Below, piece after piece: positions 1 to 64,000 of a DNA stretch of 64,000 bases. Numbering within the stretch: position 1 is the stretch's first letter; each line of letters begins with the position of its first letter. Made by a program: the position numbers and the translations under genes. This DNA comes from Antedon mediterranea (lineage: Eukaryota > Echinodermata > Crinoidea > Comatulida > Antedonidae): positions 6,391,001-6,455,000 of the forward strand of contig NC_092677.1 of assembly GCF_964355755.1 (NCBI RefSeq), given 5' to 3'. Below the pieces are notes generated by a model. It saw only the letters and a list, made by a program, of their open reading frames with translations. It was not told where the DNA came from and did not search any database.

Positions 1-865
1 TTTGAGTTTAGTTGTGTTTTCACATTCAATCTGCAGCGCCGCTAATAAACGTTGTGCGTATGTAATCAATCATTTTTCTGATTGGTCAGTTAAAAGAAAC
101 GTCGCTCGTGAAATCTAACAAAAAATGTACGCGATGCATTGGTCAATTTTATTTCGTCGAAATTGCTTGTTCAAGTGGTAAATAAGTGTATGCTCACATT
201 TGACGTGAATTCGATACCCCTACAAATTCCAGGAATACTCGCACGCATACTTGATTTTGATACCTTACTGTATGTTTCATATAAAACTCTCACACACACA
301 TTTACATGTAATGTTTTTCCATCCGTTAAATTTTTATGAGACACACAAGGCCAGCTGGATGAGAGAAATGGTGTTTGAATGTTTCTGCGTATTGGTAACT
401 TCTTTAAATTAAGTACCGTATGTTGTTGAAATCGTGGAGCTATTTCATTGATTTATTCCACTAACATAACTTACCCCCCAGAACGTATGATATCGTATTA
501 TGTTAAATATAAATATGATTTCCCATAATAATTGTATTATTTGATTTATATTGTTTTTTATAACTAAGATGTTTCTCTTAAATGCAACTTCCACACTTCA
601 TTTTCGGAATTCTATAATCAAATCAAATACAAATAAATGTTTATTAAAAACACAATTTTGTCCAAAACATTTTGACAATTCTAACAACGTGTTTAACATG
701 TATTGTAATTAACGATGTATTGTCCTCCAAACACATGAAAAATGAAGATTAAACAAAATAAAAATTGAATAGACCATTTCGCAGTTTTAATAAAGTTATT
801 CACTTCCGTAGAAAAAAAATAAACAAAATACAGTTTCCACTTATAAAAAGACAAAATAAACATTA
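1..865. other. AT-rich intergenic DNA
   Basis: No gene or recognisable element is visible. The stretch is AT-rich with short A/T runs and no ORF longer than 66 codons. Confidence 0.6.
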
Positions 866-1030
866 CTGAAAAAAAATGACAATACTGTGGGTGCCCGGTA
901 TCAGTGGCTGGATCTCAATGGAGATACAAAAAAAAAAGCGAAAAGCTAAATTAAAACGATAAAGTAAAATAGCCAGAAAAGTTAGCAGAGCTTTCGGTCA
1001 ACATGCTAGCCCTTCATCAGTGCAAGTGCA
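866..1030 (-). repeat. Dispersed repeat, copy 1, with hammerhead-like core
   Basis: About 150 bp here recur at 1998-2140 in the same orientation with roughly 90% identity. The shared part runs from the GACAATACTGTGGG-like start to the CTAGCCCTTCAT end. Read on the minus strand, 992-1020 contains CTGATGA followed 18 bases later by GAAA, the two core segments of a hammerhead ribozyme. Penelope-like retroelements are known to carry such ribozymes. The stem between the cores is poor in this copy, and stems I and III are not clear, so the call is tentative. Confidence 0.5.
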
Positions 1031-1276
1031 GGAATTTGGATAACGTCATATTATAAGAACTGGCAAGTGCTGCCTGGGTGGACAGGAATAAAAGAAATAC
1101 AACAAAGGAGACAGGGTGGTTAATAGTGGGTGGAGACTGAATAAGATTAGGAAACAAAGAAGGTAGCTTGGTAGAGATATAAAAACTTTTGGAATAGAAC
1201 TATAAAACAGCTTAAATGGTGGTTAACATTGAAACTTAAATTGTGGTAGTCAATGGAATAATATATATATATATAT

Positions 1277-1362
1277 CGTTTCAAAAATTAATTAAATAAT
1301 TTTCAGTGTATCACCGGGCGGTTTGGAATTTATTTCTATGCCTGTTGTGTTTATATATATAT
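1277..1362 (+). repeat. 83-bp direct repeat, copy 1
   Basis: This segment, from TCGTTTCAAAAATTAATT to TGTGTTTATATATAT, is repeated almost perfectly at 1648-1733. The two copies flank the tRNA-like unit at 1541-1612, so the tRNA and its flanks look like part of one duplicated repeat. Confidence 0.8.
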
Positions 1363-1540
1363 AAAAGTATCTCTCGAGATCCCGCTTAGTGAATAAATAT
1401 ACTGAATTATAGATGAGGGCGTATCAATTTGATCTCTGGTGCGCGTGCGTACAACTGAGGACTAGTTGTGTTCCAACCGTACCACGCCGAGAATGTTAAA
1501 GGGTCGTTATCCGATCGAGTTAAAGAACAATAACATGAAA

Positions 1541-1612
1541 GCCCCAGTGGTCTAATGGTTAGGGCAACTGCATATCAAGCAGACGGTCCGAGTTCGAGTC
1601 TCGGTTGGGGCG
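1541..1612 (+). tRNA. tRNA-like gene or tRNA-derived repeat, anticodon loop AUAUCAA
   Basis: The cloverleaf folds by eye. Acceptor GCCCCAG pairs with TTGGGGC, the D arm holds TGGTCTAATGG (A box), the anticodon stem is ACTGC/GCAGA with one A-A mismatch, and the T stem CCGAG/CTCGG encloses TTCGAGT (B box). A T5 run at 1615-1619 could end Pol III transcription. With a standard 7-base loop the anticodon is ATC, which would read Asp GAU; animal tRNA-Asp normally uses GTC. Because the unit sits inside a repeat and a reverse-strand copy of its 3' half lies at 1819-1845, it may be a pseudogene or SINE head rather than a working tRNA. Confidence 0.6.
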
Positions 1613-1720
1613 ACTTTTTCTCATTCTCCCAGATTTCCTCATCTTTATCGTTTCAAAAATTAATTAAATAATTTTCAGTGTATCACCGGGCGGTTTGGAA
1701 TTTATTTCTATGCCTGTTGT

Positions 1721-1778
<58 letters not shown>

Positions 1779-2181
1779 AAACGATAAAGATGAGGAAATC
1801 TGTGAGAATGAGAAAAAGTCGCCCCAACCGAGACTCGAACTCAGACTAAACTTATCATTAATTACAAATACATCTTTACATGGTGTATACGTAACGACAA
1901 ACATTAGATTATTCTTCACAATTAAATAGTGAGTCTTTAGAATTAATGTTCTTTGCCTGATTTGTTTATATATATATATATAAATCCAAAGGCAAATTAC
2001 TGAAAAAATGACAATGCTGTGGGTATCAGTGGCTGGATCTCAATGGAGATACAAAAATAAAAAGCGAAAAGCTAAATCAAAACGATAAAGTAAACAGCCA
2101 GAAAAGTTAGCAGAGCTTTCGGGCAACACTAGCCCTTCATATATATATATATATATATACAGACAGTACTGTCTGCAGATT

Positions 2182-2269
<88 letters not shown>

Positions 2270-2470
2270 AATCTGCAGACAGTACTGTTTCGATCTTATA
2301 TAGCCTATGTGATGCATTTCATTTTCTACAGTAAGTATAACCATGTTCAACCTCACGTTTTGACAAGACTCACTATTTAATTGTGAAGAATAATCTAATG
2401 TTTGTCGTTACGTATACACCATGTAAAGATGTACAGTATTTGTAATTAATGATAAGTTTAGTCTGGCATA
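1600..2470. repeat. Nested inverted repeat with (TA)n tracts
   Basis: Three inverted pairs are visible. 1600-1660 matches 1778-1845 (the tRNA 3' half and flank). 1845-1935 matches 2370-2465. 2159-2183 matches 2266-2289 on either side of a long (TA)n. TA microsatellites lie at 1723-1773, 2139-2159 and 2184-2266. A 16-bp perfect palindrome CAGACAGTACTGTCTG is at 2160-2175. A second copy of the 866-1015 repeat is embedded at 1998-2138, and its hammerhead-like minus-strand core has a perfect GGGC/GCCC stem. The short ORFs here are TA-repeat artefacts. Confidence 0.8.
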
Positions 2471-2479
2471 CAAATTAAG

Positions 2480-4240
2480 TATTATCGTTATTCTAACAAC
2501 AGGTGCCATTTCGCACCTTATCAATAATCTATCAATTAATCAGTTACAACGAGACATACGGATAATTTTAGAGCTTTGACGTCAGGAGTTGACTTTTGAC
2601 AAAATTACCACGGCTATTTTCTGACGTATTTACGACAAAACGTCAAGTGCTCTTGCTCGTTTTTGCAAGGAGACCTTTTATGTTCAGAAGTATAATTAAA
2701 GTTGTGTTGTATAATCAATTGATCTTTAAATTGCATACATTAAGAAAATTAGCGTGGTCATTATTTGGAATAATTTACGTACAAATAACATGGTACATTT
2801 CGTAAATAAAATATGTATGTTTAATACTAATTCTCAATTTACTTATGGATTTACCGAGGAGAAATTCGGATATGAAAAATAATTGGATTCCGTTTCAATC
2901 GTGTACCCTCTTCTTTGAAGATGGTTCAACGTCTCGTCCGGTAGACTAGACAATTAGATTAGGTCTAAATCATGTTACTGTATATCACAAACAATAATAT
3001 ACGACAACCGGAACGTTGCCAAACGATAATTCCGTCAGACCGAGTGTGTAGCTCTTAAAATAATTTGTTGCCATTCGTCAATGTCAATTGTTAATTTTCA
3101 TTCCTTATTTTTTGAATTAAAAGATCACTAAATATTCTTTTTATAGAAGCACTTATATCGTTGAAGCACTCTAAAAAGATATTTTCTTGATGTTAACATT
3201 CAAACGACATTACATAAACACGTAATAATCAAAATATTTTTAAACTATTAACATTAATTCCTCTGCATAAAATATGAAATACTGTGGAATGATTAACAGA
3301 TGGTGTAAATGATGGTTATTTACACATAACGACTGACAAGTAATCAAACAAAATTAATCGAAAAAACTAATGAATATTATAACCAGATCCTTGCGGGGAC
3401 AAGGTGTTCATACACACTTCATTGCAATTTAAACACAATACTATAGTGACGGAGGGTCAGGGCAGGGGCGCCGCAAACTATAGCCACAATATCATCATAG
3501 GCACACAGCTCTCATCCGCCATAGCCATGGTGGTAGAACATGTTTTCTAGGTAAGTAACTTAAAACTGGATGTCCATCCAGTACATCAGCTCGCGTGTCC
3601 GCGTGCATTCTAGTGCATCTTCGGGAAAGCGCTTGTCGTGGAAAGACGAATAAGCACAGTTTGAGTTATATTGTTGTGTAGCATCCTGTCCATTGCGCTT
3701 TAAGACAATTTTATAAAACGCAATATAAATACGCATCTATCATGACGATTGTAGTGTGTGTTCAAGTGTTTTTTTTTCAAGCATTCTGTTACTGTTCGAT
3801 TGAGCGAAGAAGCTTTTGATGATTGCAAACCTGGTCAGATGCAACTACAGTACATAATTGTGTTCTTGAGATGAAAACAAGCCTTGGGTGTTAGGAGATA
3901 ATTTCCGCGAGCGTCAACTAATACGTGACTAATTAGACGTGACTGCATAAACGTTCAATTAAAGGTGGTAGCTCAAGTAACAGTGTGCGATTAGCTAGTA
4001 CTAGTAGTATGGAAAACCTACGCAACCACGATCGTCCGTACACATGACAAGCCTTGCATAAATTCCTATACTCAGTGGCCTAATTGGTTAGCCAACTTTA
4101 TATGGGTTAATCATATATTCTGGTTCATAGGTAGAGTGTTTTATATGCGTATTAAACCACCTGAAGAAATAGAATTTGCTTCTGATTTGATATTAGATTA
4201 CCTAGAGATTCGTATGATCTATTTGAAGATAATGTTACAA
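2480..4240. other. Intergenic DNA
   Basis: I see no gene or repeat. A GC-richer patch at 3450-3660 has no supported reading frame. Confidence 0.5.
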
Positions 4241-4242
4241 AT

Positions 4243-4640
4243 TTACAAATAACTTAACAAAACAGTTAAGATATCGGATGCATTATTTGTACCTGATTTA
4301 AATTTGTAAGCAGGTAATTTGTCACAAGCACCATATATCATTCTAGGAAACTAATTTTATCAAAACGCTTCACAATGTTATTAATGTTCTCTGTGCGTAC
4401 ATACAGAGCATAATAATATGATGGCGCTAGTTACAATCAACAAATTACTTTAAAAAAACAGTTATCGGTCGGATGCATTATTTGTACCTGATTTATATTT
4501 GTAAGCAGGTAATTTGTCACAAGCACCATGTCATAATATCATTCTAGGAAGCTAATTTTATCCAAACGCTTCACAATGTTATTAATGCGCTCTGTGCGTA
4601 CATACAGAGCATAGTGATATGATGGCGCTAGTTACAATCC
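4243..4640. repeat. Tandem duplication, about 194-bp period, two copies
   Basis: GGATGCATTATTTGTACCTG occurs at 4277 and again at 4471. Similarity continues through GTAAGCAGGTAATTTGTCAC and GCGTACATACAGAGCAT to GATGGCGCTAGTTACAATC in both copies. The copies differ by scattered substitutions and small indels, so the duplication is not recent. Confidence 0.85.
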
Positions 4641-7600
4641 GTTTTGGGTGATTGAATATTATTGAATGGCGTATGCATAAACGGATATTTTTCGTTCACT
4701 GCTTCGTTCAGTGATGCGGCATGCTACTGTAACAAGCCAGTACGAATGAATTTAGATTGTCGTTGTTTTAGACTAGAGGATGTAGCAGATAACAAATACT
4801 CTCTCCCTTAAAGGTCCCTTCCTTAGCTGCCACGAAGGATCATTCGCCTGTCCACAACAGATAGATCAACACAATTATTTTTTCGCGGATGATATGAGCA
4901 TCAGAGTTCATATATCCGTTTTATACTCACAACTAAAATTGTCGAGAAGGGCCCTAAGCCATGTGTAGTACCTGTAACATAGGACTATTTATGACATCAG
5001 CAAGTCCACTGACTACGCGTTGGATTGATCATAAGCAAACCTCGACGTGCACATGGCGTAATTCATTTATGGATCATGTCTTATGTGACTCCTATTATAC
5101 AATAAAATGTTATTATATTGAAGGTTCCTAGACAATCATTTTCACTATCATTGACTCGTCTACTTTTACATCAATATAGAAATGTATTGTATGTAATTAG
5201 GTCCTTTTGATGAGTATACATTTTACCTTTTAACCACAATACACAAGATATAAAACAAGGTCGATAATGTATATAAAATAATGCAATAAAATAGCCAAGG
5301 TAAACAACTCATATACCTTAAGTATCTGTTCAGACCTATCGAATCATGTCATTCGTATCGTACATTAATAGTCGATTTTCGTAAGGTTTCATGTCTAACA
5401 ATAAGAAACTGCAATACTGTTTCTTGCCGAGCGACATCACACGACGTGTATCACTGTGAATAGTGTGCAATAATAGGCCTAAATACGTTAATTCCAATAT
5501 TCATTAAAAGTCAATTAAAGTGATTTATATACAATGTGCCTAAATAGGTTAGACCGTGAACTGTTTCTCAACTCACCACCATCGTCTAGATGTTTTGTTT
5601 CGACTTTTTTTTTAATATAGCAGTATAATATGCAGTAGCTAATTTTCGTTGTTATTAACATTGGAACGTATTAAAAATTGTGTTTCTTAATACCAGACAT
5701 CAATATCTTTTCTATCAAATTACCAGAGCCAGAATTCCTAGCTGACACGGATTTTGATTGTGAGACACTTAGAGGCGACAACGATGAAATTAACTTTTTG
5801 TTTTTCGCCGAATTAAAGATTAATTAGGTGTTTAATTTATACTGATTTATACAATTGTTCTATGATGACGTGTAATTTTAGATGCTGTTATTGTGCGTGT
5901 ATGGTTTGGATTGAGTCTATTTATTTTTGTTGTCGAATTAATGAATCGCCCAATTACATTTGGTCGGAAAAGGTACTGTAAATGAACAGCCGATTCTCAG
6001 TACGGTATTTAGGCAAATTCCTTGATACGGCATATATTATGTGTTTCATATGCGCCGCATTGATGCCCATGAAATGTTTCTTTACTTTTTTTGACCTTTG
6101 AACTTTCTCTTGTACCTTTTCCTACTCTGCGCAATCATAAATGTCGCTTGTCATTGGTCAACTCGTTTGCATTGCGCTTACGTCGTCGGGTTACGTCCAG
6201 CTAGAATGGGAGAATTCCGATTACGTGCCTGAATGAATTGATACATGGAATTTGAATGTTTTTTATAGTCTTTTAAAGTGTTTATGACAGTTAATATAGT
6301 AGACAGTTGTTAAAATTCTCCAAAGTCACTCAATGACATTGAATTTGAACGTTTCATTTGAAATACTTATTATGATACTACATGGTTTTAAGATAGATGT
6401 ATCAAAACATAACAGCGCACAACATGATTATCAATACCAAAGGTCTCCATGGAGAATTGTTGTACACTTGATATATCTATTCAATGTGTTTATACAGTAT
6501 GATTGAATGCTCTATGGATTATATGCACGCTGATTTATCACAACTTGTATTCCCTTAATAAATACTTTCGACAAAATGATGAAGCGAATTCTTTCCTTAG
6601 GAGTGGAGTCATATTTACTTGTTTTTAGTTGTCAATAATTATTAACAATTTGTATAGTATTTGAATCGAAAATTGTCTCTTCCTGATCTGAGTGTGACTG
6701 ACGAGGGTCCTAATTTCATTCGTTTGGTGACGATTAAAATTAAATTTACTTTGTTTTGCTACCCGTCGTTATTTGAGTAGGCTATACCATTCTTTGATGC
6801 CAATACCTGCTTTTGGGTTTTCAGTGTACAGTACTAGACTGTACTCGCCACCATTGATTTTATTACTGTCATGGGCTTTCAGTTTGATATCAGTACGCTT
6901 CCAACCCGTTATTGACTTTCATTACCCGTCCGTAAGAGAAGGGAAGAGATAAGTTTAACTACTCCATGATAAGACTTGAAATAAGACTTTGTTTATATGT
7001 TGATCATCTTGTGTAGGCCTACATGTTTGTCTTGTGAACCTCTGAGGGTCCCTAATGATCAGCAATTGCTGGATGGATCACCAAAAAATGGTAAACAAAA
7101 AATCGTCTTTGAATCCAATACCGACTGAGGATTTCACGTTGGATACCATGTGTATTGTGTACAGTGTCATCTCAACATTTCTTCATGCATCGTACTATAG
7201 TAATCGGCTATATAGATTTATCAATAAGATACAATTTCCAACAATTTACGTCCTTCATTTCAGTGCCGTTTTGCCTTAACTTAATAGGGTCAATTTAATG
7301 TGTACAAAGGTGTACGGCACGAAGGTGATTATAAAAATAATGCATTGTATATTTTACGAGCTTTCTCCATTATTTTCTACAAAGTGCATTGATTAAAACA
7401 TTATGTAAACGACTTTTGCGATGAGATAATGATAATTGGAAAAACAAGTTGAGGATGACATTACGTAAATTAAAATGTTAGGCTGATAATACTTGAGATG
7501 AGCAAGCCGGATTACAATTAACGTATCTCATTAAAAATGAATAACAACAAATATATCTCTACCATTGTTACATGTTTGATGTTGATACATTGCGTGTCTC

Positions 7601-10600
7601 TTTTCATTTAGATTGATAGACCTGTTAAAGTACCAATCAATAGTGGGTTGTGTATACAATAGAAATATAAGATTACAATTGCCATAACAATTGATAGTGA
7701 TTTATAAAATTATGTACCTTTATTTGTAACATAATACTATAATTCTGCGTTCTTAAATATGGGTTTCATATAAAGGCTTTCAAACCACGAGACTGATTCT
7801 TTTTTTATTAGTAATTTTGGCCTTCGGCCCATATTACATAAGTTGAACAACATTTTTTTTCTAGACGGTCCTTTCTTAAAATAATGTAATTCATCCTCAA
7901 TTTATCTCAATTTCTTTCTATCTATAGCTATATGTAGGCTACGTGTTGAAAAAACATTTTCACCTTACTTCTATCTAAACCTGAAATTTATGTCTATCTT
8001 TCTACACCGATCGTCAAAAATTGTGCAGAAAAGTAAGATTGTAAAATAGTTTCATCACAAAACCCCTGCAGGTTATATCGGACCATGGATTCGCATAATA
8101 ATCGCCCGAAATTTCTGTGGCACATATAACTTTCATATTAGTGTTGTATTGCGTAATCACAAGTTGGAAACGACGACGCAATAATGCTGCAAACAACGCA
8201 GGTTTGATTTCACGCAGACGGGGGAAAACAAAATTATTGGAAGGTCATTTGCTTATGTTGCATAGGTTGCGTCGCTAGGGGGGACCAAGCGGGTACGGTT
8301 CCGATTGCAACGACGTAGGCACAACGCACCGACCAATGACAAGCGAAAGTTTATTTGCTTGTGACAATTGCTGACCTTTTTGTGCTGCGTCAAGTGGCCG
8401 CCTAGGCTTTGTGTGGAGTGCTGTCACCAAGGCGGTGCTCTGTCGTCTGCTGGTCCCAGCAGGAGGAGATGAACCAGTACAGTACAGAACAAAAGGTGCA
8501 CTTGGTTCGGTGGACACGATCAAATCAACTTATTCTACAACTAAAAGTAAATGGTCAAGGGAGAGCGCTGGGCTTATGGTGTCGATGTTGTAGCTATGGT
8601 GTACGACGATTTATTAACCGCTCGATCATTCCACCAGTAAAAGTAAACATGAAAGTATATTGTGTATGATTATCTCCAAATTTGTTTTTGTTTGCACAAG
8701 TAAAATGAAAAACATAATTTAGATCGTTTGTGTACATAGTTTATTATTAGATACTGTTGATTTGTCCCAGGCAAATACGAATTTCCATAGTAACCGGGTA
8801 TTTATTATGCAGTATGTGAATACGAACGTGCCTGTATTACAGCCCTGTGTTCCTAAATTGTTATTAATGTATTACTTTATATACCCAATAACTGTTCTAA
8901 TTCAGCTTTCCATATTAGCTTTTACTATGTTAAATAATAATTAAATTTACACTTGGGTGCGCACATTGTGAAACCCCATTGCGTTTTTAATTGGTATTTA
9001 AAAAGAAAGGAAGAGTAGTAGTAGAAAGGTAAAGTAGAAACAATTTAGAAGAACATGAGGTAAATGAACGCTTTTTTTGCAATCTAATGAACGGAATGTT
9101 CACGTTAGTGTGAAGACTCCCATTTGATGTCACGGTAATGTTCCTTGTCTATTTGAAAATTCAAACAGTAAACAAACATGCAATTATGAATAAAACAATG
9201 AAATAGTTACATCTCAAATCTATAAAACTAAGCGCAAATGAAGCGTACTGCCGCCCACGGACAGCAATTAACTACATGAGGTGTTCAAGTTCAAGTGCGT
9301 GCGGGGGTTGCGCGGCAACGACAACATTCTTGTTCCAATAATCACAAAGCTCCTCAATCCCATTATTCAAAAGTCAATTAAACACTTGTTCCTTGTAATG
9401 TATCTTGAAACGTAAATTATTTTCTCTTGAAAAAAAAAATACATTCGTCATCAAATTTCTTTAGTTATAATATGAGCTCTTTAAATTATATCGATGTAAA
9501 CAGTATACTCATAATCGAGTAATAATATATAAGATTAAAATATAGTTCCTCGATCGTATATTAGAAAATCACTAATAGCATTCATTTTTATTCGCTTAAA
9601 CTTTTATGAACCCACGTCACTCGGTAACCATTCAAATTAGAAGAGTACTTCACTTTATTCGTTTATTTCGAAATTTGTTCAGTCGATTTCCGTATTTGCA
9701 TATATAAATAATTGGTTAGGCCTGATTTTGATTTGTTATAAATTTTTTTTTATTATGTTATAGGGGTGCGTGAACTACCCAAGCCTATGACTAGGCCACC
9801 ACGTAGGCCCTTGTCCACCCTTCTATTTAGTTACGTCGGCCTAGGCCTATACAAGAAATACGGCAGACTGTACTGCCTGCCCAACACAATGGAAGTCGCA
9901 GTACGACGCCTGCGATAATACAAGTGGGTATTTGGTTTGTAGGCCTATTGTATAGGTTGCTACAAGGAACTGATAACTGCAGTATTTGTATACTCAAAGT
10001 AAAATAGATCGTATTGAAGCGTTTATAAACATTTATAACTTGGCGTACCTATATCGTCGAGTTCCTCGCCCTCTTGTTGACCAATCAGACGAAAGAAACT
10101 GTTGAATAATAAATGATTTCCTATTTAAGATTAAATCCTTTCCTGCTGCTTCAATCAATAATATTGTGTTACATAACAATTCACCCCTCTGGGTATAAGT
10201 TGCTTTACATAATCAAGTCCCTCTGGGTATAAAGGATTATTATTCATCTTATCCATTAATTATATCAGTTAATTATGATTATATATTCCGCTGTTATTTA
10301 TTAACGCAAACAGATTACGAATACCAGTCCTAATGTATATGTTTATATAAGTATACTTGGAAGCCCCTGCGCCAAATTAATTGGGTTATAGTAACCCAGC
10401 CTCGTTTATATTATATACGTTGCATTATTTATTAGTTAGAGTTAAAATATTCTAATATTCTGTACTATTCAACTGACGTTTGTATAAATGATGTATTTTA
10501 AAAATGTGTAATTAGAGTACGTTGTACGTTTCATTGTTATTTTGTAATTGGAATTACAATCACAGAAAATGTCTATGCTGATTTAGATTTTTCTTGACTA

Positions 10601-10860
10601 AATATGAACTTGAATTGAATTGATTGGAAGACCGCCACCAAGTCATGTAGGCCTACGCGCTTGTAGCGGTGTTAGTCATTGCAGAATGACCGTACACTCA
10701 CGTGCTATGCAGTAGGGTGATGATCCCGATCCACTACCGGCACTCCCTATTTTACCTTTAAAGCTTAGTTTCTAACTAGGACCCAAACGTAAAGACGTAG
10801 TGAGCTGACCAATGACAAGCGACAGTTTTGAGATGATAATCCATCACAAAATATCTTCCC
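4641..10860. other. Long intergenic stretch with repeat fragments
   Basis: No supported gene. Fragments near 6130-6215, 8285-8390 and 10795-10830 share motifs such as CCAATGACAAGCGA and TCGCTTGTCATTGGTCAA with the inverted-repeat elements at 18939-19050 and 34557-34693, so they are probably decayed copies of that family. The ORFs of 60-86 codons around 8.0-8.7 kb resemble nothing I know. Confidence 0.5.
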
Positions 10861-10865
10861 TTTTA

Positions 10866-11292
10866 CGCTTACTATGGAAGGCAATAACCGCCAAAAATAC
10901 AATTACAAACATACAATATATTCGTGGAAATATACAACGTACACGCAGAAACGTACAACATACTCGCAGAAACGTACAACGTACTCGCAGAAACGTACAA
11001 CGTACTCGCAGAAACATACAACGTATTTTCATCCTAAATGTTCATGGACGATTCCATAGTTATTTTCTGCGCATTCATTTTCGCGACTTCGTTGTACGTT
11101 TTTGTGTTTGTCTGTTTCAGCGAATACGTTGTACGTTTTTGTGAATGTCTTTTTGTTGTCCTTTTCTTCAAGTACGTTGTATGTTCCTGCGAGTACGGTT
11201 TACGTTTCTGCGAGTACGTTGTATATTTCCACGAATATATTGTATGTTTGTAATTGTATTTTTGGCGGTGATTGCCTTCCATAGCTTACGCC
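10866..11292. mobile_element. Foldback element with internal 21-bp repeats
   Basis: The left end, ACTATGGAAGGCAATAACCG at about 10871, is the inverted match of GGCGGTGATTGCCTTCCATA at about 11263. The palindromic match extends inward through ATATATTCGTGGAAATATAC for most of the element. Inside the left arm, a 21-bp unit AAACGTACAACGTACTCGCAG repeats four to five times (about 10935-11025); degenerate inverted units occupy the right arm. The 21-bp period is a multiple of three, which keeps several frames open and explains the overlapping 60-110 codon ORFs. I read it as a non-autonomous foldback transposon. Confidence 0.75.
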
Positions 11293-11816
11293 ATTGTTGA
11301 ATTTTTACATTACTGATATTGTTACCACGTCTTGTAATCTGAAAGAGCATTTTATCCATAAAAATAAGTCACTTAGAACATAATGACTCTCATTCGTCCA
11401 TTTTATATCTTTTAAACTCATCGAATGACGTTTCACTGAGACGTAATTATTTTTAATATACCAACAAATTCCCTTGATATCACGTGTATGAGATGCATAC
11501 AATACATGGTTGAAAATAAGTTATAGGAAAATGCGGTCCACTTTGCATGTAATAACATAATTTTACCTGGTAATGTATATATGTGCTACATGTCCAAACA
11601 CAAACGTCATTTGAATCTACCACTTAATATAACATAAATTATAATTCAGTCAGTATTCTAAAGATGCTTATGCCGACATAAATAGTACTACTACTACTCC
11701 TATTTACGCGTAAACAATTGTAATATAAGGCCTAAGCTAACATTGGTAGCTCCTTGGTAGGAACGTTTCGAAGCGTATCCGCGCATACGCTGCTTGTTTC
11801 TATTTCGAATCCATAC

Positions 11817-12231
11817 ATCATACCAAAGAACTTATAACACAAGAATCTCCTGTTCGTCCGAAGCGCGTAACAATTTCGAAAGGCATAGAATAGAGCTAAT
11901 GGGTGGTGCCATTGTGAGCCATGGAGTAGGGCACCCGCATCAAATTAGAAAGTCAAAATCATAGAAGGGATCTGCTAATACTCTAGGGGGGATAGAGTAA
12001 TTGACTGAGGAGTAGGGCGCCCGCATCAAATTAGAAAGTCAAAATCATAGAGGGGATCTGCTAATACTCTAGGGGGAAGAGTAATTGACTTCCTAGTTTG
12101 GAGGGGGCGCTGCTCCATGCTGTGAAATGGCGTCGCCCAGTTTGACCTTTTAACCCTGTACTTCCGATACTGTGTTTTGAATGCAAATTAAAGAACAGGA
12201 GATCCTTGTGTTATAAGTTCTTTGATCATAC
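11817..12231. mobile_element. MITE with 32-bp TIRs and 7-bp target duplication
   Basis: The terminal inverted repeats are 11824-11855 and 12193-12224, starting CAAAGAACTTATAACACAAG on each strand, with one mismatch in 32. They are flanked exactly by ATCATAC at 11817-11823 and 12225-12231, the expected target-site duplication. The interior carries a tandem duplication of about 85 bp (11924-12010 and 12011-12095, each with CCCGCATCAAATTAGAAAGT). It encodes no protein, so it is non-autonomous. The superfamily is not assigned. Confidence 0.85.
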
Positions 12232-12685
12232 ATATCATACATAAAGACATACAGACCTAAAATGAAAAATAAAAACCAGAGAAAGAACAAAGGAAAAATA
12301 TTTGATGATGAATTTAAGACACCCGAATTAATCCTAAAAAAAAAGAATTAGTTTCCATTGGGGTCCGAGTAAAATATCACAAGGCACAAACAACGTTGAA
12401 AATGAAAGTATGAAATTAATAGAGATATTAAAACACAAATCTTTTTTTTTTAACACGGCGATTACTATAAATTACAGTAAAATTATCTCGGGGAGATATC
12501 CATGTAACCATTTTGGATTGTATGTGTGAATCGGTTAAGTAAGATCTCTTCTTACGATTGCCAGTATTATTAGTGTCGTTGAGTCTAGAGGATTGTGTAT
12601 TAATGCAGTATGCGAAACAATGGGATCAAACGAATAATGCATACGTGTTCTTATCTAAAGCTCTATCAAAATATTTTGGAAAAAA
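12232..12685. other. Intergenic DNA
   Basis: AT-rich, with no gene or repeat that I can see. Confidence 0.5.
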
Positions 12686-12688
12686 AAA

Positions 12689-12892
12689 GTGTGATGTGCC
12701 CAAATAATGGTAATGATATTCCCAAATATGGTAGTGATGACATTATCTATCATTGTCTACTGTAAAAGGGTGAAATTACAGTTAATTTCACTTTTCCCAG
12801 GTTTGACCAAAAAATTGCTCAAATATGGTAATGATGGCCAAATATGGCAGTGATATGATGTCATCGTCTCCATAATATAGGCACGTCACATT
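12689..12892. mobile_element. Possible MITE-like inverted repeat, about 200 bp
   Basis: GTGTGATGTGCC at 12689-12700 is nearly the inverse of GGCACGTCACATT at 12880-12892. Between them, variants of CAAATATGGTAGTGATG occur three or four times, with a hairpin around TGAAATTACAGTTAATTTCA. The match is short, so confidence is limited. Confidence 0.4.
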
Positions 12893-15800
12893 CTTTTGTC
12901 ACATAAAGTTTGATAGTGTAGACAAGGCTTAAAACAGATAACAAGTATAATTAATTTTCAATCTATCTCATCTTAAAATGTATTCATCTTCATTTAAAAA
13001 AAAATGATCTGCATGCTTTACGCATGATGCTTTGTTATGTTTCGTATTTTCATCCGAGTTATAGCATAGTTTTATACAATTCAATATAAATATTGTAAAT
13101 TGATGTGTTGAGGGGTATTATTTTTCTCAAGCATCAACTACACGTTTGCTAATGGCCTTCAAAATCGGTTTGTTTTGAAATTAAATTATTGTCAAGAGCA
13201 ATACGACAAGCCAAAAAAAACCTCTCGATATTAACTGATTTATCGGTAAAGATATGAAATTTTTAAGTGTTTTTAAAAATCGTATTTGATATTCCTCATG
13301 TTATTAAATATTACTATAGTAATTTTATTATATGTATAATGGTTATCGGATTTTATACTACTTTATCCTACAGTAAATAACCGGTAATAAACTGCACACG
13401 AGTCGATCCTTGGTAGTAGATTTTTTTTTGACTAGGCTAGGCCTATAATGTTCTTTTTGTTTTATTTTGTTTTTCTTTATTTCCATTCCACCACTGAACT
13501 AAAGCGCGTTTAATGCAACTTCACGTTACAAAATGCATGTGAATTAAAATAAAGTGTGCTTACGTCATGTTAATTCGTGTGACTTATTCTTGAATTGGTT
13601 TGTTTTTTTATTTGACATTTGAAAAGGTGTGAACCATCCGTAGGCTCAACATATAGAATAGATTTTCAAATGGTTTCTCAACATAGTATCATAACTATGT
13701 AATTTCAATCGATTTATTATATAGAGCCTGGGTAGAACTTATGACCGCGAACATACATTTGCACTCCAATAACTCTTCAAACGGTTTTCCATTGTCTAAA
13801 CGCAGTGCGTGTAGGGTAGGGGTAACGATAGATCGGTCAACATCTAAAATGTTTATAGTCGCCAGCTCAGGTCCGAGATTGGTGACCATGTTAGTCAATA
13901 AATCTGTTTACACAATTTCCCACACACATTCATTATTACCCAACGGTCTATTATGTAAATGCGTTTATTAACTATAAACTAGGAGGCTTCATAATTTAAA
14001 AAAGATCAAAAAATTTAATCAATATCCAAGAAACTTGATTAATGCAAATATGGAACAGAATAAATTAAATTCTCATTATCGTAAATTATGAATAAAATGA
14101 TCTTAACCATCTCCAAATCACATAGAATGCGAAAATGATGGTAATTATGATTAAGATCACGTTCGAAACTGTATTTTCATTAGATAAAAATTGGGTTTTA
14201 CAATTGTATTAGTGATATTGAAAAAAATATTTGAAAAAAACTACAATTTGCATAAAGTTGCACAGATTGGTAAAACAAGAAATTATTTAGACTGATCACT
14301 TTGAATGCTAAATGGAAATGGCGACTTTGTGTAATTTGTTTGATTAGTATCAAGGAACGGCAATCCCGAGTGGCATAGCTTAATCATGAGGTATATCAAT
14401 TTATTAAAAATCAGCACTTAAGATTACCATTATTGTTCTAGAAATTGTATAACATTATTAAGTCAGTGCACGCGTTTTGCTTAAAGTGTCTGCAAGTTAT
14501 GCCTGGCTCTCCCTACAAAATACAAGTCTACTTTAGTGCCAACATTTTAAAATTTTGAGATATGTTTTGTACCATAAGTAGATCATTAAATAATACAAGG
14601 GATAAATATTTAAATATAATAAGTTACTATCTTTTAAAGTTTTTGATTAAATAAATTGCATGCTTTGTACAGTGTTGAAAATCTGAAACGGTTTGTGGAA
14701 ATTGTTTTCTGTGTCAGTCTAGCCCTTTCTGATATGCCAATACAGTAATAATATATGAGTGTAATGGGTGGGTTAAGTTTTGTAATTGAGTTAATTTTCT
14801 TAAGTATAAACATTTTAAACATTACATCAGAGATTTCACTTCGACACCGACAATGCTTTGAATTTGATTTTTGATGTCAACATTGATGAGAAAACCAAAT
14901 AAATTGCGTCACAAATCATGTGACTCAACATGATTTGACCAATCATAATCGAGGGAATATTTGAACTGTCTCTTGCCTCTACTTTCCTTGTCTCCAGTGG
15001 GAACCGAGCTTTATAGAATATAATTATTCTTTAAAACAGTAACAGGCTGCTGAATCCTGTAGTTATAGTAATCGTATTTACTTCAGTAGTCCCATTCCTC
15101 TCGGTAAATTTGATATGGTTTGTGGTCAAATACATAAATGAAATGAAATAACACTAGATTTAGCAACACACGCATATTCATCTGACGTAGTTTTACAGAG
15201 TTATACCGTAACTTATGATAATTAGCAACAAAAAAATAGAAAAATGATACTTATTGTCTTAATTCCTTAGACTTAAAGCATGTTTTCAAATGTTTTCAAG
15301 CTGATTCATGTACAGTATATATTATTTCCATTTGTAATATTTGAAACGCGTAAAACATTTGCAAGAAATCAGAACTCATGAATATCCGATTGTCGCGAAT
15401 GTTTTCTGGAAAACATGCTTAACGATTAAAACGCTGCATAGAGATACATTAAAAAAAAAACAATATGCGACAAAAAGAAAACAATAAAAATAAATGTATG
15501 TATTTTTATAAATATATTTACTCTCTTTATAGTTATGGTAAATATTTCGAGTGGATGCACTCTTTTTGTGTGTAAAAAAAAATAATAAATAAAAATATTT
15601 ACACTTGAAACCTACTCTAGAAAGAGTGAAATTAAAATGTAGGGCCTACTATACTAATCTAACACAGATTATACATTACGTATGTGTATATTTTTCAATC
15701 TACGGCATGGTTTAAACCTCCAAGAATTACATTTGAGCATGTAGGCCTACTTTTATTTTCACGGCGATTTCTAGATCAGTTGGAATAATTTTATTTTGAG

Positions 15801-17125
15801 GCATGTGTAACCAAATTATGTTTGCAGCCACAGCAGTAAATTAAAAGTCGATGCGCCCAAAACCAAAAAGCGCAATCGAAAAAAATTAAGGGAGGTTACC
15901 GTAACAGATATATTTTATAGTTTTAGTTTAATCGGGAAAGCTCTGGTTTATTTGTTTATGTAATAACGTCCGATTTGTAATTATTAGTTATAATAATAAT
16001 AGGAACCGTTCATAATTTGTATCGTTCGCAATGTACGGGATTGTCCGTACTTTATCCTTCAACCAGAACAAAAATCCAGCTAAAATGATTTCTTTTATTG
16101 CAATTCGTGATGTCTTTATTTGCTTGTCGTCTATATTCATGACGATTTATGTTAGTCCTTTGAGAAACAATGTCGTATAACATTAAAGTACAATAGTGTT
16201 CATACCTTGGCCGATGTGTATGTACGTTTACTTTATCGACCCATTCTTTTTATTTCTTGTCTTTATATAAAAAAACAACAACGTTAAACCATTCAGACCA
16301 CATTTGTCATTTTGCTGGATCGTATTGCTGCTGTTGTCATATCAGCATATCAACAGATACAGTAAATCATGCAAAAGTCGTTGGTAAAACAGTTTTACCT
16401 GATTTGCCAATTTCGTGCGCCGGTCGCATGTTGTATAACCTCATGCCCTGAATTGCGCGGCGCAATTTCGTGCACGATAATTGGATAAACCGATGACCAA
16501 TTAAAATTAGAGGGTTGTTACACTTGTATGCGCTCTACCTAGCTAACCATGTGATACTTTTATATCTATTCGAATCATGAGTAGGCCCGTGAGGAGGCCT
16601 ACAGACTACTTGCTTCACTTATCGTGTTCGTCTTTATACCGCGTAAGAAACAATATTCCATACCTTGTATAAGAAAAAAAAATTATTTTAAAATTGTAAT
16701 AATAGAGAATTGCTTACTTACCTGTATGATGTGTCATGTATATTTAATATTCTGCCTTTAAATTGGTCGCTTCAACTAGCTTCAACTTTATATAATACTT
16801 ATGATTAGACTCGCTGTACATCTGTTATACAATGACAAACTCAATAAAGTATGTGATCAAACCCATCTGTGCATGCGTTACACATTTATCGTCTGATCGT
16901 GGGCGGGGCTTAGATTTCAAGTGAAGAGAAATCCAGTCTATCATCGCTGGGGATTATTAATATTATACTCGTTTATTAGGTATTTCAATATTGTTGTTGT
17001 TTGGTTTACCTTACAGTACGTAGTGGGATACAGCAACCACATAGTTTAATTGGGAATAATCAATCATTCGCAATAATAATTGAGTACCATAGAAACATTG
17101 GAGCTATTATGTAACACATTTAGTT
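12893..17125. other. Intergenic DNA with one decayed MITE end
   Basis: No supported gene. AGTGGGAACCGAGCTTTATA at 14996-15015 matches the right end of the element at 34557-34693, and TTGACCAATCATAA at 14935-14948 matches its interior, so 14900-15015 is probably a one-ended copy. An open stretch on the minus strand at 13695-13898 (67 codons) has normal-looking composition but matches no family I recognise. Confidence 0.5.
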
Positions 17126-17312
17126 ATTTAAGTCAATCCGACACAAAATGCGGACGGACGGGCTGTTTCCGCTCAGGATATACATTATTTAGGTCAATCT
17201 GAGACAAAATGAGGACGGACGGGCTGTTTCCGCTCTGGATATACATTATTTAGGTCAATCTGACACAAAATGAGGACGGACGGGCGGTTTCCGCTCAGGA
17301 TATACATTATTC
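17126..17312. repeat. Three tandem 61-bp units
   Basis: The unit contains GACGGACGGGCTGTTTCCGC and ends in GGATATACAT. It repeats three times with a few substitutions. It is notably GC-rich against its background. Confidence 0.9.
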
Positions 17313-17777
17313 AAGGTGGGACAAGTTATATAAGTGATTTTCCGCTTGCCGTTCCCGCTCGTCTGTGTAAATTGCCCTTTTGTAGTTTCCTAATTTTATC
17401 CGTTTCCAAGAAATAAAGAGCATGTAAAAATGACCGTCATAAAACCATCACGACAATGTTCTATTTTCATTCTTTTTATAATAATGAAATGTTAATATGT
17501 TTTCGATTAATTGAATCGTGTAGTTATTAATTATCGTCGATGTTATCATTCATTTACCTAAATTTAGAATCACTTAAAGTTAAGGCCAAGTTGTTACATC
17601 AAGATGCAAGACAACGGTGCTTTAAATACGATTCAGTATAACACAAGATTTGTAAGTGCTGTGTTCCACGGTAATGTTTCATGGTATCATCTCTAGAGAC
17701 AGTAAACAGTGCGTGTCTTCTTAGGCCTACAGCAAATTGATTCCATGTCCTGACATACAGTATAGTCAATTATTCAT

Positions 17778-17868
17778 AGTGCTTCGGCTCTTAGTGCTTC
17801 GGCTCTTAGTGCTTCAGCTCTTAGTGCTTTTGGCTCTTAGTGCTTCGGCTCTTAGTGCTTCGGTTTTC
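17778..17868. repeat. 15-bp tandem repeat, about six units
   Basis: The unit TAGTGCTTCGGCTCT is repeated head to tail with small variants (CAGCTC, TTTTGGCTC). Confidence 0.9.
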
Positions 17869-18747
17869 CAGTTAATACACCTTAGTTTAAATCCCAACGT
17901 GGACGTTTCAATTTAGTCGCAACTCTACAGCTCATGTCGGTCGGTTGGTCAGTCGGTATATCATACTAACTCACATTTTAGAACGTGACTGTATATGGCC
18001 CATTTTTCATATCGTCGAGTCACGGACTATTTATAGGCTAGTTTAAGTTAATGTGTATGTGACATGTATCTGTTGCTGACAACATACACGATACGGCATA
18101 ATGTTTATCGTCACTAGATATGATACAGTAGGAGAACTGGCTGCAATATGTTATTGCTAACTAAAAGATAGGTAAAGATAGATGATACAGATACCCATGA
18201 TCAATTTCTCTCGACATATTTATTACATCATCAATACATTCCTTATAATGAGAACTCGTTTCCCGTGAAATTAATACCAAAATAAAATGTTCCTACGTCA
18301 CTAATAATAAACATAATATTGATTGTAGATCAAGAGTTTATAGACCCTAATGGAAAAGCTTATTGTTGTACAGTAGTATTTTAAGTCCTAATTCGCTTGA
18401 CTTTGCTACCGGAAAACAGTTATCGTTAGTAGTAGCAAAATTAAAGTTTACAGTTACATTTTCAGTTAAAACTTGAGCACCAAGAATAAATAGATTTAAC
18501 ATACATGCATTTAACATTGTATTATCTTCATTCTAAGAGTTCCCTTTTGAGAAAAATGCGCGTAAAAAATAACGATAATCAATATTGTAAGCTGTTTGCA
18601 ATAAAATCGTTTAAATTTAATAATGATTTATTGTTGGTTTTATTCATATGCTAATTTAAACGCTGAAGGTCAGTCGCAGTTTAAAAGCATAAAAATAATA
18701 TCAATACAATAACTATAATTAAAATACACCCGTTTCTCAATATATGT
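17869..18747. other. Intergenic DNA
   Basis: No gene or recognised element. Confidence 0.5.
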
Positions 18748-18862
18748 CTTCAGTATCATAGGAATGATCGATAATACAGCATCACATGTTTTTCACATGT
18801 GACCTTCATGATCATATGAGATGCTGATTACCGAATGATTATTCCGAAGATACTGAGCAAAT
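18748..18862. mobile_element. Short palindromic MITE
   Basis: TTCAGTATCATAGGAATGAT at about 18750 is inverted, imperfectly, as ATTATTCCGAAGATACTGAG at about 18839. The centre holds a TCACATGTTTTTCACATGTGA hairpin. Related AGTATCATAGGAATATTT sequence occurs upstream of genes C (about 38,280) and D (about 42,125). Confidence 0.6.
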
Positions 18863-18938
18863 ACATTATTGCCGTATGAGCTCCGGAGATGAAAGGGTTT
18901 ATCTGTGACTGTGACACGATCTGTTTTACGTCCTTAAA

Positions 18939-19050
18939 TCTTGGTTCCCAATATTGACGCAGCGCAATGACGTAACTCAAGCGATGGATTATTCGAACAG
19001 TCGCTTGTCATTCCAACTCGCTTGCTTTGCGTCTTAGTGGGAACCAAGCT
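18939..19050. mobile_element. MITE of the CTTGGTTCCCA family
   Basis: CTTGGTTCCCA at 18940-18950 is the inverse of TGGGAACCAAG at 19038-19048. The interior shares GCGATGGATTATT and CGCTTGTCATT with the copy at 34557-34693. Confidence 0.75.
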
Positions 19051-20137
19051 CCGCAGAGAGTACATTAGGTATATTTGTATTTGTCGCAGCCAGACATAAG
19101 CTCAAATGACTGTTACGAGTCTTGGAATTAAAAGACGAGCTCAGCGTCCGTTGTTAGATTGCCTTGGTATCATCATGGTTGTATTCATTTCACCAACTAA
19201 TATTATAATTTAATTACATTGACATAGGGTAAACCATCTGCTTTACTATATAAATAGTAAGAAGTGATTGATGAGAGTCATCCATAATTAATCAGTGTTA
19301 ATACTGATAATTATATTCATAAATGAACAATCAATAACTATAACAATCATATGGACTTTGATTTTTTTTTCAATCGATTTAATTTATATTATGACGCTAT
19401 CGCCGCTGTTTTCAGCTTAAAGCTTTGTTAACACCAAGCCCGTATTCGGTATGGTAACCAGGGAAACGCATGACTTTTTTCAATCACATAAGTAAATTTT
19501 ATCTGAAAAAAAGATTTTGTTATACAAATACGATGGACATTTGTCTATTTCGTTTTTAAAAATGTCATTGTTTTCTGAAGGAATAATGTATAGTTATCTA
19601 TTTATCTTCGATCAATACCTTGTGATTGTGTAACTCGTAAAAATAGGCCTTTACACTCAAATGTCTTCCCTCCAAACCTAAATTAAATTGGTTTGATTTT
19701 GATGTATGCAAATGTGCTAGCAACAGCTGTATATAATTACATGACTCCCAAGAAATGTTCAATGTGTTTATCCTAATTATTGATGTACCCTATACTATTT
19801 GTAGTATTTGATCGAAATTTGGCGGTTTCATGTTATGCGCGGTACCACAGAAAGAATTGTAGAAACAGCTGATTAAATTATGCTCTCATCATATAGAAGT
19901 AATACAAATGTTACCATAGAACAGTAATATAATTGTGCTATTTTGTTATACAGTAAACTCTTTGTAAGTAATCCATAGTTTAAACAGTAAGTTTCTATCT
20001 ATTTATTACAGATTTCTTCCTTTTTAGATATCCATAACGCAATTACCATTATAAAATTAACCTTTTGCTTACGTGGAGTGTAATCTTACACATTAATTAT
20101 ATAATGTTGAAAGTGTGTAACAAGATATCATTCGACA
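19051..20137. other. Intergenic DNA
   Basis: No gene or element recognised. Confidence 0.5.
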
Positions 20138-20141
20138 TTGA

Positions 20142-21728
20142 TACTTATTCAACAATTTGGTGCTTATTCGACAGTGGTGCTTATTCGACAAGTACGTGAT
20201 GCTTATTCGACAAGGGTTGTTCTTATTCCACAGATGTGCTTCTTATTCCACAGATGTGCTTGTTCGCAACAGTGTGCTTATTCGACAGTACGTGGTGCTT
20301 ATTCGACAAGGGTGGTTCTTATTCCACAGATGTGCTTGTTCGCAATAGTGTGCTTATTCGACAGTACGTGGTGCTTATTCGACAAGGGTGGTTCTTATTC
20401 CACAGATGTGCTTGTTCGCAATAGTGTGCTTATTCGACAGTACGTTGTGCCTATTCGACAAGGGTGGTTCTTATTCCACAGATGTGCTTGTTCGCAACAG
20501 TGTGCTTATTCGAAAGTTGTGGTGCTTATTCGACAGTACGTGGTGCTTATTTCAAAGATGTGCTTGTTCGCAACAGTGTGCTTATTCGACAGTAGGCCTA
20601 CGTGGTGCTTATTCGACAAGGGTGGTTCTTATTCCACAGATGTGCTTCTTATTCCACAGATGTGCTTGTTCGCAACAGTGTGCTTATTCGACAGTACGTG
20701 GTGCTTATTCGACAAGGGTGGTTTTTATTCCACAGATGTGCTTCTTATTCCACAGATGTGCTTGTTCGCAACAGTGTGCTTATTCGACAGTACGTGGTGC
20801 TTATTCGACAAGGGTGGTTCTTATTCCACAGATGTGCTTGTTCGCAACAGTGTGCTTATTCGACAGTACGTGGTGCTTATTCGACAAGGGTGGTTCTTAT
20901 TCCACAGATGTGCTTGTTCGCAACAGCGTGCTTATTCGACAGTATGGTGCTTATTCGACAAGGGTGGTTCTTATTCCACAGATGTGCTTGTTCACAACAG
21001 TGTGCTTATTCGACAGTACGTGGTGCTTATTCGACAAGGGTGGTTCTTATTCCACAGATGTGCTTGTTCGCAACAGTGTGCTTATTCGACAGTACGTGGT
21101 GCTTATTCGACAAGGGTGGTTCTTATTCCACCGATGTGCTTGTTCGCAACAGTGTGCTTATTCGACAGTATGGTGCTTATTCGACAAGGGTGGTTCTTAT
21201 TCCACCGATGTGCTTGTGCGCAACAGTGTGCTTATTTGACAGTATTGTTTATTCGACAGTATTGTTTATTCGACAGTACGTGGAGCTTATTCAACAATAC
21301 TTGGTTCTTATTCGACAGAGGTCTTGTTCGACAGTGTGCTTATTCGACAGTGATGCTTATTCGACAGTACGTGGAGCTTATTAAAACATACTTGGTTCTT
21401 ATTCGGCAGAAGTGCTTATTCGACAGTTGTGCTTATTTAATAACAGCTTATTCAATGACAGTACGTGGTGCTTATTCGACAATACTTGGTTCTTATTCGA
21501 GAGAGGTCTTGTTCGACACTGGTTATTCGACAGTGTTGCTTATTCGACAGTAAGTGGTGTTTATTCTACAATACATGGTGCTTATTCGACAGTTGCCTAC
21601 GTGGGGCCCCGTGGGGTTTATTCGACAGTATGTGGTGTTTCGACAGAGGACGTGCTTTTTCGAAAGTGTGCTTATTCGTCAGTAGGCTACGTGGTGCCTG
21701 TTCGACAATACGCGGTGCTATAATTCGA
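20142..21728. repeat. Minisatellite of 76-bp units built from 14-bp subrepeats
   Basis: The regular unit is 76 bp (for example TTCGC at 20263 and 20339) and contains GTGCTTATTCGACA, GGTTCTTATTCCACAG and GTGCTTGTTCGCAACAG. It is itself made of variants of GTGCTTATTCGACA. Units are near-identical at about 20260-21240 and become irregular at both ends, as expected for unequal exchange in the middle of an array. ORFs of up to 471 codons cross it in all three plus frames with the same repeated peptides, because the unit lacks stops. These are not genes. Confidence 0.95.
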
Positions 21729-21805
21729 CATGCTTTCGAGATATTAGATTATATTAGTTTCGTATCAGTCTCTCGATTTAAGTTCGAATAACCGCTAGAT
21801 TCCCA

Positions 21806-21957
21806 CATTGCTATTTTTGTTTCGCTCTTTGATCATGGTTCCCTGCGACTGCTTCAAAACTTCACATTATACATGTTAATGTATAGGCTACATGTATAGT
21901 TTTAAAGCAGTTGCGAGGCACCATGATCAATGAGCGAAACAAATTCAGTAATGTGTG
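21806..21957. mobile_element. Long hairpin / MITE, about 150 bp
   Basis: CACATTGCT...TTGTTTCGCTC with TTGATCATGGTTCCCTGCGA on the left is inverted on the right as TCGCAAC-type sequence, GGCACCATGATCAATGAGCG and AAACAAATTCAGTAATGTG. The stem is about 55 bp with few mismatches and the loop is about 35 bp. Confidence 0.75.
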
Positions 21958-24085
21958 ACGCTATCGGTTTTCGGCCAATAGCTTGGTAAAGTAGTTTGAG
22001 GGCGCTAGTGATGTAAACAATTGTGTTCAAGCAAATTTACTTCAATAAATACATGGATAAGATACTCATGGCTCCAGTACTATATGTTATGTAATGTCTT
22101 ATGCTGGTGACCTCTAGTAACTTACGTGGACAGTTCACAGCGTCGATTTTTAACACTATAGAGGGTAACATGGGATTTCAGCAAAATGCAGTAAAACCAT
22201 TATATTTGTTGCTGCTGCTGTATCAAAATTCCTTGTACATAGTACACACGGTGTCGATTTAACCCCAAATAAAAAAAACAAGGACCAAATTACGTTATAA
22301 ATATTTTACGTACACATAAAAACTGAAAGAAAATATTTGTTACGGCCTAAGCAATGTGCTGATTGTAAATTCGCTGTTAAATCTTAAGTTTAAAACCAGC
22401 CTAAAGAGCATCATCTGTAACGACTCCCCATCGGTATACCGCAAAATGCCACGATGTCTGTAGACAAACAAACAAAATAAATATGTGATGCTGCGGCTAC
22501 ATTAAATAAAACATTTAAGCTTTTAGCGCGTTCTATAAAAAAAAAATGTATCGTGGCGATGATACCTCAGTGATACGAATGTTATATTTTCATTATAGGC
22601 CTAACACCGGTACTCAGTATTCACTTTTCTTTATTCATTGGCGACTGTTTAAAGAAGGGTGCGTGTTTACGATAAGATGATCCAGTAACATCCATCCCAT
22701 CCCATCACGACCGACTTTCGATTAAATGTCATATCGACATTTCTACTTTGAAAATGTGCTGTGCAAGTGCCAGTGGAGATTTCGATTTGAGACAACCCAG
22801 GAAATATGTATATTCCGCCAAAAACTGTAAATGAATCGGATGAAGAAGCAAGTCGACCAGTGTCCGTTCTGCGTGCACACACTGAATTAACACTACATAG
22901 TTCCTACTACCCTAACTAGTTCATAGGTCTTACATTATCACAAACCGGAACTTTATTCCATAACCTAAACATTATAACCCGTGGCCCTAACTCTGGAGGG
23001 TGTGTTGTCATTATCAGTAACAAACACTCCCCTTCAACATTGTAACCATGCACAGCTGATCCTTGCATAGTTATAATAATAATATAACAATTTATATAGC
23101 GCACATATCCACTAAAAGTGCTCAAGGCGCTAATCACAACACTTATGCTTCATTAATACCATATGCCTCAGCAAAAAGGTATGATTTAAATGATTTTTTA
23201 AAAGAATTAATTTTATTTATAAAGTGGAGACTTGTATTTCAAGGAATATGGCCAGGCTAATTCATGTAAGCCTATACTGCAGATGTCATTTTAAATGTAA
23301 CTCTACACTGTTAACCTCAATTACTATAGGATACGCACACACGTTTGAGATCACCGATTCTCAATCTACTTAGGCCTATAGACCTCAAATAGGCTACATA
23401 GTGACGAAGGCAGTCATTTTTAGACCGATATAGTTCTATATCTATTTTTATCAGATAATTATATTATATAATATTATCGTATAAAACGCTAAGCCCATTA
23501 GCTAAGCCCATTATTACATAATATGCGAGTATCCATCATGGTAAATTCGTTGCGTAGTAATGTAACCTCTTTATAGTTACCCAGTAATTAAGTAACTCAT
23601 TACTGTTGTAAGGAAAGTATAAAAGCACGTATCATGCTAAGAGACTTAATGGTAAAGATTATGTAAGCCTTTAGAAACGATCAAAGATCGCAAAGTGTTT
23701 AGTTATTAATGATAAAAGAAGCGGATAATGAATTAATCGACGTCAGATTATCATGTTGTAGCCAAAAGCTACAAAATTAAATCGCGGGACTAGATGATGT
23801 AACTTAATATGTATATATACAGTATAATATATTTTCAGTAATTTCTATTTACCGAGAAAAAATGTAAATGAAGACTGGTATGGCAGGGATTAAAACACAA
23901 TAAGTACAATTTTGCATGTTTTTCATCTTCATGATACTAAGATGAAAATGTCATTGATTATCTTATAGATGTTTAACATAATTATTTTAGGACCTACCCA
24001 CTATCATTTCTAAGTTTGGTTACCGTGTAGAAGAAAAATCCGATGTGGTGCCTTGATAGGTAGAAATTGCAATACCTTTTTAAAT
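21958..24085. other. Intergenic DNA with one repeat fragment
   Basis: No supported gene. At 23068-23140, ATAATAATATAACAATTTAT followed by ATAGCGC and CTCAAGGCGCTAATCACAAC resembles a dispersed repeat common in marine invertebrate genomes. An open minus-strand stretch at 22667-22882 (71 codons) is not recognisable. Confidence 0.45.
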
Positions 24086-24089
24086 TTTA

Positions 24090-24303
24090 AAAGTAAATTA
24101 AAGAATTTTATGCTTAATAATGACTCTTTTTAAATTGTTATCTTCTTGACCTTTATATTTATTCATTATTCAATTTTAACTATTGTAATATATTTTTGAC
24201 TTATTATGTTTTATGTCGTATTGTTGAGGGCCCCTTAAAATCAGCTTCCGCTGGCTGGGTCACCTTCGTAAAATATGGTTGAATAAATAAATAAATAAAT
24301 AAA
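24090..24303 (+). mobile_element. LINE 3' end with (AAAT)n tail
   Basis: The block GTTGAGGGCCCCTTAAAATC, then GCTGGCTGGGTCACC, ending in TGAATAAATAAATAAATAAA, has the layout of a CR1/L2-type LINE 3' UTR: a conserved GGGGCC-CTT hairpin region followed by a short-unit tail. No coding part remains, so this is a heavily 5'-truncated insertion. Confidence 0.6.
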
Positions 24304-24479
24304 TTTATAAATCAATACTGTATTGAAATATGAACTATACCTTTGTATATATACCTATTGTAAAACACCTGTAATGTTATCTTACTGATACGAAGAGTTC
24401 CTAATCATGATTAAGAGGAACAAACCAAAGTCCTACAGTTCAAGTTAATTTAGTAATTTTTGTTTAAAACGTAAGAGAA

Positions 24480-24865
24480 ATACTGTACTTACAAATTAGT
24501 TTTAGCAGGACGGCTTCCTGCTAAACTCAATCAGATACTGTATTACTGCAAGATGGCCGTGTTGGGATTTTTAGTTTTTCTTAAAATAGATAGTCTTCTT
24601 TCAGGGTGTTTTTATGGTTATTATTATTCAAATTGACATAGATAGAGATATTGATTTACTGTACGTTCTATGTCTGTCTTTTTGTTGTTGGAATGTCAAT
24701 AACTACATGCAGTATAAGCCTAAAAGGTATTACATTGATTCCAAAGGCTACGGGTCATAAGATAGATATAGAGATAGTATTCGTCACGACCTTAAATTTA
24801 CATAAACGATTATGTACCGTGGATGGTTCACGGGAAAATGAACATAAGAGCAGTGGAAGTTTTCC
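24480..24865 (-). promoter_or_regulatory. Orphan copy of the array promoter and first exon
   Basis: On the minus strand this matches the region upstream of gene A (29540-29890). Both have GTAAGT donor sequence (plus-strand ACTTAC), the block TTCCTGCTAAACTC, then AAGATGGC and a TTTTTCTTAAAATAGATA-like stretch. Further upstream, GATTTACTGTA, ATTGATTCCAAAGGCTA and GGATGGTTCACGG correspond. The corresponding block for gene B is at 33940-34380. No coding exon follows on its 3' side, so a family member has been lost here. Confidence 0.6.
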
Positions 24866-25283
24866 GTAGGTTATATCTCAGTAGTAACGCATTTTAGTAG
24901 TATCGGGGATCGGGGATATAATAATACTCCCTGGTTTCAGTATAAAAATAATACAGTTTTTAAATAGACCTACGCGCTACACAATTGGATGCATGTGTAA
25001 TGCCTGGGGTTGCATTCTAAAGCAATGCTTTAGCGTAGAATTGTACATATGCATTTGGCCTACCAAATATATTTTGGTATTAACCGTTCCTTTGCATTAT
25101 GATTTTTTTTCCAAATAATATCTCAGAAAGATATATAGGCCTAAACACATTGAATATAATATCTGAATATAGTAGACACGCATGTTTGCTTGGTTATTAT
25201 TATGTTTTATTTGAACTTCCATGAATCTTTTTGGTACACATCAGCTTCTATTATCTGAGATAATTACCATGTTGCTATGAGTA

Positions 25284-25890
25284 GGGGTTATCCAATTCTG
25301 AAGAGCTATTTAATGTGTTACAGTACCCTCAAATTCAAATACATATTTTTCTGCGACCGTTTGAATAGGAGTAATTATTCCATTATGCAGTCCTCCTGCT
25401 GCATATCTAGAACAACGTTTAATTGAAGTGTATGTTTTAACCATTGTAACTTACAGGCCATTTTCATGTTGTTGAATGTGACAGACATCTTTATTTTATT
25501 AAGCGTTGATACCACCCAAAGATACTGATACATTTCTCTAATAAATTCCTTGTAGCCATCATTTATTCATGTAAAATCGAAAACATTTCGTAGTGTATTT
25601 TGATACATTTAACGGAATGGACATGGATGACTGCACCTTGTGATATGCCTTGCCTATCAATTGACTAGGCCTACACTTTATGTGTAAAACTAAAATGACC
25701 CTTCTGGGAAGCTACAATTTTGAGGAATTCCATTTGCACTTTGTTTGAAAAGTCTTTTTCTGTAGAGCCGCCGAAACTTCTAAGCAAACCATCAATGTCA
25801 CCATGAGCATCAGTGGGGTTTTTCCGTCTGCTGTGGACATGCTTTTCCGGAATTTTCATTTAACACAGCGGGCTTTATAAAGTAGATTCG
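25284..25890 (-). pseudogene. Pseudogene G: decayed ubiquitin-like/ART-like exon
   Basis: This is a badly eroded copy of exon 2 of the gene family at 27-42 kb. The ART-like end is visible at 25284-25430 (plus strand ATCCAATTCTGAAGAGCTATTT, CTGCGACCGTTTG, ATTATGCAGTCCTCCTGC, compared with copy E at 44,540-44,660). The middle lies at 25450-25660 (CTTACAGGCCATTTT, GCACCTTGTGATATGCCTTG). The ubiquitin-like part is at 25671-25859, where a minus-strand reading still gives IDGLLRSFGGSTEK and VASQK. Frameshifts, stops and deletions are frequent and no kinase exon remains upstream. The flank at 25,150-25,270 also matches 30,470-30,570, so a whole tandem unit decayed here. Confidence 0.8.
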
Positions 25891-27197
25891 TAATTATTAT
25901 TATAAAAGAAGTATGATTTATTTGTTTGTAAAAGTTAATACCATGTAGCTAATTTTGTTACAATAGATTTTGACAAATGTGAGGAGGCGGCTAGGTGCGG
26001 GGGCTGGAGGAGAATTAAAATTAAGATAGCTAAATGAGATATTAATTCTGTTTTATTATTATTTTTTTAAAGGTACGAATCTGTAAAAGCTTGATATACT
26101 TTTAAAGAATATGAAGATTTTTGCATGCATTATTAATTATATTATTATTTTACAGATTATAGACAAAGAAAAAAAATCCCCAAAAATAGTTATATTATCA
26201 CAAACATTATACCAAATACTTTCCACACACCGTCATCACTACTGTAAATATACATTGATACATTTAATCGTATTGCAGACTATCTAACCACTACTATACA
26301 ATGTATTGACAATTTAAAAATTATGAATACTATATTTTTAGATAGAAATATACATTTATATTACTCATAAACCATTAATCGATGGTTATTCGACAACGAG
26401 TATATTTGACGCCCTCTATTTTAAAATATTGGTGGACTTCTTGATTAAATAGTTATAAAATAAAACACAATGTTTTACGCGGTTGATGACAAATTACTTT
26501 TGAAAATCATAACAATCGCGTCCCGCCAATACCCACATGGGGTATATTGGTAACAATATTTGCATGTGAACTGTGTACGCGGTAAAGACTACATTGCTAA
26601 ACGTTAATAGAAATAAAAGATAGTGCCGCCACGATAGAATACAACAAGCACGAATGTGCGATACTCTGGGTACAGCAGCAAAAGAAGCTCTAATGACGTC
26701 ATAAGACCGGATGTAACGTCACATACACATCAATAACCTCGCTACCAAATACGGCTATACGGTACCATCTTCGAGACGTGATATGGCTGCATCCGGTTTG
26801 AAATTTAAAAATCCATAGCTTTGAGGACATGGATGTCCCTGTGGTATATTCATGCCAAATCCCAGCTCCATACTACAACGAATAAGGGAGGAGTAGTACT
26901 TTATAAGTATATATAGTACTCAATAGTGTCCAGATGGAAGAAGAAGAGAAGATGAGAGAGTACTAGACTCAGGTACTTTGAGTAAAAATATTTCCTTTGC
27001 TATTATATTATATCTTCATCTTAATGTATCTACGTGTCCGAATACCATTTTGAGCACTTCTTTGTATTACTATTTCTTGTACTTTCTTATACGAGTCTTC
27101 TTGAATATTTTATGAAACTTTCGAAGGTATGTTCAGGTAAACGACTAAAGGGATGAGTTTTACATAGTCCTCGTATATGTTTAAATTGTTTAGTCAT
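25891..27197. other. Spacer 3' of gene A
   Basis: No coding sequence seen. It includes the 3' flank of gene A, whose stop codon is at 27198-27200. Confidence 0.5.
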
Positions 27198-29144
27198 TTA
27201 GTCATCATCTACCAAGCGAACAATGATACCATATGGCCTGACATCTGAAAACCCATTCTCTAAATAGCCTTTTGATGAAAGCCAATATTCAACCGATTCT
27301 TCTGAACCTTCTCCTGGAATCACTACCATGTTTCCATTTTTCTTATCTGGATTAACCCGATTCTGTAGAGCAATTTGGTAGGTATGTCCTTCGAAATAGA
27401 ATGTCTCAGCAAACTTATCGGCAACAATGTCAAGAGAAGGGGTGGTAAAAACGCCTTGTATGGGTTCGTTCGTCGCAATACTGCCATGTACAATGCAGTT
27501 ATTTCTCATCTTTGACCCATGGTAGCTTACAGGCCATTCATTTGGTGACGAATCTGTTCTACTTCTTTGCTCTCCCAACCAAATATCATCTTCGTACTGA
27601 CCTTTAACCTTAAGTGCATGTCTGTACCAACCACATGGTCTCTGATACGTGTGGTCACCTCTGAAATACTGTGTATTACCATCATTCAATTTTGTGAAAT
27701 TATAGTTATATCCTGGATCAAGAAGGGATTCATCCATTTCGTACAATACTTGACTTGAACCAACAGAGTGAGCGTGAACAACTGACCCATGTTTGATACC
27801 TTCTTGTCGAATCGGTGTCTCGTCCTCAATTCTACAGGCTCGGTGAAACAACTCTAGATAGTCACCGGGAAGGTGGGAATTTAAGGAAATTAGTTTCCGC
27901 AGATCGGATACAGTAGCGTCACTTGAAATTCCAAATACACCCGTAGAGCCACCTTGACTTTTAACGAATATATCGATAAGATTTTCGTCGACAACATCCG
28001 TTTCTCGTTTTTCATTAAAACTCATTGCTGGATTTGTGAAGTGAAAGAAATCATGGATTGTGATTTTCCTGACGTTAGGATGACCTGGTAATTTGGCAGC
28101 TTCTCCTGGAAGCAAAACTTCGACCCCTGTGCAAGCCTCAATTCCAGCTGCCACAAGTTCTACTGATGATAGGTTTGGTTGTTTTACCTGTGAATAGATG
28201 TTATATATTATAAAAGTTATAAATTACCAATTTGACCAATATTTACAATTTATTTTATACACTACACCACACAAGACAAATGAAATTAGAACACTTACCG
28301 GACCATCATGTTGCATGATTTGACGATAGACAACGCGTGCTTTTGGTCTTTCGTGGTAATCTTCTTTCAGCATGTTTGTAATTAGCTTTTCCATGAAGTC
28401 GTCGCCTAGATTACTTAAGGTCAAACTATGGTCACCTTTACTAACCATCATAGCTGTACATTGCGCTCCAATTTTTCGTTTCAATTCGTCACTTAACGTT
28501 GCACAAAAGAGTAAACCGAGACTGAAAATATCAGCCTGTAAGTTGTAGTGTCGTTGCATTACTTCTGGAGCCATATAGGCAAGAGTGCCACCTGCTGTAC
28601 CCATGTATATTTTATCAACGTTCACTTCACTGTCAGGTCCTACTACCAGTTTAGCTTGTCCAAAATCTGCTATCTTAGCAACACCGTCTCTACTAACTAG
28701 GATATTTGCTGGTTTTAGATCTCGATGTATGATTGGAATTCTATGAAGATACGCTAATCCGGCACACATATCTTTAATAAATTGCTTTCGTACCTCAGTC
28801 GTTGGCTTTATTTTTTCTAGGTAAACATCCAGGGATCCATGTTCACAGAATTCTAGAACTATGAATGTTATTTCAGAAACTTCGTGAAATTCAATCAATC
28901 TTACGATGTTCTTATGATTAGCCTTTTTCAATGTTTCTGCTTCTCTTGGATTGACTTTTTTCAATTTCTTAATGGCAACAATTTCTTTTGTTTGCTGGTG
29001 TTTTCCTTTATGTACAGTACCAAAATTACCTTCTCCAATTTTTTCGCCTAAATCGTACGGGAACCCCTGATGCTGTGTCACTGACTGTAGAGAAACAGTG
29101 GATTGTGAGCGACTCTGCGGACGACTCTGGTTGTTACCTCCCAT
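27198..29144 (-). CDS. Gene A: kinase–ubiquitin-like–ART-like fusion protein
   Basis: Two coding exons, 29144-28299 and 28187-27198, are joined by a 111-bp GT-AG intron (donor GTAAGT, acceptor TTCACAG), both in phase 0, giving 611 residues. Exon 1 is a complete protein kinase domain (about residues 30-280): glycine loop GEGNFGTV, lysine in VAIKK, HRDLKPAN, DFGQAK and an APE motif. All catalytic residues are present. The closest known group by motif (GHYxxxADIFxxG) is STK35/PDIK1L. Exon 2 gives a conserved linker, a ubiquitin-like domain (IDIFVKSQGGSTG to VVHAHSV, no terminal Gly-Gly), then a domain with RPCGWYRHALKVKGQY, WPVSYHGSK, TTPS-A-KFAE, YQIALQNRVNP and VRPYGIIVR, which suggests an ADP-ribosyltransferase fold. 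It begins MGGNNQS. It is the most divergent intact array member. Its biological role is unknown. Confidence 0.85.
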
Positions 29145-29539
29145 ATTTGAAAAGTATATAGGTACTGTCAGTACTGACCTTATTAAAAAAATGATAACAA
29201 TTATTCATGTTAACAAATTTCAAAGCATTCATTTGTAAGCTGCTATGATGTATGCTAAAATTGGCATAGCCTTCCCGTGATAAAATGTGAAGGGTTTTTC
29301 CTAGGCCTAAATGTATGTAATGTAATATGTAATAATGCCTTTCCTATAACAATGAAGGCAAACAACCAGCAACGCATAACAGAGCTATTAACTGTCAAGT
29401 GAAAATATCCGTTCCTGTTTTAATCTAGCCGTATACTTATATGATAGTATGTTTATATGTTTTTAAAAATTGTAACGGTTTAACACAGAATGTTTTACTA
29501 ATTTTAAATCAACTATTTAAGATACAATTAAATTACTGT

Positions 29540-29650
29540 ACATTATACTTACACATTTAAAAACGACGAGTTCCTGCTAAACTCCTCAAAGATGGCGGTA
29601 TGGGATTTCCAGTTTTCCTAAAATAACTATTATAGGCTTATGGGTTTTTT
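29540..29650 (-). promoter_or_regulatory. Predicted first exon/promoter of gene A
   Basis: On the minus strand a GTAAGT donor (plus-strand ACTTAC at 29549-29554) follows a short block with AGGAGTTTAGCAGGAACTC and a CCGCCATCTTTG motif (YY1-like, inverse of CAAAGATGGCGG). The same order of blocks occurs upstream of gene B (33940-34050) and at the orphan copy (24480-24600). Conservation across units suggests a non-coding first exon with its core promoter. The rest of 29145-30989 is AT-rich spacer. Confidence 0.5.
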
Positions 29651-30989
29651 TTTCCGGAAATGTTTGTTATGCTCCGGACGAATCGGAATTGTTGAATCGT
29701 TGTTGATTTACTGTATGCTTTATGTTTGTAGAAACGTCTATCATGCAGTGCGTAATGAATATATTGATTCTAAAGGCTAATACAAATGTGAAACCTACTT
29801 ATCGTAAAGATACTATATACTATTATTCGTGACCTCAACGTGTAAATGTATTCTGTACTATCGATGGGTCACGGTGTAATGTAAGGAAACAGTAGGCTCT
29901 AAAACGACTTGACATACACACACATAATTTTCCAAATCATAAGCGACATTTTTTTTTCAATTTTGCTTGTACCGTCACTTTCATTCATTCATTCAACATG
30001 ATTACTATACAGTCAGTAAATTGTGTTCGTTGTTGTAAATCTACAATCTTTATTTACCGATTGTTATACAATAATATAATCCTCCTTTTCGAATATTTCG
30101 TAACCTCATTATCCATATAATAGATAATGATATAAATATTTTTAATAACCATGTATTATAGAAAAAACACGATTTATTCATTCATAAAATAAGTCAATTA
30201 GTAATACTTGTCATTATAGCATCTCCGTGTATCTGTTTAAGTTTGTTTTATATAATATAAATTCTCTTTTTTCGTATATTTTTAACAGTTTTATCCATAG
30301 TAGGCCTATAATAAATATAAGATATTAAAAATGGGCCATATTTATAGAAAAAAGACCAAAGTACCAAAACCTGCAGTTTTGATGATCCGTAATTTGCGAT
30401 TGATTGCTTGATTGGAATTACTTGCGCGTAGGCCTACGTATTTGTGATTTTTTTGGATTGTATTTAATATGTGAACATAGGAGACAAACGTGTTTGATCT
30501 GTTATCTTATGTTTTATTCCAGGAATATTTATCTGTTGGTAAATGTCAGCTTTGTTATCTAATTTATTAAAAAAGATAAAATAATTGTAGTGACAATTGT
30601 TCTCGTCCTACTTCAATAGGTCTAGTAGGTATTCGGAAATTATTTCTTCTTTTTGAACTATTATACAAAATACAATCTAGACCAACAACAAGGCTGTGAA
30701 TTAGGTGTACAGTATATACAATTATTATAATTATAATACATAAAAAAAGAATTATTATTTAGCGCAAACATTTAGTTACCATGCTATTAATTCCAGTAGT
30801 AAATTCCAAATTTAATTAATTATTGTTTTCCTCTGGGAAATTATACAAATAAGAACACATAAAAAAGTATAAAAATATATAATGCAAAATGCATATAAAA
30901 ATGTTTACATCAAAGATAAAAATGTTGTGTAAACAATATTGATTTGTTATGAAACAGCATTTTTATTGCAATATTTTTAACTTTTTAAC
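29651..30989. other. Spacer between genes A and B
   Basis: No coding sequence. Parts match 24,600-25,280 and 34,050-34,340, so this is the repeating intergenic part of the tandem unit. Confidence 0.6.
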
Positions 30990-33194
30990 TTACAATTTAC
31001 GAATAAGAATACCGTATGGTCTAACATCATTAACATCTTTGGAAGTGTCTTCCTTGGGCGACAACCAGTAATCTGCTGTTCCTTCTCCTGGGATGATTTC
31101 CATGTGGCCAGAACTAGGATTTATCCGATTCTGAAGAGCTATTTGGTAAGTGTTACCTTCAAATTCAAATACTTCAGCATATTTTTCCGCGACCGTTTGG
31201 AGAGAAGGAGTAGTTATGATTCCCTCCTGCAGTTCTTCTACAGATCCAGCACAACTTCCAATGGGAGTGTTATCTCTGGTCATTTTGGAACCATGGTAAC
31301 TTACAGGCCATTCTCCTGTTGTTGAATGTGTTCTTATTCCGGGACCTCCAAGCCAAATGTCGTCACTGTATTGACCTTTGACTTTGAGTGCATGTCTAAA
31401 CCACCTACAAGGTCTCTGATACTGATGTCCTCCTCGAATAAACTCCTTGTCGCCATCATCCATTTCAGTAAAATCGAAGTTAAAAGACGGATCTAACAGA
31501 TCGTTATCCATTTCGTAGTGCACCGTCCCCTTATCATTTTCAACGGAATGGACGTGGATAACTGCACCTTGTGATATGCCTTGCTTATCAATTGAATGGT
31601 CATCATCTACTTCACACTTTTTGTAGTAAAGCTCAAATGACTCTTCGGGAATCCTCATTTGTGAAGCTACAAGTCAACGAATTTCAAGTGCATTTGCTTC
31701 TTTTGAAATCCTTGCCTTTCCAGTAGTGCCGCCGACACTTCTAAACAAAATATCGATGTCATTAACATCTGTGCTTTTGTTGGAGTTAGGGTTATTTTCA
31801 TTAACACAACAGGCTTTGTAAAGTGGAATAGGTCGTTTAATTGAATCTTTTGATGTGACGATGATCCTTCTCCGGGTGGTCTTATCTCAACACCAAGAAA
31901 AGCGGACATTCCAGCTGCTAGCAAATTCAATGATTTTATGTTCACTTCACCAGTCTGCAAATAATAAAACAAATAACTTGACAATTTCCATTTTATCATT
32001 TACAAGTTTATATTCAACTTACTCTAACTCTATACCTTACAAAAAACAATACATATACGTGACTGTATGTGATTCTCAAACCGTGCAAAATCATTTACAA
32101 TACAGCTTAATACTATTAGAGGAAGCCTGCACTAAATGCGATAATTGTGTGCAGAAGATTGGTTCAACTAGTAGAATATAATACGATAAGAAGACGTAAT
32201 GGTAATATAGCAGATGTTGACGATACAGCATCAATCTAATATTACTTTCCATTATTTTTTATTTATCATTTTGCATGGGTGTGAATCTCTACCAAACTTT
32301 GAAATAATAAAATCCACCAAACTTGTATATGTTTACCTTTTTATCAAGCTGCAATAACTATGTGCTAATCTCTTGAGCTTTTGGTCTCAAATGGTAATCT
32401 CGCTGAAGCATCTGTGTGATCAATCTATGCATAAACTTTTCAAATTTCACCGGTACTGTGTACGTGTATTCTGGAAACATATGCATCTTCAAACCAACCA
32501 TTTCCTTCTCAATACTTCCCTTTAATTCATCATCTAATATACAACAGAAAACAATACCCATGCTGAAAATATCTGCCTGAGCATTGTAATGTCTTTTGGT
32601 GACCTCTGGAGCTGCGTATGCATATGTCCCAGCCATCGAACGCATATACATTTCTTCGAGTTTTTTGCCATTGCTTGTTTTTGACAAAATCTTTGCTAAT
32701 CCAAAGTCAGCTAGCTTCGCAACACACCGAATGTCAACCAAAATATTTGCTGGTTTAACATCCCTGTGTGATATCTTGAGCCCGTGTAGATGCGCTATGC
32801 CTGAAGCTATGTCCTGAATGAAACCCATTCGTACCTTGAGGTTAGGTTTTTTAGATTTTATGAAACTTGTTATGTGTCCAAAATCACAGTACTCCATCAC
32901 TATATAAATGGTGTTTCCAATTTGGAAGCTTTCCATATACTGTACAACATTTTTATGAGTTGCAATTTTTAGTGATTCAATTTCAGCTAACATATGTGGA
33001 TCTTGATCTTGGTTAGGCCTTTGTAATTGTTTAATGGCAACTGTTTTATTTGTTTGTTGGTGCTTTCCTTTATATACAATACCAAATTGACCTTCTCCAA
33101 TTTTTTCGCAGAAATCGTACGACAAACACTGATTTTCTGTTACTGGCTGTAGAGAAACAGTGGACTGTGAACGACTCTGGTTGTTACCTCCCAT
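30990..33194 (-). pseudogene. Pseudogene B: kinase–ubiquitin-like–ART-like copy with three lesions
   Basis: The layout matches gene A and its relatives. The kinase exon is 33194-32337 and the second exon 31954-30990, with a 382-bp intron. The kinase motifs are all present (GEGQFGIV, VAIKQL, HRDVKPAN, DFGLAK, APE). Three changes break it: an in-frame TAG near 32358 where C and D have a lysine codon (AAG), 21 bases before the donor; a one-base deletion near 31807 that shifts the frame after FHFTKPVVL; and a TGA near 31676 where C and D have an arginine codon of RRLVASQM. After the frameshift the frame is otherwise clean to the natural stop, so the decay is recent. A truncated kinase of 278 residues could still be made. 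Confidence 0.85.
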
Positions 33195-33939
33195 GTTTTA
33201 ACGATTAGATATTCAATGCATACCTATAATATATAATTTTTATAAATTGTTATGATTTTGTTAGTATATTTCACACATATTAAACAGTATTATAGGCCTA
33301 CGTTTTAAAATACCACCATTTTTGTAAAGTTAGAATTGAATTTGACCCTACTTTAAAGATAGAAATGTTGGCCACCACAAAGTAAATGTTTCACAAAGTA
33401 AATGTTTAAATTGTGTAACCTTTTTTTCGTTGAAAGCATGGCTGTTCTATTTAATTCTTCTTCGCCTGCCTGAATAGAACTTTAGGTTTTCAATGAATCT
33501 CACTTTTCAACGTATACAACACAATAATATTTTTTTTTTAAATTACATACTGTTCTAAAATATACTGTGTTCAATTAGTCGGTCGCTTCCATCTTGAATC
33601 AATTGTAGAGGGCTCGGATGTTCGCCGAAGAGCAGATCAGACAAAAAGCTTGTTTCACGTGTATTCGAAACAACTTCACAGTTCAAATTAATCAGATACT
33701 CATCGCCACGTGATACAAAAACAACCAACCATTGGCAAAAATATACACTTGTGTGTTATTGTATTCAGATATTATATGCTACTGAGTCTGAGCTTCAACT
33801 TTGTGGTAGGCCTATGTAAACCTATATATGTTGTCGTCTGACAGTTGCTAAAGAGGCGCAATTATCATTAAAGAAGTGTGTACACTAGTTTAAATACTTT
33901 GGTGTACAAACAAAAATTCCAATAAGGTTACAATAATCC

Positions 33940-34050
33940 AATACTTACCTGTAATAAAACCAAGAGTATGCTTCTTATTAAATGCATAGAACCGGTACAA
34001 GATGGCGCTGTTGGTATTTCCAGTTATTCTTAAAATAGATATACAGTCCT
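33940..34050 (-). promoter_or_regulatory. Predicted first exon/promoter of copy B
   Basis: This carries the donor (plus-strand ACTTACC at 33943-33949), then AAGATGGCG at about 34000 and GGTATTTCCAGTTATTCTTA, in the same order as upstream of gene A. The similarity continues weakly to 34340 (CGACGAATCGAAATTG and TGTGTGCTTTATG). Confidence 0.5.
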
Positions 34051-34556
34051 AATTTTTTTTCTATTAATACATTTTATTTTCAATAAAACCATCCAACTTA
34101 ACATCTAATATACTATTAACAATGTTTGTTTTTTCATCTGATTAGAACAATAATTTGTATTCATTTCGTAACATATTATCATTATTTTTTGTTTGTATCT
34201 ATATAATTCTACAAGTCCTATGCATTCTGCGACGAATCGAAATTGTGGAATTTTTATTGGTACTGTGTGCTTTATGGTGGTATTTAATGGTTTCAATAAA
34301 TGTGTTGTGTAAATAGACAGTGCGTTACTCTTGACCAAACTATGGATGTTTTGTAATGTCGTCGTATTACCATGAAAAAAATGTCATAGTTATACAAATC
34401 ACATCTTTTGGAATTTAAAAACATTATTCATTATTCGTTTTCTTCCAATATGTTCAGATGGATCTCAACAAACAATGCCTAACCCTCGACCGCTGTATAA
34501 TTGAATTTCAATTTGTGTTATAAATGAATGTGTCTCGCGACATTGCTCTGGAATGT

Positions 34557-34693
34557 AAGCTTGGTTCCCACTACAACACGAGTGATTTGGCCAATGACAA
34601 GCGATGGATTATTTGATCTTTCGCTTATCATTGGTCAACCCGATTTTGTTGCGTCTACATCCTTGCGTTGTGTCTCTAGTGGGAACCAAGCTT
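34557..34693. mobile_element. MITE of the CTTGGTTCCCA family, complete
   Basis: AAGCTTGGTTCCCACT at 34557-34572 is a perfect inverse of AGTGGGAACCAAGCTT at 34678-34693. The interior has an inverted pair, GGCCAATGACAAGCGATGGA and TCGCTTATCATTGGTCAACC. The element is 137 bp long with no coding capacity. TA dinucleotides flank it. Confidence 0.85.
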
Positions 34694-36196
34694 TATTAAT
34701 ATGATTTGATCGGCATAGATTACATTAAAGCATGGTGAAACGGAAGTATTATGTCGACCAATAGTACAAGTACAAAACAAGATAATAAGCTAAATTCTTT
34801 CTACCTTTATTTACAACATCTGTGACTTCTTGTTACAATAGCATTAATGCATACCGGACTCTAACCCTTACTCGTAATGAACGACGAGTACAAATCTTCC
34901 CATCTATTTATGCCCGTTTATGTATTCCTTTACTTTATAAATTACTCATGCATAACGGAGTGTAACTAGCGCCTTCACATACGTTACAGTGCGCTGTTCT
35001 CCGAATATTTTGGTTTGAAATAATGATAACTTGCCACTATAGGCCTAATGTTGCTACTGACATGATACATGATGAAAATAGTGTTAGTTATAAAAGAATT
35101 GCAATTAACATTGACACATCAGTCTAATAGAAGAAAATGCAGCAACAATAGATGATTTGGTCAGAGGCAACAGTGATTTAGATCGATGTTTGTACTCCCA
35201 TTTGTTGAAATGTCAAATCTCTGTTTCAATATTTCATATTTTGTGATAACAATCTGTGTAATGTAATTTCCAGAAACCTGGAGTTGATGGGCTTAGTCAT
35301 TTATAGAATATTAATATGCAATGTGTGAATGATTTGTGTATTATAGGCTTATGTACGTATATAAACCTAATAATTTATCAACGTTATAGTAGAGTAATGC
35401 AAACACACAGTTCAAGGTACAAATTACAATAAAATCAGTTTTGCAAAGACAAATGAAAAAGTTCAGTTCAAAAGCCAAATGTATTTTGTTGGTACACAAT
35501 AAACAGTGTTCTTGGACGTCGTCACGTACAGTAAAAGTTCAATGTGCTATCAATATGCTAACTGGTATATGGTTGAGACGTGTCAATACCAAAGTGTAAA
35601 TAAAATCGTATATGTAGCATGTTATGGTGGAGTGTACGAATTCCTTTTCATTATTTACCATGGTGTAAAAATGTATAGGCTTTATGTATGAATTAGTTAT
35701 ATGATAGAAATGAATTTACATTACATTGATTCAGTGAAAGGAAAAGAACACTGTGCAGCAAAACGCAACAAAATAAATATAATGGAACAAATCAGGTGAA
35801 ATAGGGCATGTTAAAATTCAAACACCAGAATGTACATAACAATTATGGTCGTTACAACTTCCGTGTTGGGAAAGACTATATTATTTTCTGCGCATAATAA
35901 CCACATAAAGTGTCATCATCAGAGAATGTAGAAACATTTCTAGTGATAAGAGAAGAATCCCGAATTATAATCTGTTAAACCATATTATAGGGGCCTACAA
36001 TAATACTTAGTGGCTGGTCACGTTATAGTCTACCCTTTACAATTCTGAAGTACTGTAGGCCTAAAGTGAATTTTAGCTTCAACAAATAAACAAAACAAGT
36101 GTTGTTTTTAATGAGGTACTCGATAATTTTAGCCCTCCGAATTTCACCCAATATTTACACGCCGCGAGTACCCCACGTTTTATCACGATATGTGTG
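34694..36196. other. Spacer 3' of gene C
   Basis: No gene or element recognised apart from the 3' flank of gene C. Confidence 0.5.
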
Positions 36197-38170
36197 TTAA
36201 TCATCAGTTACGCTAATCCTACGAATAAGAATACCGTATGGTCTAACATCATTCACTTTCTTGGAAGGGTCTTCCTTAGGCGATAACCAGTAGTCTGCCG
36301 GTCCATCTCCTGAGATAATCACCATGTGGCCAGAACTAGGATTTATCCGATTCTGAAGAGCGATTTGATACGTTTTACCATCAAATTCAAATACTTCAGC
36401 ATATTTTTCTGCCACCGTTTGGAGAGAAGGAGTAGTTATGATTCCATTCTGCAGTCCAGCTTGTGCAGACCCAATTGGAGTGTTATCTTTGGTTATTTTT
36501 GAACCATGGTAACTCACAGGCCATTCTCCAGCTGTTGAATGTGTTCTTGTCCCTAGATCCCCAAGCCAGACATCGTCACTGTATTGACCTTTCACTTTGA
36601 GTGCATGTCTAAACCACCCACATGGTCGTTGATACTCATGCCCTCCTCTAATAAATTTCTTGTCGTCATCTATTCCTGTAAAATCGTAGTTAAAAGACGG
36701 ATCTAACAGATCGTTATCCATTTCGTAGTGTGCCGTCCCCTTATCCTTTTTAACAGAATGGACGTGGATAACTGCACCTTGTGATATGCCTTGCTTGTCA
36801 ATTGAATGGTCATCATCTACTTCCCACCTCCTATGGTAAAGCTCAATTGATTCTTCAGGAATCCCCATCTGTGAAGCCACAAGTCGACGCATTTCATTTG
36901 CACTTGCTTTTTTTGAAATCTTCGCCTTCCCAGTAGTGCCGCCGACACTTCTGAACAAAATATCGATGTCACTGACATCATGGACGATCATGGTTTTGTC
37001 AACTGTTTTGCTTTTACTTGATTGAGGGTTATTTTCATTTAGCAACACCGGCTTGGTAAAGTGAAAAAGGTCGTTTAGTTTAATCTTTTGTTGTGAAGAC
37101 GATGATGCTTCTCCTGGAGGGCGTACCTCAACACCAAGACAAGCAGACATCCCAGCGGCAAGCAATTTTAATGACTTTAAATTAGCATCTTTTGGCTGCA
37201 AAAATATAAAATGAAATTCTTTTTTACTTTAAATAAATTTCCATTACACTACAAAAACTAATCATAAGTGGAGGGAGGAAATTACCTTAAAACTAACTTA
37301 CAACTTGTCAACCAAATGTACTGGTGTTTTTTTAGGGGAAATTACCTTTTGACCGTGCTGCATTAACTTTTTGCTAATCTCTTGAGCTTTTGGTCTCAAA
37401 TGGTAGTCCTTCTGAAGCATTTGTGTGATCAATCTCTGCATAAAGGCTCCAACTTTTGCCGGAACCGTATATGTATATCCTTCAGCCACGTGCATCTTCA
37501 AACCAACCAATTCTTTCTCAATACTTTCCTTTACTTCCTCATCTAGTATACAACAGAAAACAATACCCATGCTGAAAATATCTGCCTGGGCATTGTAATG
37601 TCCTTTGGGAACTTCTGGTGCCATGTATACATAAGTCCCAGCCATCGTCTCCATATACATTTCTTCGAGACTTTTCATACCCTCAGTTTTCGATAAAATC
37701 TTTGCTAATCCAAAGTCGGCAATTTTTGCAACTCGTCGGTTGTCAACCAAAATGTTGGCTGGTTTCAAATCCCTGTGTGAGATTTTGAGCCCGTGTAGAT
37801 GCGCAATGCCAGAAGCTATGTCTTGAATGAAACCCATCCGCACCTTGATGTTAGGTTTTTTTGATAGTATATAATCTTCTATGTCCCCGAACTCACAGTA
37901 TTCCATCACTACATAAATGGTGTTTTCATCCGCGAAGCTTTCCATATATTGTACAACATTTCTATGGGCGGCAATTTTCAGTGATTCAATCTCAGCTAGA
38001 ACATCTGGAACATGTAATCTCAGCTCTTTGAATCTTTTTAAGGCAATTGTTTTAGAGGATTTAACCGCCTTGTATACATCCGCAAAAGAACCAGTGCCGA
38101 GACGTCCTACGATCTCGTAGCCATTGACGATTTGGTTCTTGGCTAGGGGTCTGCTTTCGAGGTTTCCCAT
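36197..38170 (-). CDS. Gene C: kinase–ubiquitin-like–ART-like fusion protein
   Basis: Exons 38170-37346 and 37195-36197 are joined by a 150-bp GT-AG intron, phase 0, giving 607 residues. The kinase half has GTGSFADV, the lysine in IALKRF, an alpha-C glutamate in AEIESL, HRDLKPAN, DFGLAK and YMAPEV, so it should be active. The second half has the linker AAGMSACLGVEVRPPGE, a ubiquitin-like domain (IDILFRSVGGTTGKAKIS to GAVIHVHSV) and the ART-like end (RPCGWFRHALKVKGQY, WPVSYHGSK, ITTPSLQTVAEKYAE, YQIALQNRINP, VRPYGILIR). The protein starts MGNLES, which fits the N-myristoylation consensus (Gly2, Ser6), so membrane attachment is plausible. A predicted 5' UTR intron runs 38532-38186 (donor CAC/GTAAGT, acceptor TTTTGTACAG), conserved in gene D. 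Confidence 0.87.
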
Positions 38171-38532
38171 TGTTCAATCACGTCACTGTACAAAAAGTAA
38201 AAAGTAATATTAAAAATACTCCTACAGTTTAATTATTATATGCATACCGTTACAGTCGATTATTAGTATCTATTTCCGAAGTATCATAGAAATATTTGGT
38301 AATACCACATCACACATGTGTCTAGTACAGTAGTAATTCATAATCATTGGTGTGTTTTGGGGAACCAATGACATGAACTTCCGGTATGAACTGGTTTCAG
38401 ATGTAAGAGTGATTTTCGTGATGTTGCGATATCGAATATGATGTATACAATTCTTCACCAATTCTTTATCATAGCAATTATTGCTTTTAACCTCATACAT
38501 ATTATATTAAATCCGATAATATCAATACTTAC

Positions 38533-40100
38533 GTGCGTTTCTATTCCTTATTTATTTCCTTGTTTATTGCGTAGTACTGTAATTAGTGTTCACTTACTCA
38601 ATCTGGGTAGGCCTATTTATGGAATTTCCAAATAGTATGAAAATAGATGAGGGCGGTGCACAATATCTTTTGAAAACCATATTGTGTTGACATTTCAATA
38701 TTAATATAGGCCTATTATTTTCGGCGTTACGTCATCACTTACATCAATAGAATCCATATAATGAAACATCGTAATTTGCTGACTAAGCCGTTTAACATAC
38801 TAATGCAGTAACAAAAGCCTGGCCTATCGGTTTCTCTGTATTTGAAAGAAAAAATTTCTCTGTTTTAAGTATAAACCAGTACGTTGTTTAATATTATGAA
38901 GCCATTTTATTAATAAACTCATATTTTCATTTTATCATTAAGACCATCAATTTAGAAACAAGTTATTCAATCATACACTTGTGATTCTTTTTATACTGAT
39001 CTATCTCTCTCCCTCCACCTCTGCATTTTATATTTTAATTAAGTTTACAGTTTTATATTTTGTAAAAGCAATTGGCGTTTACGCTGTTGGGGACGGAATA
39101 ATAAAATATTCAAATTGAATAAACATTAAAAACATACAGTTTTACAGAAAAACACAGTTTTGTAAAGACAGAATATAGAATAAGCTTTGTCTATAAAGTT
39201 ATATCACACCATATGTTTTGCAACGCCATTTCACTTCATACCACAGAACAATTGTATTTCATCAACATTGTAATGCGACCTTTTGCTTCTCGGTTGCTAA
39301 TATTTCGCTACTTATTGTAATTTCATTTCTGTTTGAATACACAAAATCTTCTAGATTTAGACATTTGTAAAAGTCGTCTTTTGTTGCATTTGTTAGGCTT
39401 ACCAATTAGTATTGTGAATTAAATATTTTTTTAAACAATTCTTCTTTTATTTTTGTATTTTCAGTTCGCATGATATTTTTTGTTTACACGGTTACGTTGC
39501 GTGCAAACTAAACAAAAACAATTAGTTTACATTGTCAACTTATCTGTTCCTTATTCGAAATGAATTAAATGGATATTATGACAACTCACTGATTTTACAT
39601 ATCGGCCTTAAGACCTGATATGCCTATACTAATCTGTTAAAATGTTTGCTCGTACGTTATGTTAACATTAAACTTCAAATCATTCAAGGAATCTATAGTT
39701 CTCTGATAACAATCATATCATTATCATATAGTGCAAAGTACTGTAGGCTACAGCTATACAATTTACGGTCATAAATTTCATTATCTACAGTTTATTTGAC
39801 TATTTAAACAGAAATTAATGTAGTCATGCAGTAGACACACGAGTATAGTCCTGTCTTCTATATGTACATCTTGTATACTACCTCTAACAGTAGGCCTACA
39901 TTCGGTATCCTCTATCCACGGTTGCTGTCATCCTACATATTTTCTTTTATTTTTATCAAACAAATACCAAAACATTGGTATTTTCTCCTTAACCACGCGT
40001 GTTAGCTTATGAGAGTTATTTTTGCGTGAATATAAAATTTAACCGCTTCAGGCGTTGTTCCAAACAAATGTAGTTTCTTAATAATATACCAATTCTGAAC
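38533..40100. other. Duplicated spacer between genes C and D
   Basis: Most of 38171-40100 matches 42017-44391 (for example ATAGGCCTATTATTTTCGGC at 38705 and 42742, and TAAGCTTTGTCTAT). It holds the upstream region of gene C and the 3' flank of gene D. With the genes it makes a tandem unit of about 4 kb. No additional coding sequence is supported. Confidence 0.7.
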
Positions 40101-42016
40101 CTAATTGTTGATCTTACGAATAAGAATGCCGTATGGTCTAACATCATATACATTGGTAGGGTGGGAAATGTCTTCCTTAGGTGATAACCAGTAATCTGCT
40201 GCTTCATTCCCTGATATATTGAGCATGTGACCGGGGTCAGGATTTATCCGATTCTGAAGAGCTATTTGATAAGTGTTTCCTTCAAATTCAAATTCTTCAG
40301 CATATTTTTCCGCGACCGTTTGGAGAGAAGGAGTAGTTATGATTCCATCCTGCAGTCCTTCTACCGATCCAGCACAGCTTTGAATTGGGATGTTATCTCT
40401 GGTTATCTTCGATCCGTGGTAACTTACAGGCCATTCTCCAGCTGTTGAATTCGTTCTTATTCCGGGACCTCCAAGCCAAATGTCGTCACTGTATTGGCCT
40501 TTTACTTTGAGTGCATGTCTAAACCACCCACATGGTCTGTGATACCGATGCTCTCCACGAATAAACTTATTGTCGCCATCATCCGTTTCAGTAAAATCGA
40601 AGTTAAAAGACGGATCTAACAGATCGTTATCCATTTCGTAGTGCACCGTCCCCTTATCATTTTTAACGGAATGGACGTGGATAACTGCACCTTGTGATAT
40701 GCCTTGCTTATCAATTGAATGGTCATCATCTACTCTCCAACTTCTGTGGTAAAGCTCAAGCGAATCAACAGGAAGCCTCATCTGTGAAGCTACAAGTCGA
40801 CGCATTTCAAGCAAACTTGCTTTTTTGGAAATCTTCGCCTTCCCAGTAGAGCCGCCGACACTTCTGAACAAAATATCGATGTTACTAACATCATGGACGA
40901 TTGATTGAGGGTTATTTTCATTTAGCACCACTGGCTTGGTAAAGTGAAAAAGGTCGTTTAGTTTAATCTTTTGTTGTGAAGACGATGATGTTTCTCCGGG
41001 AGGGCGTACCTCAACACCAAGACAAGCAGAAATCCCAGCGGCAAGCAATTTTAATGACTTTAAATTAGCATCTTTAGGCTGCAAAAAATATAAAAAGAAA
41101 TTCCTTTTTATTTTAAACAAATTTCCATTACACTACAAAAACTAACTTACTCATAAATTAATTGTACTGGTGTTTTGAGAGGGGAAATTACCTTTTGACC
41201 GTGCTGCATTAACTTTTTGCTAATTTCTTCAGCTTTTGGTCTCAAATGGTAGTCCTCCTGAAGCATTTGTGTGATCAATCTCTGCATAAAGGCTCCAATT
41301 TTTGCCGGCACCGTATATGTATATCCTTCAGCCACGTGCATCTTCAAACCAACCAATTCTTTCTCAATACTTTCCTTTACTTCCTCATCTAGTATACAAC
41401 AGAAAACAATACCCATGCTGAAAATATCTGCCTGGGCATTGTAATGTCCTTTCGGAACTTCTGGTGCCATGTATACATAAGTCCCAGCCATCGTCTCCAT
41501 ATACATTTCTTCGAGACTTTTCATACCCTCAGTTTTCGATAAAATCTTTGCTAATCCAAAGTCGGCAATTTTTGCAACTCGTCGGTTGTCAACCAAAATG
41601 TTGGCTGGTTTCAAATCCCTGTGTGAGATTTTGAGCCCGTGTAGATGCGCAATGCCAGAAGCTATGTCTTGAATGAAACCCATCCGCACCTTGATGTTAG
41701 GTTTTTTTGATAGTATATAATCTTCTATGTCCCCGAACTCACAGTATTCCATCACTACATAAATGGTGTTTTCATCCGCGAAGCTTTCCATATACTGTAC
41801 AACATTCTTATGAGCGGCAATTTTCAGTGTTTCTATCTCAGCTAAAACATCTGGAACATGTAATTTCAATTCTTTAAATCGTTTCAAGGCAACTGTTTTA
41901 GAGGATTTAACCGCCTTGTATACATCCGCAAAAGAACCGGTGCCGAGAAGCTCTACTATCTTGTAGCCGTTGACGATTTGGTTCTTGGCTAGTGGTCTGC
42001 TTTCGAGATTTTCCAT
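40101..42016 (-). CDS. Gene D: kinase–ubiquitin-like–ART-like fusion protein
   Basis: Exons 42016-41192 and 41078-40101 are joined by a 113-bp GT-AG intron, phase 0, giving 600 residues. It is a close duplicate of gene C, with all kinase motifs, a ubiquitin-like domain and the ART-like end (RPCGWFRHALKVKGQY, WPVSYHGSK, TTPSLQTVAEKYAEEF, YQIALQNRINP). About 480 bp of the kinase exon differ from C at a single position, while the first 220 bp and exon 2 differ much more. The start is MENLES, so the Gly2 needed for myristoylation in C has become Glu. The linker lacks seven residues present in C. A 5' UTR intron is predicted at 42514-42027 with the same donor and acceptor as in C. Confidence 0.87.
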
Positions 42017-42111
42017 TGTTCAATCACTGTACAAAAAGTAAAAAGTAATATTAAAAATACTCCTACCAGTTTAATTATTATATGCATACCGTTACAGTCG
42101 ATTATTAGTAT

Positions 42112-42275
42112 CTATTTCCGAAGTATCATAGGAATATTTGATAATACCACATAAAATGTGTTAAACATGTACCTAGTAGTAACAGAATAACCTAACCATA
42201 CATGATACAGGCCTCCATATGTGATAGAATTGAGCTGTATTACCAAATATTCCTATGATACTCCGAAAATAGATT
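42112..42275. repeat. Inverted repeat upstream of gene D
   Basis: CTATTTCCGAAGTATCATAG at about 42112 is inverted as CTATGATACTCCGAAAATAG at about 42255. It lies in the predicted 5' UTR intron of gene D. Gene C has only one arm (about 38,270), so either a MITE inserted in D or C lost an arm. Confidence 0.65.
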
Positions 42276-42514
42276 GTATGTGGAGATACAGCACTGGGAA
42301 TGCCATATCTGAGAAAATGGGTGGTGTTTTAGGGAACCAATGACATGAACTTCCGGTATGAACTGGTTTCAGATGTTGAACAGAGTGATTTTCGCAATGT
42401 TGCGATATCGAATAAGATGTTTTCAATTCTTCCTCAGTCCCGAAGGCCTATCATATTAATTATTGCTTTTAACCTCATACATATTATAACAAAACCGATA
42501 ACATCAGTACTTAC

Positions 42515-44391
42515 GTGCGTTTCTATTCCTTATTTATTTCCTTGTTTATTGCGTAGTATTAAGTGTTCCCTTATTCAATATGGGTGCGTACTTACCTTTC
42601 TTGTTTTTTGCGTAGTACTTTATTAAGTGTTCACTTATTCTATCTGGGTATTTATGGAATTTCCAAATAGTGTGAAAATAGATGAGGGCGGTGCACAATA
42701 TCTTTTGAGAAACATTATGTGTTGACATCTCAATATCAATATAGGCCTATTATTTTCGGCGTTACGTCGTCACTTACATCAATAGAATCCATATAATGAA
42801 ACATCGTGGATCATAATTTGCTGACTGAGCCGTTTACCATACTAATGCAGTAACAACAAAACCCGTACCACTAGCCTGGCCTATCGGTTTCTCTGTATAT
42901 GAAGGAAAACATTTCTCTGTTTTAAGTATAAACCAGTAGGCCTACGTTGTTTAATTATTATGAAACCATTTATTAATAAACTCATATTTTCATGTTATCA
43001 TTAATACCATAAATTTATAAACAACATTCATACACCTGTGATTATTTTAATAATGATGTATCTCTCTCTCTCTCTCTCTCCATCTCTACATTTTATATTT
43101 TTATAAAGTTTACCATTTTATATTATTTTAAAATAGGCCTACAATAAGTATTGGCGCTCACGCTGTTGTAGAAGGAATATAATAAAATGTTCAAATACAT
43201 AAATACAGTAATATTAAAAACATACAGTTATACATAAAAACACAGTTTTGTAAGACCGAATAGAATAAGCTTTGTCTATTAACCTATGTTTTGCAACGCC
43301 ATTTCACTACATACCACAAAACAATTGTATTTCTTCAACATTGCAATGCGACTATGTCTCGGGAACCTTTACTTCTCGGTGCTTATTGTAATTTCATTTC
43401 TTGGATGTCTAGTATTATTTATTTATTTATTTGTTAAGTTTATTTCAAAAATTTACGAGGGTGGTCTCTCATTTCACGTAAGCATGTTTAGTTTTCTCCT
43501 TAATATTTTTGAAAATTATGTTTTAAATTAAATCATGTCACTTAATGAATAAACAATCTTAGATTTAGACTTTTGTAAAAGTTTAAAATGTAAACATCAT
43601 TTTATATGTTGCCCTTTGTTGTCATTAGTTAGGCTTACCCATTAGTATTTTGAATTAAGTATTTTTTAATACATTTCTTTTTTATTATATTTTATTTTCA
43701 GTTGCATGATATGTGTTTTGCGTTGCGTGCAAACTAAACAAACGAAAAACAAGCTTACATTGTCAAGTTATCTGTTCCTTATTCAAATTGAATTAAATGG
43801 ATATTATGACAACTCGTTAATCTTACATTATCGGCCTAATAAATAAAAAGACTGATATGCCTATACTTTGTGTACTCCTAATCTGTTAAAATGTTTGCTC
43901 GGATGTTATGTTGTAATTAAACATCAAATCATTCCAGGAATCTATAAGCTATCTGATAACAAACTGTCATCGTATCATTATTCGTGCAAAGTACTGTAAG
44001 CTACAGCTATACAATTTACGGTCATAAATTTCATCATTTACAGTTTATTTGACCATCTTAGCCACACGGGTATAATTGTCCTACATTTATTTTCTATCTG
44101 CACATCTTGTAGGCCTATGCAATCGATTGCCCTGCCCCTACAGTTCATTCGGTATCCTCTATCCACAGCTGTTTTTCTTTTCCTGCATACAGGTATTGTT
44201 GTAAAGAACACATGAGTGAAGAAATTTCAACAAACAATACCAAAACATTGGTATTTTGTCGTTATCACGTCTGTTATGACAGTTATTTTTACGTGAATAT
44301 AATATAGATTATAATTTTAACCACTTCATGTGTTGTTCCAAACAAATCTAGTCTGATCTTAATGTTTCTTAATAATATACAATTTCGAAAC
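42515..44391. other. Duplicated spacer between gene D and fragment E
   Basis: This is the second copy of the tandem-unit spacer (compare 38,533-40,100). It contains a short (TC)n run at about 43,063-43,082 and no supported gene. Confidence 0.65.
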
Positions 44392-44811
44392 CTAACTGTT
44401 GTTGTCGATCTTACGAATAAGAATGCCGTATGGTCTAACATCATGCACATTGGTAGGGTGGGAAGGGTCTTCCTTGGGTGATAACCAGTAATCTGCTGCT
44501 TCATCCTCTGATATATTCAGCATGTGACCGGGGTCAGGATTTATCCGATTCTGAAGAGCTATTTGGTAAGTGTTACCTTCAAATTCAAATTTGTCTGCAT
44601 ATTTTAACGCGACCGTTTGGATCGAAGGAGTAGTTATGATTCCATTATGCAGTCCTCCTGCAGATCCAGCACAACTTCCAATGGGAATGTTATCTCTGGT
44701 CATCTTCGATCCGTGGTAACTTACAGGCCATTCTCCAGCTGTTGAATGCGTTCTTGCTTCGGGTTCCCCAAGCCAGACATCGTCACTGTATTGGCCTTTG
44801 ACTTTAAGTTC
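44392..44811 (-). pseudogene. Fragment E: 3' end of an ART-like exon, cut by a breakpoint
   Basis: The minus-strand reading contains WPVSYHGSK-region DNA, then a clean frame with GIITTPSIQTVALKYADKF, YQIALQNRINP, DYWLSPKED and VRPYGILIRKI, to a natural stop at 44392-44394. Homology to gene D stops abruptly at about 44811, in the middle of the codons for ALKVKGQY. The kinase, the ubiquitin-like domain and the first part of the ART-like domain are missing. Its 3' flank matches that of gene D. Without a promoter or start it cannot make the family protein. Confidence 0.85.
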
Positions 44812-44879
44812 AATTCACATTTATTTACTCATCGTTTATAAATACAGTTTCATAGCATAAATGATGGCAAGGATCCTGC

Positions 44880-46270
44880 ATAGAGAAGTTTACATTTATA
44901 CAGTGATGGAGTACTGTGATTTGGGGGACATAAACGCTTTCATAAAATCCAGAAAAACCTAACCTCGACGTGCGGATGTGTTTAATTCAAGACATAGCTT
45001 CAGGCATAGCACATCTTCACAGACTCAAGATCTCACACAGGGATTTGAAACCAGGTAATATTTTGGTTGACAACCGACGAGTTACGAAACTTGCCGACTT
45101 TGGATTAGCAAAGATTTTGACAAACAATGAAGGTCACAAACTCCACGAAATGTTTATGGAGTCACTTCCTGAGACGTACGAATACATGGCACCAGAGGTC
45201 CCCAAAGGACATTACAATGCTCAGGCAGATATTTTCAGCATGGGTATTGTTTTTTGTTGTATATTAGATGATGAATTGAAGGGAAGTATTGTGAAAGAAG
45301 TGGTTGGTTTGAAGATGCATATGGTTCCATAATACACGTACACAGTACCTTTATGCAAAGGTTGATCACAAAAATGCTTCAGCGAGATTACCATTTGAGA
45401 CCAAAAGCTCGAGAGATTAAAAGAAAGTTAATGCAGTACGGCCAAGCGGTAAATGAACAGTTTTATTATCTCATATGGGGCCCCAATTTAGCAAGATTTT
45501 AGTAGGATCTACTTTGCTACGATTGACAGTACACTTGAAACAAATATTGCAGTTTTTCGCGTCAACAAAACAGTTTGTACTTTTAGTGCGTATGAACCTA
45601 TATTGGGACACGAGAATCTCTAACTAAAAATTATAATTTAATTTATATTTCTCTGTTTACACGATTCAAACCTTTAAAATACAACGGTTGTAAAAAATGT
45701 TTACAGGGCATTCTTTTATTATTATTTGCAGCCTGGAGTAGTCAACTTGAAGTCACTAAAACTGCTTGCAGCTGGAATGTCCGCTAGTCTTGGTGTTAAG
45801 GTAAACCCGCCTGGAGAAGGATCATCGTCACAACAAAAGATTCAATTAAACGACTTTTTCCACTTTAGAAAGACCTCTGTGCTCAACAAAAACAAAAACG
45901 TTGACGAAATCGATGTTTTGTTTAGAAGTCTCGGCGGCTCTACTGGAAAGGTAAGCATTTCAAAGGAAGCAAGTGCAGCTGACATTCGTCGACTTGTAGC
46001 TCCACAGATTGGTCTTCCTGTTGATTCGCTTGAGCTTTACCACAGAAGTTGCAGAGTAGGTGATGACCAGTCAATCGATAAGCAAAGCATATCACAATCA
46101 TCCACGTTCATTCCGTTAAACAAGATGGTGGAAGTGGGAGGGTGCAATACCAACTGGATGAAGATTTTTTGATCCGTCTTTTACCTACGATTTTACAGAA
46201 ATAAATGACGGAGCCATGGCATTCAGTAGAGGAGCACATCGGTATCAAAGACCTTGTGGGTGGTTTAGAC
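44880..46270 (+). pseudogene. Pseudogene F: inverted, broken kinase–ubiquitin-like–ART-like copy
   Basis: This is the only array member on the plus strand. Kinase homology starts at about 44884 (VMEYCDLGDI), so the N-lobe with the glycine loop and lysine is missing. HRDLKPGN and DFGLAK are still readable. One base is lost in the A run near 44952, a TAA replaces a glutamate codon at about 45331, and about 15 bp are missing after GTACCT near 45350. The family intron is recognisable (donor at 45449, acceptor TATTTGCAG ending at 45731). Exon 2 is open through the ubiquitin-like domain (IDVLFRSLGGSTGKVSIS), loses about 8 bp near 46096, and stops being homologous at 46270 inside RPCGWFR. It is clearly non-functional. 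Confidence 0.88.
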
Positions 46271-46271
46271 T

Positions 46272-46369
46272 CCAGACGGAGTTTTGTCTTAATATTAGTA
46301 AAAAGATAAATATTTTGGCACATATGGCGTTTCATACGTATACTACTTGATTTTGGATACTCCGTCTGG
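46272..46369. mobile_element. Short inverted-repeat insertion at the broken end of F
   Basis: CCAGACGGAGT at 46272-46282 and ACTCCGTCTGG at 46359-46369 are perfect inverted repeats of 11 bp. They begin two bases after homology to the family ends. About 76 bp of AT-rich DNA separates them. It may be a MITE or a trace of the rearrangement. Confidence 0.45.
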
Positions 46370-47767
46370 GGAAACACGCACAAGTCACGTGGTTTGACAC
46401 CAAGAATTCTTGGTGCATACGATTATCCGGTTGACTAGTTTCAGCTGCATGCGATTGGATACTCACTCGTACACCGTTTTAATATTCATATTTCAGAATT
46501 TTAAAGATTCAACAACTAAGATGATGCGCATGCGCTATGTTACGTTTAGACAATGTGTACTTGGGTACATTTATGAAAGTTTCTGAAGGCTAGAAATTAT
46601 TTTATATGCCTAGTAGTCTGGTAAACATTTGATGGGATTTTTCCCAAGAACATGCTCGTCTTGATGTGATAGGCTATAGCTTCTCCGCAATTCAAACATT
46701 GAATGGATCATTTATTACGCGGAGATACGTGCGAGTTGAGTAGGACCTACGAAAGAGGCCTAGGCCAAGGACTAAACAATTCATAAACAACAACAAAAAA
46801 ACAACTTGGCATTACGATTTTATATTTCAACAGTCTCGATTGTACATTCAGCACTGTACGTATTCGATCTTTTTCATTTTGAAACAAAATAATCATTGGT
46901 TGATTCGAAATCCATATTTACATACCGCCCGCCCCATATAGCCAAATACGGTATGATAACCTACGTCATTCTTATCGAATGTTTGCGGTCTGCAAATCGA
47001 TTTCTATACGTGTTTCACAAGTCTGTATTTTCAGACAAAAATCGCGGTCGAAATAAAAACAAATAAATAAAAAAAAAGACAATAAATACAGTCTTGGGGC
47101 AAGTCTATTACAAAGGTAATGGTACTCTCATTTTGACCTATGTATAAATAGTATAGGCATACAGGTACCCTATATAAAACATCCATTGCTTAAACAAAGT
47201 AAAGGCATTTGTGACAATATTGTCAACACCAATTCAGAAAAATTACTATACATCACAGAAAAATGTCAAGTAAGTACCGGAGGAGTTGTGAGATTATGCC
47301 TCTCACTCAAAGGGCGCTATATAAATGTGGTATATTTACTCATTCCATGCAACTAGACGCGACGAATGTCGATTGTTGGTGCAGTTTATTTGTAAAACAC
47401 TTACTTGCCTCTATGCGTTGGTCATCAATGGATGTTGTTGTGAGCGTTTTCTTTGAATACCGGTACCTTGGTAATTGTGGAATTTCCACGCGTTACAAAA
47501 ATAGAAATGATCGATTTAGAAATTGTCTGCACGGTTTTGTAATATTATTATACAATGGTTTATTGCTGAATTTAAACTTTATTGTTCTCTTTATGTTTGT
47601 TTAGTCGCATATATGAAACTGCCATGTAAATAATATCAATAGGCCTATTATATATTAATATTATGTGAAATTCGCATTTGTAAGGTAGGCCTAGTTATTA
47701 TTGATTACACATAAATTAAATTATGTTAAATTTGACATTTGATTGTACAAAATAGGTAGCAGAAGCC
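46370..47767. other. Intergenic DNA
   Basis: No gene supported. An 18-bp perfect palindrome, CACCAAGAATTCTTGGTG, is at 46398-46415. A 113-codon ORF at 47263-47604 overlaps repeat-like sequence (GGGCGCTATATAAATGTGG) and is not recognisable. Confidence 0.5.
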
Positions 47768-47872
47768 AATTTACACAGAAGAGGGATAACGATAAGTGGA
47801 AAACCGTTTTATATAAATTGTCATAAAAAATAATTCCTTTTCCGCTTACCGTTTCCGCTCATGTGTAAATTG
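47768..47872. mobile_element. MITE-like inverted repeat, about 105 bp
   Basis: CAATTTACACAGAAGAGGGATAACG...AAGTGGAAAA on the left is the imperfect inverse of TTTTCCGCTTACCGTTTCCG...TGTGTAAATTG on the right. The right-arm sequence also occurs at about 17,336-17,374. Confidence 0.6.
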
Positions 47873-48450
47873 TAAGTGACGTCAAACCCTAAAAATGACA
47901 TTAGTTTAAATGGGGTCAAAACAGATAAAAGCACCATATCGGCGTACATTTAACATTGAATAACCAGCGATAGGACATTTCTCTCCCTGAAATTTGTAGT
48001 TTCATATGACGTGTCAAAAACATGAAATGTTCATGCATCTGCGATTTCTCTGTAACAACCGAATTCGATTTAGTGTTCCATATTTACTGCGTAATATTAC
48101 CTTATCCGAATCATTTGATATGCCTTTTTGCAAGTACAATGATATTTACTAAATCTAGATATATAGGCCTACTTTTATTAAGATATTAGATTATAATTAC
48201 AAACAATTAAATCGTGGTTTAAATGTTCACTATTCATTTTAGTTCAAATAAATCGACAAATATGTGTGTGATTTGTATTGCTTTATTATTAATAGCATTA
48301 AGGCCCAGTTTAAACAATCTAAATCTAATAATTATCGCATCTTATCATGATGATCAACATAATAAAACCATTTTAATATTCATAGATAGATCTATAGGAA
48401 TTAATTACATTAATCAAACGTATCCAAATTGGATTGTACAAATGTAGAGT
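47873..48450. other. Intergenic DNA
   Basis: AT-rich with no recognised feature. Confidence 0.45.
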
Positions 48451-48453
48451 ATA

Positions 48454-48752
48454 GTGAGTGAGTGGCCGAGCGGTTAAGACAGTGGAACCGTAATCACGTA
48501 GCCATAACATCGGCAGGGGTTCGAGGCTCACTCACTCCATGGTTCTGGTGGTAGAATGAGTCTTCTCGGATAAGGACTATAAACCGTAGGTCCAGTGTAC
48601 ACAACTTGCTCGTGTGCACTTTAAAGAACCTAGTACATCTTTCGAGACGAGTGGGGGTTACCCCGGTGTTAGTACATCACAGCCACTGATCACCAACTGG
48701 GTGATCAGTCTTTGACTGAAGAGGTCACCCAGTATAAAGATAAAGATAAAAC
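48454..48752 (+). mobile_element. tRNA-derived SINE
   Basis: The head is tRNA-like: GTGAGTGAGTGGCCGAGCGG carries the A box, GGTTCGAGGCTCACTCAC is the B box with the acceptor 3' strand, and the D arm GCCGAGCGGTTAAG resembles Leu/Ser tRNAs. The body (CTCGGATAAGGACTATAAAC, GTGCACTTTAAAGAACC) looks like the conserved central domain found in several invertebrate SINE families. The 3' end is an AAAGAT repeat with A-rich sequence. It encodes no protein and depends on a LINE. Confidence 0.8.
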
Positions 48753-48899
48753 AAACAAACATACTCTGTATCAAACAGGCTTAGATCTAGAAATTTGGAC
48801 GTATGATAAAAAAAAATTGTAAATAACAGTGATTTTGATAATGCTATTAGAATAATTATCATTCAAATTTGAATAATTATTTGATCAAAATTCATATTA

Positions 48900-49915
48900 T
48901 TATGGTTGGATAAAAACATTATCGATATTAGAGGTAGCGGTCCCCTCTAAATCCACCACTTCCAAACATACATTTTGAAAACAAAATATGAAAAATTCAT
49001 AAATGTCTTTACATGTAATCATGTACTCATAAAACAGATGAAAATTAAGATTAAAATACGTAAAAGTGAAACAACTAAATTACTATGCATCAATAGAGCC
49101 TTATTAGGATGTGATTTTTATCACTGGTGCTGCAATAACAACCTGAAACTAAACATAAAGAAAACAAAAGAAATGCAAATTGATTTTAGGAAAATTAAAG
49201 AACCCTTAGAACCTCTGATTATAAATGAAAATGAGATTGAAGTAGTAAATGAGTACAAATATCTGGGTTGTATAATTGACAATAAGCTAAATTGGATAAA
49301 TAATGTAAATAAAGCCACATGCAAAGCCAACCAAAGGATGTTTATTTTAAGAAAAATGAAGTACCTACAAATTGACAAAACTATACTTAAATTGTTTTAT
49401 AACTCTGTAATTCTCAGTGTAATACTTTTTTGTAATGTTTGTTTTTATGGTAATACAATGCAAAAAGATAAAATTAAACTTAATCGAATAGGAAATAGAG
49501 CAATTAGACTAGTAGGAGAGCACTTACCTGATGTTGAATCCTTGTATAAAGAAAATGTGTTAAAAAAAGTAAAAAGTATCATTGATGATGAAACACATCC
49601 TCTTCACAAACAATTTGCTCTCATGAATTCTGGCATAAGACTACGTGCACTTAATACCAAAACAAAACGGTTTAGGTGCTCGTTTGTACCTAATGCTATA
49701 CACTTATATAACTCCAGAGTACAAAGGTAAAATGTAATTGTAACCGATAATTTTTATCTAATTTTAACAATTTTTAGCCTCTTAACTTTTTGTGTGTGTT
49801 TTTGTAAATTGTATTTTATATTTTTGTATTTTGCCAGTTTTCAAATCACATTTCTGTTTTTTAAATGGACAATAAAATATATATGACTATGACTATGACT
49901 ATGACTATGACTATT
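48900..49915 (+). mobile_element. 5'-truncated LINE, end of reverse transcriptase, (ATGACT)n tail
   Basis: An ORF at 48975-49730 encodes the C-terminal part of a non-LTR reverse transcriptase. The segment LKLNIKKTKEMQIDF, then YKYLGCIIDNKLNW and RMFILRKMKYL, is the usual thumb region, and the frame ends with RFRCSFVPNAIHLYN, typical of L2/CR1-like elements. The endonuclease and the catalytic YADD box are absent. The insertion ends in five ATGACT units at about 49,882-49,915, as CR1/L2 elements do. Confidence 0.85.
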
Positions 49916-50202
49916 AGTCCATGGGATTTAGCTAAAAAATGACCCTTTTCTCACACAAATTGCAAGAAAAGATTTTTTTGATGAAATGTGTTCTTTAGAC
50001 CCTACTGAACACATTTATCAACGTTAGGACATTTTTCGACAACGGGAAGTAGCCTAATTTGCATAATTAAAAATGGCCGCCATTTTTAATAACGTACTCT
50101 GTATCTTGGAAACCGCTAGTCACAGATACTTAATTATGGTGTCAAAATCGTTAGAATATATGTTTTTATATTCACTTTATTGAAAAAGTTTGTCCAAAAA
50201 TT
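49916..50202. other. Left flank of the long inverted repeat
   Basis: Contains an AATGGCCGCCATTTTT palindromic block (about 50,072) and GTATCTTGGAAACCGCTAGT, which loosely resembles 51,588-51,615 on the other side of the inverted repeat. No gene. Confidence 0.4.
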
Positions 50203-51536
50203 ATAGCCTGGGTGCAGAACAATTATTATACACATTTGCGGGAAAAAAGTATAGGAAAATTTGTTTTTGGTTTTTCTAATAGAGTATACCATATTAGAAT
50301 GTCAGAAAAAAAATCCCCATCCCAGGGTCTTGGGGAAAATTTTTTATGGCACTTTTAAATTTTGGCCTATATAACACACACAAATTCCTATTAACATACA
50401 CAAATACCTATATATAGGGGATAGGGAAAATCAATTAACAGTTTTTGTTACTTGCAGTTGTGTTTTAATGATTAAAATTAGTAGAGGCTTACTTTAATAA
50501 CTACTTCTCATAGTAGTTGATGAATCAAGTCGATACGATGACATCATCATGCCAGAATCCAATATGGCGTCCGATTTGGCGGGAAAAACAGGGTATTGCT
50601 AAACCCCCGCAAACCCCTGGAAACCTAAAAAAAAAAACATAGAAAACCCCACCGAACCGACATAAAAGTGATTGAATCATGGAGTGTACACCCCACTGGG
50701 TATGTCCATGTAAAAAAAAATTAAAATTTCTACTGTTAACTACTTATTTTTGGGATAAAACGTCATTTTTTGGTTAAAAATTAGCAATCATTTTTTACCA
50801 AAAAATGATGTTTTACCCCAAAAATAAGTAGTTAACAGTAGAAATTTTATTTTTTTAAAACATGGATATACCCAGTGGGTCGTACACTACATGATTCAAT
50901 CACTTTTATTATGTTGGTTCGGTGGGGTTTGCTATGTTTTTTTGGAGGTTTGCAGGGTTTAGCAATCATTTTTGACCAAAAAATGATGTTTTGCCCCAAA
51001 AATAAGTAGTTAACAGTAGAAATTTAATTTTTTTTTTTTCATGGATATACCCAGTGGGTCGTACACTACATGATTCAATCACTTTTATGTTGGTTCGGTG
51101 GGGGTTTGCTATGTTATTTTGGAGGTTTCCAGGGGTTTGCGGGGGTTTAGCAATACCCTGTTTTTTCCGCCAAATTGGACGCCATATTGGATTCTGGCAT
51201 GATGATGTCATTGTTATCGACTCGATTTATCAACTACTATGAGAAGTAGTTATTAAAGTAAGCCTCAGCTAATTTTAATAATCATAACACAACTCCAAGT
51301 TAAAAAAACCGTGAATGGTTTTCCCTATCCCCTATATATAGGTATTTGTGTGTGTTAATAGGCATTTGTGTGTGTTATATAGGCCAAAATTTAAAAGTGC
51401 CGTAAAAAAATTTCCCCAAGACCCTGGGATGGGGATTTTTTTTCTGACATTCTATATGGTATACTCTATCAGAAAAAAAAGAAAAAAATTTTCCTATACT
51501 TTTTTCCCGCAAAATTTGTACTGCACCCAGGCTATT
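50203..51536. mobile_element. Long inverted-repeat element, arms about 550-600 bp
   Basis: The left arm (50203-50815) starts AGCCTGGGTGCAGAAC. The right arm (about 50995-51536) ends GTACTGCACCCAGGCT. Matching blocks run in reverse order: CCCTATATATAGG, CATGATGATGTCAT-like, GGGTTTAGCAAT, TACCCAGTGGG, GTTAACAGTAGAAATTT. The centre (50816-50990) repeats the inner part of the right arm once more. No protein is encoded. A miniature relative lies at 63085-63184. It is probably a non-autonomous DNA transposon. Confidence 0.85.
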
Positions 51537-51556
51537 AATGGAAGTGCTATTTCTAA

Positions 51557-51760
51557 CATTATTGACCTTTGACCTTGATTTATCATATCTCAGCAACCAC
51601 TAATCGGAGATATACAAATTAGGGCTTAAATTGTTCAGAAACTACACATTTATATCCAGTCTAATGGCATGTTTTTGCAAAAAAATGGCGGATTCTAACA
51701 TTATTTACCTTTGACCTTGATTTATCATATCTTAGCAACCACTAATCTGAGAGACACACA
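51557..51760. repeat. Two direct copies of a 55-bp segment
   Basis: TTCTAACATTATTGACCTTTG...CAACCACTAATC at 51549-51606 recurs at 51692-51748 with a few changes. It lies between the long inverted repeat and the truncated gypsy element. No retrotransposon 5' LTR is visible here. Confidence 0.75.
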
Positions 51761-51762
51761 AT

Positions 51763-52548
51763 ATGAAATTAATGGAAAAGGCGGGTGTGGCTGCGTTGAG
51801 TTTTAATGAAGCAGTAGAAGTTGCTTTAGCGAGAGAAAGTGCTAAGGATGAATCCAAGTATCTGAGAGAGTCTGCTATAAATATAGAGGTTCATAAAATT
51901 GATACATACTCTAGTGGTGGTAAACAGGGAAGTGGTGAGCGTAGGAATATGTATAAAAGTAATAACGATAAACATAAAAAGCGGAATAAAGAACTCAAGA
52001 TGTGTAACCGGTGTGGAAGAAAATCACATGATCAACAAAATTGTTGGTTTAAAGACAAGAAGTGTAACGTGTGTCAAAAAGTTGGACATATCAGTCGCAT
52101 GTGCTACAAAAGGTCACAAGGTGTACGTACGGTAGAGATGGATGATAGCGATAGTGATATTGAAACTGCATTACCTTTGCCTATTTTTACAACAACTAAA
52201 TCATCAGATGCTATTTGTGTTAATATGAATGTGGATGACCGAAACTTTCAGTTTGAATTGGACACTGGTTCTGCAGTAACTTTGATATCTGAACAGACTT
52301 ATAAAGAACATTTTAAGTATAAACGTTTGCAAGGGAGTTCTCGGACATTTACTAGTTTTACGGGGGAGATTGTAAAACCCCTTGGTAAAATCAGTGTTAA
52401 AGTGGTATATGAGTCACAATGTCATTATTTATTCATGTATGTTGTTGCTAATACTAAGCATTCTCTTTTAGGGCGAGACTGGTTAAATGTTATCAAGTTA
52501 AATTGGCAAGAATGTTTTCATAATAATAATTATGTAATTGGAATGTAG
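51763..52548 (+). CDS. Ty3/gypsy Gag C-terminus and protease, 5'-truncated
   Basis: This 261-residue frame has two CX2CX4HX4C zinc knuckles (CNRCGRKSHDQQNC and CNVCQKVGHISRMC, about residues 80-115), which bind the element's RNA, followed by an aspartic protease (ELDTGSAVTLI near residue 165 and LLGRDWL near 240). An in-frame TGA lies 15 bases before the ATG, and there is no capsid region, so the 5' part of gag and the 5' LTR are lost. The frame ends in TAG at 52546-52548, overlapping the start of the pol frame. The element is a Mag/SURL-like member of Ty3/gypsy by layout. Confidence 0.93.
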   Translation: MKLMEKAGVAALSFNEAVEVALARESAKDESKYLRESAINIEVHKIDTYSSGGKQGSGERRNMYKSNNDKHKKRNKELKMCNRCGRKSHDQQNCWFKDKKCNVCQKVGHISRMCYKRSQGVRTVEMDDSDSDIETALPLPIFTTTKSSDAICVNMNVDDRNFQFELDTGSAVTLISEQTYKEHFKYKRLQGSSRTFTSFTGEIVKPLGKISVKVVYESQCHYLFMYVVANTKHSLLGRDWLNVIKLNWQECFHNNNYVIGM

Positions 52549-55333
52549 GGATGCTCTTAAACAACTCTTGGATAAGCATGAGGGTCTGTTTAAAGAGGAA
52601 CTGGGTCTTTTAAAGCATATTAAAGCTGATGTTTTACTTAAGGGAGATGCCAAGCCAATGATTAGTAAAGCATACCGGGTTCCTTATGCCTTAAGGTCTG
52701 ACGTTGATACTGAGTTAGATAGATTGGTCAACATTGGGGTTCTGACACCAGTGACGCATAGTCAGTGGGCCAGTGGTATAGTAACCGTTCGGAAAAAGGA
52801 TGGGTCCGTTAGATTATGTGGAAATTATAAGCCCACAATCAATCCAGTGCTACAATCTGTTGCTCCACCTAACATTAACGTTGACGACATTTTGTCTAAC
52901 CTTGCGGGTGGTGAAACCTTTACCAAATTAGATCTGGCACAAGCCTACAATCAGATGGAGTTGTCCGATGAGTCTAAAAAGGTACTCACAATTATTACTG
53001 AAAAGGGCTTGTTTCAGCAAAATCGATTGGTTTTTGGCATAACGTCCGCGCCAGCAATTTGGCAAAACGCAATGAATGTTATCTTGAAGGATCTCCCGGG
53101 TGTACAAGTGTACCTTGATGATATCTTGGTCACAGGGAAAGACGATCAAGAGCACCTTGGTAATTTAGAGAGGGTCCTTGTTCGTTTGCAAGATTATGGC
53201 TTGAGACTAAAACGGGGAAAGTGCGAATTTATGAAGCAGTCTGTTGAATATCTGGGACATTGTGTTGATAAACATGGTGTTCATAAATCCATAGACAAAA
53301 TTGATCATATTTTGCAAATGCCGTTGCCTTCGGACATTACTACTTTAAGATCGTATCTGGGAATGGTGAATTATTACCGTTCATTTGTACCTCGATTAGC
53401 CACAATATTAGCACCTTTAACTAGTATGTTAGAAAAGGGTAGAGAATTTGAATGGACAGAATTAGCTAGAAATGCATGGGTGAAATCTAAGGAAATGCTA
53501 AGACATTCTGGGTTTTTGGTTCACTATGATCCAAATTTACCTTTAACAGTAGCTACGGATGCTTCAGGTGAAGGGGTAGGCGCTGTGTTATCCCACATGG
53601 TTAATGGGAAAGAAAGACCTATTAAATTTGCATCGCGTTCATTGAATAAGACCGAAAGAAATTATCCGCAACTAGAAAGAGAAGCCTTGGCAATCGTGTA
53701 TGCTTGCAAAAAGTTTTATTCCTATATTTATGGCCGAAGGTTTATTTTAATAACCGACAATAAGCCCCTAACTACTATATTTGGTCCGAAGAAAGGGTTA
53801 CCAATTTTGGCTGCTGAGCGAATCCAGCGATGGGCTCTTTATTTGTCTGGGTTTGATTATAATATTAAATTTAGGAACAGTCAAGCGAATGCGAACGCGG
53901 ATTGTTTATCCCGATTACCGGTTGAGGGTCCCCCACGTCATAGCGAAATTTCGGTTGCGCATATTGGTTCTAGAAAGATTCTTCCGGTAACTAGCGACGA
54001 AATAAGAAATAATACCCGTAAAGATGTAATATTATCTAGAGTAATGCGTTATCTTATGGATGGAAGTTGGCCCCAAAGCGAGAGTTTGAAACCTTACGTT
54101 AACAGACGAAACGAACTGACTATTGAAGGGGGTTGTTTGTTATGGGGTGTCCGGGTAATAATTCCACCAAAATTGCGACAACAGGTTTTAGAGGAATTGC
54201 ATGTAGGCCATATTGGGGTGGTCAAAATGAAAGGGTTAGCGCGTTCTCATTTCTGGTGGCCGTTGTTAGATGCGCAAATTGAGGAAACTGCGAAAAAGTG
54301 CGACTCATGTCAGCGTATACAAAATAATCCTACCATTGCGCCTATGCATCCTTGGTTACCTGTTTCTAACCCTGGGGAACGTGTACATGTAGATTTCGCG
54401 GGTCCTTTTGAGGGTCTTACATATCTGATTGTGGTCGATGCTTTTTCAAAGTGGCCCGAAGTTTTTATTATGCAATCTACGACTTCACATAAAACTATTG
54501 GGGTATTGAGAACTTTGTTTAGCCGGAATGGTTTGCCCCAAGTTCTAGTGTCTGATAATGGTCCACAGTTTACGTCTGGGGAATTTAAGAGTTTTATGGC
54601 TATGAATGGTATTAGTCACAAATTATCTGCACCTTATCATCCTAGTACGAATGGACAAGCAGAGCGTTTTGTTCAATCGTTAAAACAAGGATTAAGGGCT
54701 GCTCGAAATGATTCAGGTGATCCGCAAACTAAATTAGACAGGTTTTTGCTTTCTTATAGAAATGCTGAACACTCATTGACTAAAGAGACACCTGCAAAGT
54801 TGTTTATGAACCGTTCTATAAGAACTAGATTAGATATCCTTCGACCCAATATTAATGATTCTGTGAGAAATAATTTACACAAAGCCATGCATAAACGAGA
54901 TCGAAAGTTGCGTTTATACGAAACAAACGATTTGGTTTATGTGCGAAATTATATAGGACAAACTAAGTGGGTTCTTGGTGTTGTTGTAAACCAGGAAGGT
55001 CCTCTAAACTATAAAATTGATGTTGGAAATAAAATGGTTTGGAAAAGACATGTTGATCAAATTAAAGATAGAGGTGTAAATGTAGATTTTGAAAATAAAG
55101 AAGGGGAGGATATGGATACGGAATATGTAGATAAAAGAGTAGAAGAAGAAGAAATTTTGAGTAGAAAGACTAAAGAAAATTGTATAAATGATAATGTTAA
55201 AAGTAATGATGCTATTGAACAGACTAAAGAAAATTGTATAAATGATAATGTTAAAAGTAGTGTTGCTACTAAACCAAGTGTGTTAAGAAGGTCAACCAGA
55301 GTGCGCAAAGCGCCAGATCGGTTTCATTATTGA
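52538..55333 (+). CDS. pol: Ty3/gypsy Pol: reverse transcriptase, RNase H, integrase
   Basis: An uninterrupted frame of about 930 codons. Reverse transcriptase spans roughly residues 40-260, with FTKLDLAQAYNQ and the catalytic VYLDDILV near residue 192. RNase H follows (TDASGEGVGAVL near 340, TDNKPL near 410). Integrase has the HHCC zinc finger (HVGHIG to CDSC, about 554-590), D in HVDFAGPF (about 618), D in VSDNGPQF (about 671), E in QAERFVQSL (about 707), and a GPLNYKI GPY/F-like module near 819. The frame is +1 to gag-protease and has a TAA at 52535-52537, so expression needs a frameshift between there and 52548. The C-terminus has a 54-bp perfect tandem duplication (TKENCINDNVKS twice). 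No internal stops, so the copy is fairly young. Confidence 0.95.
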   Translation: MECRDALKQLLDKHEGLFKEELGLLKHIKADVLLKGDAKPMISKAYRVPYALRSDVDTELDRLVNIGVLTPVTHSQWASGIVTVRKKDGSVRLCGNYKPTINPVLQSVAPPNINVDDILSNLAGGETFTKLDLAQAYNQMELSDESKKVLTIITEKGLFQQNRLVFGITSAPAIWQNAMNVILKDLPGVQVYLDDILVTGKDDQEHLGNLERVLVRLQDYGLRLKRGKCEFMKQSVEYLGHCVDKHGVHKSIDKIDHILQMPLPSDITTLRSYLGMVNYYRSFVPRLATILAPLTSMLEKGREFEWTELARNAWVKSKEMLRHSGFLVHYDPNLPLTVATDASGEGVGAVLSHMVNGKERPIKFASRSLNKTERNYPQLEREALAIVYACKKFYSYIYGRRFILITDNKPLTTIFGPKKGLPILAAERIQRWALYLSGFDYNIKFRNSQANANADCLSRLPVEGPPRHSEISVAHIGSRKILPVTSDEIRNNTRKDVILSRVMRYLMDGSWPQSESLKPYVNRRNELTIEGGCLLWGVRVIIPPKLRQQVLEELHVGHIGVVKMKGLARSHFWWPLLDAQIEETAKKCDSCQRIQNNPTIAPMHPWLPVSNPGERVHVDFAGPFEGLTYLIVVDAFSKWPEVFIMQSTTSHKTIGVLRTLFSRNGLPQVLVSDNGPQFTSGEFKSFMAMNGISHKLSAPYHPSTNGQAERFVQSLKQGLRAARNDSGDPQTKLDRFLLSYRNAEHSLTKETPAKLFMNRSIRTRLDILRPNINDSVRNNLHKAMHKRDRKLRLYETNDLVYVRNYIGQTKWVLGVVVNQEGPLNYKIDVGNKMVWKRHVDQIKDRGVNVDFENKEGEDMDTEYVDKRVEEEEILSRKTKENCINDNVKSNDAIEQTKENCINDNVKSSVATKPSVLRRSTRVRKAPDRFHY

Positions 55334-55604
55334 ATGATAATGTTTCTATAGTATTGTTTGTTTAGCAGCATGATTGAATTTGCTTTGTAGTCATTTTAAA
55401 ATATAACTCTATAGACAGTCATTTTTGCAGTATTTACTGTAGTATTATGATCGGTTGTACATATTCAATAACTAACGTTCATTGATCCATTCGACTATTC
55501 AGCGTATAAGCTCTGCGTTAAGATTTTGGTGTATTGTTAATTTTAATAAAATGTATTGAAAATCTGTAAAAAAAAAAATATATAAAATGTGAAAATAGGT
55601 TTCC

Positions 55605-55800
55605 AAATTAAAAAGGGAGAAATGTCGTGTATTAAGACATGGGTGATTGGTCTACGCGCATTGATATTATTGGTAGAATAGTATAATAGGCTGTTGTTAA
55701 TAAATGCCTCGGTCACTTGGAATCCACACCTGACCTGAGTCGTGTCTATTGTACCCGTGTACTGTTGTAGTGTCTTTAGCGTGTACAAAACACCAACACA
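55605..55800 (+). repeat. Polypurine tract and 3' LTR of the gypsy element
   Basis: AAAAAGGGAGAAA at about 55610-55622 is a polypurine tract. The LTR would begin with TGTCGTGTATTAAG at 55623. An AATAAA lies at about 55,701. The right LTR edge is not certain because no 5' LTR remains for comparison; an end near 55795-55800 in ACACCAACA is the best guess. Confidence 0.65.
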
Positions 55801-57020
55801 CCAGAGGAGGGTTAGGAGCGAACACTCCCCAAGGATGGAGGAAATACATTACTATAATTAGGCCTATAATATCTTTTTTTTCATCCATACTCCATGATGC
55901 GATGGTCGTTCTCACCTTTCTCGTCGATTATTGTCGGAAACAAAAGACAACACCAGTCATTGTTGCATGTGGTTTCTTTAATACAAATGCAATACCAAAA
56001 TATTTAATAATTAAATTACACTAATCTTCTTCAAATAAGTAGATCTACGTACATTTTACTTACCTCTATGTGCGCTGGTGATCAATCGATGTTGTAATTA
56101 TGTTCCTGGTAGGCCTTGGTATTTAGTTGGAATTTCCACATATTACAAATATAAATTAATATCGATATGTTAATTTTCTATTGTTGTGTACTCTGTATTC
56201 ACCAATAACAATGAAGTATTGTACAATGATGTTTGTTGCTGAATTCAACTCTATTGTTCTTTTTTTGTTGGAAAAGAACGTAAGAAAGGCTTATGAAACT
56301 GTAGATAACATCAGTAAGGCCTACCGTATATTATACATTTGATAGGCAACATAGACGACATAAATATAAACAGAATGTCACTTGACTCGGCTCCTGTTAC
56401 AACCGTAATAAAAATCCTTAAAACATTAATACAATAAAAACACTCGAAAGACAAGAACGATCACAAAAAGCAAATTTTTAATGTTTTTAACTGTTTTTTA
56501 TTATTGTACAAATGGTAGAAAATTCAATGTTATATATTGCAATGAGTAGAACGAATAAAATTAGAAATATTAATATTAAGTTACAATATCAAAACTGTTA
56601 TTAAATACTGTAGGCTACTTGAAATTTGCAAATGCAAATGTCAGTGTGCCTGACATTGTGTACTGTCAGGCACGTACACTGGAATACGAAACATTTTCTA
56701 AAGAATTTTACCAACACACATCTTCAAATATTTTATGAGATTTTATATAAGCCTAGCGCCGTATAGTCTCTACGGTATATTTATTTATTTTATTTATTTT
56801 CAATCTTTCTACATAGCAAAAAAAACAAACATAATAAGTATAACAGGGGAGTAGCGGAAAAGCAAAAGTATAAAACTGTCATCTTGTGATGTGCTTGACC
56901 AGCCCCTGTCAACTTGAATGATACAATAAAACCGACATTTAACAAATTTAGAAAAATACATAGAAAAATAAGGTATAATAAAATGTTAACAAAAGTGTTA
57001 TAAAAATGCAATTGCTATCT
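55801..57020. other. Intergenic DNA
   Basis: No gene recognised. CAGTGTGCCTGACATTGTGT followed by ACTGTCAGGCACGTACACTG at 56,641-56,680 forms a hairpin. Confidence 0.45.
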
Positions 57021-57023
57021 GAA

Positions 57024-57222
57024 CAATCTGATTGTGTAAAAGTTAAAAATTCTGATTGTATACAAGTTAAAAATTCTGATTGAATAAAAGTTAAAAATTA
57101 TGAATGTATAAAAGTTAAAAATTCTGATTATATAAAAGTTAAATTCTGATTGTATAAAAGTTAAAAATTCTGATTGTATAAAAGTTAAAAATTCTGATTG
57201 TATAAAAGTTAAAAAGTTAAAA
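57024..57222. repeat. 24-bp minisatellite, about eight units
   Basis: The unit TTCTGATTGTATAAAAGTTA plus AAAA repeats with small changes. It abuts the 3' side of the minus-strand LINE fragment at 57265-57615 and may derive from its 3' tail. Confidence 0.9.
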
Positions 57223-57264
57223 AATTCAAAGTAGGTACAATCATGTTAATAAAAATATGAAAAG

Positions 57265-57615
57265 TTAAAAATCTATAAAATGTTGCTTTAAACTGTGTTT
57301 AAACTTAAAAAACGACTCTTCAATAAGATTGTTTCTGATCGTAGCACCAAGTTCTGAAAACATTTTAGGAAACCGTACTATGCCTGAGTATTTAAAAGCA
57401 TCAGTACGAGCTCTACCATGATGAAAGGTGAGTATATCTAGGTTTCGATTATTAACTAAAAAAGAATCAACATATTCACTCATAAAATCAGATCGTGGAG
57501 AAATTATTATATTGGCAATGAATGTCATGTTTAAGAAATCACGCCTATTCTCTACTGACATTAGACCTAGCTTCTTTCTTCTATCTATATAATGTTGATC
57601 TAAATAACCTTATCA
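57265..57615 (-). mobile_element. LINE fragment, C-terminal end of reverse transcriptase ORF
   Basis: The minus-strand reading YLDQHYIDRRKKLGLMSVEN followed by RRDFLNMTFIANII and later RARTDAFKYSGIVRFPKMFS is typical of the C-terminal end of non-LTR retrotransposon ORF2. It ends naturally at 57265. Upstream a stop cuts the frame near 57616. It differs from the LINE at 48.9 kb, so two LINE families are present. Confidence 0.7.
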
Positions 57616-59160
57616 TTTAATAATCATTTATTTCGCCATAGAAAACTAAAACGAACATACAGATTAGAAGAAATGAAATTAATGATTCGGGATTACCTAA
57701 TTGTTAAAATAACAGTTGAGAAGCGCTTCACAATACGATATAATAATATAAGAATATTAAAATATTTTAAGAGGATTAAAAAATCACGTCAAGTGCAAAC
57801 ACAATGAGGGCGCTGTTTTGTGATGATCCAGCAGCTGCAAATTAGGCGCTGGGAATTGGGCAATTTTCATTGGCTTATTCGGTGCCCCGCACTCTGTATC
57901 TCGGAATTGGACACCATTTTTTTTTATATCGAAATGCAATACATACTCCATTTTCTCACGCGCATTTTTAATCACGGGATCCATGTGTCCAGAAGTGTGA
58001 CTTTTAAAATATACTAAAATTGCTTTTTAACCCTACATGATGGCCAAATGGTTAGTAACATAAACCATGTTAAGTTTACATGCAGTACACAAACAATTGC
58101 AATCGACGGATATGGCTCTCTGCTGTATAGGCCTAGTCGATTATAGTATGGCATTTGTTAATTTTACAGCAGAACTGTCCGGCTAATAATAATAATAATT
58201 AAACATTATTAAAAAATAATTCTCCAGCTGTTATTCTTGATTTTAAATTCATGTCAGCTGTTGTTCCACATGAGTTTACGAGGCCTAATTGTCTCGAAAT
58301 TCAGCCATTATATAGCACTTGAATTGTTTACGTCATACTTCTTACTGTCTGGCTGGGTTAGTTTCGTAGGCCTACTGGTAATGTCATATTCCGATCCAGT
58401 ACGTCGTGGTTGGTTGACTTAATACGGGGATTCCCCATGACAAGTGGGATTTCCACCGCCTCACTGCTCCTCGGCGGCGGGCGGATCGCGCTGTGTGAGA
58501 CGGTGCCCAGCCCAGTCGCCGCGGGGAGAGTCATGTCTGATTCATTAAGTTTATTTCAGTGATTTTTTTTTATAAATAAATATAAATAATTTTATAGGAA
58601 AATCAATGACATTGCGGACGTGTGCCACCATCCGCCACACGGTTGCACCGCCCATCACAGACAGATAGCACTCTTGAGTGGTATGTGCGCTATAAAAATC
58701 CTGTTATTATTAAAGACCCCTTCCCTGCAATTTTGGACGTTTTTTGGAAAATAATACATATATATCACTTTAAAAACATTAAACCATGTCATTTCTTGTC
58801 TTAAATGTACGTTTTATGGTAAATTATGATAAAAAGTGAGAAACAATGCACTACCTAAGTAGCTCGCGGCGATCGACCTCTCGTGGACGGTCTTAGGCCT
58901 AGCCTAGCTAGGCTTAGTTTTGTAGGCCTAGCTGGTAAACATCGGTAACGTACGAACATCGTACGCGAGCTATATACCTAGCCTGACGTTGTATAGTTGC
59001 TGCATTAATTGTCTTTCTATTTTTGCCAGACTCCGTTGATACAAATTGGGGAAAACCCGGTATTTTCGCTGAAAAGTTAGGAGTCTTCCATTTGTTTTGG
59101 CCTCACGATCGATCGAAAAGTGGGCGAATTACAGGTGAAAAACAAAAATATCAATCCGCG
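57616..59160. other. Intergenic DNA, GC-rich patch, upstream of the KMT2-like gene
   Basis: A GC-rich block at 58,440-58,530 (CCTCACTGCTCCTCGGCGGC, TCGCGCTGTGTGAGACGG, GTCGCCGCGGGG) is followed at 58,675-58,715 by CTCTTGAGTGGTATGTGCGC with TATAAAAAT, which resembles a SINE 3' end. The block may be a SINE, an unknown structured RNA or a CpG island. I could not match it to a known RNA. Confidence 0.4.
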
Positions 59161-59165
59161 CGCAA

Positions 59166-59184
59166 TGCATTTTGGGATTTATAG
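59166..59184 (+). promoter_or_regulatory. ZNF143-like site upstream of the KMT2-like gene
   Basis: TGCATTTTGGGATTTATAG closely follows the ZNF143 (Staf) consensus TGCATTNTGGGANTTGTAG, differing mainly at one position. Such sites mark metazoan promoters of broadly expressed genes. A GC-centred palindrome ATAGCGGGCCGCTAT overlaps its 3' end (59181-59195). Confidence 0.5.
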
Positions 59185-59652
59185 CGGGCCGCTATAATTA
59201 TTAGAATCGACTTATTTTTCACATTTTTAACAGTTTAAAGACGAAAAAAGTTATCGCAATAGGACCATATAGTATTATTTTTACATTAAATATAGTTTGT
59301 GATCTTAAATTAGATCTAAAAAACGTAGGGAATGGGGCTTTAAGTATTAGAGTGCAAATTAATGCCACAGGGAAAGGCGGCTCGACGAGACCATTGTGGA
59401 CAACTCGACATGTTTGCCATTTTTTTAAAAAATATTATAAACTATCTTTATTCTGTATAAATACTTTTCATACAATGTTTAGATACAAATTATTTTTTTA
59501 AAGATTGTGATTATAGTACCGATTGTGTTTCATGTTTACTATTTGTAGACTACAGTTGTGTGTCGTCGACGGCGCGGATAATGGATTACGCTTTGTTTAG
59601 GTCAACAAAAGGTTAAGAGTATAACGCTCGTTGCAGGGCTCTTTTTTAAGAC

Positions 59653-59667
59653 AACAAGATGGCGCGT
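59653..59667 (+). promoter_or_regulatory. YY1-like motif over the start codon
   Basis: CAAGATGGCGCG contains the YY1 consensus AAnATGGCG with its ATG being the initiator codon, an arrangement seen in many metazoan genes. Confidence 0.45.
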
Positions 59668-62600
59668 TTACGCTTCCCTGGTAGACCAGGGCAAAGATTT
59701 GGACGTAATCTTGTTAGATTGTTGCCTGAAGAAGCTCAAAATTGTAACAGAACATTCTTCAATGTTACAGCTACCATCCATAGAAATTTAAAGCAATTTT
59801 ATGATTTAGTTGGAGAGTCAGATGAGGTATTTATCGATGCATTTTCATACTCGCTCCATCTTGTTATCAATTCATTGACAATGACTTTGTTGGCATTGCT
59901 ATTCATCTAGCTAGGCCAGGGGAGTCTTGCTAGGCCCATGTAAGAAGGCCTAGCTTAGTCCTAGACCTATTGTGACTGTTATAATTTAAAATATACTAAT
60001 GCTAAAACATACAGTATGTAGGCCTATTTTATGTTGCTAGCTAGGCCTAGTAGTAGGCTAGACTATGTATTGTTGGTGATGTTCGTCCTGCTGGTCTGGC
60101 TGGCCTCTTGTTTTTTGTATCAACAAATTTATTGTAATGTAAATATTAAATAAAATTAAAATACACTGCAGTAGCATTGTATCGTCTAGACCTAATTAAG
60201 TACATCCCCAGCCATCCCCAGCCAAGCCCTATTAGTATTAATTTAATTATTATCATTTATGATTGTGCATTGTTGGATCAAGATTGATCGATTAATTACA
60301 TTTTTGGTGACAAGGTCTCTGTAAAAGTTATGATTTTATTGATGAAATGCAATTATAATTAGCACTCAAAATATCCAACAGTGTTCAGTAACCAGCCTAT
60401 AAACTGTAGCAGCTGTCTGAATATTTATTGTTATTTGTTTTGTAGGAGGAAGAATTTGAAGGCTTTTTGGATGAAGAGGTTAATGCAGTTCAGTACTCTG
60501 ACTTAGAACTGTCTCCAAGATTATTGCAAAATGTGTTGCTTGATTCTCCACCTAGGCCTAAGCCTACTATGTCTAGATCACGCATTACAAGGACTCCTAG
60601 AAAATCATACAGAGACTTATTAAAGTATGGAAAAGGCGAGTTTGCAAAATTTAAACCCAACAAGACCGAAAGTGAGGTTAAAAAAGCATTGAATGAGGTC
60701 AAATATGGTGCTTCTAAACAATTTTCAAGGCGTCCGGTTCTCCGATTGAAACGCTTACAGAACAGAAACTCACAGGGGTTATCAGACCTCGTACAATCTA
60801 GTAATCGTGCATTATCACCGAAGGTCAAGGAAGATCATACAAGCACTGACATTAAAGAGACTGAAGAAGAAGATCCATTGGTTTCAATAGGATCTGAGCA
60901 ACCAGAAGATGGGAAAATTGCAAGGATTATCCGGGTTAAGGGTCATAAATCAGTTATTCGATATTTGACACCCTCAGAGAATGACTATGTTACTGTAGAA
61001 CTTCTTAAAAGAAAACGTGTATGCAAAAAAACCTTTCCTTCAAAAGAACATCCTCGACCAAAGGTTGCTCTTAAAAAATCGGATCAAACCATTGCAAAGC
61101 AACTACTTAAGAAAGCAAAATCTGGAAGAAATATTTTCAATAGTCTTGCTTTGGCTAAAGAAGACAGTGTTCCACTTTTATGCCGAAAAAGGCAAATTAA
61201 AAGGACTCGGCAGTATGATGGCATGGTGTCGGGTCAAGACTTTGACTTCTTAAAGCGAAAAGACAGCACTGTGGAAAAGAAAACACTTACCAGAAAGAAG
61301 GAACTAAGAAGGGCAAAAGACTTGCAAATAACCAAAAGGAATGTTGCAAAAACTGCGAAGAAAGATGAATTATTAAAAGTTCCGAATAAGAACAAAAAAA
61401 AATTCTCTCTTCCTCAAGTTAGCGCCAGATCTTCCAGGAAAATTAAACCATCAAAACGTTTCTTGGATGGTAGTATGCTGTACAGCTCTGCTAACTTTTT
61501 AGATAATGATGTTTCGCCAAAGGATAATTCGGAAAAAGAGAATGTTAGTAAGGAGAACATAACAAATACAAAGATCATTAAAACAGAGGGAAATGTTAAA
61601 GAGAAGGGTAAGAAATCTTTAAGGGTCCAACAGCATTCAAAGGTGGCAAAAGCTGTAAGTTTAAAAAAGAAAGTCCAAATTACTAAGGTTATTTCAAAAA
61701 CTCTTGCTAAAAAGAAGAAATTAAAGTTGACAAGTATAGGTAAAAGAAAGCAACCACTTAGAAATAAAACAGTAAAATCAAATGATGTAAAAACCAGATC
61801 AAAATTTAGAAAAAGGATCGAATCCCCCCAAAGTGATCAGGTTGAGGTCAAACTTCAAGAGGAGGTGCCTGTAAAAAGTGAAGTAAGTGCAATAGAATCT
61901 TCAGAACTATGTCAAAATGTGTTGTCTGAAACCAAAGAAACTGACGATATTGCATCCATTTTGGAAGAAGACCGTAAAAAGAGAGAGAAGCAAATTGGGG
62001 TTAGTAGCAGTGATTATGATACATCATCCGTTGATTCAAATCACGACACTCAGCAAAATTTAGAAAACGTAACAACTGAATGCGACACAAAAGATGTACT
62101 GGTGAAAGATGATGTTATTTGTCAACACCTTACAGCCTTGTCGGAGTTTTCAAACGCAGAACTTTCTGAACTACAGAATATATTCAGCGATGAAGTTCCA
62201 TTAACTGACTTAAAATCTGCGCCAAGTAAAAAGAAAAAAAAGAAAAAGAAACATCGCCATAAACTTACTTATACACTTGGTAATGACGGTAAGATAAAAA
62301 AAAAGAAACACAAAAAAAAGAGGAAACGTCGGAAGGAGATTAAGAAAAGTCCAAGATCATCCCAAAAGCCGAAACGTTTTGAGGATAGAAACTTTGAATA
62401 CAGTAATAATTGGAGCGATATTGAGGAACATGGGCTTTTTAAACCATCTCACAGAAGTGAAAAGAAAAGCAAAGATATTCGTAAGCAACTTTTAAAGAAG
62501 GCAAAAGAAGATGCAAGACGACGCTTAATTATGAAATCAAAGGAGATGTCAGCAAAGACTGACAGGGTTCGGCACAGTAGTTCAAAGATGCAAAAGATGG

Positions 62601-63818
62601 AAACAAAATCACTGACACCAGGAGTTCTTGGGGTTTGGCCTGATGCTGGTAAGTACAATTACTTTACTCTAGATACCGTTATTTGTTTAGATATTTGCAT
62701 GGCATTTTTTTTTTCTTGCAAAGAACTGTGTACTGTACTTTCACTGAGAAAAATATACTGTACCAACCAACTCTACAGTAGTCTATTTAAATTTTTATTT
62801 TTCATGTTTTGTTGGACAATACAGTCTTCTTCCTTTTCTTTAACAGCCATATCTTTAATTCCTCTAATCCCTAAAAATTATTGTTTCTGTCAAGGATATT
62901 GCAATGCTAACAGTACTGTAGTAGTCTAAATCCCATCATTGGGTTACCAATTTTTAACTCAGTTCTTTGCAGATTCTTGATATTTTTATTATTGCATTTT
63001 GTTTTTTTTTATAGTGAATGCATTTTGTAGATTTGCTGTGTGTAAACATAATGATTCTTACATTTGTCAATAATTGCATTCAATATGGGTATTGCTTAAC
63101 CCTGCAAACCTAAAAAACATGTTTCAATCACTTTTATAGGGGTTTGCTACGTTTTTTTTTAAGTTTGCATTGTTTAGCAATAGCCATTCAGTACAGTTAA
63201 GTGTCACCATACAGAAATAAGTTACTTGTATTTCTCAATGGTGTAAATAACTGTACATTGTGTTTGATTACTGATAATTGCATCTGTACCTGTAATTAGT
63301 GAAAGTCTGTAAAATGATGAGTGCATCTTTTTTCGTAGAGTTTGATAGAATAGAACAAATGCAGCCAATAAATAGTACTTTAAATTGATAAAACATAAAA
63401 AAAAATCTTTCCTGAACTTTGAAAATAATAAATAAAACAATTAATGGCCACTAAAATTGTAATTACAACCGCATTACCTCTGTGATGTACAATACTGAAT
63501 TTCTTTACTGATCAGATACTGTACACAGTAGTTTTTCTCTCTGCAGTGCTTACTGTACTGTATGCATCATCCCTGTCTAAATTTTTTACTGAACAGATAT
63601 ATTTTTTCTTCAGTTAGAATTATCACAGATTTACTTGCACATTTGAAATTCCACTTTACTCTAATAACACCCATATAAAATATTGTAAACACATTAATGA
63701 AATAATATTAAAATGATTAAGCTTAATTGTTTCCCATTAATTAGTCTCCCGGCAGATGGCTGAGGCAATAGAAGCTGACAGGTCTCCCGAAAGAATCGCC
63801 AAGAACCAAGCGCTGAAG
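59659..63818 (+). CDS. KMT2A/KMT2B (MLL, trithorax-type) histone H3K4 methyltransferase, first three coding exons
   Basis: Exons 59659-59826, 60446-62648 and 63745-63818 join in frame (introns GT-AG, 619 and 1096 bp) to give 815 residues, running off the window before the CXXC, PHD and SET domains. Residues 1-16 (MARLRFPGRPGQRFGR) match the MLL menin-binding motif. Residues 57-68 (EEEFEGFLDEEV) match the LEDGF-binding FxGF motif and start exactly at the exon 2 boundary. Further MLL-like blocks are DQTIAKQLLKKAKSG (about 270) and VSARSSRKIKPSKRFLD (about 381). The rest is lysine-rich and disordered, with a basic run near 650-690. The known family methylates H3K4 at promoters and enhancers in a complex with WDR5, RBBP5 and ASH2L. 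The exon 2 frame stays open into intron 2 up to 62929, but GTAAGT at 62649 is the proper end. A single ancestor of KMT2A and KMT2B is expected in invertebrates. Confidence 0.9.
63085..63184. mobile_element. Miniature relative of the long inverted-repeat element, in KMT2 intron 2
   Basis: ATTGCTTAACCCTGCAAACC, ACATG...TCAATCACTTTTAT and GGGGTTTGCTACG, ending GTTTAGCAATAGC, match the central part of the element at 50203-51536 in the same order. The ends form a short inverted repeat. Confidence 0.65.
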
Positions 63819-64000
63819 GTTAGATTTCATTACGCATAATTGATGATAGCAAACATATTAATACAAAATCAGGACTGAAAATTAACCTTTAAACCATGGT
63901 GGCCAGCAGGGCCAGTTGAAGGATGGTCGCACTTAGTATTTAAAATGGCTGGCCCTTATTAATTTTGAGTAAATTTTGTTTGTGCGCGACAGTTGGGTGG
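63819..64000. other. Start of KMT2 intron 3
   Basis: Begins GTTAGATTT after the exon 3 donor. No further coding exon is identifiable before the window ends. Confidence 0.5.

Follow-up and report, generated by a model that had tools for sequence, protein, structure and literature searches.

A predicted fusion of protein kinase, ubiquitin-like, and NEURL4-type domains in a tandem gene array

Introduction

NEURL4 has been listed among the ADP-ribosyltransferase (ART)-like proteins, with an H-L-E triad and the motifs HGS, LLS, and ELE (PMC7955679), and its C-terminus has been described as PARP-like by structure comparison, with a Foldseek E value of about 1e-2 (PMC10450202). Human NEURL4 is also reported to mediate (mitochondrial) ADP-ribosylation, according to the statements in PMC10450202 and PMC10789625 that cite this work. 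ART-like domains of the NEURL4 type have no Pfam family, and little is known of their biology. PARP/ARTD catalytic domains (PF00644) and ubiquitin-like (Ubl) domains (PF00240) are other described systems with which the genes reported here can be compared.

Here we describe a gene family found in a 64,000-nucleotide stretch of DNA (the window) on contig 8 (C8:6391001-6455000) of its source genome, which comprises 354 Mb in 18 contigs. Its members are predicted to join three signaling parts in an unusual manner: a protein kinase, a Ubl domain, and a NEURL4-type ART-like domain. Phosphorylation, ubiquitin-type docking, and ADP-ribose biology may be linked in this way in one polypeptide, with the activities being predicted from sequence. 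A literature search found no kinase-Ubl-ART or kinase-Ubl-NEURL4-type fusion. The window genes have in common with the ART-like domain of NEURL4 the order of its motifs and a profile match, but they lack the Neuralized repeats and the CxxC segment of NEURL4, and their ART-like domain is instead joined to a Ubl domain and a kinase. With PARP/ARTD catalytic domains they share a His-Gly pair and, by eye, a GxYFA/...YAE-like order, whereas the Tyr residue of the catalytic triad is replaced by Ile or Phe.

Results and Discussion

Organization of the tandem array

The family forms a tandem array on the minus strand. As judged from their open reading frames (ORFs), genes A, C, and D are intact two-exon genes, copies B and E are broken, and one further copy is a remnant. 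In gene A (29144..27198), a kinase ORF precedes a second ORF that carries YHGS-type motifs. Its exon 1 (28299..29144) encodes a Ser/Thr protein kinase of 282 aa with complete catalytic motifs (Pfam Pkinase, 7.8e-52). A phase 0 intron of 111 bp (28188..28298; CCG/gtaagt...ttcacag/GTA) precedes exon 2 (27198..28187), which encodes a conserved N segment, a Ubl domain (PF00240, 1.1e-6), and the NEURL4-type ART-like domain (~27201-27740) and ends at a stop codon.

Genes C (38170..36197) and D (42016..40101) have the same layout. Exon 1 of gene C (37346..38170) encodes a protein kinase of 275 aa with complete catalytic motifs, and the kinase encoded by exon 1 of gene D (41192..42016), also of 275 aa, is 96% identical to it; both assignments come from ORFs, Pfam, and motifs. 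The introns, again phase 0, measure 150 bp in C (37196..37345; AAG/gtaatt...tttgcag/CCA) and 113 bp in D (41079..41191; AAG/gtaatt...tttgcag/CCT). In gene C, the N segment (LKSLKLLAAG...LFHFTKP) and the Ubl domain, identified by ORF, Pfam, and predicted fold, occupy 36750..37195, and the NEURL4-type ART-like domain (36197..36739) carries YHGS, GIITTPS, EKYAE, DYW, and VRPYGILI ahead of the stop codon. Exon 2 of gene D (40101..41078; ORF and Pfam) encodes the N segment, the Ubl domain, and the NEURL4-type ART-like domain, followed by a stop codon. The general architecture of exon 2 is a conserved segment of ~60 aa, then the Ubl domain, and then a C-terminal domain of ~180 aa.

The remaining copies are damaged. 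In gene B (30990..33194, minus strand), a TAG stop interrupts the kinase exon close to its end, and a frameshift near 31670-31820 disrupts exon 2. Copy E is broken by an inversion of ~1.4 kb: the second half of its ART-like domain (44407..44808, minus strand) keeps the orientation of the array, whereas the inverted part (44885..46270, plus strand) holds a frameshifted kinase, a splice acceptor, the N segment, the Ubl domain, and the first half of the ART-like domain, which ends at RPCGWFR. Finally, at 25256..25800 on the minus strand lies a decayed exon 2, in which fragments of the Ubl and ART-like domains remain in disrupted frames.

A first-pass annotation of the window had described, in A, C, and D, a kinase exon that splices in phase 0 to an exon with a Ubl domain and a YHGS motif. 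The ORFs and GT-AG junctions bear this out, with some variation in the motifs (FTTPS, KFAE, and NRVNP in A; ITTPS, KYAE, and NRINP in C and D). A, B, C, and D share the position of their GT-AG junctions, which are canonical and in phase 0, and we infer from these sites that the kinase exon and the Ubl-ART exon are spliced together as one two-exon gene. Reading past the donor yields short kinase tails (ending in ...VISPKKTPVHLVDKL and a stop in C, and in ...VISPLKTPVQLIYE and a stop in D), as would be expected if the exons were separate neighbors, or if the intron were often retained and a kinase-only protein were the main product. We consider this arrangement highly improbable, given the matching junctions, the need for an upstream start in D, where no Met precedes the Ubl domain in exon 2, the indels between the introns of C and D that would break a reading frame, and the pairing of the kinase with exon 2 in five copies. 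The read-through tails of C (37196-37345) and D (41079-41191) are similar to each other, and intron retention could possibly produce a kinase-only isoform.

The kinase exon and its relatives

Exon 1 of A, C, and D encodes a Ser/Thr kinase that looks to be active. The window kinase exons match PF00069 with Pfam E values of 2e-50 to 7e-54 (2e-50 to 8e-52 in A, C, and D), and the G-loop, AxK, HRD, DFG, APE, and RPKA elements are all present in these three genes. Among kinases of solved structure, MELK, ULK3, and NEK2 are the nearest in sequence; the window kinases may resemble the STK35/PDIK1L (NKF4) kinases. Two kinase-only relatives are encoded elsewhere in the genome, L077 (contig 7, 22.79 Mb) and L078 (contig 4), which are 46% and 37% identical, respectively. 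These are single-exon kinases, as is exon 1 of the window genes, but neither a Ubl nor an ART-like sequence lies within 1.5 kb of them, a distance that for L077 corresponds to the 1.5-kb flanks covered by the search. Kinase C starts with MGNLES (38170) and kinase D with MENLES (42016 region), and L077 and L078 both share the MGxxxS start of kinase C. This start may be an N-myristoylation signal that was lost in D.

The Ubl domain

The identity of the Ubl domain in exon 2 is firm. PF00240 matches are above the Pfam cut-off in A (1.1e-6) and in a contig-7 paralog (1e-7) and are below the threshold in C and D. Fold comparison used residues 73-152 of gene C exon 2, which form the sole fairly confident part of the model. 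This predicted domain matched ubiquitin/ISG15 with a Z score of 14.2 and an rmsd of 1.5 Å over 79 residues, and the matches to ubiquitin and to the C-terminal half of ISG15 had Z scores of about 14 and rmsd values that were mostly 1.1-2 Å.

The window Ubl has the beta-grasp in common with other ubiquitin-like domains (PF00240), among which the C-terminal half of ISG15 provides one of the closest folds. It differs from them in being internal, and sequence identity is 10-18% among the matches listed. The window Ubl lacks the terminal Gly-Gly and continues with VIHVHSV... into the domain that follows. Because the domain is internal and lacks a Gly-Gly end, it would not be conjugatable, and it probably serves as a docking module rather than as a modifier.

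Homology of the C-terminal domain to NEURL4

The C-terminal domain has no match among the families of Pfam, NCBIfam, and PHROG. However, a profile of the family scored 21.4 bits against the C-terminus of the NEURL4 encoded in the same genome, compared with 13.1 bits for the best of 5,000 shuffles, and hhalign gave a score of 43.8 for the family versus NEURL4, compared with a null maximum of 24. The motifs RPxGW, YH, [LIFY][ST][ST]xS, QxRxxP, and PYxxLI are collinear in the two. The C-terminus of NEURL4, which spans four exons in locus L036, reads ...EYARPLGWCKFALR...CHVAYHTT...ILLSPSMKYC...YSQVAFQVRVQP...VPYALLIKI, and opposite to this the window family reads ...EYQRPCGWFRHALKV...WPVSYHGS...IITTPSLQTVAEKYAE...YQIALQNRINP...VRPYGILIR. 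At the level of sequence, these comparisons show that the C-terminal domain is homologous to the C-terminus of NEURL4.

The genome's NEURL4 was located on contig 3 by a genome-wide search and has several Neuralized repeats, and its presence marks the genome as that of an animal. PF07177 (Neuralized) had no match in the window exons, nor at the array in the genome-wide search. The window family keeps HG where the genome's NEURL4 reads HT. At L036:1178-2951, the latter has YHTT versus YHG in the family and EIQ versus ELE in human NEURL4, which gives it a more degenerate-looking ART-like domain than the window family has.

The C-terminal domain had initially been proposed to be PARP-like. Its link to the ART fold stands by way of NEURL4 (21.4 versus 13.1 bits), whereas the direct link to PARPs is not significant: PF00644 gave no Pfam match to the domain at E values up to 10, and a direct comparison with PARP profiles was no better than column-shuffled controls. 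A PDB search with the domain profile returned chance-level matches only. Structure prediction with AF2 for exon 2 of gene C (7 sequences) produced a Ubl domain that matched ubiquitin, as described above, and a C-terminal domain that was too low in confidence to search (pLDDT 44); the same was true for the isolated domain of a contig-7 paralog (14 sequences; pLDDT 36). The ART assignment is thus indirect, since the AF2 models are of low confidence and the direct PARP comparison is non-significant, and an ART fold is suggested by homology to NEURL4. These same observations, together with the missing Pfam ART match, would fit a different account in which the C-terminal domain and the NEURL4 tail share some non-ART fold and the likeness in HG arose by chance. 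We regard this as quite unlikely, because the NEURL4 C-terminus is ART-like according to the structure comparison in PMC10450202 and the listing in PMC7955679, and because the order of the motifs fits an ART core.

Catalytic positions of the ART-like domain

All window copies keep the His-Gly pair, as does each contig-7 paralog that covers the site. The second catalytic position was set by using the published LLS motif of NEURL4 as an anchor, and this placement is based on alignment rather than on structure. At this position, B, C, D, and E have Ile, A has Phe, and Tyr occurs in the two contig-7 paralogs that read intact at this site. The Tyr that marks the second position of the H-Y-E ART clade is absent in all window copies. 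The surrounding region reads ITT, FTT, or YSS across the copies, compared with the published LLS motif of NEURL4.

An acidic residue, D or E, precedes Y/C-W ([DE]YW) in 9/9 copies. It may be the third catalytic residue, and its register relative to EIQW/ELE of NEURL4 is uncertain by one residue. The earlier statement that no third catalytic Glu is visible must therefore be qualified by this conserved [DE] position, with the same uncertainty of register. The Tyr of the YA motif had also been taken as the triad Tyr, which is probably incorrect: the KYAE Tyr aligns by eye with the YAE of PARPs, which read NDYAE there in this genome, and not with YFA, and the triad site is occupied by I or F. The KYAE Tyr presumably falls in the region of the nicotinamide-stacking Tyr of PARP1. 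Overall, one canonical position looks altered in the window copies, and the two contig-7 copies look to have kept H, Y, and an acid.

How the fusion may have arisen

Kinase-free Ubl-ART genes are present on contig 7 at 21.36-21.46 Mb, and no related kinase was found within 7-8.5 kb upstream of them. The NEURL4-type domain consequently travels either with a Ubl alone (contig 7) or with a Ubl and a kinase (contig 8). Right before the coding exon, the contig-7 genes have acceptor-like sites, which are pyrimidine rich and end in AG (...TTTTTTAG and ...TTATTATAG), within about two codons of the acceptor position on contig 8. In one of these genes, paralog b, a run of G shifts the frame inside the ART-like domain (L014:8992-9032), and this copy is either a pseudogene or the product of an assembly error.

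The existence of kinase-only and Ubl-ART-only relatives elsewhere in the genome points to an exon-level fusion. In the simplest account, a one-exon kinase gene would have become the upstream neighbor of a Ubl-ART gene and would have been spliced into the pre-existing acceptor at the start of the Ubl-ART coding exon, after which the fused copies would have multiplied and recombined. Searches of viral contigs, bacterial and archaeal genomes, phages, and plasmids found no relatives (the sole match in the phage search had 21% identity and an E value of 0.1), and nothing in these sets thus points to a viral or bacterial origin.

Selection and turnover

The comparison of C with D shows purifying selection on each exon, with dN/dS values of 0.14 for exon 1 and 0.31 for exon 2 and a significant surplus of synonymous changes (Fisher p values of 2.5e-7 and 1.9e-9); dN/dS for the ART-like domain is 0.26. 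Identity between C and D is about 82-94% over ~1.2 kb upstream, 93-100% in the kinase, and 84% in the C-terminal domain, and dS, which is 0.07-0.12 at the 5' side, reaches 0.50 in the C-terminal domain. For B and C, identity is ~40% upstream, ~82% over the greater part of the kinase, and 86-90% across the Ubl/C-terminal region. Such mosaic copies are consistent with unequal crossing-over or gene conversion within a tandem array. Turnover of the array, as had been proposed, is evident from the broken copies B and E, the remnant, and the mosaic copies.

An immune role has been considered on the grounds of this tandem turnover and by analogy, and the case for it is circumstantial. The same genome carries a cluster of at least 6 copies of a PARP12/14-type catalytic domain (C3:32372689-32742929; L051-L054, L057, and L058). 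PARP12 is their closest solved relative, one copy has internal stops or introns, and the cluster looks like a lineage expansion. As a pointer to an immune role of the window family, it is suggestive and does not amount to evidence.

Possible function of the fusion proteins

The window genes had been proposed to encode one protein that joins phosphorylation, a Ubl module, and possible ADP-ribosyl transfer or NAD binding. The kinase, the Ubl, and the third domain are indeed found in one gene, whereas ADP-ribosyl transfer or NAD binding is connected to the ART fold through NEURL4 only. In the best overall reading, to which we give an even chance, the kinase would be the effector and the internal Ubl would dock on a partner from the ubiquitin pathway. 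Having lost the canonical second catalytic residue, the ART-like domain would bind NAD/ADP-ribose or a protein ligand, and the Ubl-ART-like module would place or gate the kinase by binding rather than by transfer. For the ART-like domain taken alone, a binding-only step falls slightly short of an even chance. The ligand, the role, and any immune link of the family are deductions of this kind.

Loss of the Tyr is no proof of inactivity, because human NEURL4, which lacks Tyr at the second position, is said to be ADP-ribosylating in the reports that cite the original finding. The window proteins might accordingly be imagined as bifunctional enzymes, with kinase and ADP-ribosyltransferase activities and an H-[I/F]-[D/E] triad whose acid is the [DE] of [DE]YW. 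Conservation of His-Gly and of the acid, purifying selection on the ART-like domain, and the activity ascribed in those reports to NEURL4 with H-L-E would all agree with this arrangement. It conflicts with the Ile or Phe at the second position, with an acid that is off by one relative to ELE of NEURL4 in an ungapped reading around the Trp, and with the indirect assignment of the ART fold, for which the AF2 models are of low confidence; dual catalysis by the window proteins is possible but unlikely. A more elaborate proposal, in which an active kinase and a NEURL4-type mono-ADP-ribosyltransferase are connected via the Ubl to write two modifications in a fast-evolving defense family of one animal lineage, is distinctly improbable. 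The second catalytic position differs between the contig-7 and contig-8 groups, which makes them a natural pair for testing transfer versus binding.

Other features of the window

A large tandem array at 20144-21591 is built on CTTATTCGACA in units of about 76, 150, and 226 bp and contains long, meaningless ORFs. An ORF of 827 aa at 60446-62929 (plus strand) is rich in lysine, has no Pfam match, and probably represents a single exon of a gene for a large nuclear protein. At 51751-55333 (plus strand) lies a retrotransposon-like pair of ORFs in which Pfam identifies a zinc knuckle and an aspartyl protease, followed, by eye, by reverse transcriptase, RNase H, and integrase.
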